From NCBI GenBank assembly GCA_024742875.1, contig JANSXP010000010.1:1-64000 (forward strand): a stretch of DNA of 64,000 bases, in the 5' to 3' direction. Made by a program: the position numbers and the translations under genes. The stretch comes from Planctomycetaceae bacterium. GTDB lineage: Bacteria > Planctomycetota > Planctomycetia > Planctomycetales > Planctomycetaceae. Positions 1 through 64,000 of the stretch are shown here, piece by piece. The notes beneath the pieces were generated by a model. That model worked only from the letters and a program-made list of their open reading frames with translations. It did not search any database and was not told the origin of the DNA. How positions within the stretch are numbered: the first letter of the stretch is position 1; each line of letters opens with the position of its first letter.

Positions 1-528
1 AAGCAGCTGATGGCAGAATTTTGCATTCTCGACGAAGATCAGATTGCCGACACGATCCCCAACGAATGGAACTGCCTGGAATGGTACGAGCAGGGCCGCT
101 CTCAGTTGGTGCACTTTACCGTGGTGCCCACACAGCCATGGAAAAATGACCGCAGCCCCATCGCGCCGCTGTGGGAGGACGCCTTTCGGGAGGCCGTCGC
201 CGCTGGCGCTGTGCCGATGAGCGTGATCCGCGAGTCGGTCGAACGCCGACTGGTCAAGGACTCACTGCTGACCATCGCGGAAGAAGTCCGCGCGGCGCCC
301 GATGTCAAACCGGAAATGGCTATGCAGCAGGATGCTCCGGAAGGGCACGCGGAAAGTCTCCGACTGCGTCACATGCTGTGGGACTCCATGATCCGTGGCT
401 ACCAGGCGTCCGCGGAGCTGGATCGCATCAAATCATCTCCGGCCTTCTTTCTGGAAGATATGCTGATCCGACGACCGGCGGCATTTGGGGCACGCGTGTA
501 TCGAGGTATCAAACGACGTGTCGCCTGA
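1..528 (+). CDS. GT8-like glycosyltransferase, C-terminal part (5' truncated)
   Basis: The frame is open from base 1, so the gene begins upstream of the window; the first in-window ATG (base 10) is probably internal. About 175 residues of the C-terminal part are visible. A block containing DEDQIAD and NEWNCLEWYEQG is followed by VHFT and PTQPWK. This resembles the end of GT8-type sugar-nucleotide glycosyltransferases, where a His shortly before a Pro-Trp lies near the nucleotide and metal. The catalytic DxD region would lie upstream and is not visible. It is the first gene in view of the polysaccharide operon, 25 bp before a methyltransferase. The protein ends RRVA. Family assignment is by motif memory; another GT-A fold family is possible. 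Confidence 0.6.
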   Translation, partial: KQLMAEFCILDEDQIADTIPNEWNCLEWYEQGRSQLVHFTVVPTQPWKNDRSPIAPLWEDAFREAVAAGAVPMSVIRESVERRLVKDSLLTIAEEVRAAPDVKPEMAMQQDAPEGHAESLRLRHMLWDSMIRGYQASAELDRIKSSPAFFLEDMLIRRPAAFGARVYRGIKRRVA

Positions 529-553
529 GCGGACGCGCAGAAAAGGAACAGCG

Positions 554-1459
554 ATGACAGACTCAAAAACATGTCGGATTTGCGCTTCTCAGCGGACCTC
601 GCCCACCATTCGATTCAACGACTGGCAGGTCCATCGTTGCAGTGACTGCGGTTTTCGGTTTGCTGAGGACGGCCAGCCAATCGTGTATGAGGATCACTAT
701 GACGAGGACTATTTTGCTCCGCTGATGCAGAGAGATCAGATGGATAAGTGGTCCCGAATCTACGCGGACCGCCTTGCCTTTCTGCGTCAGAATGCGCCGT
801 CGGATCGACTCCTGGAAGCGGGTGCAGGGGCCAGCACGTTTGCGCTCAATGCTGTCGACCAGGGATTTCAGGTGACCGTTGCCGATGCCGCTCCCTGGGC
901 GGTTGATTTTCTGAGCAGCCATGATGGTGTGACCGGCCAGTTGGTTGACCTGAACCAGTGTGATTTTCCAGCCGGGCAGTTTGGCGCTATTCACTGCTCT
1001 CACGTGCTGGAACACCTGCGAGAACCGCGGCAGTTTCTGGAGCAGTGCCTGAGCACTCTGCAGCCGGGCGGGGTGATGTATCTCTCCTTTCCCGCCTACG
1101 AAGGCCGCGTGCTGGGATTCCGGGATGGCCTTTATCGTCTGGGTCTGGCCAACCATCCGTACAACTATCAGGCACCCGATCATCTGAGTTATTTTGACGC
1201 CCCCTGCATTCGGGCGACGCTCGAGCAGGCAGGTTTTGAAGTGGTCCGACTGCGGCGTATCAAATTCATTTCCGTTCGTGATACGGCAGAACGCATGGAT
1301 GACAGTGGTTTGCTGCGAAAGATGGTGCGACTGGCGGCAACCGCCACCTCGCCGATCAGTCGCCGGGTGGGCTTCCATCGCGATCTGGAGATCATAGCCC
1401 GCCGTCCTCGGGAAAAGTCCATTCCGCAGGTTGAGCCATCAGCCCGCCGCGCCGCCTAG
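554..1459 (+). CDS. Zinc-ribbon SAM-dependent methyltransferase (Methyltransf_23 type)
   Basis: A 301-residue class I methyltransferase, probably acting on a sugar or sugar nucleotide of the polysaccharide. An N-terminal zinc ribbon (Cys7, Cys10, Cys29, Cys32) precedes a Rossmann domain. Its SAM-binding motif I (LLEAGAGAS) is near residues 87-95, and a HVLEHL segment is typical of this family. I chose ATG 554, just after AAAAGGAACAGCG; the frame stays open further upstream but would then overlap the previous gene. The stop is 8 bp before the next gene, consistent with one transcript. It ends RRAA, the first of many Ala-Ala termini in this locus. Two more zinc-ribbon methyltransferases lie nearby. 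The substrate is unknown. Confidence 0.85.
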   Translation: MTDSKTCRICASQRTSPTIRFNDWQVHRCSDCGFRFAEDGQPIVYEDHYDEDYFAPLMQRDQMDKWSRIYADRLAFLRQNAPSDRLLEAGAGASTFALNAVDQGFQVTVADAAPWAVDFLSSHDGVTGQLVDLNQCDFPAGQFGAIHCSHVLEHLREPRQFLEQCLSTLQPGGVMYLSFPAYEGRVLGFRDGLYRLGLANHPYNYQAPDHLSYFDAPCIRATLEQAGFEVVRLRRIKFISVRDTAERMDDSGLLRKMVRLAATATSPISRRVGFHRDLEIIARRPREKSIPQVEPSARRAA

Positions 1460-1467
1460 GTTTTGTG

Positions 1468-2349
1468 ATGAAGCCCGCAATTCAGATCCTCAACTACAAC
1501 GGTATGAAATGGCTGCCCGGTCTGATGGAGTCGCTCAGCCGAGTGACCTGTCCGGAGCAGATCATCTACGTAGTGGACAACGCCAGTACAGATGACAGCC
1601 TCGCGTGGCTCCAGGAGCACTATCCGTCGGTACGCATCATTCGTCACGATGAGAATCTCGGTTACGCGGAAGCTTACAATCGCTCGATCCCGGTCGCTTT
1701 CGCGGATGGCTGTGACTGGGTGTGTCTGCTGAATACCGACACGCTGGTGTCGCCCGACTGGCTTGATGCTCTGGCCAGCGCAGCGTCAGATCCCGGGATT
1801 GGCATCATGGGGCCCGTCTTTACCAAATGGGAAGGCAGCGAACCCAACTACTATATGGACGGTCGTTGTGCAGATGTCATCCCCTTTATGTTTGATGCCA
1901 CGCGATCCCCCGTCGATCGGGACTGGGTGGAAGGCAGCGCGCTGTTTATTCGTCGGGAATGCTATCAGCAGGTCGGCGGCATGAATCCGCTGTACTTTAT
2001 GTACTGGGAAGAAGCTGACCTTTGCCGCCGTGCACGGCATCTTGGCTGGCGCGTCACCGTGGTGCCAGGTTCTGTGTGTCGGCACTTTGCCGGAGGGTCC
2101 GGTGCGGGCAATGGGCCAGGATTTCTGCAGCTGCGCAATCACTTCATTTATCGCCTGACGGACCCGTTTCAGAGTTTTCTTCGCAATGTCATCTCGGCTC
2201 TGCGGCTGAGCCTGACCTACGCGAAGCAGACGGTCTGGGATCAGCCCAGCTTTTCCCGCATGAGACTGCTGACACGCGCACTTTGGTCTGCGGCCACCCA
2301 TTTGGGGGACTGCTACGGAGCCTGGCGGCAGACGCGGCTGGCTCGCTGA
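1468..2349 (+). CDS. GT2 glycosyltransferase, rhamnosyltransferase-like
   Basis: A 293-residue inverting GT-A glycosyltransferase. DNASTDDS near residue 36 binds the nucleotide, and LLNTDT near residue 87 occupies the DxD position. The block YFMYWEEADLCRRARHLGW corresponds to the acceptor/catalytic-base region of rhamnosyltransferase-like GT2 enzymes. ATG 1468 directly follows a GTG (1465) that could also start. The gene lies 8 bp after the methyltransferase and 2 bp before the next GT2, so it is co-transcribed. It ends TRLAR, unlike most neighbours. Sugar specificity cannot be read from sequence. Confidence 0.85.
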   Translation: MKPAIQILNYNGMKWLPGLMESLSRVTCPEQIIYVVDNASTDDSLAWLQEHYPSVRIIRHDENLGYAEAYNRSIPVAFADGCDWVCLLNTDTLVSPDWLDALASAASDPGIGIMGPVFTKWEGSEPNYYMDGRCADVIPFMFDATRSPVDRDWVEGSALFIRRECYQQVGGMNPLYFMYWEEADLCRRARHLGWRVTVVPGSVCRHFAGGSGAGNGPGFLQLRNHFIYRLTDPFQSFLRNVISALRLSLTYAKQTVWDQPSFSRMRLLTRALWSAATHLGDCYGAWRQTRLAR

Positions 2350-2351
2350 CG

Positions 2352-3365
2352 ATGGATACCAGGAACAGGAAGTTCGACAACTCTATGACGACTGCACCAA
2401 CCGAGCAGCGAAAACCAGACCGCACCGTACCGCGGGTATCGATCGTGATTCCTGTGTACAATCGACCGGATCTGCTGGCCGATGTGCTGCGGGGCCTGAC
2501 ACAACAGACGTGTGACGTTTCTGAAATGCAGGTGCTGGTCTGTGATGACGGCAGCACAGATGACCTGTCGCCCATTGTGCGTCAGTACAGTGCGCAGCTG
2601 CCGGTGCAGTTGCTGCGGCAGGAAAACAGTGGTCCGGCGGCGGCGCGCAATCTTGGCATTCGCCATGCCGGGGCCGATGTCGTCCTGTTCCTGGACAGCG
2701 ACGTCCTGCCCGATCCTGATCTTGTGAAATCACTGCTGTCCGGCCTGCAGGATCACCCCGACTGGGCAGGTGCTGAAGCCCGCGTTGTGCCTGTGGATGG
2801 TGAACCCACTCCCCTGTGGGACGCGCCTGTCTGTGAATCAGGAGGCGTCTATCTGACGGCCGCCATTGCGTATCGCACGGGCATTCTGCGGCAGGTGGGC
2901 GGTATGGATGAAGCCTTCAAGCGTGCCGCATGCGAAGATGTCGAACTGGCGGCGCGCGTTCTGCCACACGGGCCGATTGGATTCGTGCCGGCAGCGTCTG
3001 TGCGACACCCACGTCGTCGCAAAACGCTGCGGATGTTCTGGAAGAAACGGGAAGACTGGCGGTACGTTCTCTATCTGGCGCTGCGACACGGTTTTATCGG
3101 CTGGCCCGAGAATCAGTGCGCTCAGCCTCGCCTGCGGTTGATCTGGTGTGCTCTGGTGACGCAGCCCGCCGGACGATTGCTGTCGTCGCTGAGCCTGCTG
3201 CGTCGACAGCCTGTCAGCGGACTGCAAGTGGCCGGACACGCGGTTTTCTCCTGGTTGTGCGGCGCTGCAGCGGTCCCCACTTTACTCACAGCCAGTTGTC
3301 CACAACTGCGGGATTACACGGGGCTGTCGCGAGATAACGCGGCATTCGTACGAAAGGCGGCCTGA
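2352..3365 (+). CDS. GT2 glycosyltransferase
   Basis: About 337 residues. After a roughly 28-residue basic N-terminus comes the GT2 core VSIVIPVYNRPD, then DDGSTDD, PAAARNLGIRHA and FLDSDVLPDP, which contains the DxD near residue 113. ACEDVELAARV matches the ED catalytic-base motif. The C-terminal 100 residues are hydrophobic and could be membrane-associated. Start choice: ATG 2352 lies 2 bp after the previous stop. ATG 2385, preceded by AGGAACAGGAAG, is a good alternative and loses 11 residues. It ends RKAA (GCG GCC TGA). The donor and acceptor are unknown. Confidence 0.85.
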   Translation: MDTRNRKFDNSMTTAPTEQRKPDRTVPRVSIVIPVYNRPDLLADVLRGLTQQTCDVSEMQVLVCDDGSTDDLSPIVRQYSAQLPVQLLRQENSGPAAARNLGIRHAGADVVLFLDSDVLPDPDLVKSLLSGLQDHPDWAGAEARVVPVDGEPTPLWDAPVCESGGVYLTAAIAYRTGILRQVGGMDEAFKRAACEDVELAARVLPHGPIGFVPAASVRHPRRRKTLRMFWKKREDWRYVLYLALRHGFIGWPENQCAQPRLRLIWCALVTQPAGRLLSSLSLLRRQPVSGLQVAGHAVFSWLCGAAAVPTLLTASCPQLRDYTGLSRDNAAFVRKAA

Positions 3366-3366
3366 G

Positions 3367-4353
3367 GTGAACCGTTCAGCACAGGAAATGTCCGTCCGGA
3401 AGATGGCGGCTGGCCGTGTGGCGATTGTGATTGCCACGCACCGTTACTGCTTTCCACTGGAACGTTGTATCGAATCGCATTGTCGGATGCTCGAATCCCC
3501 GGCGGATTTGATTTTTGTGGACAATGGCTCAGGCAATGAAATGACGACCTGGGCGCGGGATCATTTTCCCGACATCACCGTGGTCACACGAGACGTCAAC
3601 GGCTTTTTCTGCGGCGGTTATAACTCCGGAATGCAGTACGCCATTGACCACGATTACGAGCATGTGCTGATCGTGAATGCGGATACGGAGGTCCACGATG
3701 AGCATTATCTGTCGGCACTTGTGGAGGCCGCCGACCAGAAAGTGGACGCAGCCTTTATTGGGCCCAAAGTGTTCCTGCGAGAAGCGGGCAATGTGCAGAA
3801 CACGATTTTGAGATTTCCCTGGTTCCGCCGTCACCTGGCTCACTGGCTGACGTCCCGCGTCCATCCGGTGAATCGCAGCGAGGAGGCCAAACAGATCGCG
3901 CCGGTCGATTTTCTCAACGGCGTCTGTGTGCTGTGTCGTGTCTCGGCGCTGCGGGAAGTCGGCCTGCTGGACGAAGATATGGGCGGCTATGTGGAAGACA
4001 CCGACTGGAGCTGGCGGGCCGGACGGCACGGCTGGAAAAGCTACTATCTGCCGGTGTCCAGTATTATTCATCATCAGGCTACCGACGAATACGAGCATCA
4101 TTCGGTGAAGTCATTCATGCTGCGACGCAATCATGTGTACTGGCACATGAAGGTCGGCCACCGCTGGCAGGCCTGGCTGTTCGCCGGATTCTCTCTCCTG
4201 TTGGCGGAAGCCCGCATGCTGAAAGCCCGGCTGGCTCGCCGCAATGTGTCAGAGCATCAGCGCTACGTGCGTCGCTTTCGCAGTGTGGCCCGACGAATTC
4301 TGGCCAAAGAGCCGATGGGTGACTGGTTTGGGCCCCCATTTGGCAATCTCTGA
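3367..4353 (+). CDS. GT2 glycosyltransferase
   Basis: A GT2 enzyme of up to 328 residues. It contains VAIVIATHRY, VDNGSGNE, a nucleotide-binding GYNSGMQYA block, IVNADTEV as the DxD-like site, and GGYVEDTDWSWRAGRHGW as the acceptor/base region. The basic C-terminal tail follows a short hydrophobic stretch, suggesting membrane association. GTG 3367 lies 1 bp past the previous stop; ATG 3388 or 3403 are possible later starts, and none has an ideal ribosome site. Within the operon it precedes the second zinc-ribbon methyltransferase by 30 bp. It ends FGNL, without the Ala-Ala terminus. Confidence 0.83.
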   Translation: MNRSAQEMSVRKMAAGRVAIVIATHRYCFPLERCIESHCRMLESPADLIFVDNGSGNEMTTWARDHFPDITVVTRDVNGFFCGGYNSGMQYAIDHDYEHVLIVNADTEVHDEHYLSALVEAADQKVDAAFIGPKVFLREAGNVQNTILRFPWFRRHLAHWLTSRVHPVNRSEEAKQIAPVDFLNGVCVLCRVSALREVGLLDEDMGGYVEDTDWSWRAGRHGWKSYYLPVSSIIHHQATDEYEHHSVKSFMLRRNHVYWHMKVGHRWQAWLFAGFSLLLAEARMLKARLARRNVSEHQRYVRRFRSVARRILAKEPMGDWFGPPFGNL

Positions 4354-4383
4354 TCCCCTCGCGGATTCTGCAAAGGAGTCAAA

Positions 4384-5328
4384 ATGCAGGCATTGGAAGA
4401 CTGTCCTCAGATCACGATCGAACAATGTGATCAGTGTGGATCCGATCACATGACGCTCGCACTGGATGCGAAGCCGTGGACCCTGATGAGGTGTGAGGAC
4501 TGCGGTTTCGTTTTTACGTCGCCGCGACTCACTGACGAATCGCTGGCCCGCATCTACTCTTCGAACTACTACGAGAACGCGGTCGACTATGCGTCGCAGC
4601 AGGTGGAGCCACCGTCAGACGATCATTTGCAGCTGGCCTCGCGGATCCGTCGGCTGTTGCGGCCTGGTGCGGAACCGCTCACGTCGGTGGATGTGGGCTG
4701 CGGCGGTGGGCGACTGGTGGAAGCGTTCTCGCGAGCCGGCTTTCAGGCGTGTGGTATTGAGCCGAGTGAGGGGACGGTGGCTGCGGCCTGCCGTGCCGGG
4801 CGCGACGTTCGCGTGCAGGATCTGTCGGAGCTGCCCAGTGACGCCTTTGACTGCGTGACACTCATGCATGTGCTGGAGCACGTGACATCTCCTGCTTCTT
4901 TTGCGGCTGACCTGTATCGTGTGACTCGACCGGGCGGCTACTGCGTTGTCGAAGTGCCCAATTTTGGCAGCAGGGCAGCTCAGGAGCAGGGAGCGGAATG
5001 GTACCCCCTGCACCCGTCAACTCATCTGTCACACTTCACGCCACAAACGTTGCGGCAGTGTCTCACCAACGCCGGTTTTGGCATCGTGTCGACCAGTCGA
5101 CTTGGCGGCGGTGGTGTGTTCGACAGCGTGTCAGAAGCCTCACCCCGACAGAAGAAGGCTGGCCAGGTGCCGCCGCCGATGAGTCTGAAGCGTCGAGCGC
5201 TGGCTGCTGTCTGGGGGCTTCGATCCACTGTCACTTCGTTGCCGGCAGGACGTCGATTTGCCCGATGGGTCAACTGGGAACTGCTGGGGCATGGCGAGTT
5301 CGTTCGTGTCACGGCACAAAAGAACTGA
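4384..5328 (+). CDS. Zinc-ribbon SAM-dependent methyltransferase
   Basis: A 314-residue class I methyltransferase with an N-terminal zinc ribbon (Cys15, Cys18, Cys37, Cys40). The Rossmann motif I is VDVGCGGGRLVEAF near residue 101, with HVLEHV downstream and a PGGYCVVEVPN post-motif typical of Methyltransf_23. ATG 4384 has the best Shine-Dalgarno in the operon (AAAGGAGT, 4 bp spacer), so this gene may be translated independently of upstream genes. It lies 6 bp before a GT4 gene. It shares architecture with the genes at 554 and 16104 but differs in the linker and C-terminus. It ends TAQKN. Sugar O- or C-methylation is inferred from context only. Confidence 0.85.
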   Translation: MQALEDCPQITIEQCDQCGSDHMTLALDAKPWTLMRCEDCGFVFTSPRLTDESLARIYSSNYYENAVDYASQQVEPPSDDHLQLASRIRRLLRPGAEPLTSVDVGCGGGRLVEAFSRAGFQACGIEPSEGTVAAACRAGRDVRVQDLSELPSDAFDCVTLMHVLEHVTSPASFAADLYRVTRPGGYCVVEVPNFGSRAAQEQGAEWYPLHPSTHLSHFTPQTLRQCLTNAGFGIVSTSRLGGGGVFDSVSEASPRQKKAGQVPPPMSLKRRALAAVWGLRSTVTSLPAGRRFARWVNWELLGHGEFVRVTAQKN

Positions 5329-5334
5329 CCGACT

Positions 5335-6420
5335 ATGAAAATTGGACTGATTCTCAGCAGCCCCAGTCCCCATCAGGTGGAACTGATCGATGCGATTGCC
5401 GCACACCCGCAGGTGGACGCATTCGTGGGCTATGTGAAATCACACAATCCGGCTCGGCATTGGGGGCGCCCCGTCACCACGGCCGCATGGGAGAATCTGC
5501 CCACATCAGCGACCGACATTCTCTCCGGTCGGCTGCATGGATGGTTTCGCGAACGGCAGGCTGATGTGTGGTTGCTGTCCTCCGTCTACACGTCGCCCGC
5601 TACACACATGATCGCCCGTTTGCTGAGACGGCGCGGGGACGCCTTTGCTTTTCTTGGAGAACCGCCGCAACCACGCACCGGGTGGAGGGGGGCCGTGCAG
5701 ACGGCCCTGATGAAACCCGTCATCTCACGCGCCAGTGGCATCATTGGTACCGGTCAGGAGTCGGCGCGGCGGTATCAGTCGCTGTCACAGTCAAAAGTAC
5801 CCGTGACGTCTGTGCCGTACTGTGTGGATTTTTCGGCCCAGCTGCAGGGCACTCCGTTGACACCGCCCGCCGCCCATGAGCCCTACCGCTTTGTGGCATC
5901 CTCACAGCTGATTCATCGCAAGGGAATTGATGTCCTGTTGCAGGCCTGCCAGCTGCTCCCGGAGGAGGGGTGGACTCTGGATATTTATGGTGATGGTCCT
6001 TTGAAAAGCGTGCTGCAGGAGCAGTCTGCCCGAATGAGTGATCGGATCACATTTCATGGTCTGCTGCCATACGATCAGCGTCAGCAGGTGTTTGCCGGCA
6101 AGCACTGCTTTGTCTTCAGCACGCGGTGGGATGGCTGGGGCATGGTGCTCCCCGAAGCGCTCGCCATGGGGCTGCCTGTCGTTACGACTGACCAGGCCAT
6201 GAGCGCCCACGATTTCATTACCGACGGCGAAAACGGACAGATAGTTCCAGCCGCCGACCCGCAACGACTGGCGTCGGCGATGCGGCAGGCCATGGATTCT
6301 CGTCAGCAACTGCGTCAGCAGTCCATCGCTGCGCGGGATTCGCTGCGGGAGTATTCTCCGCACAGCGGCGCCCGACAACTCGTCGCGTTCCTGGCCCGTG
6401 TGGCCCGACCGGCGGCCTGA
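5335..6420 (+). CDS. GT4 glycosyltransferase
   Basis: A 361-residue retaining GT-B glycosyltransferase. The N-terminal Rossmann domain starts MKIGLILSSPSPHQ. The C-terminal domain holds SSQLIHRKGIDVLLQA (the usual start of Glycos_transf_1), DIYGDGPL and the PEALAMGLPVVTT block, which carries the glutamate of the EX7E-type site. ATG 5335 lies 6 bp after the preceding stop. It ends RPAA with GCG GCC TGA, the same last ten bases as several neighbours. Sugar specificity is unknown. Confidence 0.87.
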   Translation: MKIGLILSSPSPHQVELIDAIAAHPQVDAFVGYVKSHNPARHWGRPVTTAAWENLPTSATDILSGRLHGWFRERQADVWLLSSVYTSPATHMIARLLRRRGDAFAFLGEPPQPRTGWRGAVQTALMKPVISRASGIIGTGQESARRYQSLSQSKVPVTSVPYCVDFSAQLQGTPLTPPAAHEPYRFVASSQLIHRKGIDVLLQACQLLPEEGWTLDIYGDGPLKSVLQEQSARMSDRITFHGLLPYDQRQQVFAGKHCFVFSTRWDGWGMVLPEALAMGLPVVTTDQAMSAHDFITDGENGQIVPAADPQRLASAMRQAMDSRQQLRQQSIAARDSLREYSPHSGARQLVAFLARVARPAA

Positions 6421-6442
6421 TTTCCCAAAGAAAGAACCAACC

Positions 6443-7270
6443 ATGTTACAAGCGTTCGCCAAGTCCTGTATTCGTACCGTGATCGGGGCGACCAGCGGCG
6501 CGACCGTGCCGGTCCTGCGGGGCCCGCTGCGGGGCCGCCGAATGCTGCGACAGCACGGCCTGCCGCATCTCTCAATGCTGTTTGGCACATACGAACGCGT
6601 CTTTGCGGATGCTTTCAGTCTCCGAGTGCCCGAGGGCGATGTGATCTACGATATCGGGGCCAATGTGGGCTACTTTTCTCTGCTGGCTGCTGAACAGTGT
6701 CGCACAGGAGGGGTCGTGCATTCGTTTGAGCCTGTACCGGAACTGGTGGCCGATATGGAGGCCATGATGGATGCCAATCAGCTGCAAAGTCAGGTCACAA
6801 CACACACCGTAGCGCTGTCGGACAGCAACGGCACAGTGCAGTTTTATACGCCCGCATCAGCAGAAACCGGCGTGATCGCATCGGTGGCGGAAGGGCGTCA
6901 GCTGGCTGAAGAAACGGCGGTGGAAGTTGCCACACTGACGATGGACACGTTTGTCTTCGATCAGGGACATGCGCCCCCGGACGTCGTGAAACTGGATGTG
7001 GAAGGTGCCGAAGCCTGCGTGCTGTCGGGCGCTTTGCGAGTGCTGCGGGAACACCGTCCTGTTGTGCTGGTGGAAATTCACGGGGCTTTGGCGGCGGCTG
7101 ACGTCTGGGATGTGATCGCCCCGTTAAACTACGATCTTGCTCTGCTGACCCCCAGCGGCGACGTTCCTGTTCGGGACCGCACACAGTGGGTCGACCTGTT
7201 TGAAGGGTCGCGGTGGCGAATTCATCATTGTGTTCTGACTCCACGCGCCCGAGCAGCTCAGGCGGCCTGA
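6443..7270 (+). CDS. FkbM-family methyltransferase
   Basis: A 275-residue SAM-dependent O-methyltransferase of the FkbM type. VIYDIGANVGYFSLLA near residue 67 is the family's motif I. HSFEPVPELVADM and VKLDVEGAEACVL are the other diagnostic FkbM blocks. FkbM enzymes in polysaccharide loci usually methylate hydroxyls of glycan residues. ATG 6443 follows AAAGAACCAACC; an earlier in-frame start at 6398 would overlap the GT4 gene and lacks support. It ends AQAA (GCG GCC TGA). Confidence 0.88.
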   Translation: MLQAFAKSCIRTVIGATSGATVPVLRGPLRGRRMLRQHGLPHLSMLFGTYERVFADAFSLRVPEGDVIYDIGANVGYFSLLAAEQCRTGGVVHSFEPVPELVADMEAMMDANQLQSQVTTHTVALSDSNGTVQFYTPASAETGVIASVAEGRQLAEETAVEVATLTMDTFVFDQGHAPPDVVKLDVEGAEACVLSGALRVLREHRPVVLVEIHGALAAADVWDVIAPLNYDLALLTPSGDVPVRDRTQWVDLFEGSRWRIHHCVLTPRARAAQAA

Positions 7271-7293
7271 TACCGCAGCCTTTTTCCCAAGTC

Positions 7294-8580
7294 ATGACGA
7301 CAGCATCCCTTCAGCGCACCGCGGCCACTTCACGAATTCGCACCGGCCGGGCAACAGAATCCGTCAGCATCCCCCGGGGAATGCTGGCGGTCATCACCTT
7401 CATGCTGCTGGCCCTGTTCCTGCGGTCCAGCTCTTTGCCCACAGGAATTGCTCCGCGGCATCTGTTCATCGCCTGTAACTTCAGTCTGATGCTGGCCTTC
7501 TGCTATCTGGTGCTGAACTGGAAACTTGAGCTCGGAATTCCTGCCGTGATTCTCTCCGGATGTGCGCTGGTCAGCATCGCTGCGGCGAGAGATCAGGCAG
7601 ACACGCTGTTGAGGTGGGGCGGCTGGTTCCTCATGCTGGGGGCCGTCGGTCCGCTGTTTGTCAACGAAGTCAGGATGAAGCTCTCGGTCCTGAATGCAAC
7701 CCGTAGTCTGCTGCTCGTTTTGACAGTGGGCTCGCTGATCATCATTCTGCTGGGCATCAGACTGTCCGGCCGAGGCATGTTCTTCGGGCTCATGGGCCAC
7801 ACCATGCAGCTGGCGCCGATTGCCGCTCTGGCCACGCTGGACATATTCTGCGGTGTGAAAGGGCAGCGCACCCGGCTCGGTGTCTGCCTGCTGATTGTTT
7901 GCAGTCTGACGTGCGTTGGCACCGGTTCGCGGGGTGCCGTACTGGGGCTCGTGTGTGGCATTCTGGCCCATCTGATTCACCGTCGACAGGGCATCATCAT
8001 GATGATGTGCACGGCCATGGTCCTGCTGGGCTTTTATCACCTGGGACCCCGGAAGGCGCCGACGGCCGTGGGCGAAAATCTCAGCACAGGGCTGTATTCA
8101 GAGCTGATGGTGAAAGGCGCAAATAATACGCGGGAGTTCCTCTGGAATGCGCGGCTGCAGGAGTTTGAAAGCAGTCCGCTGATTGGCATCGGCTTTCAGC
8201 AGCAGCACATCCATCGAAGCAATACTCAGAGCCTTGAAGCCCGTGAGCCAGGATCCTCTTACCTGGCCACGCTGGCGATGACGGGCGTGGTGGGGGCAAT
8301 TGGTTTCGCGTTTGTGTACTTCCGGACCTTCCTCGCGCTGTTTGGCCGAAATTCTGCAGTCCCGCACGCTTACCGGGACCTGTTGAGAAGCTGGTTCGTG
8401 TTCTTTAGCGTGCACATGATTGTGGAAGGCTACGTTTTTGCCTGTGGCTCCGTGATTTGTTTTTTGCTGTGGCTCACCATCGGGTGCACCATCACGCTGC
8501 ACCACACGGGATTGCAGCGGCAGGCAAGGAAGCGACTGGCGACGCGCGTCCACCAGCTGAGGAGAAGGCAGGCGGCATGA
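7294..8580 (+). CDS. O-antigen polymerase/ligase-like membrane protein (Wzy_C type)
   Basis: A 428-residue polytopic inner-membrane protein with roughly ten or more hydrophobic helices after a 30-residue polar N-terminus. Between helices lies a segment with TGSRGAVLGLVCG and, later, a soluble loop carrying SSPLIGIGFQQQHIH. This layout is that of the O-antigen ligase/Wzy_C superfamily, which joins undecaprenyl-linked glycan units. It is the probable polymerase of the locus. ATG 7294 sits 23 bp after the previous stop. The gene end overlaps the next start as GCATGA, so the two are translationally coupled. It ends RQAA. Polymerase versus ligase cannot be separated by sequence. Confidence 0.75.
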   Translation: MTTASLQRTAATSRIRTGRATESVSIPRGMLAVITFMLLALFLRSSSLPTGIAPRHLFIACNFSLMLAFCYLVLNWKLELGIPAVILSGCALVSIAAARDQADTLLRWGGWFLMLGAVGPLFVNEVRMKLSVLNATRSLLLVLTVGSLIIILLGIRLSGRGMFFGLMGHTMQLAPIAALATLDIFCGVKGQRTRLGVCLLIVCSLTCVGTGSRGAVLGLVCGILAHLIHRRQGIIMMMCTAMVLLGFYHLGPRKAPTAVGENLSTGLYSELMVKGANNTREFLWNARLQEFESSPLIGIGFQQQHIHRSNTQSLEAREPGSSYLATLAMTGVVGAIGFAFVYFRTFLALFGRNSAVPHAYRDLLRSWFVFFSVHMIVEGYVFACGSVICFLLWLTIGCTITLHHTGLQRQARKRLATRVHQLRRRQAA

Positions 8581-9701
8581 CAATTCGTGTGATGCATTGT
8601 GTCAGAAGCCTCGCCGACGTCGACGGGGGGCCCGCTCGCTCCGTGCCGTCACTCGCTCAGGCCGTCGCCGATGCGGGATGTGATGTGACAATCTGGACGG
8701 CCGTGCCTCCCCGGATTGACGTGGATCGCTACCCGTCTGTGCGGTTTGTGTGTGGTGAACTGGAGGGCCTGCTCAAAGATGGTCCTGTTCCCGATCTTCT
8801 GCACGACCACGGCGTTTGGCTGCGAAACAATCATGAAGTCGCCAGAGCGAGCCGGCGGCACCGGATTCGCCGTATCGTGACGCCTCGCGGGATGCTCCAG
8901 CCATGGTGTCTGCGACACCACCGTGTCCGCAAGTCCGTTGCCTGGCACCTGTACCAGAATCGTGATCTGAAATCGGCTGATGCCCTGCACGCGACGTCAA
9001 CAGCCGAAGCGGAGCAGTTTCGTCGTCTGGGATTCCAACAGCCGACACTTTGCATCCCCAACGGAGTTCAGTTTCCGACCGCTTCCTCCTGTGTACCGAA
9101 GGCCAGCGACGATCAACAAGAGGCGCTGTTCCTGTCACGCATTCATCCCAAAAAGGGAATCGATCTGCTGCTGCAGGCCTGGGCACGCCTGAGGCCTGCC
9201 GGCTGGAGGCTGAGGATCGTCGGCAATGACGAGGACGGATATCGCTCCGTCATCGAGGCCATGGCCCGCCGGCTGGGCATTGACGAGCAGGTGGTCATCG
9301 AAGGCCCCGCTTTTGGGGAGGAGAAATGGGAGCGAATGTCTCAGGCTTCGCTGTTCGTCCTGCCGTCGCATTCCGAGAATTTTGGGATCGTGGTGGCCGA
9401 ATCCCTGGCGGCTGGGACCCCTGTGGTGACGACAACGGAGACCCCATGGACCGGTCTGCGAGATCGACAGGCGGGCTGGTGTGTGGGAGTGGACATTGAG
9501 AACATTGCCCGCGCTCTTGCTGAGGCGACCAGTACCCCGCCCGCAGTGCTGGCTGCGATGGGGCAGCGTGGACGGGACTGGGTCCGTGAGGAATTCAGCT
9601 GGGAGCTAATCGGCCGTCGTATGCAGACCGCTTACGAGAGTCTTCTGGAATCTTCGGCTAGGGGGCAGATGGGTATTCCAACCGAACGGGAGGCTGCATG
9701 A
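8577..9701 (+). CDS. GT4 glycosyltransferase
   Basis: A 374-residue GT-B enzyme. The N-terminal block VDGGPARSVPSLAQAV is a frequent GT4 signature. LHDHGVWLRNNH and TPRGMLQPW line the acceptor cleft. The C-terminal domain has FLSRIHPKKGIDLLLQAW, LRIVGNDEDGY and HSENFGIVVAESLAAGTPVV, which holds the EX7E glutamates. Its ATG overlaps the previous TGA by 4 bp and its own stop overlaps the next ATG by 4 bp. These overlaps suggest strict coupling of polymerase, GT4 and acetyltransferase. It ends EREAA. Confidence 0.88.
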   Translation: MTIRVMHCVRSLADVDGGPARSVPSLAQAVADAGCDVTIWTAVPPRIDVDRYPSVRFVCGELEGLLKDGPVPDLLHDHGVWLRNNHEVARASRRHRIRRIVTPRGMLQPWCLRHHRVRKSVAWHLYQNRDLKSADALHATSTAEAEQFRRLGFQQPTLCIPNGVQFPTASSCVPKASDDQQEALFLSRIHPKKGIDLLLQAWARLRPAGWRLRIVGNDEDGYRSVIEAMARRLGIDEQVVIEGPAFGEEKWERMSQASLFVLPSHSENFGIVVAESLAAGTPVVTTTETPWTGLRDRQAGWCVGVDIENIARALAEATSTPPAVLAAMGQRGRDWVREEFSWELIGRRMQTAYESLLESSARGQMGIPTEREAA

Positions 9702-10306
9702 GCCACTCACCACTGAAGATTCACACCAGCAAACAGGATTGCCCGAGTCCGCATTCCACAGCGAATAAAGTGGGGCGTGTGTTGTGGGCGACTGTTCGAT
9801 GGCTGCTGTTTCGCCCCTCCCCGCGAATTTTCTACGGCTGGCGGCGTCTGCTGCTGCGGTTGTTTGGTGCCTCTGTGGGCCGCAACGCACGGATTGCTCC
9901 GTCGGTGCGTATCTGGGCCCCGTGGAATCTGACGATCGGTGACGAAGTCTCCATCTCGCACGACGTCGACTGCTACTGTGTGGATCGCCTTGTGATTGGC
10001 GACAACGCCACGGTATCACAATACGCCATGCTGTGTACGGCTTCGCACGATGTGACAGATCCGGGAATGAAACTCATTTCCTCACCGATCACGCTGGAAT
10101 CGCAGTCGTGGATCTGCGCGGGCGCATTTGTTGGCCCCGGTGTCACAGTCGGAGCCGGTGCGGTGCTTGGTGCCAAAGCCGTGCTCATGAAGTCTGTGGC
10201 AGCATGGACCATTCATGGCGGCAATCCTGCTCGTTTCCTGAAACCGCGAGAGGTGGTCCGGCAGTTCAACGACGAGACGTCCCTGCCTGCCCGGTATGCT
10301 TCCTGA
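9698..10306 (+). CDS. WcaF-like left-handed beta-helix O-acetyltransferase
   Basis: A 202-residue acyl-CoA/acetyl-CoA acyltransferase with hexapeptide repeats. A basic amphipathic region (FYGWRRLLLRLFGASVGRN) leads into the beta-helix repeats. The helix contains TIGDEVSISHDVDCYC, a central ASHDV catalytic His, and SWICAGAFVGPGVTVGAGAV at the end. This arrangement matches colanic-acid-type acetyltransferases (WcaF/maltose acetyltransferase family). It is the last gene of the plus-strand operon and is coupled to the GT4 by an ATGA overlap. It is followed 37 bp later by a strong terminator. It probably acetylates a glycan residue. Confidence 0.85.
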   Translation: MSHSPLKIHTSKQDCPSPHSTANKVGRVLWATVRWLLFRPSPRIFYGWRRLLLRLFGASVGRNARIAPSVRIWAPWNLTIGDEVSISHDVDCYCVDRLVIGDNATVSQYAMLCTASHDVTDPGMKLISSPITLESQSWICAGAFVGPGVTVGAGAVLGAKAVLMKSVAAWTIHGGNPARFLKPREVVRQFNDETSLPARYAS

Positions 10307-10343
10307 TCGGCTGTCGCTGACATATGACACAGCGCTATGACGC

Positions 10344-10373
10344 AGGCCGCACCCTTCGAGTGCGGCCTTTTTT
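10344..10373 (+). terminator. Intrinsic terminator of the polysaccharide operon
   Basis: A 9-bp perfect stem (AGGCCGCAC with GTGCGGCCT) closes a 7-nt loop and is followed by six T. It lies 37 bp after the acetyltransferase stop. The T-run is on the plus strand only, so it does not serve the convergent GT2 gene that ends at 10419. Confidence 0.9.
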
Positions 10374-10418
10374 ATGCGCGGGTGTCTGCCTTCGGGGACG
10401 TGCCGCAGGAAGCCGGTT

Positions 10419-11372
10419 TCAGGCCGCCCGACGACCGGACGACACGGCTGGTGGCGTGGTGGTTGGCAGCGGCAGCGTGGCGGTCGCGGGTGTCTGCGGT
10501 CGTTCGCTGGTCACAGTGGCGAGTCGCCGCTGATGAAGTTTGGCGTGCACGTCAGAAATGTACTGGGCGCGGATACGGCAGGCAATCAGGCCCGCGCGAC
10601 CCTCCAGAAAGCCCATCCGCAGCACGTAGTGATTGAAGAACCAAACCCAGTGCTCCAGCGGCAGGCGGCAAACCAGCTGCTTCAGAAAGCGTCGGCGTTC
10701 CTGAGCGTTGCCAAACAGGCGTGGGCGGATGGTTTCTTCTCCCCATTCACCGTGATCGAAGTAGCGGGCCCGCACGGCCGCTTCCCAGTCAGAGTAATTG
10801 TTATGCCGCGCGAGATACGCATTGAGCCCCTTGAAGTCCTCATGAATCAGAGGTGTGGCGAGCTGGCCCACGCTGCCGTCCACCACGACGCGCTCGTGGA
10901 CTTCCATGTCCATCCCACCGGGATTCTCGTCCATGATGTGCTCAAAATGAGCAGTGCCGGTCTGAAACAGCAGGACGGCAGTATGAGAAAAGCCTCCGTA
11001 ACGGAATCTGCGGCCCAGAAAGTGAAACCCTTTTCGAATCATGTAGCCCGCTTTGGGGTGTGGATCAGAGACCGCTGCTTCAATTTCCTGCAGCAGTTCT
11101 GCAGGCACCACTTCATCGGCGTCCAGCAGCAGCACCCATGGCGTGCTGATGTCAACATTGTCCAGGGCCCACTGACGTTTCTTGGGGTAGCCGCCATGGT
11201 ATTCAAACTGCCAGACTTCCGCACCACATTCTTCCGCGATCCGGGATGTGTCGTCTGTGCTGCCGCTGTCGACAACGACGATTCGTTCCATGCAGCTGAC
11301 TGCCTGCAGGCAGCGCGCAATGTTGGGAGCTTCATTTCTGACCGCGATAACCACGGTGACAGGCAGAGTCAT
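10419..11372 (-). CDS. GT2 glycosyltransferase, WaaE/KdtX-like
   Basis: A 317-residue GT2 enzyme. VTVVIAVRNEAPNIARCL starts the fold, then VVVDSGSTDDTS, the block YPKKRQWALD and LLLDADEV (DxD). In the second half, DENPGGMDMEVHERVVVDG, PLIHEDFKGLNAYLARHNNYS and a membrane-proximal WFFNHYVLRMGFLEG segment are characteristic of the WaaE/KdtX group, which adds sugars to LPS-core-like acceptors. It converges on the main operon and is transcribed alone from the 11373-11738 region. It ends GRRAA, sharing the Ala-Ala terminus although on the other strand. Confidence 0.85.
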   Translation of the reverse strand: MTLPVTVVIAVRNEAPNIARCLQAVSCMERIVVVDSGSTDDTSRIAEECGAEVWQFEYHGGYPKKRQWALDNVDISTPWVLLLDADEVVPAELLQEIEAAVSDPHPKAGYMIRKGFHFLGRRFRYGGFSHTAVLLFQTGTAHFEHIMDENPGGMDMEVHERVVVDGSVGQLATPLIHEDFKGLNAYLARHNNYSDWEAAVRARYFDHGEWGEETIRPRLFGNAQERRRFLKQLVCRLPLEHWVWFFNHYVLRMGFLEGRAGLIACRIRAQYISDVHAKLHQRRLATVTSERPQTPATATLPLPTTTPPAVSSGRRAA

Positions 11373-11738
11373 GGCAGGACCAGGTGAGAAGTCTGGCGAA
11401 AGAGAGAGGGGCGAATGCCGGTGAGACCCCTATCGTGGCACAGTCGGCAGATTCACGATAGGTCAATTGCCGACGGCGAGCACACTGGCAAACGTGTACA
11501 TGAGCGATTCCCGGCGGGCAGCAGTCCGACCGTGATCCGGCAGTTTCTGCCGGATCACGAAAGCCGCCGATCGAATCCTGCAGGTGACAGTTCGGTGGTC
11601 ATGAACCAATTCAACTACCCATCCGAATAGGTCGATAGTTCATGTGGACTGGCGGGACGACGATGTGTCAACATCCCATTAGGAACGGAATTCCATGCCC
11701 TTCAAGGGCAGGCCGCTAAACTAAAAGGACTTAGAAAA
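11373..11738. promoter_or_regulatory. Divergent intergenic region between the GT2 gene and the first CRVW/APP paralogue
   Basis: 366 bp with no convincing gene; it must hold the promoters of both divergent genes. It contains a 13-bp perfect inverted repeat (11531-11559), a smaller GATGT/ACATC hairpin (11662-11675) and a TGCCCTT-C-AAGGGCA hairpin (11696-11710), the last just before the AAAAGGA ribosome site of the first paralogue. I could not assign promoter boxes with confidence. Confidence 0.5.
11531..11559. repeat. 13-bp perfect inverted repeat (3-nt spacer)
   Basis: CGTGATCCGGCAG, TTT, then its exact reverse complement. No T-run follows on either strand, so it is not a standard intrinsic terminator. 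It lies about 180 bp upstream of the first paralogue. A related repeat with the same outer bases (CGTGATC...GATCACG) precedes the second paralogue at 12358. It may be an operator or an mRNA leader hairpin. Confidence 0.7.
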
Positions 11739-12260
11739 ATGCGAACGCAATTGGTCTGGACGTTAATCATCTCGATGACGTTCCTGCCCGCCCAGGCGGT
11801 TTACGGCGGGCCTTCGACGAATCAGTCGGAGCAGACTGTCCGTCTGAAGAATGTTGAACTGAGTGAAACCGGAACGGTTCAGGGACGCCTGCTGGATGCT
11901 GCCGGCAAGCCGATGGCTGGCAAGGAAATCGAAATTCGAACCAGGAACTCTGCCCAAAAGCAGACGACAGATGCACGGGGTCAGTTCACCGTGAAGTCAG
12001 AGCAGGGTTGCAGCTGTGCAATCTTCGTTGACAAAAAAGCCTACGCGTGCCGCGTATGGAAAAAAGGCACGGCACCACCGAAGTCACTGACTTCGTTTGG
12101 AATCGTGCATCACGAAGGTGCAGTGGTTCGCGGCCAGTATGATGACGAAGAAGGCATCATCGGCGGCGTCAGCAACGGACAGTTGCTGGGACTTGGCCTG
12201 CTGGCCGGTGCAATTGTCGCGATCGTGATCGCAGCCAATAACGATGATGATGGAAGCTAA
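11739..12260 (+). CDS. CRVW/APP family secreted protein, copy 1 (carboxypeptidase-regulatory-like fold)
   Basis: A 173-residue protein with a signal peptide (cleavage probably after residue 20-23, LPAQA/VYGG). A domain of about 80 residues follows (VRLKNVELSETGTVQGRLLD, GKPMAGKEIEI, TTDARGQFTV), resembling transthyretin-like/carboxypeptidase regulatory domains. Next come the family hallmark YACRVWKKGTAPP and then VVRGQ. The C-terminus is a Gly-rich hydrophobic helix ending in NNDDDGS. ATG 11739 follows AAAAGGACTTAGAAAA. It is the first of three tandem paralogues (fourth at 46789), each with its own terminator. Function unknown; a surface or periplasmic location is inferred. Confidence 0.85.
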   Translation: MRTQLVWTLIISMTFLPAQAVYGGPSTNQSEQTVRLKNVELSETGTVQGRLLDAAGKPMAGKEIEIRTRNSAQKQTTDARGQFTVKSEQGCSCAIFVDKKAYACRVWKKGTAPPKSLTSFGIVHHEGAVVRGQYDDEEGIIGGVSNGQLLGLGLLAGAIVAIVIAANNDDDGS

Positions 12261-12283
12261 CTAAGCTTCGATGTATCAGATTC

Positions 12284-12320
12284 AAGCCCCCGAAGCGTTC
12301 GCCGCTTGGGGGCTTTTTTT
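12284..12320 (+). terminator. Intrinsic terminator after paralogue 1
   Basis: AAGCCCCC-G-AAGC pairs with GCTT-GGGGGCTT around a short loop, followed by seven T. It lies 24 bp after the stop of copy 1 and separates it transcriptionally from copy 2. Confidence 0.92.
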
Positions 12321-12357
12321 GTGCGCAACTGGTATAGCCGGCAGAGATGGCAGCACT

Positions 12358-12380
12358 CGTGATCTGACCGGCAGATCACG
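12358..12380. repeat. 9-bp inverted repeat upstream of paralogue 2
   Basis: CGTGATCTG, ACCGG, CAGATCACG: perfect arms, no T-run. It lies 86 bp before the start of copy 2, and its outer arms match those of the repeat at 11531-11559. A direct GACAGTCTC repeat follows near 12418-12440. A shared regulatory site for the two paralogues is a guess. Confidence 0.55.
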
Positions 12381-12465
12381 CCGAACCTTCAGAAGAATGA
12401 CTGGACGCATGACGAAGACAGTCTCGGGGAGACAGTCTCTGGTCAATCATTAGGAGTCGCGAGTC

Positions 12466-13011
12466 ATGCGCGCCGTCGTCGTTGGGGTCCTTATCCCCGC
12501 TCTGGTCCTGTCGAACACACTGGCTGCGGATGATGCCCTGTCGGGCCCCGCACCTGTTCGACGCGTGGAACGTCCACTGGAATGGAAAAACGTATCTCTG
12601 GACAATGCTGGTCGTCTGTCAGGTCAGGTGGTCAATAAGACGGGGCAGCCCATCGTTGAGGCAGAATTGCTGGTCGAACAACAGGGAGCCACTCAGGTTG
12701 TCAAATCAGCCTCAGACGGTCGTTTTGCTGTCTCCGGACTCAGGTCCGGGCCATGCGTGATTCGCATGGGAGAGGAGACATTCGCGTGCCGCGTGTGGGA
12801 ACAGAAAATCGCGCCCCCCGGCTCGCTCAGAACGCTGGCCGTGGTCAGCCAGACTGACATCGTTCGTGGAAATTTGCTGCCCCCACTGCCTCTGATTCAG
12901 CCAGGGCACGGTATTCTCGGCGGCAATCATTTTGGTCTCGTCCTGCTGGGCCTTGGCGGAGCGGCCATTGCGATCGGTGCTTCTCAGGATGACAACGACA
13001 ACGCCAGCTAG
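12466..13011 (+). CDS. CRVW/APP family secreted protein, copy 2
   Basis: 181 residues. The signal peptide MRAVVVGVLIPALVLSNTLA is followed by ADD. The same order as copy 1 is kept: WKNVSLDNAGRLSGQVV, GQPIVEAELLV, SDGRFAVSGLRSG, then FACRVWEQKIAPP, DIVRGN, a Gly/Ala helix and the acidic tail DDNDNAS. ATG 12466 has a clear ribosome site (AGGAGTCGCGAGTC). Sequence divergence from copies 1 and 3 is large outside the motifs, so the duplication is old or the family evolves quickly. It is flanked by terminators on both sides, so it is probably monocistronic. Function unknown. Confidence 0.85.
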   Translation: MRAVVVGVLIPALVLSNTLAADDALSGPAPVRRVERPLEWKNVSLDNAGRLSGQVVNKTGQPIVEAELLVEQQGATQVVKSASDGRFAVSGLRSGPCVIRMGEETFACRVWEQKIAPPGSLRTLAVVSQTDIVRGNLLPPLPLIQPGHGILGGNHFGLVLLGLGGAAIAIGASQDDNDNAS

Positions 13012-13080
13012 GCGACAGCCGTCGGCTGAAGGTGTCTCCCGGACGTGCGACCACTCCCAGGGGACTTTGAGCACTCACTG

Positions 13081-13119
13081 ACCCCGCTACCGGTTTTTCC
13101 CCGGTGGCGGGGTTTCTTT
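13081..13119 (+). terminator. Intrinsic terminator after paralogue 2
   Basis: ACCCCGC-T-ACCGG pairs with CCGGT-G-GCGGGGT around a T-rich loop, followed by TTCTTTG. It is placed 69 bp after the copy 2 stop. Confidence 0.85.
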
Positions 13120-13263
13120 GTGGTTATCCAGTTTGCCTGACCATTATGGCCGCCGGCATTTGGATTCGTTCGCCGGCCCACTGCCTCCCTGATTTCAGTC
13201 AGCATGTTCACCCTGACGAATTTTCGAACGGACAATCAATCATTCGTCGAAAGGAATCGAACG

Positions 13264-13791
13264 ATGCGCACTCACTTGACGTGGATGCTGGTGGCCATTC
13301 TGGTAGCCGCCCCGCAGACCACCATGGCCGTTGAGCAGACTGAGCGGGTCTCACTGTCCAACATTGAACTCACCACAGCAGGCACACTGCAGGGCCTGCT
13401 TGTCACAGCCGACGGACGGCCAATCGCAGGCGAGTCAGTTCGCATTCATGCGCAGTCTGACCTGAAATCTGTGCAGCACCAGGTGACCACAGATCGCAAC
13501 GGCCGATTTCAGGTCTCCGGACTTCGAACCGGCACACTGGTTGTGAGTGTGCAGGACAAGAGCTACGCCTGCCGTGTCTGGTCGGCCGGTATCGCTCCCC
13601 CCAATGCGGTGAAGACAGCCGCCTTTGTAACGGGTGAACGCGTTGTGCGCGGGCAGGACGGTCGTCGATTTGGCATCATGGACCGAATCTACTCGCTCTC
13701 CACCCGGCAGAAAGTGTGTCTGGGACTGATCGTTGCTGCGGCCGTCGCCATTCCGATCGCCCTGGACGACGACAACGACAACGCCAGCTAA
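13264..13791 (+). CDS. CRVW/APP family secreted protein, copy 3
   Basis: 175 residues from ATG 13264, which follows AAAGGAATCGAACG; an earlier ATG at 13204 would place a polar extension before the signal peptide. The N-terminus MRTHLTWMLVAILVAAPQTT parallels copy 1 (MRTQLVWTLIISMTFLPAQ). Then come VSLSNIELTTAGTLQGLLV, GRPIAGESVRIH, TTDRNGRFQVSGLRTG, YACRVWSAGIAPP, VVRGQ, a hydrophobic helix and DDDNDNAS. The last eight residues nearly equal those of copy 2. It has its own terminator. Function unknown; the regular spacing of motifs supports one shared fold across the family. Confidence 0.86.
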   Translation: MRTHLTWMLVAILVAAPQTTMAVEQTERVSLSNIELTTAGTLQGLLVTADGRPIAGESVRIHAQSDLKSVQHQVTTDRNGRFQVSGLRTGTLVVSVQDKSYACRVWSAGIAPPNAVKTAAFVTGERVVRGQDGRRFGIMDRIYSLSTRQKVCLGLIVAAAVAIPIALDDDNDNAS

Positions 13792-13820
13792 CGACAATTT
13801 TTGACGAGGTGATTGAGATC

Positions 13821-13855
13821 AGCCGTCTGTGCCACAGGTGCCGACGGCTTTTTTG
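13821..13855 (+). terminator. Intrinsic terminator after paralogue 3
   Basis: AGCCGTC pairs with GACGGCT, with a 15-nt loop that can pair further (CTGTG with CACAG). Six T follow. It lies 29 bp after the copy 3 stop. Confidence 0.85.
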
Positions 13856-13951
13856 TGCGCTGTGACCAGACCTCGGAATGGAGAGTGTCTACACAGACGG
13901 TCCGACGGCGTTATGATGGAGAAAATCACATCCCATTACTGAAGGGCCTCC

Positions 13952-14692
13952 ATGATCAAGATCACGACTGCGACCATCTTCACTCTGCTTCTCGCTGCCA
14001 GCCCGACCCTGGCTGATGACAGTGCCGCCCCCCCCGAACCAGACGGCATGCAATCCATTTTCAATGGAAAGGACCTGGATGGCTGGGATGGCGATTCCCG
14101 ATTGTGGAGTGTCCGTGATGGCGTGATTCACGGTGAAACGACTCCCGAGAATGTGGCCAAAGGCAACACGTTTCTGATCTGGCAGGGCGGGAATACAACA
14201 GATTTTGAACTGCGGCTGTCGTTCCGGCTGAATGCCACAAACAACTCGGGAATTCAGTATCGCTCAAAGCACATCACCGAAGGCAAAGTCCGCAACAAGT
14301 GGGTCCTCAGAGGGTACCAGCACGAAATCCGCAACCAGAACATCCTGCCGAATGTTTCCGGGTTCATCTATGACGAAGGCGGCCGTCGCGGACGCATTAT
14401 TCTCGTGGGGCAAAAGGGGGAATGGAAAGGCAACAAACTGGAAGTAGCGCCTGAGCCGCTGATCTCTGCGAAAGAGTATGAGCAGTTGTTCAAGCTGGAC
14501 GACTGGAATGATGTGGTCATCATCGCCAAAGGAAATCACATCCGGCACTATACCAATGGCCGTCTGGTGATGGACTTTCATGACAGTGATGATCGCGCCC
14601 TGACAACAGGTCGGCTGGGACTTCAGCTGCATGCTGGCAAACCGATGTGGGCGGAGTATCGCAACATTCGCTTTAAAGACCTCTCCCAGTAG
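13952..14692 (+). CDS. Secreted DUF1080 (3-keto-disaccharide hydrolase-like) protein
   Basis: A 246-residue protein with a signal peptide (about 20 residues, ending in TLADD). The beta-jelly-roll DUF1080 domain starts with the hallmark SIFNGKDLDGWDGD. It continues with FRLNATNNSGIQYRSKH and ends near HAGKPMWAEYRNIRFKDL, which is the usual end of the domain. Length is normal for a single-domain member. DUF1080 proteins are greatly expanded in planctomycetes; some hydrolyse 3-keto-glycosides. It has its own promoter region after terminator 3. A role in glycan turnover near this locus is an inference from position. Confidence 0.9.
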   Translation: MIKITTATIFTLLLAASPTLADDSAAPPEPDGMQSIFNGKDLDGWDGDSRLWSVRDGVIHGETTPENVAKGNTFLIWQGGNTTDFELRLSFRLNATNNSGIQYRSKHITEGKVRNKWVLRGYQHEIRNQNILPNVSGFIYDEGGRRGRIILVGQKGEWKGNKLEVAPEPLISAKEYEQLFKLDDWNDVVIIAKGNHIRHYTNGRLVMDFHDSDDRALTTGRLGLQLHAGKPMWAEYRNIRFKDLSQ

Positions 14693-14724
14693 CCATGCGG
14701 TTGGTGTGACAGACAGGGCTTCGG

Positions 14725-14752
14725 CGGCCGTTTGCAATCGGCCGTTTGCAAT
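14725..14752. repeat. Two-copy 14-bp tandem repeat
   Basis: CGGCCGTTTGCAAT occurs twice head to tail, followed by a partial third copy (CGGCTGT). CGGCCG is self-complementary, so the repeat can also fold as a hairpin. It lies between the convergent DUF1080 and GT4 genes. Confidence 0.85.
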
Positions 14753-14941
14753 CGGCTGTCCGCCTGTTGTTAAGCTGTCTTCTCTCCGAGGCAGCCTGAG
14801 GGAGTTGTAGTGAGTCGGGTCGGGCTCAAAGTTGGTCAGACTTTGCCCCGACTGGCTCTGCGATGCTGCCGCTCGTTTCCGGGTAGATATAAGCGGGTAG
14901 ATGCGCCCGAGGATGAACACAGAATCCGTCGATTGCCGGGC

Positions 14942-16099
14942 TTACGCGGCCTCAATGCGTGGGGCGTCTGCCGCTGTGGTTGTCGCGAGACACGCTTCAC
15001 CTTCAGCGACCTGTCGATCCGGGCAAACCGATGCAAGCAGTGCCTGCAGGCTGTTGCGGACCGCCTGTTCACTGAAGTGCTGCCGATACTGATGACTGGC
15101 GGCCCGCCCCTGATCGGCCAGTTTGTCATCGGTGTGACTGAGCAGCCGTGTGACACTCGCCACGATGCTTTCCGGCGAGCCGGCTTCTGCCCAGTTGATC
15201 CCCGTGTGTTCTGCCGCCGCGTCAAGCAGGGACGTCGGATACGCGTCGGACGAGCGGGTGACGACAGGACGGCCACAGGCCATGGCCTGATAGACTTTAT
15301 TGGGGATGACACGAGCCGCCTTGTGAGACGTGCCGAAGATTCCCATCACCGCATGAGAATCTGCGATCGCCGTCTTTAGCTCCGTGTAGGGCACATTGCT
15401 GCGAAATCGGATATGGGTACACCGGGACGCAAGACGGCGACAGCCTGGTGTGAGCGGCCCCTCTCCAATCATCAGCCAGTCGCACTGCGGCATCTGCCTT
15501 GCGGCCGCCACAATATGCTCCGGACCCTGCAGGCCGATATAACTGCCGTAGAACAGGATTCGCCTTCGACAGCCACCCTTCGGGAATGTTGTTGGGTGAA
15601 ACAGGCTTTCTTCGGCCGATACGGGAATCACGTGCAGCCGGTTTGGCTGCACCCGATGAACTGATGCAAACAACTCGGCGTGCCCCCGTGTATCGGCGAC
15701 AACGGCCGTGCTGTTTCGCAGCAGATGGGACTCCCAGTTCAGCAGTCGACGGGCCCCTGCGGAATGTTCCGGAAACTTGCCGCGTTCAAACACCTGCTTG
15801 TCCCAGGCGCTGATGAGTGGGTCAAGGACGACAGGGATCTGATGTCGTGATGCCCACTTCTGCGCTGCGGCCGCATCCCGCTGACGAAAGCAGGGGACCC
15901 ACAACAGATCGGCCGTGGGCACTTTTTGCAGACGCGCCTGCCAATGAGCCGTCTGGCTGAACAGTGGACAGAAGTCCTCAATCTGCCAGCCCAGATACTG
16001 GAACGCTCTGCGGACAATGCGGTCGCGCGAATAGTCACGTCCCGATCGGCTCCACCACAAAACCGTGGGCGGACCAGGATTGCGGGGGACCCCCGTCAT
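14942..16099 (-). CDS. GT4 glycosyltransferase
   Basis: A 385-residue GT-B enzyme. The N-terminal half (TVLWWSRSGRDYSRDRIVRR) carries a DxxxxDR-like opening seen in this subgroup. The C-terminal domain has RILFYGSYIGLQGPEHIV, WLMIGEGPL, and RVIPNKVYQAMACGRPVVTR in place of the usual E-x7-E block. I chose ATG 16099, 4 bp after the methyltransferase stop; the ATG at 16141 would overlap that gene by 38 bp. It is the last gene of the minus-strand group. It ends RIEAA (GCC GCG TAA). Sugar specificity unknown. Confidence 0.82.
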   Translation of the reverse strand: MTGVPRNPGPPTVLWWSRSGRDYSRDRIVRRAFQYLGWQIEDFCPLFSQTAHWQARLQKVPTADLLWVPCFRQRDAAAAQKWASRHQIPVVLDPLISAWDKQVFERGKFPEHSAGARRLLNWESHLLRNSTAVVADTRGHAELFASVHRVQPNRLHVIPVSAEESLFHPTTFPKGGCRRRILFYGSYIGLQGPEHIVAAARQMPQCDWLMIGEGPLTPGCRRLASRCTHIRFRSNVPYTELKTAIADSHAVMGIFGTSHKAARVIPNKVYQAMACGRPVVTRSSDAYPTSLLDAAAEHTGINWAEAGSPESIVASVTRLLSHTDDKLADQGRAASHQYRQHFSEQAVRNSLQALLASVCPDRQVAEGEACLATTTAADAPRIEAA

Positions 16100-16103
16100 C
16101 AGA

Positions 16104-17075
16104 TCAGGCTGCCTTCCCGGAGACCTGTGGCGGTGCTTCATCTCCGCAGCGATTGATCAGATCACTGACGAAACGCCTGGCACGCAGGTGCTCGTCAGCG
16201 TAGGTGGCCAGCTTTCGCATGCGATCGGTTACATAGCGAACCCGCGCGTGGTAGGGGAGGAAGTCTGAGCGACCGAGCTGCTCGACCGTGCGACGGTAAT
16301 TGTCTTCGTCAATCTGCAGCTCACAGCTGCCTGAATGCTGGAACAGCATCTGCAGGTTGGGATCCTGATCGTCGCCAAACCGCTTGCGGAGTTTGAATCC
16401 ACAGGACTCCGCCAGCATCTGGAGCGTCGAGGGCACAAAGTTGTGAATATGAGCGGAATGGAACAGCCGCTTCCGACGAGCAAACGGTGCCTGCAGGTTA
16501 GGACATTCCACATAGAACATGCCGCCCGGTTTCAATAGACCGGCAATGTGCTCCAGTGCCTGACGGGGGGAGCGGAGGTGTTCGATCACATGCACCAGCA
16601 GGACGGCTTCAAATGACTGATCCTCGGGCAGCTGGTACAGATCCGTGATCTGCACGCTGGCATTAAGCTGATCGCGGGAGAACTTGAGAAACTCTCCACC
16701 AGGATCAATGCCCTCAGCACGAAAGCCCTGCCGTTCAAACACTTTCACCGTGCAGCCGATCCCGGCGCCGACTTCAAGAACGCGGCAGCCAGGTTCCAGC
16801 AGTGGACCGACCTGCCCACAGATTCGCTGACCGTTATTCCACGCACGCATGATGCGGCGAGCTCCCGGCACCTTCTCGCCATTGTAATCTTCACGATAGG
16901 TGGTGGAGTAAAAACGGTTGAGTTCTGCTTCCGTAGGGACGGCGGCGTGCCGCACGAGGCCGCAGTGGGTGCACACAGCCGTATCGAGCGGCGCACCGTG
17001 TCGATCAGTCCGGCCGATGATCTCAAATTTGTCATGTCCACACAGGTCGCAGGGACTCACTGACATCGTGTTCAT
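16104..17075 (-). CDS. Zinc-ribbon SAM-dependent methyltransferase
   Basis: A 323-residue class I methyltransferase and the third in this locus with an N-terminal zinc ribbon (Cys9, Cys12, Cys35, Cys38). Motif I is VLEVGAGIGC around residues 94-103. HVIEHL and LLKPGGMFYVECPN are further Methyltransf_23 blocks. The N-terminal region up to FYSTTYREDYN resembles methyltransferases of sugar-nucleotide pathways. ATG 17075 or 17066 could start. It is 73 bp downstream of the ELM1-like gene and 4 bp upstream of the GT4, so part of one operon. It ends SGKAA. Substrate unknown. Confidence 0.85.
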   Translation of the reverse strand: MNTMSVSPCDLCGHDKFEIIGRTDRHGAPLDTAVCTHCGLVRHAAVPTEAELNRFYSTTYREDYNGEKVPGARRIMRAWNNGQRICGQVGPLLEPGCRVLEVGAGIGCTVKVFERQGFRAEGIDPGGEFLKFSRDQLNASVQITDLYQLPEDQSFEAVLLVHVIEHLRSPRQALEHIAGLLKPGGMFYVECPNLQAPFARRKRLFHSAHIHNFVPSTLQMLAESCGFKLRKRFGDDQDPNLQMLFQHSGSCELQIDEDNYRRTVEQLGRSDFLPYHARVRYVTDRMRKLATYADEHLRARRFVSDLINRCGDEAPPQVSGKAA

Positions 17076-17148
17076 CCTTGAACGTCAGAGTTTCGTTGAA
17101 AGTCAGGAAGGGAGTGTACGTCAGATGGCCGTCCTGCGGGAATGCCGA

Positions 17149-18105
17149 TTAGGCGGCTTCCCCTGCGATTTCAGGCTCTCGGTGTCGTGTCCAGCTGAGA
17201 CGGTTCAGCAGTTCACGACTGCAGCGTTCCGCCTCCCAGACTGTCGTGGCGGGGCGGGGAAGGTGCCGTGACTTGGTCCAGGCCGACCAGCGCTGCACAT
17301 CTCCATCACGGACCAGAAGATCCGTGCATTCGGTGACGCGGTTGTCGCGATGTCGACTCAGTTCCAGCACGCCCACACTGGCACCGGAAGTGAGAGCTTC
17401 ATACATCATCGACACACTGTCTTCTGTGACCCAGGCGGATTCTGCGCGCGACAGCTGCGAGGGAAGCCAGGCAGGATCCGTGTCCTCGGGCCGGACGATT
17501 CGCAGGGCCGAATCACACGTCCCCAGCGCTTTAAGAAACGACGGAGGAGTCCGTCGGGATGTCGCAATGGTCCATGGCTGTTCTGATCCGCTCAAGACCT
17601 CGCGGATCTGCCGGCAGATTTGTTCGTCTGACCAGCGGTAGTGTGCTGAGGGGCCGCCAATCAGCATCAGGCCGCCCACTCGCTCGGTGTTGGTCCGTGG
17701 CTGTACGCGATTAAGCACGCCCTTTGTTTCCAGGACGTTGTCGGGTGGGGTTTCCAGCTGGTGCACGCTCGGAATCAGGCAATAGTCAAACCAGTGAAAT
17801 GGGAGGCTTGGTTTCATCAGCACCACCGAACAAGCGGCAAATCGATGCCGCAGCACGACCAGAGGCAGATGTGTGCGGTGACCAGCTCCGATGACCAGGT
17901 CCGGCGATGCTGCGTGCCCGCTCAATTGCCTGCTGCTGCGATACAGTGTGCCCAGCCGTCCGCGGGGCGTGGTCAGGTCAACGCAGCAGACGTGGGCATC
18001 CACCATGCCGGACAGCTGATCGGCCAGACCCAGAACCTGATTCTGATGCCCGTGTCTGCCGTCCATCAGACACCAGATCGTCTTGCTGTGGGCTGCTTCT
18101 GACAC
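17149..18105 (-). CDS. ELM1/GtrOC1-family putative nucleoside-diphosphate-sugar epimerase or transferase
   Basis: 318 residues. The opening WCLMDGRHGHQNQVLGLADQL, then PDLVIGAGHRTHLPLVVLRH and LMKPSLPFHWFDYCLIP, match the bacterial homologues of mitochondrial fission protein ELM1. The C-terminal half continues with LIGGPSAHYRWSD, TSRRTPPSFL and AWVTEDSVSMMYEALTSGASVGV. That last block resembles the nucleotide-binding end of GT-B enzymes, so a glycosyltransferase role is plausible. It lies 12 bp downstream of the ABC exporter gene, suggesting the two act together. It ends AGEAA. Confidence 0.8.
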   Translation of the reverse strand: MSEAAHSKTIWCLMDGRHGHQNQVLGLADQLSGMVDAHVCCVDLTTPRGRLGTLYRSSRQLSGHAASPDLVIGAGHRTHLPLVVLRHRFAACSVVLMKPSLPFHWFDYCLIPSVHQLETPPDNVLETKGVLNRVQPRTNTERVGGLMLIGGPSAHYRWSDEQICRQIREVLSGSEQPWTIATSRRTPPSFLKALGTCDSALRIVRPEDTDPAWLPSQLSRAESAWVTEDSVSMMYEALTSGASVGVLELSRHRDNRVTECTDLLVRDGDVQRWSAWTKSRHLPRPATTVWEAERCSRELLNRLSWTRHREPEIAGEAA

Positions 18106-18117
18106 GTCCGTTCCTGC

Positions 18118-20109
18118 CTAGGCGGCCGCCGATCGGTTGATTCCCGCCTGAGTCAGGCTGCGGTAAATTTGACAGGATTTGAGCAGGTCATCGTGTCGTC
18201 CGGTCGCGACAATCTGCCCCTGATCCATAACAACAATTCGGTCGACAAGATCCAGAAATGTTTCGCTGAGCACATGGGTGATAATGAAGACTGTGCGCCC
18301 GACGGCAAATTTCTTCAGCACGGTGTTGATCAGATCCTCACTTTGAGCGTCCACAGCCGACGTGGCTTCATCGAGAATCAGAATTGACGGATCCCGTACG
18401 ATCGCTCGGGCGAGCGCGATACGCTGCCGTTGTCCACCGGAAAGTCGTTTTCCGCCAATCCCGATTTCCGTCTCCATGCCGTCCGGAAATCGATCGATGA
18501 ATGACGTCACGTGTGCCTGCTCGGCGGCTGCCTGAATTTGCTCGGCCGTCGCGTCCGGGTTGCCGTAGCGAATGTTTTCATAGATGGTGTCGTTGAACAA
18601 CATGGTGTCCTGAGTCACCAGTCCGATCTGAGATCGCAAATCGTTCGTGGCGACACTGCGGATATCCGTGCCGTCAATTTTGACGGTGCCGCTGTCGGCG
18701 TCCATGAATCGAGGCAGCAGTGCCAGCAGCGTGGATTTGCCGCTGCCGTTGGGCCCCACAATGGCCACCACTTCGCCCGATTTGACCTGCAGATTGACTT
18801 TGGTCAGTGCGGCATCGCGTTTGATGGAGGTGTCCAGGCTGGGATAGCGATAGGAAATGTCTTCGAAGCGAATGTTTTCGCCGTGACGCGGCATCACCAG
18901 CGGAGCGTCGACCTCCGGAACCGTGCTTTCCCGGTCCACCAGCGCAAACACTCGGTCTGCTCCGGCCAGGCCCTGCTTGATCACGCCGAACACGGAGGAC
19001 AGTTTTCGCAGGGGGTCGAGTGTGCCCGCCAGAAACACGTACAGCGTCATGACGTCGGTGATGGTCAGCTGACCGGCTGCCAGCTGCACGCCAAACAGAA
19101 ACTTGGTGCCTCGCAGGACAAGATAGGCGCCCGGTGCGAATGCCAGCATCACGGCGATCACCCCAAAAAGTTCCGTGGTGGGCCGGATGAGGGAATGGAC
19201 TTTGACCATTTTCATCGTCTGGCGATAGTAGTCGTCGTTGGAGGCGCGAAACTTTTCCAGCTGCCGCTGCTGGCCGCCAAACGCGGTGACGATGCGAAAC
19301 GAATCAAATGTTTCCGAGATGTTGTCATAGATGCGGGCAATGCTCTGCATGGCGCGATGGGCCGCTTTTTTCAGCTTGCGACCAACACTCGAAAGGAAGA
19401 TGCCGATGACGGGGACAATCACCAAAGCCAGCAGGGTGAGACGCCAGTTCAGGTAAAACGCGGCGCCGATGCATGCCGCTGCCTTCAGCGGTTCACGTAT
19501 CAGTTTGGTCCCAAAAGCACTGTAGCCAACCGCCAGTTGCATGATGTCGTTGGTCATGCGTGCCATCAGGCTGGCCGAACCTTCGTTCGCGATGGCCTGA
19601 CTGTCGAGGTTCAGGCAGGCTTGAAAACAGTCGGCCCGGATGTCATTGGTGGCACGGTAAATGACACTGCCCACGAGTAGTTCCTGCAGGTAGATCAGCG
19701 CGCACTTGAGCACCGTGGAAACCACGACCAGCACGAGAATCAACGACAGTGTGCTGAATTTGTCATCAGGAACCAGCGGGACAACGTATCTGTTCAGCCA
19801 TGAATAGTACTGAACGCTCCGTGACGCCTCACTGATCTTCCGTTGCAGCCGGGCCCGTTTTTCGAATTCCGCCTGGTCGATCGTGGCAAGGTATTCGGTC
19901 TTCTCGGCAACCTCCCGCTGATTCAAAGCGATATTTCGCTCGATGTAGACGGGAATGCTCTCTTCTTCAAACAGCACATTGACGACCGGATACACGGCCG
20001 ACAGATTCGCACACCACAGCGCAGCGATACCCACGGCGCAGACAACAGACACCAGAAACCGTGTCTTGTATCTCCAGAAGTACTCAGCAACGCGAGTGAA
20101 GTTATTCAT
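18118..20109 (-). CDS. MsbA-like ABC exporter (fused transmembrane and ATPase domains)
   Basis: A 663-residue half-transporter from ATG 20109, chosen because family members start at this point (MNNFTRVAEYFWRYKTRF) and AGGAG lies just upstream; ATG 20130 would add seven residues. Six transmembrane helices occupy about residues 15-380, with a charged insertion after the first helix (residues 45-100). The ATPase domain is intact: Walker A GPNGSGKST, Q-loop TQD, signature LSGGQ, Walker B ILILDEATSAVD and switch ITH. It probably exports a lipid-linked glycan or glycolipid made by the neighbours. It ends RSAAA. Confidence 0.88.
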   Translation of the reverse strand: MNNFTRVAEYFWRYKTRFLVSVVCAVGIAALWCANLSAVYPVVNVLFEEESIPVYIERNIALNQREVAEKTEYLATIDQAEFEKRARLQRKISEASRSVQYYSWLNRYVVPLVPDDKFSTLSLILVLVVVSTVLKCALIYLQELLVGSVIYRATNDIRADCFQACLNLDSQAIANEGSASLMARMTNDIMQLAVGYSAFGTKLIREPLKAAACIGAAFYLNWRLTLLALVIVPVIGIFLSSVGRKLKKAAHRAMQSIARIYDNISETFDSFRIVTAFGGQQRQLEKFRASNDDYYRQTMKMVKVHSLIRPTTELFGVIAVMLAFAPGAYLVLRGTKFLFGVQLAAGQLTITDVMTLYVFLAGTLDPLRKLSSVFGVIKQGLAGADRVFALVDRESTVPEVDAPLVMPRHGENIRFEDISYRYPSLDTSIKRDAALTKVNLQVKSGEVVAIVGPNGSGKSTLLALLPRFMDADSGTVKIDGTDIRSVATNDLRSQIGLVTQDTMLFNDTIYENIRYGNPDATAEQIQAAAEQAHVTSFIDRFPDGMETEIGIGGKRLSGGQRQRIALARAIVRDPSILILDEATSAVDAQSEDLINTVLKKFAVGRTVFIITHVLSETFLDLVDRIVVMDQGQIVATGRHDDLLKSCQIYRSLTQAGINRSAAA

Positions 20110-20300
20110 CCGCTCCTGTTTCGATTCCATTCGGCAGGTCTTGAAGCGTTTGGGGGGCGTGGGGCAGGGGCGACAGCTGCGAGGCCGTGTCCCTGGCCTC
20201 GGATGCACTCGGAATTACACCATGGATGAAGGAATTGTGTCTACAGCAGTTTTTGCCACGGTTGCAGGGCTGTAAGTTACTGTCAGTAAACACTTTGAGG

Positions 20301-21443
20301 CTAGGCGGCCTGTCGCTGCTCGCAGCCGGCGGTCAGCTCGTCATAGAGTTGCAGCTCGGCCTGCTGCATGGCGGCAAGGCTGAATTGATGACCTGCTGGG
20401 GGTGGCGAAATTTTGCCATCCATCGCAGCGGCTATCTGCGTCGCCAGAAAGTCCACGTCCTGCAGGGGCACACAGCCGGCGGGGAACACTGTCGACAGCA
20501 CTTCGCCAACGCCCCCGTGAGCATAGCCGAGAGTGATTTTTCCCAGCCGGACCGATTCCAGTACGGCCCGGCCAAAGCTCTCTGGTGGTCGGATGGATGT
20601 GGAGATGGATACATCACAGATGCTGATCACATCCTTGATGTCACTGCGATGGCCCGTGAACACGACCTGCCGATCCAGCCCCAGTGTGCGAATACGAGCA
20701 CGCAGTTCCTGCGAGTAGGCCTGGCGTCGGGGATCTTCACCGCCCGCGATGACGCCATGAACAATTCGCCCATCGGCATTCAACTGAGCCAGAGCCTCGA
20801 GAAAGTCGAGGTGCCCTTTGAATCGCGTGACCCGACCGGGCAGGCAGGCCACAAATTGATCTCGTAGCTGCGGATAAGTGTCATACCACTGCTGCTGCCA
20901 GGCAGAATCGGGTCGGTAGCCATGCGGAAATTCATCGGGCGATACACCGCGGTGAATGACGCGGACTTTGGTGGCGTCCACATCCGGATAGCAGGCAAGC
21001 AGATAGTCCCGACAGGTGTTCGAGACGGCAATCACAGTCTCACCGCGCGTCATGATTCTGCTGTAGGCGTTCGGTTTATTCATGCCGTGGGCCGTGGTGA
21101 TGAATGCCGGCCGAGCTTCAGCCGGCAATCGTCTCCACGCCAGCCAGGTGACCCACGCCGGTACTCGTGATCGCGCATGCATCACATCCGGTCGCACCGT
21201 CTGCATCCAGCGACGCATGGCGGGCACCTGCAACAGCGTCAGCGGGCTTTTCTTCCAGACCGGCATGGTGACATGTTCGCCTCCTTCCGCTTCCAGCTGA
21301 GGCACCATTCGACCGCCGCCGGAAATCACGATGCTGCGATGACCGGCAGCTACCAGAGCACGGTTGATTTCCAGCGTCCCGCGCTCCACACCACCGGAGT
21401 TGAGCTGCGGCAGTAGCTGCACAATTGTCTGACGTCCTGTCAT
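20301..21443 (-). CDS. GT4 glycosyltransferase
   Basis: A 380-residue GT-B enzyme. The opening LLPQLNSGGVERGTLEINRAL is a classic GT4 N-terminus. HARSRVPAWVTW and TTAHGMNKPNAYSRIM follow. The C-terminal domain has LPGRVTRFKGHLDFLEAL, VFTGHRSDIKDVISICDV and PPESFGRAVLESVRLGK, which carries the EX7E-type glutamates. It resembles lipopolysaccharide-core and exopolysaccharide GT4 enzymes. It is 30 bp downstream of a small conserved gene and 191 bp upstream of the ABC exporter. It ends EQRQAA (GCC GCC TAG). Confidence 0.88.
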   Translation of the reverse strand: MTGRQTIVQLLPQLNSGGVERGTLEINRALVAAGHRSIVISGGGRMVPQLEAEGGEHVTMPVWKKSPLTLLQVPAMRRWMQTVRPDVMHARSRVPAWVTWLAWRRLPAEARPAFITTAHGMNKPNAYSRIMTRGETVIAVSNTCRDYLLACYPDVDATKVRVIHRGVSPDEFPHGYRPDSAWQQQWYDTYPQLRDQFVACLPGRVTRFKGHLDFLEALAQLNADGRIVHGVIAGGEDPRRQAYSQELRARIRTLGLDRQVVFTGHRSDIKDVISICDVSISTSIRPPESFGRAVLESVRLGKITLGYAHGGVGEVLSTVFPAGCVPLQDVDFLATQIAAAMDGKISPPPAGHQFSLAAMQQAELQLYDELTAGCEQRQAA

Positions 21444-21473
21444 GCTGCGTTTCCCCAGTCGGCGGCCTTCTGT

Positions 21474-21779
21474 CTAGCCAGCCTGCGGTTTCTTTTTGCC
21501 TGAGCCTCGCTTCAGTTTGCCATTCTGAAGCTCCTCCACGACTTTTGCCAGTACGGCGGGGTCTTTGGAGTCCATCACGTGTTTGACTCGGGATTCCGGC
21601 AGTTCCATGCGGTCCAGGATCTTCTGTGCCGTCTCCCACATCTTGGCCTGCTTCTTGCCAGAGGCCAGGTACAGATTGGTGACCAGCTCAGCCAGTCGCT
21701 GATCGTCGATGGCATCGCGGTTGTCATAATATCGTTTGATGACTTTTTGCTGATGCGGCGAGTAATTACGGTCGGCCAT
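21474..21779 (-). CDS. Small conserved basic protein of unknown function
   Basis: 101 residues from ATG 21779; the frame continues upstream but without protein-like content. The sequence starts MADRNYSPHQQKVIKRYYDN and is predicted mostly helical. A Lys/Arg-rich C-terminus (GKLKRGSGKKKPQAG) could bind nucleic acid. No signal peptide or membrane helix is seen. I believe similar proteins occur across planctomycetes, but I cannot name the family. It is the first gene of the minus-strand polysaccharide group, 30 bp before the GT4. Confidence 0.7.
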   Translation of the reverse strand: MADRNYSPHQQKVIKRYYDNRDAIDDQRLAELVTNLYLASGKKQAKMWETAQKILDRMELPESRVKHVMDSKDPAVLAKVVEELQNGKLKRGSGKKKPQAG

Positions 21780-21926
21780 GACGGAATCGTGGGTTGGGAT
21801 CGTGGAGCGGAAATTCATAACGGAGGCAAAACTGCACTTCAGCTGGCGGCAGCTCAGTGCGGATCGGGAGCCTAACGGATCGCGTCCGTGATTGGTACAG
21901 CACTCTGCCTGTCCACTTCTGCGCAG

Positions 21927-21954
21927 AAAAAAAGCCCGCACAATCGGGCGGGCC
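21927..21954 (-). terminator. Intrinsic terminator of the sdh operon
   Basis: Read on the minus strand: GCCCGC, 8-nt loop, GCGGGC, then seven T. It lies 56 bp after the sdhB stop. Confidence 0.88.
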
Positions 21955-22010
21955 GGAGATTCTGGGAATGACGACTCGACGGCAGTCGTGTCAGCAGCAG
22001 CGACTTGTGA

Positions 22011-22775
22011 TTAGTCGCGATTCACAAGCGTCGCCCGTACATATTCGCGATTCAGCCGGGCGATGTTGGAGACAGAAATCTCGGCCGGGCAGGCCGCTTC
22101 ACACTCTGATGTGTTGGTGCAGTGTCCGAAGCCTTCTTCGTCCATTTGCGCCACCATGTTGAGGACGCGACCGGTGCGTTCCGCGTGTCCCTGCGGCAGG
22201 ACGGCCAACTGGCTGACTTTCGCAGAGACGAACAGCATGGCCGAAGCATTTTTACAGGCCGCCACGCAGGCACCGCACCCGATACAGGCCGCAGCATCCA
22301 TCGCCACTTCCTGGACCTTTCCGGGAATCGGAATGGCGTTGCCGTCCGGTGCGTTACCGGTGTTGGTGGAAACATATCCGCCGGACTGAATGATGCGATC
22401 AAAGGCCGAGCGATCGACCACGAGGTCACGCAGCACGGGAAAGGCGGCCGCTCGCCACGGTTCAATAACGATCGTGTCACCGTCCTGGAAGCGGCGCATA
22501 TGCAGCTGACATGTTGTCGTGGCGTTGTCCGGGCCGTGGGCCTGTCCGTTGATCATCAGGCTGCACATGCCACAAATGCCTTCGCGGCAGTCGTGGTCAA
22601 ATGCGACTGGCATTTCACCCGCCTCGATCAGCTGTTCATTCAGCACGTCCAGCATCTCAAGAAACGACATGTGAGTGCTGACTCCGCTGAGTTTGTAGTC
22701 GCGGAATTCGCCCTCTGAGTCGCTGTTGTCCTGTCGCCAGACGCGAAGCGTCAGATTGAGAGTTTCGTCGCTCAT
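22011..22775 (-). CDS. sdhB: Succinate dehydrogenase/fumarate reductase iron-sulfur subunit
   Basis: 254 residues. The N-terminal ferredoxin domain holds the [2Fe-2S] cysteines (CREGICGMC near residue 63, and a later Cys in TTTCQLHM). The C-terminal domain has [11 protein letters not shown] for the [4Fe-4S] cluster and a [12 protein letters not shown] block supplying ligands of the other clusters. It passes electrons from SdhA to the membrane quinone site in the TCA cycle. Its ATG shares one base with the sdhA stop (TAATG), so translation is coupled. The sequence is of the type found with five-helix single-subunit membrane anchors. Confidence 0.96.
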
Positions 22776-24706
22776 TATTTGTAACTCCTCGTGGTGGGAG
22801 GCACGTTCGGAAATGTCAGTGGCTCTTTATGCAGCGTGGGCTCTTCGCCGACGCCGTCAAATTCCCAGGCCGCCACATAGCTGTAGTCTTCGTCGTTGCG
22901 TTTTGCTTCGCCGTCTTCAGTCTGATGCTCTTCACGGAAGTGTCCACCGCAGGACTCCTCACGATTCAGCGCGTCGACGCACATGATTTCTCCAAACTCG
23001 AGGAAGTCGGCCACACGCCCGGCTTTCTCGAGGCTCTGGTTCAATGATTCGCCCTCGCCCAGGACACGGACATCTTTCCAGAACTCTTCCCGCAGATCGC
23101 GAATCTGACTGATGGCAGTTTCCAGTCCCGTTTTGTTTCGGGCCATGCCGCAGTGGTCCCACATGATCAGACCCAGTTCCCGGTGGAAACTGTCAACCGT
23201 CCGACGTCCCTGAACAGACATCAGCTGATCGATGCGCGACTGGGCGTTCTGGATGGCTGCCAGGCACTCCGGATGATCTTCCGGAATGTGTTCAAACTTT
23301 GTCCGGGCGAGGTGATCACCGATGGTGTAGGGAATGACGAAGTATCCGTCAGACAGCCCCTGCATCAACGCACTCGCTCCCAGCCGGTTGGCGCCATGGT
23401 CAGAGAAGTTGGCCTCTCCGCACACGAACAGCCCGGGCACATTGCTCATCAGCTGGTAGTCCACCCACAACCCGCCCATCGTGTAATGCACGGCCGGGAA
23501 GATCTTCATCGGAACCTGATAAGGGTCCTCTGCGGTGATCTTGTGGTACATGTGGAACAGGTTGCCATACTTTTTGCGAATCGTGTCTTCGCCGTCGCGA
23601 TTAATGGCATCGCGGAAGTCGAGGTACACGGCCAGTCCGCTGTCGTTGACGCCAAATCCTGCGTCACACCGCTCCTTTGCTGCCCGTGAGGCCACATCGC
23701 GGGGAACCAGGTTGCCAAACGACGGATAGCGTCGCTCGAGATAGTAATCGCGGTCTTCTTCCGGGATGTCCGAAGGGCGTCGCGAATCGTCTGCGTTTTT
23801 GGGTACCCAGACACGTCCGTCGTTGCGCAAACTCTCGCTCATGAGCGTCAGCTTGGACTGATAGTCACCACTGACCGGAATGCATGTGGGGTGAATCTGC
23901 GTGTAGCAGGGATTGGCAAAGTAAGCCCCCTTCTTGTGGCACCGCCACGCGGCAGTCACGTTGCAGCCCTTGGCGTTGGTCGACAGGTAGTAGACATTGC
24001 CATAACCGCCGGTGCACAGCACGACTGCATCGGCCGTGTGGGCCTCCAGTTTGCCGGTGGACAGATTGCGGACCACAATGCCGCGGGCGACTCCATCAAT
24101 GGTGATCAGGTCCAGCATTTCCCGCCGGGCAAACATTTCCACTTTGCCCAGTCCCACCTGCCGCATCAGTGCCTGATAGGCACCCAGCAGCAGCTGCTGA
24201 CCGGTTTGCCCCCGACAATAGAACGTTCGGGAGACTTGCGCTCCACCGAACGAACGGTTGGCCAGTGTGCCGCCGTATTCACGGGCGAAGGGAACACCCT
24301 GAGAGACACACTGGTCGATAATGTTGTTGCTGATCTGCGCCAGGCGGTAGACATTGGCCTCTCGGGCACGATAGTCGCCGCCTTTGACGGTGTCGTAAAA
24401 CAGCCGCCAGATGCTGTCGCCGTCGTTGGGGTAGTTCTTGGCCGCATTGATGCCGCCCTGAGCCGCGATGCTGTGGGCTCGACGCGGACTGTCCTGGTAG
24501 CAGAACGATTTCACGTGATAGCCCAGTTCGGCCATCGAGGCGGCCGCTGCACCACCCGCCAGACCGGTGCCCACCACAATGACGCTGAACTTACGCTTGT
24601 TGGCGGGATTGACCAGCTTCATGTTGAAGCGATGCTTGTCCCAGATCTGATCGACCGGCCCTTCCGGTACGCGACCATTCAGAATTTCACTTGCCACTCG
24701 AACCAT
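22775..24706 (-). CDS. sdhA: Succinate dehydrogenase/fumarate reductase flavoprotein subunit
   Basis: 643 residues. The N-terminal extension ([26 protein letters not shown]) precedes the FAD-binding [32 protein letters not shown] contains the His that carries covalent FAD. Active-site and capping-domain blocks include [34 protein letters not shown] and [14 protein letters not shown]. The extension and length are those of the Bacteroidetes/epsilon-type enzyme, which works with a di-haem SdhC. Gene order is C-A-B. It oxidises succinate to fumarate, or the reverse. Confidence 0.96.
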
Positions 24707-24799
24707 TGGGGAACCTCAGTTTCCGACTAAGCCGTGTTCTCGAATCTGTTGTGTGATGCCGTCAACTCGCAATGTGTGCCGCACCGGGCGCACGTCCTG

Positions 24800-25531
24800 C
24801 TACCTTGCCTCAAAAGCATAAGCCCACACCAGCAGGCTCATGAAACCGCCGGCGATCAGCCACGCCAGGGCAACGCTCAGGAAACGCAGAATTTTGTTCC
24901 AGCGAGGATGACTGATCCCCAGAGTCTGGAAGGCACTGGAAATGCCGTGCGACAGGTGAATGCCAAGTGCGATCAGTGCGACCAGATAGACGCCCCAGTG
25001 CAGGGGATCGCGGAGCACCATTCTCACCAGGGCGTACTTGCTTTCACCGGCATCAAACTTCCAGATATTGATCTTCATGTCCAGTACGTGCAGTACCACG
25101 TACCCGCCCAGAATGAGGCCCGTGATGAACATCATGTTGGCCGCACCACCGTTGGGGATCAGAAAACCGGACTGCTTCGATTCGGTTTTCTCGTAGCCGC
25201 TTTTTCTTGCCCGGGCGCTCATTGCTCGTGTCGACAGGGCGAGCCCCAGATGCAGAGCGAAAATGGCAAACAGCTTGGTTTCTGCGATCGCCAGCAATGG
25301 TCCCAGAGAGTGCAGCTTCTCCGCATATCCGTTGAAGGCCGCCTCACCGGCGAACAGATTAAAGTTGCCCCCCAGGTGAACCACCAGAAAGCCGACCAGC
25401 GACAGTCCCGTAATGGCCATCAGAATTTTCTGGCCCACTGACGTGCAGCACGCCTTCACAATGGGTCCAATGCCGGGGACTTTTGAAAGCAACTCTGCGG
25501 GCAGTCCCAGAGTCTTGTAGACAATGTCCAA
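24800..25531 (-). CDS. sdhC: Succinate dehydrogenase cytochrome b558 subunit
   Basis: 243 residues with five predicted transmembrane helices and several membrane-embedded His. Candidate haem ligands include those in GFLVVHLGGNFNL, FALHLGLAL, VVLHVLDMKI and LGIHLSHGISS, as expected for the di-haem anchor of the Wolinella/Bacillus type. It binds quinone and anchors SdhAB. It is the first gene of the operon, 93 bp before sdhA; the promoter must lie in 25532-26013. Confidence 0.93.
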   Translation of the reverse strand: MDIVYKTLGLPAELLSKVPGIGPIVKACCTSVGQKILMAITGLSLVGFLVVHLGGNFNLFAGEAAFNGYAEKLHSLGPLLAIAETKLFAIFALHLGLALSTRAMSARARKSGYEKTESKQSGFLIPNGGAANMMFITGLILGGYVVLHVLDMKINIWKFDAGESKYALVRMVLRDPLHWGVYLVALIALGIHLSHGISSAFQTLGISHPRWNKILRFLSVALAWLIAGGFMSLLVWAYAFEAR

Positions 25532-26013
25532 AGCCCAGCTCCTTCAAGCATGGGGGTACAGAAACGTTCAGGCAAACACCAGCGATTATAAGTAACGCTT
25601 ACCTAACTTCAACGACCGCACAGACGGCCCGGACCTAACTGCAGAAACGGGAACGCAGCCTCTCAATCACATGTGTGGTATGCCGAAAAAGATGGCCCGA
25701 GTCATGTGGCTGAGGGTTGTGGCTGGGCGACCGCCCTCGTGCCCTCGCAGCCAGGCCCGTGTCGCATTTGCCTGCCTTCGCGGCCGCCCCTCATTCACGC
25801 CCAATCGGTCAGCGCCATTCATCCGACTGTTTCCCACGTATCGACCGCTCGCCGCCCGAACTCGTCGCCGATCGGGGGCAATCAGGACACGAGCGTTCAT
25901 TGTTGGCCGAGTGACGCGGAAATCTGAGTTCTCTTTGCATTCGCCACGAGGCTCTCGGCAATTGCCTCTGATCACCTGAAGTTTGGGATTTTCGCTTGCG
26001 ACCTCTCCGTTTG
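25532..26013. other. 482-bp intergenic region with an atypical GC-rich segment
   Basis: It holds the upstream region of sdhC and the 3' flank of the MFS gene. Bases 25671-25979 can be read without stops in several frames on both strands, but the translations are Arg/Ser/Pro-rich, lack a ribosome site and do not look like a protein. I suspect a non-coding repeat or structured element rather than a gene. No second copy was noticed in this window. Confidence 0.4.
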
Positions 26014-27363
26014 TCAGGTCGTCTGCGTGGAGGCGGACTGCGTCTCTGCATCCTGAGTCGACCAGTGACGAATTTGCCAGCCAGTCGCCACGATCAGCGG
26101 GATGGTTCCCGCCACCATGAACATCTGGCGGTACCCAGCTCCGTCGAAAACATCCAGATCGATAATGCGACCCAGTAACGGGGCCGAAAACGCGGCGCCG
26201 ATATCCAGGCAACCCAGAATCAGATTGGTCCCGCTGCCACGAAACTCAGGCGGAAAAGCGCCCGAACCGAGTGAGACAATCGAGGGAAACAGCAGGGCGT
26301 GTCCGAGGCCACAGAAGCTGGCGGAAAACATCAGGTGCCACCATTCGCTGCACGGCACCAGCGCCCAGATCCCCAGTCCCTGAATCGACAGTCCCAGGGT
26401 GATCAGTCGATAACGACCCACTCGACGGCTGAGCGCCGCTGTCCGCAGGCGAAAGGCAAACGCACAAACGGCATAGGTTGTCCAGAACGTGCCGATGCCC
26501 CCCAGCCTGGCGAAGCGGTTGAATCGTACCAGGTACAGCGACGTGACCGTGAATGTCAGCCCCATGGCCATGGCAATAACGACCACCAGCCCAGGCCAGT
26601 ACGTGCGGGTCAGGCGGATCAGTGACGGACGAACGGCGGAGCCCGTTGTGGCAGAGCCTTTCAGGCAAAACTGAATCAGCACCAGGTACAGCACCATCGC
26701 GGCAATGACCAGCGTGAACACAGACTGGAAAAACCACGTGCGATCATCGCCCGCCATCCGCTGCAGGACGGCGGTCGCCTGTGCGCCAATGATCATGCCG
26801 GCAAAGCCACTGCTGCCCAACAGGGCGATAAACTCGGTCCGCCTTTGCTCCAGGACACTGTTCTGGATGTGAAATGTGCCGCACGTAAACATGCCCGATA
26901 CGCCCACCACAAAACACATCCGCGCCGCATAAACGACCCAGGTCAGTTCTGTCATCCCGGCAAACAGCACGGCCCCCAAAAGCGTGAGCGAGGCCATGCA
27001 GATCCACACCACACGCACGCCGAAGTAATCAATCGACATGCCCAGAATCAACCGCGCAGTGATGGCGGCAATCAATCCTTCTCTGACAATTCGACCCGGC
27101 AGTTCTTCGTAGTAGGTGATTTGTGACTGGCCCTGTGTGGACAGCCATTCGACCCAGTCTGCAAAAATAAACATGGCCGCATTGGCCGTCACCAGTGTGA
27201 GATTGGCCAGATAGGCAAAGACAAAAACGGGGTGTGTGATCCGGTCAATCTGCAGCGGCGGCGTCGCGGGACGACTGTCCGTCATGCGAGCGGCAGTGTG
27301 GGGATTCTCTGAGGATTCGGCAGACTCGTGTGAGGAGGCTTCGGCCGGGGGGCGATTATCCAC
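26014..27363 (-). CDS. Major facilitator superfamily transporter
   Basis: 449 residues with about twelve hydrophobic helices after a roughly 45-residue polar N-terminus. The central loop is polar ([19 protein letters not shown]), and [20 protein letters not shown] near the end is typical of MFS sugar or drug carriers. I chose GTG 27363, which overlaps the stop of the ABC permease by 8 bp and has GGAG six bases upstream; ATG 27285 is an alternative that drops 26 residues. The overlap implies translational coupling to an ABC exporter, an uncommon pairing. Substrate unknown. Confidence 0.85.
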
Positions 27364-28204
27364 CGAACGCTCCGTACCGGCGGACGCCGTAATGGAAGGC
27401 GACCCGGTTCAGAATCAGCAGTACGATGATCCAGGCAAACTGTGTGGCCAGTTCCAGCGGCAGAGACTCCACCGGGACTTTGCCCAGCACGATTGCGGCC
27501 GGGAAGTAGGCCAGATAGCGAAATGGCAGATAGAACACCCAGGGGATCCACTCGGCAATCCACTCCAGCGGAATCATGTGACCGGAGAGAAAGTAATTCA
27601 TCATCATGTAGATGAAGATCAGCGAGCTGACTTCCAGAAACCAGAAGGAAATCAGACCGATGAGGGCCTCAATGAGAAATCCGATCAGAAACGACATCAC
27701 CAGCGAGGCCACCACGGCCGCCAGCACAGTTGGCGATGGCCACCCCGGCAGGTAGTCGCGACACAGCCAGAACACCAGACAAAACGGACCGGCTGCGACT
27801 ACGTAATACACCAGCTTATGCGCCACACGGTGCCAGAACAGATAGTCCAGCATGTCGACCGGTTGCAGAAGGTACTTACGAACCGAGCCGTCACGCACCG
27901 ACATCGCGATGCCGTTGGCCAGGCCGGGCATGCTGGAGAAGGCCCGCGCAACCATCACCAGCAGGTAATAGGACACCATCGCTGAGTAGGTGTAGCCGTT
28001 GAGCGCGCGGTCACGATCTCCCGCGAAGATCGCACTCCACAGAAAAACCTGTGTGATGATCGGCAGAAAGCGGACCAGCGTCGAGAAGGCAAAGTCACCG
28101 CGATAGACCAGTCGTTCTTCTGTCGCGGTCCGCAGAATCAGCCACTTGATCCGCACAGAGGCGGACAGCCTGGACCAGAATGATTCCGTCGAAACAGCAG
28201 ACAT
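27356..28204 (-). CDS. ABC-2 family exporter permease (DUF990-like)
   Basis: 282 residues with six predicted helices. The block [35 protein letters not shown] and the [12 protein letters not shown] segment are typical of the DUF990/ABC2_membrane_6 family. These permeases usually come as two adjacent genes with one ATPase. Here only one follows the ATPase (28293), and an MFS gene occupies the usual place of the second. It may work as a homodimer. Substrate unknown. Confidence 0.85.
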
Positions 28205-28292
28205 GAGGAAGCGGCGGGTGAACGAGTTAACAAAAAGCAGTCAGAGAACAGTGGGCGAAGGCCAGACGACGATAAGCAGCAGACAGACCGAA

Positions 28293-29282
28293 TCAGGCAG
28301 CAGGCTCCTCATCTGAAGCGAACAGTTCGGCAATCACATCTTCCAGCGGTCGCTCAGAGACGCTGATGTCCTCGATGTCGTACTGCTGCAGAATGGCGGA
28401 AAGAGCCTCTGAGACCCGCTGCCGTTCGATCTGCAGCCGAATCATGGGACCGCGATCTTCCAGCACGACACCAAACCGATCGATTCCGTTCGGCTCACTG
28501 CCGCTGGCAAAATGAAGTTCGATGATTTTGTGCTGGCTGAATCGATCCACGATTTCCGCCAGGGCGCCGTCATGAATCACGTTGCCTTTGTTAATGACAA
28601 TGGCTCGATCGCACAGCGCTTCCACATCTTTCATATAGTGGCTGGTGAGAATGACTGTGATTCCCTGTTCCGCCTGATATTTGCGAAGAAACTGCTGCAC
28701 ACGCCGCTGACTGACGACATCCAGTCCGATCGTTGGTTCGTCTAGAAACAAAACGTCCGGTCGATGGAGCAGGGCGGCGATCAGTTCCATCCGCATGCGT
28801 TCGCCCAGCGACAGTTCCCTGACGGGCTGCTGCATGAGGTCTGTCACCTGCAGCAGTTCCGTTAACTCCTCGAGGCGGGAATCATAATCCGGCCCACTAA
28901 TCCGGTAGATTTCCTTGTGCAGGCGGAACGATTCCTGCGCCGGCAAATCCCACCATAGCTGTTCTTTCTGTCCGGTGACCAGAGAGAATCGTCTCCGGTA
29001 AGCATCCTCACGTTTCCACGGCACATGACCCAAAACGGTGGCCGTTCCGGACGTGGGAACAATCAATCCTGACAGCAGCTTCAGGGTGGTCGTCTTGCCG
29101 GCTCCGTTGGGGCCCAGAAAGGCCAGCATTTCCCCTTCGTCGATCGTAAATGATACGTCGCGCACGGCGTGAACTTCGCTGAATTCACGGTGCAGCAGGC
29201 CCTTCAACGAGGCCATCAGGCCCTCTCGTTTGCGGTACACCTTATAGGTGCGGCATAAATTCCGGACTTCGATCGCTGGCAT
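28293..29282 (-). CDS. ABC exporter ATPase subunit
   Basis: 329 residues from ATG 29282 ([16 protein letters not shown]), the usual family start; a TTG at 29351 is a weaker option. Walker A is [10 protein letters not shown]-loop GQKEQLWW, signature [11 protein letters not shown], Walker [13 protein letters not shown], and the switch His is in [15 protein letters not shown]-terminal domain of about 90 residues follows, as in ABC-2 exporters of the DUF990 type. It energises the adjacent permease, 88 bp downstream. It ends EEPAA. Confidence 0.9.
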
Positions 29283-29395
29283 CAGAGGATGGTAGTCGAC
29301 CGGCCCGGTGGCACCAGTTTGCTGGTCGCTGGGGCGCGAAAAACTCGTCAATCAGACACGCTTCACCAGTCCTGAGACAAAACGGCCAACTGGCG

Positions 29396-30862
29396 TCAGT
29401 CACGTGACAGCGGTCGATGCGCGTCGCTGATTGCTGTCTGCAGTTTGGCCGCCACATCCGGTCGGCCGGCCGCGATGTCGTTTTGCTCGAATGGGTCCTG
29501 GCTGAGGTCGAACACCTCCATCGCTTTGCCGTTTCGCAGGTACCCTTTCCACTGGCCAATTCGCACGGCCTGAGAGTAGATCTTCTGCTGTGTTCCCGTA
29601 CAAAACTCCCAGTAAAGATACGGATGGCGCGCCTGTCGCTGAGTATCGCCCAGCAGCGTGGGCAAAAAGGAGATGCCATCGCAGCTGTCCGGGCGTGGCT
29701 GTCCGGTCAGTTCTGCGAGCGTGGGCAGTACATCCTGAAAACAACTGGCGTGCTGGCTGGTGCCCGGAGCAATGGTGCCAGGCCAGCGGACGAGAAACGG
29801 TGTGCGTATCCCGCCTTCGTGCATGTCCCTTTTGTGCCCGCGCAGTCCGCCGGTCGAATTCCAGAAGATCGGATCGTGACCGCCTTCCTTGTGGGCGCCG
29901 TTGTCACTGCTGAACATCACAATCGTGTTGTTATCGATATTCAGGGTCTGCAGCAGATCGAGAATCGTGCCCACTTCGTTGTCCAGATTTTCCATCATGG
30001 CGGCAAAGCCGGCGATGGGATTCTGCACGCTCGGGCAGTTCTCACCACCCGCGGAATACTTTCCGATTTTCGTGTCAAACTGAGGAAAGACTTTGCGCCA
30101 CTTTTCGTGCAGTTCCGGCGGTGCGTGCATGGCCGCATGCGGCACGGCTGTGGGGATGTAGCAGAAGAAGGGACGCTTTGCCTGGGCATTTCGAGTGATG
30201 AAGGACCGAGCCTGATCCATCACCCGGTCATGAATGAAGGTGCCAGGCTCAAGCGGAATCTCTTTGCCGTTGTGCACTGCCGTTGAGGGGTAATAAGTGT
30301 GGGCGATGGTCTGGCTCTTCCAGCCATAGAATTCGTCGAATCCGTGCGACAGAGGATTTGACGCACCTTCCTGATGCGTGTGACCCAGCCCCCATTTACC
30401 AAAGGCGCCCGTGCTGTAGCCTGCCGCTTTCATGACTTCCGGCAGAACCGTCATTGGCTCATCCAGCGCGGCGCCCACTTCGCCTTTCAGGTTGCCCCGC
30501 AGATAAACGTGTCCTGAATGCTGGCCCGTCATCAGCACCGCACGAGACGGACTGCAGACCGTGTTGCCTGAATAATGGTCGGTAAACTTCAGACCCTCAC
30601 TGGCCAGTCGGTCTATGTTGGGCGTGTGAAGTTTGGTCTGGCCATAGCATGACAGGTCGCCATAGCCCAGGTCATCGGCGAGAATGTAAATGACATTGGG
30701 CCGCTCGTTTGCGGAGGCAGTCGGGACCTGACAAATGCCGGTAATCAGCAGGCTGGCCGTCACCCAGGTCCGCAGCAGAGGGGAGGGCAGGACGATTGGA
30801 ACGACGACTGGCATGGCTGCTGGCGTGGCTGCTGGCGTGGCGACAGGCGTGATGACTGGCAT
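29396..30862 (-). CDS. Type I sulfatase, secreted
   Basis: 488 residues. N-terminal blocks NVIYILADDLGYGD (metal-binding Asp pair near residues 63-64) and CSPSRAVLMTG are the sulfatase signature; Cys103 is converted to formylglycine. SSDNGAHKEGGHDP and GGIRTPFLVRWPG are other family blocks. The closest recalled group is arylsulfatase A-like. ATG 30862 follows ACGGAGCAACATC. The first 30 residues are an unusual tetrapeptide repeat encoded by a 12-bp DNA repeat; a later Met (30814) would give a more ordinary signal peptide ending PTASA. It acts in the periplasm or outside, removing sulfate from glycans. Confidence 0.92.
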   Translation of the reverse strand: MPVITPVATPAATPAAMPVVVPIVLPSPLLRTWVTASLLITGICQVPTASANERPNVIYILADDLGYGDLSCYGQTKLHTPNIDRLASEGLKFTDHYSGNTVCSPSRAVLMTGQHSGHVYLRGNLKGEVGAALDEPMTVLPEVMKAAGYSTGAFGKWGLGHTHQEGASNPLSHGFDEFYGWKSQTIAHTYYPSTAVHNGKEIPLEPGTFIHDRVMDQARSFITRNAQAKRPFFCYIPTAVPHAAMHAPPELHEKWRKVFPQFDTKIGKYSAGGENCPSVQNPIAGFAAMMENLDNEVGTILDLLQTLNIDNNTIVMFSSDNGAHKEGGHDPIFWNSTGGLRGHKRDMHEGGIRTPFLVRWPGTIAPGTSQHASCFQDVLPTLAELTGQPRPDSCDGISFLPTLLGDTQRQARHPYLYWEFCTGTQQKIYSQAVRIGQWKGYLRNGKAMEVFDLSQDPFEQNDIAAGRPDVAAKLQTAISDAHRPLSRD

Positions 30863-30867
30863 GATGT
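30808..30867. repeat. Five-unit 12-bp tandem repeat inside the sulfatase leader
   Basis: Units on the plus strand: CTGGCATGGCTG, CTGGCGTGGCTG, CTGGCGTGGCGA, CAGGCGTGATGA and CTGGCATGATGT. The length is a multiple of three, so copy-number change would keep the sulfatase frame. On the protein it gives ITPV, ATPA, ATPA and AMPV repeats before the hydrophobic core. Confidence 0.85.
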
Positions 30868-30995
30868 TGCTCCGTTTCTCGCAGGAGCGGGACAGCTTAG
30901 CCGTCACTTGCCGAACTGTCACGTGAATGCCTCGGCTGAGCGACCACCGTGGGGTCATCGACTGCCGCAACGCGGCTGTCGATTGCCGGATCCTG

Positions 30996-32126
30996 CTACA
31001 TGCGGCTCACAAAACGAATCACGAAGGCATCGTCAAAAGCGGTGTGGCCCGGCTGTCCTCGCAGTTCCATTTCCCGACCAAACACATAGCCAAACTCCAC
31101 CGACGATGTGTCGCCATCATCATCAGCCGACTGGAAGCCAATCAGCACTCGGTAGTCGCGGTACGTGACCACATGCTCGATACCATCGTCCACATCCCAC
31201 GTGTCCCCGCCCAGTCGGCCAGTGATGTACATGCGTTGAGACTTGCTGAACGCATAGTCAATGCGTGGCCGGGGAAAAATCAGATCAAATCGCAGCGCCG
31301 GATGGGCGGGAGGCCGCCAGGAGATTCCCGCCACCGGCAGCACGCTGATGTCATCGCGATCGAGATAGTCGGCTCCGAAAACGAAGTCGGTGCACTCATT
31401 TATGTGAAACATGCCAACAGCGTGAGAGGGAAAGCGAACGCCTTCCCGAGCGCTGCCATCAAAATCGCTGAACACTCCGATGCGAGCCGACAGGTCGTAA
31501 CTGAATCGATTCGAAAACTGTCCCTGCTTCTGATAGCCGGCGGAGAATTCATAAACCCGCGCGGGCAATGGCACCGAGTGTGGGCCGGACAGCCACGTCA
31601 TGTTGAAGGCCATCTTCAGCCCCTCATCTTCGTCGCGTTCCAGGTAAGGCGCATATCGCCATTCCACCAGGCCAAAGTTCTGTCCGTTGCCGGGCAGCCA
31701 TGCCAGACCGGACTCTGCCTGTCGATAGCGACGGTAAGGGGCCCGCTGCAGGATCCACAGGTCCAGTGGCTCCGCCTCCTCGTCATCGTCGTCCGTCTCG
31801 ATGGTTTCCACGACACTGACGGAGAGATCCTGTTCGTGCTGCCCGGCCTGAGGGGCGGGTGTCAGGGAGGTGTCCACCGGCTCGTCCAGATCGGCAGGGA
31901 CCGTGATCTCCACGTCCTCCACAGGTGGCAGCACGATCCATCCGGGGGCCGGCTGCTCTGCGGGGAGTTGCAGAACGGCGGGCTCATCCGCCGCAGGGGG
32001 CAGCGTAATCTCGCCCAAACTTGTCTCATCGGCCTGGCAGCTGGCAGCGATCAGCAGGCTGAACACAATGTCAATCAGATTCACGCGGTCATTGACGCGG
32101 GGCCTCGTTGCTGTTTGCTCGCTCAT
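30996..32126 (-). CDS. DUF6268-like outer-membrane beta-barrel protein
   Basis: 376 residues. ATG 32126 (MSEQTATRPRVND) has AGAGG seven bases upstream. A hydrophobic stretch (NLIDIVFSLLIAAS) serves as the signal. Residues 40-130 are Pro/Asp/Glu-rich, including DDDDEEAEP. The rest alternates hydrophobic and polar residues with many aromatics (WRYAPYLERDEDEGLKMAFN, SYDLSARIGVFSDFD, DDAFVIRFVSRM), as expected for a barrel ending in a C-terminal strand. I recall DUF6268 proteins of this kind in planctomycetes. Function unknown. Confidence 0.72.
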   Translation of the reverse strand: MSEQTATRPRVNDRVNLIDIVFSLLIAASCQADETSLGEITLPPAADEPAVLQLPAEQPAPGWIVLPPVEDVEITVPADLDEPVDTSLTPAPQAGQHEQDLSVSVVETIETDDDDEEAEPLDLWILQRAPYRRYRQAESGLAWLPGNGQNFGLVEWRYAPYLERDEDEGLKMAFNMTWLSGPHSVPLPARVYEFSAGYQKQGQFSNRFSYDLSARIGVFSDFDGSAREGVRFPSHAVGMFHINECTDFVFGADYLDRDDISVLPVAGISWRPPAHPALRFDLIFPRPRIDYAFSKSQRMYITGRLGGDTWDVDDGIEHVVTYRDYRVLIGFQSADDDGDTSSVEFGYVFGREMELRGQPGHTAFDDAFVIRFVSRM

Positions 32127-32361
32127 GCTCATTCCTCTGGTCGGGGAACTGGCAGTGTGTGGGCAACCACAGAACGTCACAAGCCGAGTTTGCCGCGGCT
32201 CATCAGATATTCGGCTCTGTTTTAGGAGCAGCAGCCGAGGACTGCTGTTTGTGCCGCTTGTGGATCAGATCGCGACACTCCTGTCCTGTGACAGCGGCAG
32301 AATTCCGGGCGTGCCCGCGATTCTCGGCATCATTTTGACAACGAATTTGCTGGGCAGGTGT

Positions 32362-32565
32362 TCACATGCCCAGTAGGCCACGCAACGGGCGGATGATCCA
32401 GCGACGGGCAAAACTGTTGGGATTGGGGGCGAGGAAGGTGTCTCCGCAGTTCTTGCAGCGAACCTGGCGACGCATCAGCAGGCGGGAGGCCATTCCGATC
32501 CCGCGCGAATTGACAGGCTGACAGGGGACGTACGGTCCACAGTTGGGACAGTTGAATGGAGTCAT
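32362..32565 (-). CDS. Small zinc-ribbon protein
   Basis: 67 residues from ATG 32565. Two Cys pairs, CPNC (residues 6-9) and CKNC (about residue 43), could bind one zinc. The second is in VRCKNCGDTFLAPN, resembling MJ0042-type ribbons. The C-terminus is basic (FARRWIIRPLRGLLGM). It lies 31 bp downstream of a 38-aa membrane peptide on the same strand, so the two may be co-expressed. Function unknown. Confidence 0.6.
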   Translation of the reverse strand: MTPFNCPNCGPYVPCQPVNSRGIGMASRLLMRRQVRCKNCGDTFLAPNPNSFARRWIIRPLRGLLGM

Positions 32566-32596
32566 GCTTCGGCCCATGCATGAGTGACAGGAAAAA

Positions 32597-32713
32597 CTAC
32601 TGGTGCACCTGCTCTTCGACTGTCTCCCGATTGCGGATCTGTCGGTACCTGCCACACACAGCGGCCGCACACCAGCAAACAACGGCCGCGCAACTTACCT
32701 GAACAATTTCCAT
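32597..32713 (-). CDS. Possible 38-residue Cys-rich single-helix membrane peptide
   Basis: ATG 32713 is preceded by AGAGGGGAACAACG, one of the best ribosome sites in the window. The product starts MEIVQVSCAAVVCWCAAAVC, a hydrophobic segment with four cysteines, followed by a charged tail (GRYRQIRNRETVEEQVHQ). The frame extends upstream to 32887 but that part lacks a ribosome site. It is the upstream partner of the zinc-ribbon gene. Short length makes this uncertain. Confidence 0.4.
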   Translation of the reverse strand: MEIVQVSCAAVVCWCAAAVCGRYRQIRNRETVEEQVHQ

Positions 32714-33007
32714 CGTTGTTCCCCTCTTGTCAGTGCCTGCAGATCCAGCAGGCACTCGTGCCATTTTGTTCGTCAGAAGAATCCCCGCTGGGCACATTCC
32801 AGTGGGAATTTGCACCCTGACGAGGTGCAGTGGAACCTCACTGCACTCTTCGTGCCGATCTAAAATGACTGCGATTTTTTTTGCCACGTTGGCTATTGCA
32901 GGGGATCGCGTGCAACGTCAGATGCCCGCCAGGGAATACGGGAAAACCGGACTGCCCTGGTGGATGCGATACGCGGAAGGTGATCAGTTGAGCAGGCCTG
33001 GGGAATG
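32714..33007. other. Intergenic region, no gene seen
   Basis: It probably holds the promoter of the small minus-strand pair. A short GAGGTGCAGTGGAACCTCACTG segment near 32820-32845 can form a small hairpin (GAGGT with ACCTC). Nothing else is recognisable. Confidence 0.4.
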
Positions 33008-33039
33008 AAAAAAGGCCACCAGGGAATGCCCGGTGGCCT
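33008..33039 (-). terminator. Intrinsic terminator of the Prc-type protease gene
   Basis: On the minus strand: GGCCACC, 11-nt loop, GGTGGCC, then six T. It lies 27 bp after the stop of the protease gene. Confidence 0.9.
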
Positions 33040-33065
33040 CAAAGGTCTGATCGTCTGTCCAGACG

Positions 33066-35117
33066 TTACTTACGAACTGTCTGCTGAGCCTTGATCAGGT
33101 CAGTATAGTCGAGGGTGATATTCAGCAGCTCGCGGTTGTAGGCATCGTCCGAGAAGATGTCCTTCTTGTCCGAATTCCCGCTCGCGTTCTTAATCGTTTC
33201 CTCTTCTTCTTTCTTCTCGCGTTCCAGCTCTTCTTCTTCCTGACGCAATACAGACTCGTTGAGCGAGACCGTCTTGCGATTTTTGCGTTCCAGGTATCGT
33301 TCGATGGCGACCTGCAACTTTTGGAAGTCTTCGTCTTTGCTCAAACGCTCCCTGCTGCGGGCAGCCAGCTGTCCGGCAGTCGCGTCGCTCACGTAAGAAC
33401 TGAACGGACGATAATCGGCCTGCGGGATGCGATCGAATTCCAAAGCGTTATCGAGCGAGTCTTCGCCGATGTCGCGATGATTCAGCAGCGAGGGGAGGAT
33501 CACGTCGGAAACGACGCCTTTGTTCTGGGTGCTGTCACCATTGACGCGATAGAACTTGCTGATCGTCAGTTTCAAAGCGCCCCGATCTTTGCCAAACAGC
33601 GCCAGACGGTTGGCCACATTCATCACATTCTGTACCGAGCCTTTGCCGTGAGTCGTTTTGTCGCCCACGACAATGCCACGGCGATAGTCCTTGATCGCAC
33701 CAGCGAAAATCTCTGAGGCAGAGGCCGACAGACGATTGCAGACAACAACCATCGGCTTGCGCCATGACATGTTGCGGTCTTCGTCCTTGTAGGCGGTCAC
33801 TTCGTTGTTGCGTTCACGCACCTGTACGACGGGGCCGCTGGGGATGAACAGTCCGGACACTTCAATCGCTTCGCTCAAAGCGCCTCCACCATTCCACCGC
33901 AGATCCACGATCAGTGCCTCGACGCCCTGTTCGTTGAATCGCTGGAGGACCTGTCGTACGTCGCGGCTGGTGCTCTTGAAGTTGCCACCCTGTGAAGCTC
34001 CCTGGAAGTCCCGGTAGAAAGAGGGAATGTTCAGGATGCCGATTTTGGCCGTGCGGCCGTCAATCCATTCTGCTGATTCCACAATCTTGCCTTTGACCTC
34101 CTGCTCGGTCAGCTTCACACGCTGACGCGTCATGGTGTACGACTCAATGCCGCCGGCTTCTTTCTTCACTTCCAAAGTGACGGTGGTGCCCTCTGCACCG
34201 CGGATCTTGTCAACCACGCGGGACAGTTTCATTTCCACCACATCGATGTTCTCTTCAGGGCCGGCTGGGCCGTCGGGGTCCACACCAATGATCTTGTCAC
34301 CCTTGATCAGCTTGCCGTGCGCGGCCGCGGCTCCGCCTTTGAGGACTTCTTCCACCACCGTGTAGCCGTCGTCATACTTCAGTCGGGCGCCAATTCCTTT
34401 CAGTTCCAGCTTCATCTGAATCTGAAACTCTTCCAGCGTCTGTGGCGACATGTAGCTGGAATGTGGATCGAGGCAGTGTGTCAGTGACGACAGATAAAGT
34501 TCGAGGATCTCGTGACCTTCGGTCTGTCCCATCAGGTTGCGATTGCCTTTGTAGCGGCGGTGCAGACGCTTACGCCCTTCGGCCAGATCCGTGTCATCCA
34601 GCTTCAGCAGCAACAGGTCAAATTTGATACGGCGACGCCAGCGTTCAAACAGCTCCTCACTGGTCTTTGCCCAGTCCAGGTCATCGGGGTCGACCACAAT
34701 TTCCTCGTCGACGGTGAAGTCGTGTTCGGCGTCGATCAGCTTGTCGATCATCGGCGCTCGTTCCTGCATGCGGGCCAGGAACCTGTCAAAAACGAGGCCG
34801 GCAAATTTCACATCACCGGAGCGGATTTTGTCATCCAGGATGTTCTCATACTCTTTGAAGGCGTCGATATCGGACTGCAGGAAATACAGCTTCTGGGGAT
34901 CCCAGATGTCCACATAACGCTCCAGCAGATGCGAGGAGATCCCATCGTCAATGGCTGGGTGGTTGATGTGGCCGGACCGGACCATATCGGCCACCATGCG
35001 GGCCGTCTTGCCGTCATCATCCGTCACTTCGCCAAGATCTGAGGCGTGGGCCGCAGTGGCCAGCACCGACAGCGTGAGTGCGGTCACCGCGGTGAATGCG
35101 GTCAGTCTGGTTTTCAT
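33066..35117 (-). CDS. prc: Carboxy-terminal (tail-specific) processing protease, Prc-type
   Basis: 683 residues from ATG 35117 with a signal peptide (MKTRLTAFTAVTALTLSVLA...AHAS). An N-terminal helical region with YVDIWDPQKLYFLQSDIDAF is typical of Prc/Tsp. A PDZ domain (about residues 245-335, GIGARLKYDDGYTVVEEVLKGG) follows. The S41 core carries the catalytic Ser in RLSASASEIFAGAIKDY near residue 467 and the Lys in GDKTTHGKGSVQ near 490. The C-terminus is a Glu/Lys coiled coil. It cleaves periplasmic proteins from non-polar C-termini; Ala-Ala ends, as on the polysaccharide enzymes, are in principle such ends. It is monocistronic. Confidence 0.93.
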   Translation of the reverse strand: MKTRLTAFTAVTALTLSVLATAAHASDLGEVTDDDGKTARMVADMVRSGHINHPAIDDGISSHLLERYVDIWDPQKLYFLQSDIDAFKEYENILDDKIRSGDVKFAGLVFDRFLARMQERAPMIDKLIDAEHDFTVDEEIVVDPDDLDWAKTSEELFERWRRRIKFDLLLLKLDDTDLAEGRKRLHRRYKGNRNLMGQTEGHEILELYLSSLTHCLDPHSSYMSPQTLEEFQIQMKLELKGIGARLKYDDGYTVVEEVLKGGAAAAHGKLIKGDKIIGVDPDGPAGPEENIDVVEMKLSRVVDKIRGAEGTTVTLEVKKEAGGIESYTMTRQRVKLTEQEVKGKIVESAEWIDGRTAKIGILNIPSFYRDFQGASQGGNFKSTSRDVRQVLQRFNEQGVEALIVDLRWNGGGALSEAIEVSGLFIPSGPVVQVRERNNEVTAYKDEDRNMSWRKPMVVVCNRLSASASEIFAGAIKDYRRGIVVGDKTTHGKGSVQNVMNVANRLALFGKDRGALKLTISKFYRVNGDSTQNKGVVSDVILPSLLNHRDIGEDSLDNALEFDRIPQADYRPFSSYVSDATAGQLAARSRERLSKDEDFQKLQVAIERYLERKNRKTVSLNESVLRQEEEELEREKKEEEETIKNASGNSDKKDIFSDDAYNRELLNITLDYTDLIKAQQTVRK

Positions 35118-35431
35118 AATTTCTATCCTTTGATCGGCTCGATGTCCTGCCGGAGGCATCGTGAGTGAACGGTTAAGATTGGCGGCCTGTCGGATCCTAT
35201 GACACAGTTGCGAATCGTCGCAAGGTGTTTGCTGGCATGATCATACAGGCACTCAGCGGTCGGTGAGAAGCGTCCAGACGGGCCACAGGTAACAGTTGCC
35301 AGCACTACCGGACGCTCTTTTCGGGACCAATATGAGTTGGCGCTGTCGAGGCGGTGAACCGCCACAGAAAGTCGCCTCCGGTCAGTTTGTACGGCAAAAC
35401 AAAGGGTTTTCGATAAGCACAGCTGTGAAAA
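35118..35431. other. Intergenic region upstream of the Prc-type protease gene
   Basis: 314 bp between the protease start and the 3' end of the unknown secreted gene. No open frame with protein character and no strong hairpin were seen. It presumably carries the protease promoter. Confidence 0.4.
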
Positions 35432-36775
35432 CTACTGCGAACGGCGTGACCTGAGCTGAAGAGTGGACAGCAAATCGTCCGCTTCTGTGGCAAATTGATC
35501 TTTATCACTTTGTGAGTGGGAAAACAGAATGGTGAACTGCTGGCCGCTGGCGGCACTACACAGGTAGTGATCCCACAGAATCACGTCTTCATCTGCCTTC
35601 CCCTTAGTGCGAATTCTGCGGATTCGCCACTGGTCGTCATCACGGATCGTTTGTTCGTCAAGGACTTCGCCACTGCGTTTCTGAATGGCGGCGGCCACAT
35701 CATTGAGAAACTCACGATCCGGCGTGTGCTGCCTGGGAGGGACCGTCAAGTGCGTCGTGATGTTGCACTGGGAAATCAGCTCTCCGTTTCGCAGCTGCCG
35801 CAGCATGGTCACGCTGCCGGTCTGATGAAACAGGTGCCACTCGCGGCTGTGACGCAGAGTCAGGCCCTGCGTTGTTTCAAACTGAAGCAAAGATTCGGCG
35901 GGCGACGCCACGACGTTGCGCACCACTGCTGGGCGATAGGTGGCGTCCGGTGACTGCTGCCACGAGATGTTCGCCGTAATGTCCAGTCCCGGACTCACCG
36001 GACCGGCCGTTCGTTTTTCCTTCTGCTGCCCCTTGAAGCTCTTGATCAGCCCCGTTTGGCGATCCAGTGTGAGCTCTCCGGAATACGTGACACTGGCGGC
36101 CGAGCCCCGCACGGCCCCTTTGATGCTGCCGGAAAACTGAACGACAGCGGTTGCCTGGTCGGCGGATTTCAGCGTGCAGGTGGCCTTTTGATCGATGGCC
36201 GTTTCGATGCCGGTCAGCATTGGCATGACCCAGGAGTCAGTATTCCATTTCTCTCCGACAGCCACTTTCGTGACGGGCAGCACGGCTCTGACAGCCAGCG
36301 GATCAAAGGGCATTTGAATCAGGTCCAGTTCATTGCGCGTCAGGGGAGACGTGGCGCAGTAGCTTTGCAGCTGGTTGCTGCTGCCGTACACACGAATTTG
36401 CCGTCGGTCTGGTGACAGGCTGACGGCTGTGCGATGCCCTTCGCCGACCACCGTTTCTGTCCCGGCCGACAGGAACTGTCGCTGTCCGGCGATAAAACCT
36501 GATCCGGCCTCAGCGGCCGTGACACGCTGCTGTTGAAATTCGAAACGGCCGTTCGATTTTAAGTCAAACTTCTGAACGCCCGCTGGTGAGGGGGTCATTA
36601 CCTGGCCGCTGATGTTCATGGAATATTTGACCCGCGCAGCGGGAAGCGGACTGGCAGCAGAGGGCAAAGGCAGACGCAGTTCATCGCCGTGCGCTGGCTG
36701 TGCCAGGATCAGGGGCAGCAGGAAAGTGAGTGGGGCCAGCCGTGCCGAATAAGTAGAGCGGGGCATACGGGGCAT
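35432..36775 (-). CDS. Large secreted protein of unknown function
   Basis: 447 residues from ATG 36775, preceded by AGGATCGCTTA. A signal peptide of about 30 residues ends in AQPAHGDE. The middle reads as beta-rich repeats (VKYSMNISGQVMTPSPAG, VTYSGELTLDRQTGLIKSF, LDITANISWQQ). The C-terminal 90 residues form a separate domain (REFLNDVAAAIQKRSGEVL to TEADDLLSTLQLRSRRSQ). The FDPLAVRAVLPVTKVAVGEKW segment recalls planctomycete proteins of DUF6263 type, but I am not sure. No catalytic motif is recognised. It appears monocistronic. Confidence 0.7.
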   Translation of the reverse strand: MPRMPRSTYSARLAPLTFLLPLILAQPAHGDELRLPLPSAASPLPAARVKYSMNISGQVMTPSPAGVQKFDLKSNGRFEFQQQRVTAAEAGSGFIAGQRQFLSAGTETVVGEGHRTAVSLSPDRRQIRVYGSSNQLQSYCATSPLTRNELDLIQMPFDPLAVRAVLPVTKVAVGEKWNTDSWVMPMLTGIETAIDQKATCTLKSADQATAVVQFSGSIKGAVRGSAASVTYSGELTLDRQTGLIKSFKGQQKEKRTAGPVSPGLDITANISWQQSPDATYRPAVVRNVVASPAESLLQFETTQGLTLRHSREWHLFHQTGSVTMLRQLRNGELISQCNITTHLTVPPRQHTPDREFLNDVAAAIQKRSGEVLDEQTIRDDDQWRIRRIRTKGKADEDVILWDHYLCSAASGQQFTILFSHSQSDKDQFATEADDLLSTLQLRSRRSQ

Positions 36776-37078
36776 TAAGCGATCCTTCCTGCTGATCCTT
36801 CGCGGGGGTGTCCATCGTAGATCCTGCCCAGGCCGTTGCTGGCGCTGGCTGCGTGTGGCAGGAAACGGAAGAATAGGTGAAGGGGCAGGCTCAGTCGACG
36901 GGAATGTTCCCAGGGCGATGTGAAGGCGTGCGGCTCTTTGCTCACCTGCGCTCACGCGTCATCCACAGCCACGATTTCACATCGATCTCAGCCGGTCAGT
37001 CTGAAGCCGACCAGTTTGAAGCTGGTTAGTCTGACGATCAGAGTTTCCGGCGGCGTCGGGTGGCCGGATCGGCGAGCG
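36776..37078. other. Intergenic region with a degenerate repeat
   Basis: 303 bp between the unknown secreted gene and the dxs stop. It includes three degenerate 15-bp units (36994-37038). No gene and no clear terminator for dxs were seen. Confidence 0.45.
36994..37038. repeat. Three-unit degenerate 15-bp tandem repeat
   Basis: Units are GGTCAGTCTGAAGCC, GACCAGTTTGAAGCT and GGTTAGTCTGACGAT, differing at a few positions each. They lie just downstream of the dxs stop. Function unknown. Confidence 0.7.
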
Positions 37079-38989
37079 TCAGGCCACGCTGGCGGATTCG
37101 CTCGTCAGGCAACTGGCCAGTTCCCGAGCGGTGGCCGCGATCCCATCGGCATCCAGTTTCAAATCGTGCAGCAGTTCATCGCGATCGCCGTGTTCCACAA
37201 ATTCGTCAGGAATAGCGAGGATGCGGATCCGGTCGGTGGGCAGACCCATCTGATTGGCGGCTTCCAGCACGGCACTGCCGAAGCCACCGTTGTGGGCGTT
37301 TTCTTCGACCGTGATGATGAACCCGGTTTCCAGTGCCCGGCGGATTGCTTCACTGTCGACTGGTTTGACGAATCGGGCATTGACGACACCGACGTCAATG
37401 CCGTCGGCCTGCAGTGACCTGGCAGCATCCACGGCCGAGTGCAGCAGGGCTCCGCAGGCGAAGATGTTCCCTGTCTGGCCCCAGGACAGTGTTTCCGCCT
37501 TGCCCAGCTCAACGGGCGCGACATCACGCTCAATTTCGACAGCCGTGGCTTTGGGGTATCGCAGGGACGTTGGGCCATCATGCTGTAGCCCAAACTCCAG
37601 CATGGGAGCGACGTCGTTCGCATCTCCCGGCGCCATGACGACCATGTTGGGAAAGATCCGCATATACGAATTGTCAAACACACCGTGGTGTGTCGGGCCA
37701 TCGGGGCCGCACAGACCGGCTCGGTCCATGCAGAACATCACGGGCAGGTTCTGCAGGGCAACTTCCTGGAAGATGTGGTCGAAGCTTCGCTGCAGGAAGG
37801 TGCTGTAGATGTCCACAATCGGTCGCATACCCGACTTGGCCATGCCGCCGGCGAAGGCCACGGCGTGACCCTCACAGATGCCCGTGTCGAAGAAGCGTTC
37901 CGGAAATTCGTCCCGGATCTGACCCAGATCGTTGCCAGCACACATGGCGGCGGTCAGCACACAGACTCGATCGTCATTTTGCATGAGCTGATGAATCGAG
38001 CCGGACACCACATTCGTGTAAGCCTGCGAGCCACCTTTTTTGGCAGGCACAATCTCGTTGTTCTCGTCACGGCAGAATGGGGCTGGCGTGTGAAACTTGA
38101 CGGGGTCCTTGACGGCCGGTTCAAAGCCGTGTCCTTTGTCTGTGAACACGTGCAGCAGGACGGGCCCCTTGACGTCCTTCACCATTTGCAGATAACGCTT
38201 CAGTGATGTGATGTCGTGGCCGTCAATTGGACCGATGTAGCGAAAACCCATTTCCTCAAACAGCATGCCGCCGTGGAAGAAGGTTTTCAGTGCCTCTTTG
38301 AACTGCCCCAGCATGTGCTCGACGGGCTCGCCAACAACCGGCAGCTTGTTCAGCAGCCAGGACACATCACGCTTCAGGCCGTTGTAGAACGGTGCCACCC
38401 GGGCCTTATCCAGATAGCTGGCGATGCCGCCCACACGCGGACAGATTCCCATCTTGTTGTCATTGAGAATCACCAGCAGGTCTTTGTTCAGGCCGGCCGC
38501 GTTGTTCATGGCCTCAAAGACGACGCCGGAGGGCAGGGCACCGTCGCCAATGACGGCAACCGATTTTCGGTTCTCGCCGGGGTAGAGAATGTCGTCCGCT
38601 GTTTTCAGGCCCAGAACCGTCGACACACTGGCCCCTGCATGGCCGGTCACGAACAGGTCGTAGTCGCTTTCCACGGGATTGGGATAGCCCATCAGCCCGC
38701 CACGACGACGGATCGTGTGGAACTCCTCAAAGCGACCGGTGACCAGCTTGTGCGGATACACCTGATGGCCAGTGTCCCAGATCAGCCGGTCTTTGGAGAA
38801 ATCAAAGATCGTGTGCAGCGCGATGCACAGTTCGACCACTCCGAGGTTACTGGCGAAGTGGGCCGCCCGATCGGAAACCACTGTGAGCAGTGCTTCGCGA
38901 ATTTCTTCGGCCAGCGCAACCTGCTGCTTGTCGTCCATGTCCCGCAGCATGGCGGGAGATTTCAATTCGCTGAGAATGTCGAAAGGCAT
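37079..38989 (-). CDS. dxs: 1-deoxy-D-xylulose-5-phosphate synthase
   Basis: 636 residues. It condenses pyruvate and glyceraldehyde-3-phosphate using thiamine diphosphate, the first step of the MEP isoprenoid route. VIGDGALPSGVVFEAMN near residue 145 with ILNDNKMGI forms the cofactor site. The catalytic Glu is in DTGICEGHAVAFAGGMA near residue 370, and MDRAGLCGPDGPTHHG is a further family block. The substrate loop reads VTGHAGASVS where most enzymes have GHxSTSIS, a variant I associate with planctomycetes. Its ATG shares one base with the ispA stop (TGATG). It ends SASVA. Confidence 0.95.
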   Translation of the reverse strand: MPFDILSELKSPAMLRDMDDKQQVALAEEIREALLTVVSDRAAHFASNLGVVELCIALHTIFDFSKDRLIWDTGHQVYPHKLVTGRFEEFHTIRRRGGLMGYPNPVESDYDLFVTGHAGASVSTVLGLKTADDILYPGENRKSVAVIGDGALPSGVVFEAMNNAAGLNKDLLVILNDNKMGICPRVGGIASYLDKARVAPFYNGLKRDVSWLLNKLPVVGEPVEHMLGQFKEALKTFFHGGMLFEEMGFRYIGPIDGHDITSLKRYLQMVKDVKGPVLLHVFTDKGHGFEPAVKDPVKFHTPAPFCRDENNEIVPAKKGGSQAYTNVVSGSIHQLMQNDDRVCVLTAAMCAGNDLGQIRDEFPERFFDTGICEGHAVAFAGGMAKSGMRPIVDIYSTFLQRSFDHIFQEVALQNLPVMFCMDRAGLCGPDGPTHHGVFDNSYMRIFPNMVVMAPGDANDVAPMLEFGLQHDGPTSLRYPKATAVEIERDVAPVELGKAETLSWGQTGNIFACGALLHSAVDAARSLQADGIDVGVVNARFVKPVDSEAIRRALETGFIITVEENAHNGGFGSAVLEAANQMGLPTDRIRILAIPDEFVEHGDRDELLHDLKLDADGIAATARELASCLTSESASVA

Positions 38990-40002
38990 CAGTGATCTCT
39001 TTCCACGATAAATCGAGCCAGTTGACGGAGGACGTCGGCCTTCTTTCCAAACACGTCAAGGGCGCTGCAGGCGGTCTGCACAAGTGCTTCGGCTTTGCGG
39101 CGGCTGGATTCAATTCCAATCAGTGAGGGGTAGGTCAGTTTGCCAAGTTCGTCGTCCCGGCCGGTTTCCTTCCCGAGCTTTTCATGGCTCCCGGTGACGT
39201 CCAGCAGATCGTCGGCAATTTGAAACGCCAGACCAATGCACTGTCCGTATTCTACAAGTGCCTGCCGCTGCTGCGGGTTGCTGCCAGCGACAGACGCTCC
39301 CAGTTCGAGGGCGGCTGTGATTAAGGCGCCCGTCTTCATTCTATGAATTTGAATCAATTGTTCTACGCGAATTGATCCGTCGTCGCTGGTGGGATTATCG
39401 CTTTCTCCCTCGCTTTCCCCAGTCTCAACCGCAGAGCGGGCCTCCTGCGAACGCCGAAAACTCGCAAATTCTGCCTCTCCAGACGCCGAGCGGCCTCGAT
39501 ACAGGGCCCCTTCTGCGGCCAGATCCAGTATCTGTCCGCCCACCATGCCGATCCCGCCGGCGGCCCGCGACAGCACAGCCAGGCAGTCGGATGTCACCTC
39601 GGAAGGCGTTGCTGCGGTGCCGAGCGTCTCAAAGGCGAAGGTCAGCAGCGCGTCGCCGGCCAGGATCGCCAGCGCTTCACCAAACACGATATGACTGGTC
39701 GCCCGCCCCCGTCGCAGATCGTCGTCGTCCATTGAGGGGAGGTCATCGTGGATCAGCGAGTAGGTGTGGATCATCTCGATACCGGCGGCCGCTGGCAGCG
39801 CCGATTCGGGCCGCCCCCCACACACCTCGCAGGCAATCAACACCAGAGCAGGACGCAGCCGTTTACCGCCGGCCAGCAGGCTGTACTCGACGGCATCCCG
39901 CAATGCAGGGGGCCAGTCAGCGGACTGCATTCTCTGCCGCAGATCAGCGTCCACGCAGGCCTTCAGCGAGGCGAACTTATCGTGGAAGTTGTCAGCAGAC
40001 AT
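38989..40002 (-). CDS. ispA: Farnesyl/geranyl diphosphate synthase (polyprenyl synthetase) with an insertion
   Basis: 337 residues from ATG 40002. It makes C15 or C20 prenyl diphosphates. The first Asp-rich motif is DDLPSMDDDDLRRG near residue 88; the second is DDLLD near residue 262. LLAGGKRLRPAL and GGQILDL are family blocks. Typical enzymes have about 295 residues. The excess is mainly an acidic/polar insertion at about residues 165-210 (YRGRSASGEAEFASFRR then ETGESEGESDN). It is coupled to dxs by a one-base overlap, so the two successive pathway steps share one transcript. Confidence 0.93.
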   Translation of the reverse strand: MSADNFHDKFASLKACVDADLRQRMQSADWPPALRDAVEYSLLAGGKRLRPALVLIACEVCGGRPESALPAAAGIEMIHTYSLIHDDLPSMDDDDLRRGRATSHIVFGEALAILAGDALLTFAFETLGTAATPSEVTSDCLAVLSRAAGGIGMVGGQILDLAAEGALYRGRSASGEAEFASFRRSQEARSAVETGESEGESDNPTSDDGSIRVEQLIQIHRMKTGALITAALELGASVAGSNPQQRQALVEYGQCIGLAFQIADDLLDVTGSHEKLGKETGRDDELGKLTYPSLIGIESSRRKAEALVQTACSALDVFGKKADVLRQLARFIVERDH

Positions 40003-40152
40003 AAAACGAACCTGGTTGGGTCCGGCGGTGAGGGGCGTGTCGACCTGGGCGGCGGCAGAATCCGGCGAATACTGACATCGTTTCCACGGAAAAACCACCG
40101 TGTTAACGCGGAATCTGGACAGCTTTGCCCACGCCTGCCCGAACTTCGCTCA

Positions 40153-41331
40153 TTATTCCAGACCTGCCGCCAGTCGGGTGGCAATTTCACACGCGGCGAC
40201 AAACTGCGGGATGTTCAGCGTTTCGTCGACGGTGTGAATTCCGTGCTGCCCACAGCCGAGCGTGACTGCCGGGAAGCCGTGACGCGCCATCCAGTTGGCA
40301 TCCAGTCCGCCGTCACAAGGCCGGGCGGTGGTGTCCACACCGCTGGCCTCGGCGGCCTGCCTGGCCACTTTCACGCATTGAGCCGACTCGCGAATGGCAA
40401 ATGCTTCGTAGCGAGTGTCCTCTTCAAATGTCAGCTGTCCCCGCTGGCCGGCTGCGTTCTTTGTGGACTTCACCGCCGCCTCAAACGCCTTGCGAAACTC
40501 GCGGACGATGCGTTTGCGGAAGGCCGGCTGATGGCTTCTGGCTTCGGCCTGTAGCTGCACCTGAGGCATCACCACATTGGTCGCCGCCCCGCCGGAAATG
40601 ACGCCAATGTTGCTGGCACCGCGATTCTTTCCGGATTCCACCAGTCCGTGCCATCCGTTCTGCTGCAGACTGGCCATGGCCATGCCGGCCACCACAGCGG
40701 CATTGACTCCATCTTCAGGATGCGCGCCCGCGTGGCTGGCGATGCCGTCAATCGTGATCTCCAGATTGGTGGCGCCCACCGCTCCAATAATCAGATCACC
40801 CGGATCACGACCGTCCCAGTTGAAGCACAGCCGGGGCTTGCCCAGCTTGCCGGCCGAAATGTAGCGAGCGCCGCGCAGGCCGATTTCTTCCTGCACGGTA
40901 AACAGCAGTGTCAAAGGAGGGTGAGGCAGTTTCTGTCGCAGCACTTCGATGATCGCCGTCAACACCGCTGCGCAGCCCGCTCGATTGTCGCCTCCCAGAG
41001 CCGTCTTTCCCGAAGCTGGTCGGATGATGTCTCCTTTGCGAACCGGCTTGCAGCCGACCGCCAGCGGGACCGTATCCATGTGAGCCATCAGCAGGCGATG
41101 AGGGCCGGGCGCTGTGCCCTTGATGCGGACAATCAGGTTGCCGATTTCTCCACCCGCCGGGCTGCGACGGTGGGCCGTGTCCGTTGACATGGCCGAGGCG
41201 GGGACGCCTGCTTTCTGCAGTTGTTTTTGAATCCACTCGGCCACCAGAGACTCCTGGCAGCTGCCGCCGGGAATGGCCATCAGATCCATGACACGCTTAA
41301 CGGCTACCGCTTCCCTGATCGCTTTCATCAT
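40153..41331 (-). CDS. M20-family peptidase, PepT-like
   Basis: 392 residues. Zinc ligands lie in LLMAHMDTVP (near residue 83), LGGDNRAGCA (near 113), and LFTVQEEIGLRGA (near 144, with the catalytic Glu-Glu); a further His is in GCGQHGIHTVDE near the C-terminus. The intervening dimerisation domain contains GIASHAGAHPEDGVNA. It is closest to peptidase T-like di-zinc tripeptidases, probably cytoplasmic as no signal peptide is seen. It lies upstream of ispA by 150 bp on the same strand. ATG 41331 and 41328 are adjacent possible starts. Confidence 0.9.
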   Translation of the reverse strand: MMKAIREAVAVKRVMDLMAIPGGSCQESLVAEWIQKQLQKAGVPASAMSTDTAHRRSPAGGEIGNLIVRIKGTAPGPHRLLMAHMDTVPLAVGCKPVRKGDIIRPASGKTALGGDNRAGCAAVLTAIIEVLRQKLPHPPLTLLFTVQEEIGLRGARYISAGKLGKPRLCFNWDGRDPGDLIIGAVGATNLEITIDGIASHAGAHPEDGVNAAVVAGMAMASLQQNGWHGLVESGKNRGASNIGVISGGAATNVVMPQVQLQAEARSHQPAFRKRIVREFRKAFEAAVKSTKNAAGQRGQLTFEEDTRYEAFAIRESAQCVKVARQAAEASGVDTTARPCDGGLDANWMARHGFPAVTLGCGQHGIHTVDETLNIPQFVAACEIATRLAAGLE

Positions 41332-41413
41332 CTACTCTCGCTCAAGATTCAGTGAGGGCGAAAGCTTAGGAGACGCCGCGTCCGATTGCATCCCGGTCAG
41401 GCGTGCGTTTCAG

Positions 41414-41449
41414 AAAACAAAAGGCCGCCAGCGCAGGGCACCGGCGGCT
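41414..41449 (-). terminator. Probable terminator of the secretin-lipoprotein operon
   Basis: On the minus strand GCCGCC and GGCGGC close a stem with inner GTGC/GCGC pairing, followed by CTTTTGTTTTC. It lies about 64 bp after the lipoprotein stop. The T-run is interrupted by C and G, so it may be weak. Confidence 0.65.
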
Positions 41450-41512
41450 GATCGGGAGATCTTTCGCATCACGCTTGATTCGTCCGGTCGCGGACGTGCA
41501 GCGTGCGCAGTT

Positions 41513-42211
41513 TTAATGCTGCGGCAGCGAGATGGTCATTGTGTCCAGACGATCCTCGATGCGGTCGCGCGACACGGTGCCGGTTGGGTCTTTTCGCGAG
41601 CGGCGGTCATCGATTTTGGTTTTGGATTCCACCCGTTTGACAATGTCCCGGCGAATGGCGGAGGCCGACGCCGATTTGGGCGTGGTTTTGGGGGCCAGCG
41701 TGACTTCGGTAAATGGCGATTTCGTGACTCGACCGTTCAGGTCCGTGTGTTCAACTCGCAGGCCAAAACTGTGACTGACATCACTGGCCACTTCACCGGA
41801 TGGCAAGAAGATGTTGTAGCTGTGGCCCAGTGTCCCTTCGGATCGATGCGCCTCCCAGCCGTCCTCCACAAAGGTGAAGACGTGCTGCGGCTGGCGATCT
41901 TTCTCGCCCTCATCGAAGTTGGCGTACAGATACACCTTCACCGTGCCGCCCACCTTGATGGGGGACGGTTTGCCAAAGGTGAAGAACATCACCTGACCGG
42001 CAAAGCCGCGGCTGGGTGAGCCATCCAGGCCGACTCCCTCTGACGGTTCCCACAGGCTGAGCACTTTGGAAACCCGTTTGGTGGAATGCTGTCGCACCAG
42101 TGACATGGGAGCGGAAATGACAGACCGGGACGACTCCAGAATGCCGGACGTGCACCCCGTGGATGACACAGCAATCGTCGAACACAGCAGCAGAGCGAAT
42201 TTCGATTTCAT
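41513..42211 (-). CDS. Lipoprotein paired with the secretin
   Basis: 232 residues from ATG 42211. The signal MKSKFALLLCSTIAVSSTGC ends in a lipobox Cys (residue 20), so it should be processed by Lgt and Lsp (lgt is at 62427). The centre is beta-rich (GGTVKVYLYANFDEG, GHSYNIFLPSGEV, SFGLRVEHTDLNGRV). The C-terminal 50 residues are highly charged. It lies 118 bp downstream of the 1316-residue secretin gene in the same direction, with a terminator after it. Pilotin or accessory function is inferred from position and lipidation only. Confidence 0.75.
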   Translation of the reverse strand: MKSKFALLLCSTIAVSSTGCTSGILESSRSVISAPMSLVRQHSTKRVSKVLSLWEPSEGVGLDGSPSRGFAGQVMFFTFGKPSPIKVGGTVKVYLYANFDEGEKDRQPQHVFTFVEDGWEAHRSEGTLGHSYNIFLPSGEVASDVSHSFGLRVEHTDLNGRVTKSPFTEVTLAPKTTPKSASASAIRRDIVKRVESKTKIDDRRSRKDPTGTVSRDRIEDRLDTMTISLPQH

Positions 42212-42329
42212 GATGAGTTCTCTGTTGGACTTGGCGTTGGCAGGCGGGATCAACGAGCAGGCACCATGCCGACAACCGCGTTCGGCCCTGAGACGCGAAC
42301 GCGGTTGCTGCGGTTTTTCAAATCGACGT

Positions 42330-45300
42330 TTAGCGACGCAGCAGACGGTCTGTCCACGTTCTGCGCGGTGGCCGTTCTTCAAACTGTTCCGGCTCGCGGC
42401 CAACAGCGTTGCTCACAGACGAAGCACGCTCTTTCGTTCCGGACGCAGGCAGAATCAGCATTTCTTCATTCAACTGGCCGTCACGCCGACGTGTGGACGC
42501 TGGCTTGCGGCCGCCAAAATCCGTTCGAGCCTGAGGTGGCAGGACCACGTCTTCTTCCATGACAGGAGCGTCCTGTGGCACCGGCTGGCCCACACGCGGT
42601 GGGATTTCATCTTCCAGAGGAGCCACGAAGAAGTCGGCGTCTGTGATTGGTCCCTGATCCATGCCGGATGGCGGAACGCTGAAGATTGGACCGTGAATCT
42701 CTTCGGCTTCGGATTCAATGAAGTGCATTCGCTCCGATTCGATCTGCTTGATGACTTCCGCGTCGATGTCGCTGTAGACGACTCGCGGCGTCAGGAAGAT
42801 CAGCAGTTCCGTACGAGCCGTATTGGTGCCGTCGTAGCGGAATGCCTGTCCGATAATCGGCAGGTCACCGAGCCATGGAACTTTGCGTTCCAGCGTTTCG
42901 TCGTTCTTGGTGATCATGCCACCGATGACAATTGTCTGGCCGTTGGGCACAGCCACCACGGTGTCAGCAATGGCCGAGTTGATGATCACAGACTCCACCA
43001 CGTTACCGGTGGTGACATCCGTAAAGACGGGAACACCGCCGGATGCCAGACCACTCTTCTCAGCATAAACATCCATGAACACGGTGCCGTCCGATGTGAC
43101 ACGCGGCGTGACTTCCAGAATGATTCCCACGCTACGCGATTCAATGTTGGGCGTCACAAAGTTGTCGTTGACCGTCACTCCGTTGACCACGGGAACTTCC
43201 TGACCCACATTGATGCTGGCGGGCAGGTTGTGAGTGGCACGTACCTGCGGACGGCTCAGGATGTGGACCGTTCGTCGAGCGGCCAAAGCTCTCACCAGCA
43301 CACTCACAGCATCGGACTGAGCAGAGAACACAAAGCCGCCAAAGCCCAGGTCGCCGTTCTGTCGACCCAGTGAGAAGTTGCTCAGGCCCTGAGTGCCGAT
43401 CACCGAGGTGTCTCCGCTGGCGTTGTTGCCCAGACTGGAGATGGTGTTGTTGAAGTTGAAACCGGGCGTGCGGTTCTGTGACTGAATGATGGTTTCCTGC
43501 AACTGCTGCCCATTGGCCGCCTGCACAATGTTCGTCGTGGTGACGATGTCGGCGGCGGACTCCAGCAGGCTGCGAGAGAACAGGGTGGGGTCCTGGAAGC
43601 CCAGTTCCACACCAAATTCATCCGTGTTGTCCAGTTGCACTTCCACCAGCAGGGCCTGAATGACCACCTGTGGTGGCAGGGCGTCAAGGTTCTCGATGAT
43701 GGCTGTGATCTGACTGAAGTAGTCCGGAGACGCACTGACAATCAGCGAGTTGCTGTTGTCATCGGCCGTCACCAGCACTTCCTGTCGCAGGCGTTCGATG
43801 TTGCTGACCAGTCCTTCTGCACTGTCCTGCAGTTCGGACTGCTGTTCCAGAAAGTCATCCAGAGCACTCGCCACTTCACTGGCCAGCACGTTCTGCAGAG
43901 GCAGAACTTCGGTCAGTCGTTCGCGGGATTCCGTGGCGTCCAGTCGCAGCAGAATGGCATCCACCACGGCCAGCGTTTCCGGAGAGCCAACCGCCAGAAT
44001 GGTGTTGGTTCGCAGGTCCGCACTAAAGACGACGGGGATCAGACTGCTGGCCGCATCTTCCGCACCGGCAATGACCACACCCAGCTGGTCTTCCTGATTC
44101 TGATTCTCGAACAGCGACGTCAGCAGTTCCACCGACTGCTCCGCATCCGCGTTCTTCAGCGCGAACACTTTGATCTCGCTAACGGCCGAAGGAGCCCGGT
44201 CCAGCTGCTCGACGAGTGCCAGCAGCAGCGGAATGCTGGCTTCCGGCGCGGAGATGAACAGTTTGTTGGTGCGGGCGTCGGGCGTGACGCGCACGTCCGA
44301 CAAAATGCCGGAACGCAGCAGCTCACGTCCGCCGGCCGAAGCCGAAAGGAATTCCAGCGCGACCGATTTGGTGGCCTGCAGATCCTGATTCTGACCCTGC
44401 AGTCCACCGAATGTTCCCTGGCCACCCGTGGTGGGTGTGGGAGCGGCGTTGATGGCACTTTGAATGGCGTTGTTGATGGTCTCTGACAGTTCTTCCGCAG
44501 TGGCGTGCTGCAGCTGGACAATCTCGACGCGGTGGACCGAGTTTGGCGTGTCCTTGTCCATCTTTTCGATCAGTCGGCCAATTTCTGTCAGGTCGTTGGG
44601 ACGGCCCTGCACAATCACCGCGTTGGTGCGTGAATCGGCGATGATGCGAACGCGTGTTGCCAGACCGCCACGCTCTTCAAAGAATGCTTCAATATTGGTG
44701 ACCACCTGTGTGGCAATGGCGTTTCGCAGGCTGAAGACTTCAAATTCCGCATTGGGATCGACCGGCTTATCCAGTTCACTGGCCAGCTCCAGAATAGACG
44801 GCAGGTCAATCTCCGGTGCCAGAATGAGGATGGCGTTGGGCTTGACCACGGGAATAAACGACGCTTCTTTTTCGCCATCGCTGCCCCGGGCCCGCACAGA
44901 AGCCAGTTCCTCGTAAACCTGCGTCATCAGCTCAGCCATGGCTTCGGAATTGACACTGCTGAGGGTCAGCACGTGGATGGCAGGCAGGGAGCCCACACTC
45001 ATTTCTTCCAGCTGCTGGACGATGCGCGTCACCTTTTCCACGTCCGCCTCATTGCCCTTGAGAATCAGGATGTCCAGACCGGGGACGGCCTGCACGTTGA
45101 CTTCTCCACGCAGGTTCAGCGTGTTGGGGATGGACTGTGACGATGCCGGGGGCTGTCCGGCCATCGGCTGTCCGCCGGGGACTCCCATGGGAGGCTGAGC
45201 GGCCGGAGATGGTCCCGGTTGATTCTGCAGGGCCACCATGCGGTGGATCTGCCTGTTCAGGTTTTCCGCCGTGTCTTCACTGACGCCGCTGTTGGGAACC

Positions 45301-46280
45301 AGTTTGACGGTTTCGGCGGGGTCGGTTTTGGGTTTGTCCAGTTCACGCACCAGTCGCGCCAGATGCTGACCGCGAGTACGCGATGCTTCCACCAGCAGTT
45401 TGTTGGCTTTGGTATCAATGCCCACGCGAAACAGAGGACGTTTCTCATCGCCTTCATTCAGGGGGCGATCATTCACGACGAACGTCGGCAGACCTTCCAG
45501 GCCTTCCCGCTGCAATTCGGAGCGTGACTCAAAGACAAGGTAGATAGACCGTGCCACATCCGCTGCCTTGCCGTTGATGACAGGCAGCGTCTGCGTGATC
45601 ATGGGGCCTTCGTCCACCTTCGCCGGATTCTCGGTCGGCTCAATGCGGGTCTGAGTGGATGGCTTCACAAAACTGCCAAACGGCTGAGTTGGGGCCCCGT
45701 TTGCAGGTGCAGGATCGGCTGCCGGAGGCGCCTGTTCCTGACGCTGACTGGCCGTGCGAAACGGGTTGTCGCCGCGTTCGGCCGGAGTGGGAACCGAAAT
45801 CGGACGCTCAGCCGTTTGCCACGCATCCTGATCGGCCGGGGCTGCCGGCTCGATGACGGGCCGGGCATACCGGGTTCGTGCCTGATCAAGTTTGAGGACA
45901 ATCAGATGTCGTCCCTGCTTGATCAGCCGGAAGCCCTGCGGCTCCAGTTCGGCATTCAGTATACGAAGCGCGGAATCCGGTTCGTAGCGGCGACGATCCC
46001 GACGCGCATATCGCCCGTGCGGAATCTTATCCATGATCAGGATGAGGTTGGCCTGCCTGGCGAAGTTACTCAGCACGGCATCCCAGCCGGCTTCAAAGTA
46101 ATTCAGCCGGATGCCGTCCTCCGCTTCCAGAGGGACGACGGGCGCTTCGCTGGCCAGCGCTTCTCGAAAAGAGCGGTTTGGTTCTTCCGCTGCTGTCAGG
46201 TCCGATTTCTGATTTGCTAACCATGCAACTCCCGCAATGCTGGCGGCAGAGATGATTGCAAGAAAGCCATGATGTCTCAC
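42330..46280 (-). CDS. Very large secretin (GspD/PilQ superfamily)
   Basis: 1316 residues, about twice the usual GspD length. A signal/anchor (GFLAIISAASIAGVAWLA) is followed by an STN/N0-like domain (about residues 55-130), a Pro-rich linker, and at least five NolW-like N-domains between about 230 and 865. Examples are EVFSLRNAIATQVVTNIEAF and EVLPLQNVLASEVASALDDF, each followed by a TNxLIV-type strand. The secretin pore domain starts at PQVVIQALLVEVQLDN near 870 and ends LLIFLTPRVVYSD near 1165. A 150-residue polar tail follows. It forms an outer-membrane channel. No gspE/F/G genes are nearby. Confidence 0.9.
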   Translation of the reverse strand: MRHHGFLAIISAASIAGVAWLANQKSDLTAAEEPNRSFREALASEAPVVPLEAEDGIRLNYFEAGWDAVLSNFARQANLILIMDKIPHGRYARRDRRRYEPDSALRILNAELEPQGFRLIKQGRHLIVLKLDQARTRYARPVIEPAAPADQDAWQTAERPISVPTPAERGDNPFRTASQRQEQAPPAADPAPANGAPTQPFGSFVKPSTQTRIEPTENPAKVDEGPMITQTLPVINGKAADVARSIYLVFESRSELQREGLEGLPTFVVNDRPLNEGDEKRPLFRVGIDTKANKLLVEASRTRGQHLARLVRELDKPKTDPAETVKLVPNSGVSEDTAENLNRQIHRMVALQNQPGPSPAAQPPMGVPGGQPMAGQPPASSQSIPNTLNLRGEVNVQAVPGLDILILKGNEADVEKVTRIVQQLEEMSVGSLPAIHVLTLSSVNSEAMAELMTQVYEELASVRARGSDGEKEASFIPVVKPNAILILAPEIDLPSILELASELDKPVDPNAEFEVFSLRNAIATQVVTNIEAFFEERGGLATRVRIIADSRTNAVIVQGRPNDLTEIGRLIEKMDKDTPNSVHRVEIVQLQHATAEELSETINNAIQSAINAAPTPTTGGQGTFGGLQGQNQDLQATKSVALEFLSASAGGRELLRSGILSDVRVTPDARTNKLFISAPEASIPLLLALVEQLDRAPSAVSEIKVFALKNADAEQSVELLTSLFENQNQEDQLGVVIAGAEDAASSLIPVVFSADLRTNTILAVGSPETLAVVDAILLRLDATESRERLTEVLPLQNVLASEVASALDDFLEQQSELQDSAEGLVSNIERLRQEVLVTADDNSNSLIVSASPDYFSQITAIIENLDALPPQVVIQALLVEVQLDNTDEFGVELGFQDPTLFSRSLLESAADIVTTTNIVQAANGQQLQETIIQSQNRTPGFNFNNTISSLGNNASGDTSVIGTQGLSNFSLGRQNGDLGFGGFVFSAQSDAVSVLVRALAARRTVHILSRPQVRATHNLPASINVGQEVPVVNGVTVNDNFVTPNIESRSVGIILEVTPRVTSDGTVFMDVYAEKSGLASGGVPVFTDVTTGNVVESVIINSAIADTVVAVPNGQTIVIGGMITKNDETLERKVPWLGDLPIIGQAFRYDGTNTARTELLIFLTPRVVYSDIDAEVIKQIESERMHFIESEAEEIHGPIFSVPPSGMDQGPITDADFFVAPLEDEIPPRVGQPVPQDAPVMEEDVVLPPQARTDFGGRKPASTRRRDGQLNEEMLILPASGTKERASSVSNAVGREPEQFEERPPRRTWTDRLLRR

Positions 46281-46695
46281 CGCAGTGATCCTTCACGAAT
46301 AGCAGGCTTTCGAATGCCTCCCCCAGGAACCGGTGTAGGTGTCAACGAAGCCATCTGCCGCCATGGTTCCAATCGCTGGCAGCAAAAGTGTCCCCCCGAG
46401 GCAAGGGGAGACGTCGGCACACGCCTGGCTCCACCTGTTGACTCTACCGGTTATTCGGAACTATCGGCGTTTACGGGTGCGATCGATCAGTCGGGATTCA
46501 CCGGATGTGAAGATCGATACGGGTTTTCTGAGTACCCTCAGGCCCGCTGCTCATATGCGACAGGTCGTTTGCCCCCTGGGATGGTCGCTCGGGCACTCGG
46601 GCACTCGGCTGTTCGTGACGAAACGCACTGCGATCTTGCTGCAGGACAGAGTCGCGACCTGGTGGCGCCCGTCGATCAGCCGCAAGGCAGCGCGC
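46281..46695. other. Intergenic region upstream of the secretin gene
   Basis: About 415 bp that must contain the secretin promoter. Open frames here read as low-quality Arg/Ser-rich translations and I reject them. A small CGGGCACT direct repeat occurs near 46592-46607. No clear promoter boxes. Confidence 0.4.
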
Positions 46696-46728
46696 AAAAA
46701 AAGCGACCTGCCAGATGGCAGGTCGCTT
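46696..46728 (-). terminator. Intrinsic terminator after CRVW/APP copy 4
   Basis: On the minus strand: AAGCGACCTGCC, 4-nt loop, perfect 12-bp complement, then a run of T. It lies 60 bp after the stop. As with copies 1-3, this family gene has its own strong terminator. Confidence 0.92.
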
Positions 46729-46788
46729 TGTGTTTTCTGCAAGCAAGTGTGAGCGAGCGGGCTCGCGGCCCGTTCTGCTCATCGCCAA

Positions 46789-47313
46789 CTATGGACTCGC
46801 AGGAGCGTCGTCGTCATCGCTGTCCAGAGTGGTGGCCAGTGTGACGGCAGTGACACCGCCAAACAGAACCAGGCCAATCATCTCTGTGCTGCCAAATTCA
46901 ATGCCGCCCAACTGACCTCGGACAACCGTTCCCTCGGCGGTGACCAGACCCTTTTTGGCGGTCGGTGGGGCGGTTTGAGCTTGCCACAGGCGACAGATCT
47001 GCTCGCCACCAGCGGTCTTGATCTGATGTGTGCCCGGACGCAGGCCACGAATTGTGTAGCGACCTTTGGCGTCCGATTTGGCGGCGGCAACCACTTTGCC
47101 ATTATGCAGGACGCGAACCACTTCAGCGGCCATGGGTTCGCCCGTTTTGCGAACGATCAGTCCCTGCAACTCGCCCTGAGAGGTCAGTGCCACATCGGCA
47201 ATGGCCGCTTTGGTGTCACGAGCGACAGGAGCGGGCTTGTCAAATGCCTGTGCGGGCAGAATCATGCCGGCAAGGGCGATCAGTGAAAGGGCTTTTCCGG
47301 TCAGAGATTTCAT
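46789..47313 (-). CDS. CRVW/APP family secreted protein, copy 4 (unlinked)
   Basis: 174 residues from ATG 47313, preceded by GGAGTACGAA. The signal peptide MKSLTGKALSLIALAGMILPAQA is followed by the regulatory-like domain (IADVALTSQGELQGLIV, GEPMAAEVVRVL, SDAKGRYTIRGLRPG). The hallmark is ICRLWQAQTAPP, a conservative variant of ACRVW..xAPP, then VVRGQ, a Gly-containing hydrophobic helix and DSDDDDAPASP. The same order of elements as in the tandem array 33 kb away shows homology. It lies between the secretin operon and an unrelated divergent gene. Function unknown. Confidence 0.85.
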   Translation of the reverse strand: MKSLTGKALSLIALAGMILPAQAFDKPAPVARDTKAAIADVALTSQGELQGLIVRKTGEPMAAEVVRVLHNGKVVAAAKSDAKGRYTIRGLRPGTHQIKTAGGEQICRLWQAQTAPPTAKKGLVTAEGTVVRGQLGGIEFGSTEMIGLVLFGGVTAVTLATTLDSDDDDAPASP

Positions 47314-47363
47314 TTCGTACTCCGAATCACCATGCTTGCTGAATGTGATCTGTGTGTCTGAAG

Positions 47364-47384
47364 CGGTCGTGTCAGACACGACCG
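47364..47384. repeat. 21-bp palindrome upstream of copy 4
   Basis: CGGTCGTGTC, A, GACACGACCG: perfect 10-bp arms around one base, centred 61 bp upstream of the copy 4 start. It is well shaped for binding a dimeric regulator, or as a leader hairpin. TTTCATT follows on the plus strand. Confidence 0.75.
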
Positions 47385-47587
47385 TTTCATTGATTCTCGT
47401 TATTTGAGTGATTCGGCAGTTCTTTGTGATTGGTCTTAACGAAATGGTGAGAACGGATGCTCAGATTTCGCCCAACTAAACCGTTCGATCACTTGCGACG
47501 ATTAGTGAAAACGGGGACTTTCCGGCGACTTAAACGACTACATCCAGCGTGCGATGCGCTGCGATCCTCTCACCACCGGAGTTTTTC

Positions 47588-48025
47588 GTGTTTCGATTCC
47601 TCAGACGACTGCTGCCGCCATCGGCCGCCAGTCAGGCAGACCCTCAAAAAATGCTGCGGGCGTTTCAGGATCACCGGCAGGATCTGCAGGACGATTTTTT
47701 TGACGCGGCCACGAGGTCTGGAAAACCCCGGGGGCTGCGGTGGACCAAATGTGAGTGGCTGGATACCTATGCCGTGGTGCGTGACGCTGAGAGCGGCATG
47801 CTGACCCTGTTCTGCGGTGTTAATGTCAGCTTCGAGGCGATCGAGGGAGGAGACATGGAAGGTGTGGCGGCCGTATCGACGATCCGCGACGGATCCGCCG
47901 TGTTTCATGCTCAGGACGGTCGCTGGGGATCCGGTGGTAAGGTGCTGTTCAACATGGATCCGCAGACCGCCGCCCAGGTGGCTGCCGCCGGGCAGGAAGT
48001 GGTGGCGCAATCGGAACAGATTTGA
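47588..48025 (+). CDS. Conserved hypothetical protein
   Basis: 145 residues from GTG 47588, chosen because GGAG lies six bases upstream (CCGGAGTTTTTCGTG). After a basic N-terminus (MFRFLRRLLPPSAASQ) and a helical stretch (MLRAFQDHRQDLQDDFFDAA), the remainder is beta-rich with WTKCEWLDTYAVVRDAESG and VAAVSTIRDGSAVFHAQDG. No signal peptide or known catalytic motif is seen. It is divergent from copy 4. I think related proteins exist in other planctomycetes but cannot name a family. Confidence 0.65.
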   Translation: MFRFLRRLLPPSAASQADPQKMLRAFQDHRQDLQDDFFDAATRSGKPRGLRWTKCEWLDTYAVVRDAESGMLTLFCGVNVSFEAIEGGDMEGVAAVSTIRDGSAVFHAQDGRWGSGGKVLFNMDPQTAAQVAAAGQEVVAQSEQI

Positions 48026-48147
48026 ATGGCCCTCGGGAGCCACAGGCGGATTGCGTGTTCGTGACTGGGGCGTTGCGCGAACTCATCCCATGCATGGGGC
48101 GTGTTGCCACGACTGATGGCACTCGTCATTCACTGAAAGACGGGCCT

Positions 48148-50004
48148 TCAGGCCTGGCGGTCACTGCGAAACACGTTGAACCGCATGTACTCCCAGTGTC
48201 GGTACAATTCCGAACTGCGGACCAGTTCCTCGTGTTTGCCGTCGGCCGCGACGCGGCCCTCATGGATGACGACAACGCGATCACTTTTTTTCACAGTTGA
48301 CAGTCGCGACGGCAGGAAGATGACGGTGCGGCCGGAGCAGATGCGCTGGTAGGTGTCGTCCAGCATCGTCTTGGTTTCTGTGTCCAGTGCTTCGATCGGT
48401 TCCTGGATCACCAGCAGCGCTGGCTTGCGGGCAATGGCTCGCGCCAAACTCAGGCGGAATACCTGTCCGGCATCAAGTGAGATCGCGTCGGTGCCCAGTG
48501 GTGTTTCATAGCCCTTCGGGAGCTGGCGAATGAAGTTCTCCGCATGCGTGATCTTGCACGCTTCCACAGCATCCTGCCGGGAAATGTCCTGCTGGCCGGC
48601 CGTCACATTGTCCAGCACGGTGGCGCTGAACACCGGCTCACTGCCACCCACCACCACGGCTTCGGCACGCAATGATTCCAGTGTGGCCTTGCGAATGTCC
48701 TGACCGTCAATGAGCACCTGTCCGGTGGTCGGATCACTGAAACGGGGGATCAAACTCACCAGCGCTTCTGATTCCAGATCACTGATGGCCAGCAACGCTA
48801 CCCGCTCTCCGGCTTCAATTTTCAGATCCAGATTATGGATCAGGTCCGGGTTGCTTTCGGTTTCGATGCTCACCTGATTGAACTGCAGAGAACGTGTCAT
48901 CGGTTCCAGAAATCTGGCGCCCACCACCTGACTGACGGGCGGAACCCGCAGCAGATACTGGTTGATCTCATCGGCCGACACCGTGCCGGCACCCGCCAGT
49001 TTGGGAACCCGCTGAAAGCCACCCAGTGAGCGTACGGTAAAGCCCAGAGCCACTGCAATCATGGCGGCGGCCGGCAGACTGACGGCCTCGCCAAAGATGA
49101 TGTGTCGCGCCAGCAGAATGCAGGGCAGGGCGATCATCACCAGTTGGATCAGCAGAGCCGTCCAGCGGCCGCGGGCGCGCTGCTGAATGAGATTGTCGGA
49201 CCGCGTCTGAAACGCCTCCAGATTGCTGCGAAAGTGATCCAGCTCCAGGTTCTCCATACCGTAACCAGCCACGATGCGGGCTTTATCCAGATCGGAAGTC
49301 AGCTTCTCCAGGCCGCGTTCGACCTGATCGGCCAGCAGACTGTTCGATGTTTCAAATCGCTCCGATTCAATTCCGGAGATGATCCAGCAGATCACAATCG
49401 GAATCAGGCACTCCAGCCCCACTCTCCAGTCAATGGTCATCAGAACGATCAACAGCACCAGCAGATCGCACAGGCACGTGGATCGCAGAAAGCCCCAGCG
49501 GCGAGCGCTGTTCTGCAGCGTCTGGGCCGTGTTCTTGAACAGAGCGGTGGCCGTCATTCGCTGCTGACCGGTCAGATCACCGGGGTTGGAACGGATCGCG
49601 TGTCGCTGAATGTGTTCTCGCAGACGATTGACGCCGTCCGCCACATGCCGATTGATGGACCTTTGTGTGAGAGTCCGCAGCAATGTCCTTACGCACAGTG
49701 CCACAATGATGAGTGTGACCAGTGTCGTCAGCGCCGATCCCGGCGCGTGCAGCAGACTGATGGAATCGACGATCCCATCCAGCAAACATTCCGATGCCGG
49801 ATCAGGCTTCAGTCCTGACTCGGCTGGGTTGCTGACGAGTTCCGCAATGCCGCCCGCTCCCAGGATCACCAGCACCAGCAGGACGGCTGACGCGATGGTT
49901 CCGAGCGTGGAGGCGATCAGTGATTTGCCGAAGAAGTGGGCGTCTGAGATGACTTTGTGGAACGTGTTCGTGGAAGAATCTGACACCGATCGTCCTTTGG
50001 CCAT
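48148..50004 (-). CDS. ABC exporter-like protein with degenerate (probably inactive) ATPase domain
   Basis: 618 residues: six-helix exporter-type membrane domain (about 25-330), then a complete-length nucleotide-binding domain (about 365-600). Every ATP-handling motif is altered. Walker A reads AISDLESEAL where GxxGxGKST is expected (near 400). The Q-loop Gln is absent (VVVGGSEPVF). The signature is LDAGQ. Walker B is ALLVIQEP, with Gln for Asp. The switch His is Ser (FLPSRLST). The flanking scaffold (LVSLIPRFSDPTTGQVLIDGQDI, EALD, SDRVVVIHEGRV) is well kept and the frame is intact, so this is not a decaying pseudogene. It has no ABC partner nearby. Function unknown. Confidence 0.88.
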   Translation of the reverse strand: MAKGRSVSDSSTNTFHKVISDAHFFGKSLIASTLGTIASAVLLVLVILGAGGIAELVSNPAESGLKPDPASECLLDGIVDSISLLHAPGSALTTLVTLIIVALCVRTLLRTLTQRSINRHVADGVNRLREHIQRHAIRSNPGDLTGQQRMTATALFKNTAQTLQNSARRWGFLRSTCLCDLLVLLIVLMTIDWRVGLECLIPIVICWIISGIESERFETSNSLLADQVERGLEKLTSDLDKARIVAGYGMENLELDHFRSNLEAFQTRSDNLIQQRARGRWTALLIQLVMIALPCILLARHIIFGEAVSLPAAAMIAVALGFTVRSLGGFQRVPKLAGAGTVSADEINQYLLRVPPVSQVVGARFLEPMTRSLQFNQVSIETESNPDLIHNLDLKIEAGERVALLAISDLESEALVSLIPRFSDPTTGQVLIDGQDIRKATLESLRAEAVVVGGSEPVFSATVLDNVTAGQQDISRQDAVEACKITHAENFIRQLPKGYETPLGTDAISLDAGQVFRLSLARAIARKPALLVIQEPIEALDTETKTMLDDTYQRICSGRTVIFLPSRLSTVKKSDRVVVIHEGRVAADGKHEELVRSSELYRHWEYMRFNVFRSDRQA

Positions 50005-50334
50005 AGGGCGGCGATTCCTCGCCGAAATGTCGCTGGAACATGCGGCCGATCAGTTCGGTCGAGTGTTCGCCTGAATCTACACCAGTGTTTGCCCGCAGTC
50101 TCACTCACTTCTGGTGGGCGGAATCGTGCACACCGCGCGACGTCTGCCCTGAAAAAAAGGGTATCCGTCCGTTCCGGTCGTCACAACTGCGACTGTGTCG
50201 GCTGCCCCGCTTTTGATGTAAACGCAGACCCGAAGGAATTTGTTCTGGACACTCGGTGGCTCGGCGGATCGTCAGTCTTTGCACAAACCGCGTGGATTAA
50301 CGTGGTTTCATGTTGCACAAAATGAACACCCATC
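50005..50334. other. Intergenic region upstream of the degenerate ABC gene
   Basis: 330 bp with no credible gene. It should hold the promoter of the minus-strand ABC gene. Its far end abuts the terminator of the ABC-2 permease. Confidence 0.4.
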
Positions 50335-50364
50335 AAAAAACGCTGCAGTGGCGACTGCAGCGTT
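50335..50364 (-). terminator. Intrinsic terminator of the orphan ABC-2 permease
   Basis: On the minus strand: AACGCTGCAGT, CGCC loop, ACTGCAGCGTT, then further T. A perfect 11-bp stem, 33 bp after the stop. Confidence 0.92.
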
Positions 50365-50397
50365 TCGGGGTTCTCGAGAGCGGATTGCTTTGACGAA

Positions 50398-51369
50398 TTA
50401 CGCCAGGTCGCGGTCTTCAAACAGGATGAAAGCCAGCAGGATGGTGGCTGCGGCATAAGCCGTTCCGTAGACCAGGCACAATCCCAGGTAAGAAGGAGGC
50501 ACGGTCCCCCCTCTGGCCAGCGCTGCGTAGATGTTGAACGACTCCAGCGAGGGCAGGACGGTGGCAATCAGTCGGGCCACGAAAATGACAAACTCGCTTT
50601 GAATCACTTTTTCGCCCTGTGACACCATCAGCGGTGTCAGGTTGCCGACGACAAAGATCGCAAAGCAGGTCACGAGGTTGACCACCATCGGCAGCCGTGT
50701 GGCGACAGCCACAGAAATCGCACTCAACACGGCCACCTGAAAGAATGACAGGACCACGCCGGGAATGATCTGCGAGACAGCCGCGACTCGTACGTGGTGC
50801 GGCCATTTGATGGACATGCCCATCACTTTTACGGTTTCAAACCACGGAGAAATCTCGGCTGAGGTTTCCCGCTGGTCGTATCCCACCTTGTAGAAGATGA
50901 AAAACGACAGCAGCATCACCAGAGGCAGGAACAGCCACAGCACGGCCTGCAGGATGCCCACATACTTGCCCACGATGAACTGCCGACGGTTGATTGGCTT
51001 GGACAGCAGAGTCATGGCCGTCTTGCCTTCGATCTCATTGGAGATGCTGTTGCCCGCCGTCCAGACGGCGAGCAGCAGTCCGGACACCAGCAGCGTGGCC
51101 AGGCCGCAGTTTTTGAGTTCCCGGATGTCTTCCTTCAGTGTGAAAAACGGCATGAAGACGTTCACCAGCAGGACGGCAGAGCAGATCAGCAGCAGCAGAA
51201 AGAACAGCGGCTGACGAACGGCCTCTTTGGTGGTCGCCCGGGCGATAATGCCGGCCCGGGTGCCGTAGCTGAATGCCACCAGGGCAAACAGCAACCCCAG
51301 GGCCACAATCCATGCGAGAGTCCAGTTTTGAGGGGTCTGCTGTTGGGCGAGCAACTGTAGCGAATTCAT
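50398..51369 (-). CDS. Orphan ABC-2 type permease
   Basis: 323 residues with six or seven hydrophobic helices. An ABC-2 feature is the block GNSISNEIEGKTAMTLLSKPINRRQFIVGKYVG, where conserved EIE/K(T)..L..P.(R)..F..GK residues precede a helix. A periplasmic loop (YDQRETSAEISPWFETVKV) follows. No ATPase gene is adjacent; upstream is a separate secreted-protein gene and downstream a terminator. Its cognate ATPase may be encoded elsewhere. Substrate unknown. Confidence 0.82.
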   Translation of the reverse strand: MNSLQLLAQQQTPQNWTLAWIVALGLLFALVAFSYGTRAGIIARATTKEAVRQPLFFLLLLICSAVLLVNVFMPFFTLKEDIRELKNCGLATLLVSGLLLAVWTAGNSISNEIEGKTAMTLLSKPINRRQFIVGKYVGILQAVLWLFLPLVMLLSFFIFYKVGYDQRETSAEISPWFETVKVMGMSIKWPHHVRVAAVSQIIPGVVLSFFQVAVLSAISVAVATRLPMVVNLVTCFAIFVVGNLTPLMVSQGEKVIQSEFVIFVARLIATVLPSLESFNIYAALARGGTVPPSYLGLCLVYGTAYAAATILLAFILFEDRDLA

Positions 51370-51609
51370 GGATCGTGCGGTTTGTTAGTGCAGCGGGGCT
51401 CGGGAAGAACGGAGCTTGGGTGCTATGTATACGTCGCCACGTGGTTTGACGTTGGACGGAATTCCGGATCGGCCCCGCGCTGCCTGCAGCCGATTCGCGG
51501 TTGTTTTGTGTGCTGTAAGTTGCTGACGCGTAATGCTTTATGTGAATGGCCGGTCATCGGCGGCAGCCGCACGTCCGTCTGTCTCGACAATTTTTCGCAC
51601 CCGCGCACG
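51370..51609. other. Intergenic region upstream of the ABC-2 permease
   Basis: 240 bp between the permease start and the terminator of the YbjN-like gene. No gene or notable structure seen. Confidence 0.4.
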
Positions 51610-51645
51610 AAAAAACGGCCGGTCACTGTGGGGAGTGAACGGCCG
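51610..51645 (-). terminator. Intrinsic terminator after the secreted YbjN-like gene
   Basis: On the minus strand: CGGCCGTTCACT and AGTGACCGGCCG (one mismatch) around a 6-nt loop, followed by six T. It starts 34 bp after the stop. Confidence 0.9.
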
Positions 51646-51679
51646 CCATCTGGTTGGCAGGGCAATATCGCCGGAATCG

Positions 51680-52342
51680 CTACTGAATCCGACGGTCGCT
51701 GAATTTGGAGGCCGCTTCAGACGTCTGAGTCTGATTGCGCGACGACTGATTGGCGGTGGTGGTGTTCTGTCCGGCGCCCGGCTGAGGCTTCGTGGCGATC
51801 CGTGACGGGGCTTCCGGGGCAGTCGTCCATTTGGCCACAGCCCACGTTGGATATTCATCCGCGACACTCAAAGCCAGGTCCTGCAGGGCCGACATCAGTT
51901 TTTTGCTGGACATCTGTTCGTTGGGTACGACGCGCTGCAACACGAAACGCCGATTGGAGGGAATGTAGGCGAAGAACTTGCCATTCCCCAGACGGTCGTT
52001 GGCAGCCAGCAGCCGCAACAGAGCGGTGCGGGGCACTTCCTGTGCGGTCGCCGGAATTTCGTCCAGCCATGCCATCACCCACACAGACTTGCCGTTGCGG
52101 CTCAGCACAGACGACATGCTGAACTTCCATTCCTCACCGCGGACGGTGGTTTTGAAGGCAAAATCGAAGCGTTTATCGGCCTTCACGGGTTTGAGTCCGA
52201 TGGCCTTCAGGGCTTCGCCCAGCGATTCTTCCGACAGTCCGCCGGGGGGAATTGGGCCATCTGTGGACGGTCCATCATTTTGTGCGAAAACGCACGCGGT
52301 GCTCAGCAGCAGTGCCGGCACAATTTGCAGGATGGTCTTCAT
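51680..52342 (-). CDS. Secreted protein with a YbjN/CesT-like fold
   Basis: 220 residues with a signal peptide (MKTILQIVPALLLSTACVFA/QNDG). Residues about 35-165 follow the alpha-beta pattern of YbjN or type III chaperone-like domains: LSEESLGEALKAIGLKPV, DFAFKTTVRGEEWKFSMSSVL, VWVMAWLDEIP, ALLRLLAANDRLGNGKFFAY and a final helix MSALQDLALSVADEYP. The last 45 residues are Gln/Thr/Ser-rich and probably disordered. A secreted copy of a normally cytoplasmic fold is notable. Fold assignment is by pattern only; function unknown. Confidence 0.65.
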   Translation of the reverse strand: MKTILQIVPALLLSTACVFAQNDGPSTDGPIPPGGLSEESLGEALKAIGLKPVKADKRFDFAFKTTVRGEEWKFSMSSVLSRNGKSVWVMAWLDEIPATAQEVPRTALLRLLAANDRLGNGKFFAYIPSNRRFVLQRVVPNEQMSSKKLMSALQDLALSVADEYPTWAVAKWTTAPEAPSRIATKPQPGAGQNTTTANQSSRNQTQTSEAASKFSDRRIQ

Positions 52343-52510
52343 GTTTGCACTCCTTTGCGTCTACCTTCCATGGCTGGATCTCGACCCGGAGCAGCATTGC
52401 GACAGTTCAGGCTTTCGCCGTTCCCACAACTGTCACAACATCATTCTGCAAACAACAACCAATGGTTGCTGACTCCCGCAGCGTCTGCCGATTCGCACAC
52501 CGCGTGGTGA

Positions 52511-53137
52511 TCACGCGTTTGTGAATAGCGACTTTAGGCAAAACTGGGACCAGGTTTCGAACTCATCCAGATTCGCCACCAGTTGTTCGGGTGACGAAAA
52601 TCCTGCTTCTATCATCGACTTTTCGCGTGGCGTAACTTTGGCGGACTCAAGTTCGAACACGTGAACGATGCCCAAATGCACTTTTCCGACATCTGATTCG
52701 TCATCGTTGATCAGGCCGACGCACGTTTGTGTCCAGGCGGAATCAAGAAACACTTCTTCTTCGATCTCGCGTTTCATACCTTCTTCGTAAGGGCTGCCTT
52801 CACCGTCAATATCCAGGGTCGAGACATGGCCGCCCACACCAACAGAACGTTTGGCGTGCAGTCGTGCTTCTCCCTGGTCATTGCCCCGTTTGTAGCAGAA
52901 GACCTGATCGTCGCATTGGAAGATGCAGTAGGGGATCAACTGCTTAAACGAAGGATCCTGTTCCATCTGTGGGCGAGGACGATAACTGGCGTGGATCGGA
53001 TCCAGAATCACGTCGAGGTACTTCTCAATGTCCGTGCAGAAGCCGTGAAAGTGACCGATCTCGTGAAAAACGGCCGTGGGAATGACGAGCACCTGTTCGA
53101 CGGGAGCGTCTGTCGCACTGTTGGCTGTGTTGGTCAT
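52511..53137 (-). CDS. NUDIX hydrolase-like protein
   Basis: 208 residues. A Nudix-type box runs from [13 protein letters not shown] through [15 protein letters not shown]; the essential REx2EE element is intact (REIEEE), while the spacing before it is longer than in the classic box. The N-terminal half contains [20 protein letters not shown], a beta sheet usual for the fold. It would hydrolyse a nucleoside-diphosphate-linked substrate, cytoplasmic as no signal is present. It lies 373 bp... of the trpC start region on the same strand, with trpC upstream. Substrate unknown. Confidence 0.75.
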
Positions 53138-53207
53138 CAGGGCATCCTGTTATGGAAGTGGCGTGGGGATTGGGGAAGTTGTGAATGATGAGAAGTGATC
53201 CGTGCGG

Positions 53208-53993
53208 CTACAGCCCCTGCATGAGTTGACGCACAGCTACAGAAATATCCGGCTGACGCATCAGGGACTCTCCCACGAGCACACCACCGATGCCCGCCTC
53301 TCTCAGACGGAGAATATCTGCATGCGTGCGGATTCCACTTTCGCTGACCAGCAGGACGTCGTCGGGCACATTCTGTTTCAGTTCAAACGTATGATCCAGG
53401 GACGTGACAAACGTTCGCAGATCACGGTTGTTAATGCCGATCAGCTTTGCCCCCGTCTGCAGCACGCGGGGCAGATTCTTCGGCTCGTAGAGTTCGATGA
53501 GTGTCTGCATCCCCAGTTCGTGGGCGTAATCGTGCAGGTCCTGTAGCTCGTCGTCCGTCAGGCATTCAGCAATCAGCAAACAGCAGTCGGCTCCAGCAAC
53601 GCGGGCCTCGAGAATCTGGTAGCGGTCAATGATGAATTCCTTCCTCATCACGGGAATGCTCACCTGCTGGCGGATCTCATTCAGGAAGTCCAGATGCCCC
53701 TGGAAGAATTTTTCGTCGGTGAGCACGCTCAGGCAACTGGCACCGGCGGATTCATAGGTGCGGGCGATGTCGACTGGAGAAAAGTCGGCGCGAATGATGC
53801 CGGCCGAGGGGGACGCTTTCTTGACTTCGGCGATCAGACCCGGGGCGGGAGGCTGGCCTAAGGCCGTCAGAAAGCAGCGGACACCCGGGGCGTCGGCCAG
53901 ACGTGGCGTCAGTTCGGCTGCAGGACGGGCCGCTTTGGCCGTCGCGACTTCCTTGCGTTTATGCTCGATGATCTCGTCAAGAACGGTCGACAA
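53208..53993 (-). CDS. trpC: Indole-3-glycerol phosphate synthase
   Basis: 261 residues from TTG 53993, chosen because family members begin MSTVLDKIxxHKxxEV and GGAG lies eight bases upstream; the frame is open further upstream but lacks protein character. TIM-barrel blocks: LIAEVKKASPSAGIIR (substrate Lys and Ser), VLTDEKFFQGHL, VMRKEFIIDRYQI (catalytic Lys), LIGINNRDLRTF and VSESGIRT, GVLVGESLM (phosphate site). It closes the indole ring in tryptophan synthesis. Not clustered with other trp genes. The NUDIX gene follows 70 bp downstream. Confidence 0.94.
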   Translation of the reverse strand: MSTVLDEIIEHKRKEVATAKAARPAAELTPRLADAPGVRCFLTALGQPPAPGLIAEVKKASPSAGIIRADFSPVDIARTYESAGASCLSVLTDEKFFQGHLDFLNEIRQQVSIPVMRKEFIIDRYQILEARVAGADCCLLIAECLTDDELQDLHDYAHELGMQTLIELYEPKNLPRVLQTGAKLIGINNRDLRTFVTSLDHTFELKQNVPDDVLLVSESGIRTHADILRLREAGIGGVLVGESLMRQPDISVAVRQLMQGL

Positions 53994-54311
53994 TGACCTG
54001 ACTCCGCGGTTTGATACGAGGCATTCCCCCGAAAGGAGGCTGTGCCGCTCGAATGGATCCCGCCACGCGGGCCGCAATATCGGGCGGTCCCAGGCGAACA
54101 GAACGGGGAGGGCTGCGAATTTCGTAGGGAAGGTGCCGTAAGGAGGCAAAACGCCGTACGTGGCGAAGGCACCGTCGGGGAGGCACCGTCACCTGTGGGG
54201 CACCGAACCGGTTGTTTGCAGCCCGGTTCCTGCTGGCAGGATCATATCTGTCGCAGTCACTGAAACAACGATCGCTCTGTCCTGACCGGCAAACTCACCT
54301 CAATATTCTTC
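53994..54311. other. Divergent intergenic region trpC / CPBP gene
   Basis: 318 bp. The element GGCACCG occurs three times between 54165 and 54203 (GAAGGCACCGTC, GAGGCACCGTC, GGGGCACCG), and a GGTGCCG near 54133 gives an inverted copy. It must contain both promoters. No gene seen. Confidence 0.45.
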
Positions 54312-55565
54312 ATGCATTCACTTCTTCTCACTTTCGCACAGGCCGCTGGCGAGCTGCCGGAACTGTCGACCGGTCAGCAGCTCACGGCCCTGGCGGTGAT
54401 GTCCGCTTTTGGCGGCAGTCTGCTGGTCTATTCTCTGTGGGCCGCGCGCTGGCACCAGGGGCGCGCGCTGATTCCGGCCGCCGCACGTAAGCCACATTAC
54501 GTGCCGCCGGTTCTGCTGGCCATCGGCATGCTGCTGATGGGGATGTTGATTGTTTCCAGCCTCGTGGCCGGTGAAGAGCAGGCCTCAGAAATGGTGGAGC
54601 TGTCAAAGAAAACGGCGAGCGGGGAGACCGAACGGGCGAGTGAGGCCCCAGATGGGGGAGCCCCGGATCGGGGGGCCTCGGATGCGGATTCCAGCGTGGT
54701 GACACAGGCTGATTCGTCCCCGCCGGACGTGTCAACGGACGCACCGTCTGAGGTTGAGGCGACAGCTGATCCCGAACAGAAACTCACGCGGCTGATGCTG
54801 GATCTGCTCACCTTTGACGTCGTTTTGCTGTTGGTTTTCGGGGGATTCGTGTTCATGGCGCGCGGCCCGTCTCGCCAGGTCCACGATCTGGAAGACATTG
54901 CGATCGACTCTCCGCATTCCGTGTCGGTCCGTTCGGCCAGAGCCGCCACTGGCGACCAGACTGCCAACGTGTCTACTGAGGGTGCGATTCCCTTCACCAT
55001 GGCGCCGTCTGCGGGGAGCCTTCCTGCAGACCAACCGGTGGCTGAACCGATCGACGCAGAGGACGATTTGTCACCGCAGCCGCTGGAGCCCTGGAATCCG
55101 GTGACCGAATTTCGCTATGCCGTCGAGGCCGTTCTGGCCGCCTATTTGCCCACCGTGCTGCTGCGGGTGATTTTGCTTTCCGGCCAGGAAGAGCCCACAT
55201 CCCATCCACTGCTGGAAGTGATGGAAAACGGCGTCAGTCCAACCATCATGGCGATGGTCTTTGGGCTGGCCGTCATTGCTGCCCCCGTGGTGGAGGAACT
55301 GATGTTCCGCGTGGTGCTGTGCGGCGGCCTCATCCAGCGACGTCTGTTATGGCCGGGCATTGTGGTTTCGTCCGTGATGTTCAGTATGTCTCACGGTTAC
55401 CCGGACAGCGTGGCCCTGCTGCCTTTGGCGGTGGTGCTGGGCTATGTTTACGCACGGCGTCGCAGTTACCGCACAGTGATCCTGGTGCATTTTCTGTTCA
55501 ATGCGTTCAACATGGGCATTGCTCTGGTCCAGATGATTGGGCCGTCACCTGCTCAGGGCCTGTGA
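54312..55565 (+). CDS. CPBP (Abi/Rce1-like) intramembrane metalloprotease with acidic insert
   Basis: 417 residues, integral membrane. The C-terminal CPBP domain has EELMFR (EExxxR, near residue 327), FSMSH (FxxxH, near 357) and HFLFNAFN (HxxxN, near 395), the full active site. The N-terminal half has three hydrophobic helices split by two long low-complexity insertions: Ala/Ser/Asp/Glu/Pro-rich at about 90-155 and polar at about 190-265. These roughly double the usual length. It probably cleaves a membrane protein or prenylated peptide. It is followed by tyrS after 99 bp. Confidence 0.88.
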   Translation: MHSLLLTFAQAAGELPELSTGQQLTALAVMSAFGGSLLVYSLWAARWHQGRALIPAAARKPHYVPPVLLAIGMLLMGMLIVSSLVAGEEQASEMVELSKKTASGETERASEAPDGGAPDRGASDADSSVVTQADSSPPDVSTDAPSEVEATADPEQKLTRLMLDLLTFDVVLLLVFGGFVFMARGPSRQVHDLEDIAIDSPHSVSVRSARAATGDQTANVSTEGAIPFTMAPSAGSLPADQPVAEPIDAEDDLSPQPLEPWNPVTEFRYAVEAVLAAYLPTVLLRVILLSGQEEPTSHPLLEVMENGVSPTIMAMVFGLAVIAAPVVEELMFRVVLCGGLIQRRLLWPGIVVSSVMFSMSHGYPDSVALLPLAVVLGYVYARRRSYRTVILVHFLFNAFNMGIALVQMIGPSPAQGL

Positions 55566-55664
55566 CAGATCCGCTTTCACCATAAGGCGCCAGTGGCAAG
55601 TGGCCCGTGGTGTTGATAGCCTTCCGCCTGATCGTTCCCTTTCTCTCGTACGTTGTGCAGCGCC

Positions 55665-56891
55665 GTGACAGTTTCGTTTCCCCCCGTTGAAGAACAACTT
55701 GCGATCATCCGCCGTGGCGTGGAGAAGATCGTTCCCGAAGAAGAGCTGGCAAAAAAACTGCAGCACAGCCGGGACACCGGCACGCCACTGCGGGTCAAGT
55801 ATGGCATCGATCCGACCGGCATTGATGTGCATCTGGGACACACGGTGCCGCTGCGAAAGATCCGCCAGTTTCAGGAACTGGGTCATCAGGCGGTGATCAT
55901 CATCGGCAATTACACGGCCATGGTGGGTGATCCCAGCGGCCGCGATGAGGCCCGCAGCAAACGCCTCACCGAAGAGCAGGTGGAAGCCAACGCCAGAGAC
56001 TACCTTGCTCAGGTGGGCAAGGTGGTGGACATGGACCGCGCGGAAGTGCACCGCAATGGAGACTGGTTCGGCAGCATGGCGTTTGCCGATGTGCTGGGAC
56101 TGTGTGGCCGTGTGACGGTTGCTCAGCTGCTGACTCGGGACGACTTTGCCAAACGGTACAAAGAAGAGAAACCCATTTTCCTGCACGAGTGTCTGTATCC
56201 GGTCATGCAGGCCTGGGACAGCGTGGAGATTAAATCGGACATCGAACTGGGCGGCACCGAGCAGCTGTACAGTTTTATGCTGGCGCGAGACCTGCAGGCT
56301 CAGGAAGGTTTGAATCAGCAGATTGGCCTGATGTCTCCCATTCTGGTGGGGCTTGATGGCGTCAAACGCATGGGCAAAAGTCTGGGCAACTACATCGGCA
56401 TCAGCGAACCGCCCTATGAGATGATGAAAAAATTCATGCAGCTGCCCGATGACGTCATGAAGATGTACTTCGAGTTGCTGACAGATCTGCCGCTGGCCGA
56501 CGTGGATCAGGTGCTGGCCGGTCATCCGCAGGAGGCCAAGTTCCAGCTGGCCCAAACGGTCATTGATCAGTATCACGAAGCAGGTGCCGGCACCGAGGCG
56601 GCCGCACGCTGGAAGGCGGAGATCCGGGGTGGCGGACTTCCCGGAGACATCCCCGAAGTGGAGCTTTCGGCCAGTGAATTGCAGGACGGCGGACTGCCCG
56701 CTTATCTGCTGCTGACCAAACTCGGGCTGCAGTCTTCCAATGGAGAAGCCCGGCGACTCATTAAGCAGGGTGGTGGGAAGCTGGGCGAAGATAAAACGGT
56801 CATTGGTGACGCCAACGACGTTATCCCTGTGACCGACAACATGCTGGTCTGGGCCGGCAAAAAGAAATATTGCCGGGTCAAACTCACATAG
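55665..56891 (+). CDS. tyrS: Tyrosyl-tRNA synthetase
   Basis: 408 residues from GTG 55665; a TTG at 55653 would add four residues. Class I motifs: HLGH (HIGH-like, near residue 57) and KRMGKSLGN (KMSKS-like, near residue 233). YGIDPTGIDVHLGH, IGNYTAMVGDPSGRD and SDIELGGTEQLYSFM are TyrRS-specific. A C-terminal S4-like RNA-binding domain (AYLLLTKLGLQSSNGEARRLIKQ) is present. It belongs to the TyrZ-like subgroup with one fused S4 domain. It attaches Tyr to tRNA-Tyr in the cytoplasm. Followed 37 bp later by an oxidoreductase gene. Confidence 0.95.
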   Translation: MTVSFPPVEEQLAIIRRGVEKIVPEEELAKKLQHSRDTGTPLRVKYGIDPTGIDVHLGHTVPLRKIRQFQELGHQAVIIIGNYTAMVGDPSGRDEARSKRLTEEQVEANARDYLAQVGKVVDMDRAEVHRNGDWFGSMAFADVLGLCGRVTVAQLLTRDDFAKRYKEEKPIFLHECLYPVMQAWDSVEIKSDIELGGTEQLYSFMLARDLQAQEGLNQQIGLMSPILVGLDGVKRMGKSLGNYIGISEPPYEMMKKFMQLPDDVMKMYFELLTDLPLADVDQVLAGHPQEAKFQLAQTVIDQYHEAGAGTEAAARWKAEIRGGGLPGDIPEVELSASELQDGGLPAYLLLTKLGLQSSNGEARRLIKQGGGKLGEDKTVIGDANDVIPVTDNMLVWAGKKKYCRVKLT

Positions 56892-56928
56892 TCCGGCGAC
56901 GACACGGAGCTGCAAAGGCTGAATACAG

Positions 56929-57999
56929 ATGACGACAGGATTTGGAATTGTGGGCACCGGCATGATTTCGCATTTTCATGCGAAAGCCATCGCCGATATT
57001 GAAGGGGCCGCGGTGGTTGGCTGTTACAACCGCCGCCAGGAAAGTGCGGAGGCATTCGCCGCCGAATATGGTGGTCAGGCCTACTCTGATTTTGACGCCA
57101 TGCTGGCCGATGACAATATTCACATCATCAATGTCTGCACGCCCAGCGGCGCTCATCGTGATCTGGCGGTTGCTGCGGCCAGTGCGGGCAAGCATGTGGT
57201 GGTGGAAAAGCCGCTGGAAGTCACACTGCAGCGGTGTGATGACATCATCAGCGCCTGCCGTGAGAACGGTGTGCAGCTGTGTGCCATCTTCCCCTCGCGG
57301 TTCAGCCCTGTGAATCTGGCGCTCAAGGCAGCCATCGATGCGGGACGCTTTGGTCGTCTGACGCTGGGCGATACCTACGTGAAGTGGTGGCGGACCCAGG
57401 AATACTACGACAGCGGCGGCTGGCGGGGCACATGGGACCTGGATGGCGGCGGTGCCTACATGAATCAGGCCATTCACCAGGTGGATCTGCTGTACTGGCT
57501 GATGGGGGATGTGGTGGAAGTCAACGGCATGACGGACACGCTCGCGCACGAACGCATTGAAGTGGAAGATGTGGGCGTGGCCACGCTGAGATTTGCCAAC
57601 GGCGCCATTGGCGTGATTGAGGCGACCACCTCGGCGTGGCCTGGATTGCTCAAGAAAACTGAGATTCACGGCACCCAGGGAACTGCGGTCGTCGAGCAGG
57701 ATGACATTCTCAAATGGGAATTTGCCGAAACGGCGGAGGACGACGAGAACATTCGTTCTCAGTTTGAACGCAAGTCGGAAAACACGGGAGGCGCTGCCGA
57801 TCCCAAAGCGATTTCTTATGTCGGGCACCGTGATCAGCTGCAGGACCTGGTGGATTCGATCAAAGAAGGTCGCGACCCCAAAGTGGACGGCGTCGATGGC
57901 CGCAAGAGCGTGGAGATCATCCTGGCCATTTATCAGGCGGCGTGGTCTCGTCAAACCGTGAAGCTGCCTCTGGCTACGGATCCGGTGCGTCCGCAGTAG
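56929..57999 (+). CDS. Gfo/Idh/MocA family oxidoreductase
   Basis: 356 residues. The N-terminal Rossmann fold has FGIVGTGMISHFHAKAI (GxGxxxxxH), then VVGCYNRRQESAEAF and NVCTPSGAHRDLAVAA. VVVEKPLEVTLQRCD holds the EKP motif with the catalytic Lys. The C-terminal domain includes GTWDLDGGGAYMNQAIHQVDLLYWL, whose Gly-rich and H-x-x-D residues line the substrate site. It is an NAD(P)-dependent dehydrogenase, probably of a sugar or cyclitol. The family is greatly expanded in planctomycetes. No signal peptide is seen. Substrate unknown. Confidence 0.92.
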   Translation: MTTGFGIVGTGMISHFHAKAIADIEGAAVVGCYNRRQESAEAFAAEYGGQAYSDFDAMLADDNIHIINVCTPSGAHRDLAVAAASAGKHVVVEKPLEVTLQRCDDIISACRENGVQLCAIFPSRFSPVNLALKAAIDAGRFGRLTLGDTYVKWWRTQEYYDSGGWRGTWDLDGGGAYMNQAIHQVDLLYWLMGDVVEVNGMTDTLAHERIEVEDVGVATLRFANGAIGVIEATTSAWPGLLKKTEIHGTQGTAVVEQDDILKWEFAETAEDDENIRSQFERKSENTGGAADPKAISYVGHRDQLQDLVDSIKEGRDPKVDGVDGRKSVEIILAIYQAAWSRQTVKLPLATDPVRPQ

Positions 58000-58110
58000 G
58001 CCTTTCCACGGCCGATTCCCTGTGCAGCGTCTCGCGTAGCAATCTCGTGGCGCTGTGGTGACGATGTGGCGACTGTCTCAACGGCAGTGAGCGGGCGAGC
58101 AGGATTATTC

Positions 58111-58788
58111 ATGACATTATTGATTGCAATTGAGGGCATTGACGGTTCGGGCAAGGGCACGCAGTCCACGCGGCTGGTTGAGCGACTGCGCGAGGCGGGG
58201 TTGTCGGCCGCCCGTATGCAGTTCCCGCGCTATTCGGAGACGTCATTCGGTACGGCCATTGGCGATTTTCTCAACGGTCGTTTCGGCGATCTGGATGCCG
58301 TGCACCCCCAGCTGGCGGCCGTTCTGTATGCCGGTGATCGGTTCGAGTCCAAAACCGAGCTCGAGCGAACGCTGCAGTCTCACGATGTGCTGGTGCTGGA
58401 TCGCTACACAGGTTCCAGCCTGGCTCATCAGGGTGCCAAGCTTCAGGGCGGTGAGCGGACGAATCTGCTGCAGTGGATTGACCACATGGAGCACACCGTG
58501 TTTGGTCTGCCACGCCCGCAGCTGAATATCCTGATCGACATTACCTCGGACTGGAGTCAGGAACTGGTGGGCCGCAAAGAAGCGCGGGATTACACCGACC
58601 AGAAAGCCGACATTCAGGAAGCCGATCAGTCCTACCTGGATCGCGTCCGCCGCTGTTATCGTGAGCTGGCCGACGGCCGAGACGACTGGACAGTGGTTCA
58701 AAGTCTGCGAGACGGCCAGCTGCGGGAGGTGGATGACATCAACACCGAACTGCTGTCACTGATTAAGCCGCTTGTGGGTCGTCCGTAG
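58111..58788 (+). CDS. tmk: Thymidylate kinase
   Basis: 225 residues from ATG 58111. It phosphorylates dTMP to dTDP. The P-loop is IEGIDGSGKGTQ (residues 6-17): the residue after the Lys is Gly, as in adenylate kinases, where TMP kinases normally have Ser or Thr. LDRYTGSSLAHQGAKL is the DRx region, closer to the eukaryotic-type enzyme (DRY..S..A..GAK) than to the E. coli type. FPRYSETSFGTAI and the Arg-rich lid near residue 150 agree. Its 3' end overlaps the convergent scpB gene by 26 bp. Confidence 0.9.
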   Translation: MTLLIAIEGIDGSGKGTQSTRLVERLREAGLSAARMQFPRYSETSFGTAIGDFLNGRFGDLDAVHPQLAAVLYAGDRFESKTELERTLQSHDVLVLDRYTGSSLAHQGAKLQGGERTNLLQWIDHMEHTVFGLPRPQLNILIDITSDWSQELVGRKEARDYTDQKADIQEADQSYLDRVRRCYRELADGRDDWTVVQSLRDGQLREVDDINTELLSLIKPLVGRP

Positions 58789-59629
58789 TCTCTGCCGGCG
58801 CGTCTTTCGCTTCGCCATCGGGTTCGCCGATGCCCTCATCGAATCCGGCTGGCTCGTGGTCGCCATTGGCGGGCATCTGTGCATCTGCGGCTGACTCGGC
58901 CTCTGTTTCCTCATTTGGCAGGTCGGCCAGACGCGGGGGATCGGGCTGCCGGCCGATCGTGTCGTAATCCGGCAGGTCACGAATGCGACGGATACCAAAC
59001 ATGTCCAGAAACGACCTGGTCGTGACGTACAGGAATGGTCGACCCAGAGAGTCTTCCTCTCCTCCCACTTTGACCAGGCCCCGGTCAATCAGCTGACGAA
59101 TCATTTCGGAGGACTGCACACCGCGAATCGCTTCAACACCCACGCGGGTGATCGGCTGCTGGTACGCGATGATGGTCAGCGTTTCCATCGAAGGCTGCGA
59201 CAGCTTGAGCTGACTTTGCCGCTGATGCAGCCGATCCAGCCACGAGACCAGAGCAGGGCGGGTCATCAGCGCATAGCCAGTGGCCGTCGATTCAATGCGG
59301 AAGGCCGACTGAGTGACGTCGTAGCTGCCGTTCAGTGTTTCGATCAGGCTTTCGACTTCATCGGTGTCAATCAGGCCGGCCTGATCCCGCAGTTTGCGTG
59401 CTGACACACCACCGCGGCTGATCATCAGAACGGCTTCCAGGCGCGCCATGCGGTCGGAGCGAATCAGTCGCCCGTCCGCCAGGCGTCGGGAGGTGTCCAG
59501 CTGCAGATTCGGAACAAACAGTGGGCCGCGACGCAGATGGAATCGCTGCCGTTCACTGGCAGACACGGTGCGGGCCGCCGGATGCGCACAGACATTTCCC
59601 GGTCCCTGCTGAATTCGCTGCCAGTCCAT
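58763..59629 (-). CDS. scpB: Segregation and condensation protein B with acidic C-terminal extension
   Basis: 288 residues from ATG 59629, 4 bp after the upstream stop. The ScpB core of tandem winged helices has RMARLEAVLMISRGGVSARKL, LSQPSMETLTIIAYQQPITR, RGVQSSEMIRQLIDRGLVK and TRSFLDMFGIRRIRDLP. An N-terminal extension of about 60 residues and an acidic C-terminal tail of about 60 (EETEAESAADAQ, GEPDGEAKDAPAE) exceed the usual length. It bridges ScpA and SMC in chromosome condensation; scpA is not in the window. It ends DDPQAA. Its last 26 bp overlap convergently with tmk. Confidence 0.88.
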   Translation of the reverse strand: MDWQRIQQGPGNVCAHPAARTVSASERQRFHLRRGPLFVPNLQLDTSRRLADGRLIRSDRMARLEAVLMISRGGVSARKLRDQAGLIDTDEVESLIETLNGSYDVTQSAFRIESTATGYALMTRPALVSWLDRLHQRQSQLKLSQPSMETLTIIAYQQPITRVGVEAIRGVQSSEMIRQLIDRGLVKVGGEEDSLGRPFLYVTTRSFLDMFGIRRIRDLPDYDTIGRQPDPPRLADLPNEETEAESAADAQMPANGDHEPAGFDEGIGEPDGEAKDAPAETTDDPQAA

Positions 59630-59633
59630 GACA

Positions 59634-60230
59634 CTACTGCCGTGTATTGGTTTGCCAGGCCTGCGCCTGCTGCATGACGTCGATGATCGCGGCAGATTCG
59701 GTCGCGGCCACGGATTCAAAGCGATAACTGACGATGCCATTGCCCGCGCGAAAGAACGCGACGAATCCGAATCGACCGTCGCCCGGTTCAAACCACATGG
59801 TGCGGTGTGCGCCCATTTGTTTCATTCTTCCCAGCAACTGACTGGTAACCGCCGGACTGCCGGCCGCCCCAGAAGCTCCTGGTGTGCCAGTGCCTGCGGA
59901 TGGTGTGGTGTCAAAGTCGGGGGCGGCCGGAGTGGCCGACATGCCGCTGGCTTCCGCGAACAGCTGGTTTTCCAGGTCCGCAAATTCGTCATCGGGCGTC
60001 GAGAAGTCCGGCGCTTCTCCAAAACTGTCGTCCGACAGCTCGGAAAAGACGGCGTCTGCCACGTCGTCCGGCGTTGCGGCCGCAGTATCGGCTTCCGGGG
60101 CCGCAGACAGCAAATTGCTGAGCAGGCTGCCATCGGAGCCCGCCGGTCGCAGCATGGCGATCGTGGGCACCACAATTAATGGCAGCATCATGATGAATGT
60201 TGTGAGCGGCCCGCCGCGAGAGGATTCCAT
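59634..60230 (-). CDS. Membrane-anchored protein of unknown function
   Basis: 198 residues. One N-terminal transmembrane helix (LTTFIMMLPLIVVPTIAML) is followed by a long acidic, Ala/Asp/Ser/Thr/Pro-rich linker (about 30-125). A compact C-terminal domain has LLGRMKQMGAHRTMWFEPGDG and FGFVAFFRAGNGIVSYRFES. It is 4 bp upstream of scpB, so both are expected on one transcript. No family recognised. The short C-terminal alpha-beta domain with a long tether suggests a periplasmic or cytoplasmic sensor, but this is a guess. Confidence 0.65.
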   Translation of the reverse strand: MESSRGGPLTTFIMMLPLIVVPTIAMLRPAGSDGSLLSNLLSAAPEADTAAATPDDVADAVFSELSDDSFGEAPDFSTPDDEFADLENQLFAEASGMSATPAAPDFDTTPSAGTGTPGASGAAGSPAVTSQLLGRMKQMGAHRTMWFEPGDGRFGFVAFFRAGNGIVSYRFESVAATESAAIIDVMQQAQAWQTNTRQ

Positions 60231-60583
60231 TCCGAAGTTCCGTACCTGTGACCTGGAGTTCCATCTCCACCCTCAGGTGATCGCATTTGTCAGACATCCG
60301 TGATTTCAGCGATCGAAATGAGGCAGATATTGCCGAAGTCTAGGCCCAGACCGAAAACGCCACAATCTCAGTTTTCGGGACCGCTGCCCTCGTGGTTTGA
60401 CATACGTAAGGTCCCCTAATTAATCCTGATTGCCTCAAGATAGTGGCGGATTTTGACTGATGAACTCGTAAAATGGGGGACCTGTGCGCGCCATTCGAAG
60501 AGCGGGTGTGCCGCAGGCTGTCGCCGCCAGTCGAATTCCCGGTTGGCCGCCAAATACGCGACACAACGTTCCAGATCGTGAAG
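60231..60583. promoter_or_regulatory. Divergent intergenic region with an 8-bp inverted repeat
   Basis: 353 bp between two divergent genes. At 60351-60378, CCGAAAAC and GTTTTCGG form an 8-bp inverted repeat with a 12-nt spacer, a shape compatible with an operator. No gene is seen. Promoter boxes are not assigned. Confidence 0.45.
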
Positions 60584-61363
60584 ATGACCATGCGAAATTC
60601 AGGACGAAACGCCGGACTGGCTGTGCTGTTGACTGTTGGTTTTTTGGCTTCATCAGCTCGCGCTGATGAAGCCAAATCCAAAGAACATCCGCTGGCGCCC
60701 GTCGTGCGGTATGCCAAACTTTGCCTGGAAAAAGTGGAGTCCGTGCCGGGCTACGAGGCCACTTTCTACAAGCGGGAAGTGGTCGGCCGCTCCACCATCA
60801 CTCAGCGAATGCGTCTGAAGATTCGCCACAAGCCATTCAGCGTTTACCTTTACTTTGAAGAACCCAGCGCCGGTCGTGAGGTGATCTACGTAGAGGGCAA
60901 GAACAACGGTAAACTGATTGCTCATGAAGCGGGCCTGTTGAGTATCGCCGGCGTGATGGAACTGGCACCCACCGACGCTTTGGTGATGAAAGAAAATCGC
61001 TATCCCATCACCAAAGCGGGCATTGCCAATACCCTGCGGATCATGATCACCGAATGGGAAAAGGAGATGAAATACGGGGAGACTGAGGTCAAAACGTTCA
61101 ATAACGCCAAGCTCGGAAATCTGAAGTGTCGCGTCATCGAAACCAGTCACCCCCGCCCCCGCCGTCAGTTCAACAACCACAAAATCCGTTTGTGGGTCGA
61201 CGCCAGCAGCGGCTTTCCCGTGCGAATGCAGAAATACGGCTTCCCCCGAAAAGCGGGCGAGCCGGCTCCGATCATTGAGGAGTACACGTTCATGAATCTG
61301 AAGACGGACGTACGCCTTTCGGATGCCGACTTCGATCGCAACAATTCGAAGTACAGTTTCTGA
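60584..61363 (+). CDS. Secreted DUF1571 protein
   Basis: 259 residues from ATG 60584 (ATG 60590 also possible). Signal peptide ends SSARAD. The remainder is a LolA-like beta fold: VESVPGYEATFYKREVVG, KIRHKPFSVYLYFEEPSAG, GREVIYVEGKNNGKLIAH and HKIRLWVDASSGFPVRMQ are DUF1571 blocks. The family resembles lipoprotein-sorting or sigma-E regulator folds that bind acyl chains. It probably acts in the periplasm or outer membrane. A 16-bp tandem duplication follows the stop. panC is 113 bp downstream. Confidence 0.85.
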   Translation: MTMRNSGRNAGLAVLLTVGFLASSARADEAKSKEHPLAPVVRYAKLCLEKVESVPGYEATFYKREVVGRSTITQRMRLKIRHKPFSVYLYFEEPSAGREVIYVEGKNNGKLIAHEAGLLSIAGVMELAPTDALVMKENRYPITKAGIANTLRIMITEWEKEMKYGETEVKTFNNAKLGNLKCRVIETSHPRPRRQFNNHKIRLWVDASSGFPVRMQKYGFPRKAGEPAPIIEEYTFMNLKTDVRLSDADFDRNNSKYSF

Positions 61364-61395
61364 AAAGTGCCGGACGCTTAAAGTGCCGGACGCTT
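61364..61395. repeat. Perfect 16-bp tandem duplication
   Basis: AAAGTGCCGGACGCTT occurs twice with no spacer, starting at the DUF1571 stop codon. The copies are identical, which suggests a recent slippage or duplication. Confidence 0.9.
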
Positions 61396-61476
61396 TGGCG
61401 ATGCTCTGCGTGCTGTGTGGACCACGTTGCGCGGGAATCTCACTTTTCTCTCGTCTTTCAGCGTGGATGTGGGCTG

Positions 61477-62322
61477 ATGATTGTGGAATCTTCTCCGGCT
61501 CGTACGCGGGAACTGGTGCGGGAACATCGTCGCGGCGGACAGCACATCGCCGTGGTGCCTACGATGGGGGCTCTGCACGCCGGGCATGTGAGCCTGATCG
61601 AAGCCGCCCGCGAGGAATGCGACTGTGTGGTGGCCACGATTTTTGTTAACCCCACACAGTTTGCTCCCGGTGAAGACTTTGAAAAGTATCCCCGCACGCT
61701 GGAAGACGATCTGGCCCGCTGTGAAGCGGCCGGCGCGGATCTGGTGTTTACACCGCAAACTTCTGCCATGTACGCGGACGACGCACAGACGACAGTTGTG
61801 GTTTCTGAACTGACCAAAGTGCTGGAAGGCGCTCATCGGCCGTCGCATTTTGACGGGGTGACAACTGTTGTCGCCAAGCTGTTTCATATCACCGAGCCGG
61901 ACCGAGCCTATTTCGGGCAAAAAGACTTTCAGCAGCAGCTGATTATTCGACAGATGGTTGGCGACCTCGATTTCGGGCTGCAGATTGTCACGTGCCCCAT
62001 TATCCGCGAGCCAGACGGCCTCGCGATGAGCAGCCGTAACCGCTATCTGTCCGCCTCACAGCGTCGGCAGTCTCTCGCCCTGCATCAGGCGCTCACCCGC
62101 GCTGACGAGCTTGCCCGGGAAGGTGCTTCCGCCGGGGACATTCAGCAGGAAATGCGGCAGATACTGGGCACTGCACCGGGCGTGAAGCCGGATTATGCAG
62201 TGGTGGTCGATGCCACAACACTGCTGGAGCCCGCAGGTGACCAGAAGACGGTCGTGGCTTTGGTGGCCGCCCGTGTCGGAGACACCCGTCTGATTGACAA
62301 TCAGATTCTGCAATTACGCTGA
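61477..62322 (+). CDS. panC: Pantothenate synthetase
   Basis: 281 residues from ATG 61477; the open frame before it lacks the family start. It joins pantoate and beta-alanine using ATP. VVPTMGALHAGHVSLI holds the HxGH nucleotide site, and IFVNPTQFAPGEDFEKYPR the substrate site. FDGVTTVVAKLFHI, YFGQKDFQQQLIIRQM and REPDGLAMSSRNRYL complete the family pattern. Cytoplasmic. Followed by lgt after 104 bp. Confidence 0.95.
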   Translation: MIVESSPARTRELVREHRRGGQHIAVVPTMGALHAGHVSLIEAAREECDCVVATIFVNPTQFAPGEDFEKYPRTLEDDLARCEAAGADLVFTPQTSAMYADDAQTTVVVSELTKVLEGAHRPSHFDGVTTVVAKLFHITEPDRAYFGQKDFQQQLIIRQMVGDLDFGLQIVTCPIIREPDGLAMSSRNRYLSASQRRQSLALHQALTRADELAREGASAGDIQQEMRQILGTAPGVKPDYAVVVDATTLLEPAGDQKTVVALVAARVGDTRLIDNQILQLR

Positions 62323-62426
62323 TTTGCCATTGTTCGCTATAGTTCCGGAAAATGGCAGCTGTCGATCCGGCCCTTTGCCGGATTGCCAGAGGTCGCTGGG
62401 CCGATCGGCGGCAGGAAACGGGTGCG

Positions 62427-63512
62427 ATGCGAAAAGTACTTCTGCGAATCATCTTTGACCAGCTGTGGCTGTTGCAGTCACAGGGCAACGAACTGCTGGT
62501 GGGTTATGGCTGGGCGATCGTCGCCTGGTGCGTCTGTGCGGCTGTGGGGCTGGGCGTATTGTGGAAGCTGACCCGCGACATGCAGCAGGTCAAATCTTCG
62601 CTGCTGTTCTGGGGCGCGATTCCCGCTGTGCTGGCCATCCTGCCACGACTCAACCTGCCAGTGGCGCAGTCCGGCATCCCCGTGTTTGGCTATGGCTTCA
62701 TGATGTTTGTCGGGTTTTCTACCGGCACGGTACTGGCCGCGCGACGCGCCAAATCTGTGGGACTGGAGCCTGATGTTGTCTGGGACCTGATGATGTGGCT
62801 GTTGATTCCCGGCCTGATTGGCGCCCGCATTATCTACCTGTCACAAAACTGGCAACGGGTGATGGGCGGCAAAACGGGCGTGGAGTTTTTCAAATCCGCC
62901 ATCGCCCTGTGGGATGGTGGCATTGTGTTTTATGGCTGCATCATTGGCGGCGTTGTGGGACTGCTGATCTACTGTCGCCGAATCGGCGTACCGGCGCTGC
63001 AGCTGGCGGACGTCATTATGCCGTCTTTGTTTGTGGGCCTGGGATTCGGGCGAATCGGCTGTTTCCTGTACGGATGCTGCTATGGGGGCGTCTGTGATCT
63101 GCCGTGGGCCGTGCAGTTTCCTCCCGACAGCATGACGTTTGAGGCGCTGACCGTGAAGAATTCGGACATGCTGATGGCCGATGGCTCAGCGACGGTCCCC
63201 CTGCATCCGACCCAGATTTACAGCTCTGCCCTCGCGTTTCTGCTGGCCGGTATTCTGACATGGTATTTTCGAAGACGGCCATTCGAAGGTGCTGTGTTTG
63301 CTTTGGGCTGGATGCTTTATCCCGTCAACCGATTCATTCTCGAGTCGATTCGCGACGACGAGCCGGATCGCCTGCTGGGGATGACCTTCTCGCAGAGCAT
63401 GAGCGTTGCACTGTTTGTGATGGGATGCGTGCTGATGTTCTGGCTGCAGTCACAGAACCGGCGGCAGTCTCCGGAATCCACCGCTCAGCCAACTGCCGAT
63501 ACACCCACATGA
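62427..63512 (+). CDS. lgt: Prolipoprotein diacylglyceryl transferase
   Basis: 361 residues from ATG 62427; most Lgt proteins have 260-300. About seven transmembrane helices. Core blocks: VFGYGFMMFVGFSTGTVLAARRA, LIGARIIYL, WDGGIVFYGCIIGG, GLGFGRIGCFLYGCCYGG (catalytic Arg) and HPTQIYSSA. The extra length is an N-terminal stretch with one or two helices (residues 1-85). It attaches diacylglyceryl to lipobox Cys of prolipoproteins such as that at 41513. A small ATCCGGC/GCCGGAT hairpin (62365-62383) precedes the start. Confidence 0.93.
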   Translation: MRKVLLRIIFDQLWLLQSQGNELLVGYGWAIVAWCVCAAVGLGVLWKLTRDMQQVKSSLLFWGAIPAVLAILPRLNLPVAQSGIPVFGYGFMMFVGFSTGTVLAARRAKSVGLEPDVVWDLMMWLLIPGLIGARIIYLSQNWQRVMGGKTGVEFFKSAIALWDGGIVFYGCIIGGVVGLLIYCRRIGVPALQLADVIMPSLFVGLGFGRIGCFLYGCCYGGVCDLPWAVQFPPDSMTFEALTVKNSDMLMADGSATVPLHPTQIYSSALAFLLAGILTWYFRRRPFEGAVFALGWMLYPVNRFILESIRDDEPDRLLGMTFSQSMSVALFVMGCVLMFWLQSQNRRQSPESTAQPTADTPT

Positions 63513-63620
63513 GCGACTGCATTGAGCTTTCCGGCGCAATGAGTTGCAATACGCAGGCCGCTGTCGGGCGACACCCGGCGGCACACTCCGTAATCCTGCA
63601 AAAGTGTGGCTGATCAACCG

Positions 63621-64000
63621 TGGATTCTCCTGACGACAAAGAGCTGGTAAAGCAGTCCGTCGCCGGAGACCTGCAGGCCTTTGAGCGGCTGGTTCATCGC
63701 TATCAGGATCGGCTGACCCACAGTCTGGAACACGCGCTGGGATCACGAGAAGATGCGCTGGATGCCGCCCAGCAGGCTTTCATTTCTGCCTGGCGGAATC
63801 TGTCTGGCTTCCGCATGGACTCCGCGTTTTATTCGTGGCTGTACCGCATCGCCATGAATGCGGCCATCAGTGCCCGCCGCCGACAGAGAATCTCCACCAC
63901 GCCCATTGACCGTTCGGATGATGGAGCGGGTTTTCAGGCAGAAGATCAGCGTCCGGACGCGGATCCTGCCTATCAACTGCAGGCGGAGGAGCGTGTGCAG
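63621..64000 (+). CDS. ECF-type RNA polymerase sigma factor (3' truncated)
   Basis: Open from GTG 63621 to the window end; about 126 residues are visible. Region 2: ELVKQSVAGDLQAFERLVHRY, then EDALDAAQQAFISAWRNLSGF (core-binding and -10 recognition) and FYSWLYRIAMNAAISARRR. This is the standard ECF sigma-70 opening, with DAAQQAFI in place of the usual D.vQetf. An acidic linker (IDRSDDGAGFQAEDQRPDAD) then leads into region 4, which lies beyond the window. No anti-sigma gene is visible before it. It is likely to redirect transcription in a stress or envelope response. Confidence 0.85.

Follow-up and report, generated by a model that had tools for sequence, protein, structure and literature searches.

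Three genes for small proteins stand in tandem on the forward strand of the window, the whole stretch of 64,000 nucleotides analysed here: gene 1 (11739–12260; 173 residues, tail -NNDDDGS), gene 2 (12466–13011; 181 residues, tail -DDNDNAS) and gene 3 (13264–13791; 175 residues, tail -DDDNDNAS). For gene 3 the listed reading frame starts at 13204, and a purine-rich stretch before 13264, recognised by eye, favours the start adopted here. The similarity of the three proteins is far above chance, with pairwise BLASTP identities of 38, 33 and 29% (E 1e-28, 9e-22 and 3e-21), and both the reading frames and these alignments bear out the initial annotation, which had described tandem paralogues of just these lengths. 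The genome carries eight family copies, four of them inside the window; the fourth (46789–47313, reverse strand; 174 residues, tail -DDDDAPASP) lies 5' of, and adjoins, a gene for a secretin of type II/III secretion (42330–46280, reverse strand), a neighbourhood that recurs in six genomes of the window's genus.

The array is flanked on both sides by glycan genes, as had been claimed at the outset and as Pfam assignments confirm. The left part of this glycan locus (683–11372) comprises glycosyltransferases, a Wzy_C-like protein, methyltransferases and a hexapeptide transferase, and the right part (14942–21443, reverse strand) two glycosyltransferases, a methyltransferase, an ELM1-like protein and an ABC transporter; between gene 3 and the latter lies a gene of the 3-keto-disaccharide hydrolase family (PF06439; 13952–14692, forward strand). 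Each gene of the array had further been credited with its own promoter space and terminator, and the second half of that description holds the better. Terminator-like stems on the forward strand were found by folding 3' of all three genes, namely a stem with a T run at 12288–12322 (fold z -2.4), a highly stable stem whose T run is weak at 13078–13118 (z -6.7) and a stem with a T run at 13816–13856 (z -3.5), whereas a strict scan detected only the one behind gene 2. A scan for sigma-70-like promoters, the one promoter type it addressed, found none before any of the three genes, so that the "promoter space" amounts to mere intergenic spacing of 205 and 252 bp.

Domain architecture and C-terminal signature

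Each protein consists of a signal-peptide-like start (called from hydropathy and by eye), a single prealbumin-like sandwich of the CarboxypepD_reg type, a hydrophobic segment and an acidic tail. The Pfam profile PF13620 scores gene 2 at 35.2 and gene 3 at 40.0 bits, above its cut-off of 32.3, and gene 1 at 25.8 bits, below it; the match on gene 3 spans residues 41–102, and the profile recognises 76 of 82 aligned family members with E values of 0.001 or below. Structure prediction, one of the checks originally proposed, returned a prealbumin-like core and a tail region of low confidence. In the AlphaFold2 model of gene 3, computed from five sequences, eight strands occupy residues 32–123 of a sandwich assigned to residues 30–124 (13351–13635, forward strand), with block pLDDT values of 76–89 over residues 31–120, little that is reliable beyond them and an overall mean of 60; the membrane segment and tail score below 50 in this model and in a second one, which has the fourth copy as its first sequence, and no helix is predicted there. 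Foldseek and VIA-align group the core with CnaB, transthyretin and carboxypeptidase regulatory domains, one structural match being 3e8v (Z 9.1, rmsd 1.8, 76 residues aligned), and carboxypeptidase D chains are also among the matches. As modelled, the fold is thus a prealbumin-like beta sandwich, in agreement with the transthyretin-like or carboxypeptidase-regulatory fold first assigned from the sequence. Matches to a NikL-type ECF transporter subunit (NF058648), seen in 22 of the 82 members (best 2e-6) and absent from the first member, probably reflect the shared domain fold only.

All of the motifs initially listed for these proteins are present, but the supposed hallmark ACRVW does not survive comparison with the 82 relatives, in which it reduces to xRxW, the Cys being often replaced and not conserved. 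Invariant throughout the alignment are G80, W106, A111 and P112, with R104 in 81 of 82; the letters of the VRGQ that follows are kept in 58 (V), 79 (R), 75 (G) and 73 (Q) members. On gene 3 the ACRVW..APP stretch (residues 102–113; 13567–13602, forward strand) covers the last part of strand 7 together with the loop after it: in the AlphaFold model YACRVW closes the strand and APP forms the loop behind it, a placement with which the second model concurs, whereas VRGQ (residues 128–131; 13645–13656, forward strand) is predicted at low confidence. Both models therefore put CRVW-APP inside the sandwich, at its last edge, which rules out an added element and corrects the earlier view, in which it belonged to no nameable family. 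The tail is another matter, and no family was found for it, as had been supposed.

Beyond the domain, a stretch of variable sequence in the 82-member alignment leads to the hydrophobic segment, which is present in 72 members; owing to this variation no common cutting site is seen. The extreme terminus is by comparison fixed. It reads SP, AS or GS in 67 of 82 members (42, 16 and 9, respectively), compared with 18 of 666 non-family genes at these loci (5, 10 and 3), where gene calls follow a simple codon score and the relatives' start codons a hydropathy rule. In a wider set, a sample rather than whole genomes, such an ending is carried by 63 of 77 family genes and by 40 of 1554 non-family genes, and only two of those 40 ends come after a hydrophobic stretch; one of the two genes (L154:5329-5793) ends in -DLDALDSP, a somewhat similar tail. 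The terminus -SP/-AS/-GS is a trait of the family. The net charge of the tail is acidic in 69 members, neutral in eight and basic in five.

Distribution and genomic neighbourhoods

These proteins represent a lineage-restricted, multi-copy family of small exported proteins in the class Planctomycetia, apparently undescribed, in that no paper on it was found, judging by titles and the starts of abstracts. When a profile of eight rows was run over 294 genomes of the phylum, a sample that includes few genomes of this class, full-length relatives among the matches listed occurred only in the families here designated f1 and f7, the other listed matches being weak and mostly inside long proteins. The profile search for copy number that had been proposed was extended across the class with an 82-row profile, on which alone class-wide membership rests, and 110 of 397 genomes were positive (best E <1e-15) in f1, f5, f7, f100, f101, f104, f106 and f111; with eight candidates scored per genome, some absences within this class-only search may be false. 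The 30 positive genomes of a chosen set hold two to eight family genes each. No plasmid relatives were detected by tblastn at 1e-3. In several draft genomes, family genes stand no more than a few hundred bases from a contig end (C253, C260, C212 and C51 of G003; C88 of G001; C599 and C898 of G005), and among six such ends no common repeat was found; the ends of C88 and C288 in G001 have 55 identical bases in common.

In a tree of the 82 members, genes 1, 2 and 3 fall into three separate subclades, the other members of which sit at various loci, and the array is accordingly not the product of one recent tandem amplification. The clade that holds these subclades contains rows only from the window's genus or G012. 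In the gene 3 group, four of seven rows, the window included, continue into a 3-keto-disaccharide hydrolase gene (three of the six other members).

The orthologous group of gene 1 numbers nine rows in eight genomes (G000, G001, G002, G003 twice, G004, G006, G007 and G012), and all nine adjoin a glycan-type gene for a glycosyltransferase, hexapeptide transferase or carbamoyltransferase, assigned in part by Pfam and otherwise by sequence cluster. The neighbour lies on the same strand in eight cases and on the opposite strand in the window; in G012 it is a carbamoyltransferase gene, the first on its contig. This association is confined to the gene 1 group. As a trait of the whole family it is ruled out for GT4, since only one of 19 family loci in six single-contig genomes has a GT4 gene within 10 kb, against 0.9 expected, a comparison that covered GT4 as its one glycosyltransferase class (129 genes at E 1e-8 or better) and took its loci from the profile searches. 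The initial annotation had tied the proteins to glycan loci and proposed to look for such proximity elsewhere; that search upholds the tie for gene 1 orthologues and, on GT4, denies it to the family at large.

These counts bear directly on the notion of glycan-associated surface proteins, which would bind, or help to place, the polysaccharide that the neighbouring genes produce. The unbroken adjacency of gene 1 orthologues, mostly on one strand and occurring twice in G003, speaks for it, as does another family group found tail to tail with a sugar transferase gene at five of eight loci; set against the chance-level GT4 count and the location of the relatives of genes 2 and 3 at other loci, we nevertheless regard it as unlikely for the family. 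Plausibly, it is gene 1 among the paralogues that serves the glycan cluster.

The proteins of the glycan locus display a feature of their own. Between positions 600 and 21500 of the window, 12 of 21 end in -Ala-Ala, often as RRAA or RKAA, compared with two of 31 in the remainder of the window and nine of 275 across roughly 400 kb of this genome (Fisher p 1.2e-10, calculated on genes that, within one locus, are related and not independent). Such ends occur at 683–21443 of the window, at the loci L070, L073, L074, L076 and L179 and, in other genera, at L190, L191, L195 and L196. In clusters orthologous to that of the window 16 of 25 glycosyltransferases carry this end, as against one of 12 in other glycosyltransferase clusters of G004 and seven of 46 in those of other genera, the latter concentrated in a few clusters. 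The codons and stop codons of these ends vary, so that the peptide itself seems to be selected; one guess is that it might act as a ClpXP-type terminal degron. Genome G000 also has seven matches to exosortase (TIGR02602), four of them over the cut-off, on contigs C153, C33, C76, C7 and C113 and none on the contig of the window.

An accompanying putative zinc peptidase

One group of the family stands directly 3' of a gene for a DUF1570-type peptidase in six genomes of the window's genus, in four other genera of f1 and at all five f100 loci examined. A peptidase profile, built from 13 sequences, every one of them beside a family gene, was run on 42 chosen genomes, 30 family-positive (about 15 of these outside the profile) and 12 family-negative, and revealed two paralogues, alpha and beta, separated by score alone. 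Alpha (1.8e-79 or better) is present in every positive genome but G390 (29 of 30) and in none of the 12 negative ones; beta (3.4e-70 or weaker) occurs in 40 of the 42. In 19 of 29 genomes (f1 and f100) alpha has a family gene less than 1 kb downstream in the same orientation, with 57–425 bp between the matched stretches, and none of 41 copies of beta has one, although these linkage counts lean alpha's way because the 13 peptidases of the profile all adjoin family genes. In the remaining ten genomes alpha and the family are both present and unlinked.

Co-occurrence extends across the class. With an alpha cut-off of 1e-72, 91 of 397 genomes have both, 19 the family only, nine alpha only and 278 neither; the two lists come from the same genome draw as far as the genome handles show. 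Alpha is thus found in 91 of 110 family-positive and nine of 287 family-negative genomes, with an odds ratio of 148 that treats related genomes as separate and a Fisher p of 3e-59 that ignores kinship and, the genomes being related, is not taken as proof. Every alpha-positive genome in f1 also has the family, and each of the 100 alpha-positive genomes has exactly one alpha. Most of the exceptions stood when examined. In the nine alpha-only genomes a fuller search found no family member save one weak match within a 1227-residue frame; in G671 this search covered the best 150 of 168 candidates. Among the 19 family-only genomes, six of which belong to one genus (g246), a closer search found no peptidase in G609, a partial second match in G533 and G655, two full-size matches that score as beta in each of G668 and G507, and a single match (1e-55 to 1e-69) in each of the others. 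The pairing is therefore strong but not obligatory.

Such exceptions in both directions are what would be expected if these were ordinary envelope proteins of a common fold, linked to the peptidase through shared ancestry and one old operon, and prealbumin-like domains are indeed common surface modules. We give this explanation a low likelihood, in view of the size of the class-wide association and its persistence in the ten genomes where the genes are unlinked.

Alpha itself has the marks of a metallopeptidase. An HExxH with a downstream Glu constitutes the gluzincin pattern, and both HExxH and the Glu of EGxAE are invariant in all 13 peptidases; DUF1570 (PF07607) matches alpha in 13 of 13 members scanned at E 0.01 or better, the alpha of the window's genome scoring 24.0 bits against a cut-off of 22. 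A sequence search of the PDB gave no convincing relative (best E 0.48). At three loci in three other genera (L119, L124 and L129) a DUF1571-type gene, identified by Pfam in the last two, comes immediately after the alpha–family gene pair in the same orientation, and a DUF1571 gene is present in the window at 60473–61360. At the f100 loci L200, L201, L202, L204 and L205, genes for CpsB/CapC and an M24 peptidase lie 5' of the peptidase and family genes, an assignment made by Pfam on L202 and by similar gene size on the other four.

One predicted zinc peptidase, alongside several proteins that are probably held in a membrane and have a motif and a terminus in common, suggests the pattern of an enzyme with its clients. 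Tentatively, and as a little less than an even prospect, we propose that the family works with alpha in this way, its members being clients or partners. The signal peptide would carry a family protein across the inner membrane, leaving outside the sandwich with RxW..AP on its last strand and loop, followed by VRGQ; the hydrophobic segment would anchor the protein in the membrane, and the short acidic tail with its fixed terminus (-SP, -AS or -GS) would come last. Alpha and the family proteins would meet outside the inner membrane, as we infer from N-terminal signals recognised by eye in both. A single alpha enzyme would then serve several clients scattered over the genome, recognising an invariant face or the terminus of each, and by cutting or holding a client would decide whether its domain remains on the membrane; the paralogues may have come to stand next to different envelope functions, as the glycan cluster, the secretin and the sugar hydrolase suggest. 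It is a doubtful, more specific form of this proposal that the exported peptidase reads the RxW..AP..VRGQ face as well as the fixed terminus and, through cleavage or retention of its clients, controls several envelope machines, the polysaccharide exporter and the secretin included. Against the proposal, an acidic tail is unusual on the cytoplasmic side of a membrane, and some copies keep a conserved neighbourhood without the peptidase.

The roles could also be reversed, with the family proteins acting as inhibitors or membrane anchors of the peptidase and not as its substrates. M14 carboxypeptidases carry a transthyretin-like domain behind the catalytic domain; chains of this type are among the fold matches of the family, and the order of peptidase and then family gene on one strand would suit such an arrangement. 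With up to eight genes for a single peptidase, and most copies unlinked, clients fit better than inhibitors, and we consider this reversal improbable. The family proteins may thus be clients or partners of alpha rather than general proteins of a sugar coat. Planctomycetes have an unusual cell envelope, rich in proteins of no known function; a family that exists in several copies, and in which an invariant motif and a fixed terminus go with a peptidase to match, offers a concrete and testable pair.

Relation to known systems

In both sequence match and fold the family agrees with PF13620 CarboxypepD_reg, from which it differs in that the match stops before RxW..APP..VRGQ and in that each protein is a single domain, extended C-terminally by a hydrophobic segment and a fixed acidic terminus. 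The peptidase is in turn related to PF07607 DUF1570, which alpha matches, and of its two paralogues only alpha accompanies the family. In general design the pairing resembles the PEP-CTERM/exosortase and GlyGly-CTERM/rhombosortase systems, in which one processing enzyme serves many exported proteins that have a hydrophobic segment near the C terminus (PMC1569441; PMC3237569); PEP-CTERM is also tied to exopolysaccharide. The differences are equally clear. PEP-CTERM has a near-invariant Pro-Glu-Pro ahead of a C-terminal helix and a basic cluster behind it, the tails of both PEP-CTERM and LPXTG proteins being basic (PMC1569441), whereas our 82-member alignment has no Pro-Glu-Pro column and its tails are acidic in 69 cases; on this description, membership in PEP-CTERM is ruled out. 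Unlike the PEP-CTERM and GlyGly-CTERM signals, moreover, the terminus was not found on other domains in the sample of 1554 genes, the single possible case noted above aside, and the candidate enzyme, in place of an exosortase or rhombosortase, is a predicted zinc peptidase of the DUF1570 type. If the proposal is true, the family and alpha would provide another instance of the design put forward for exosortase and rhombosortase, one enzyme with many clients, built around a different kind of enzyme.
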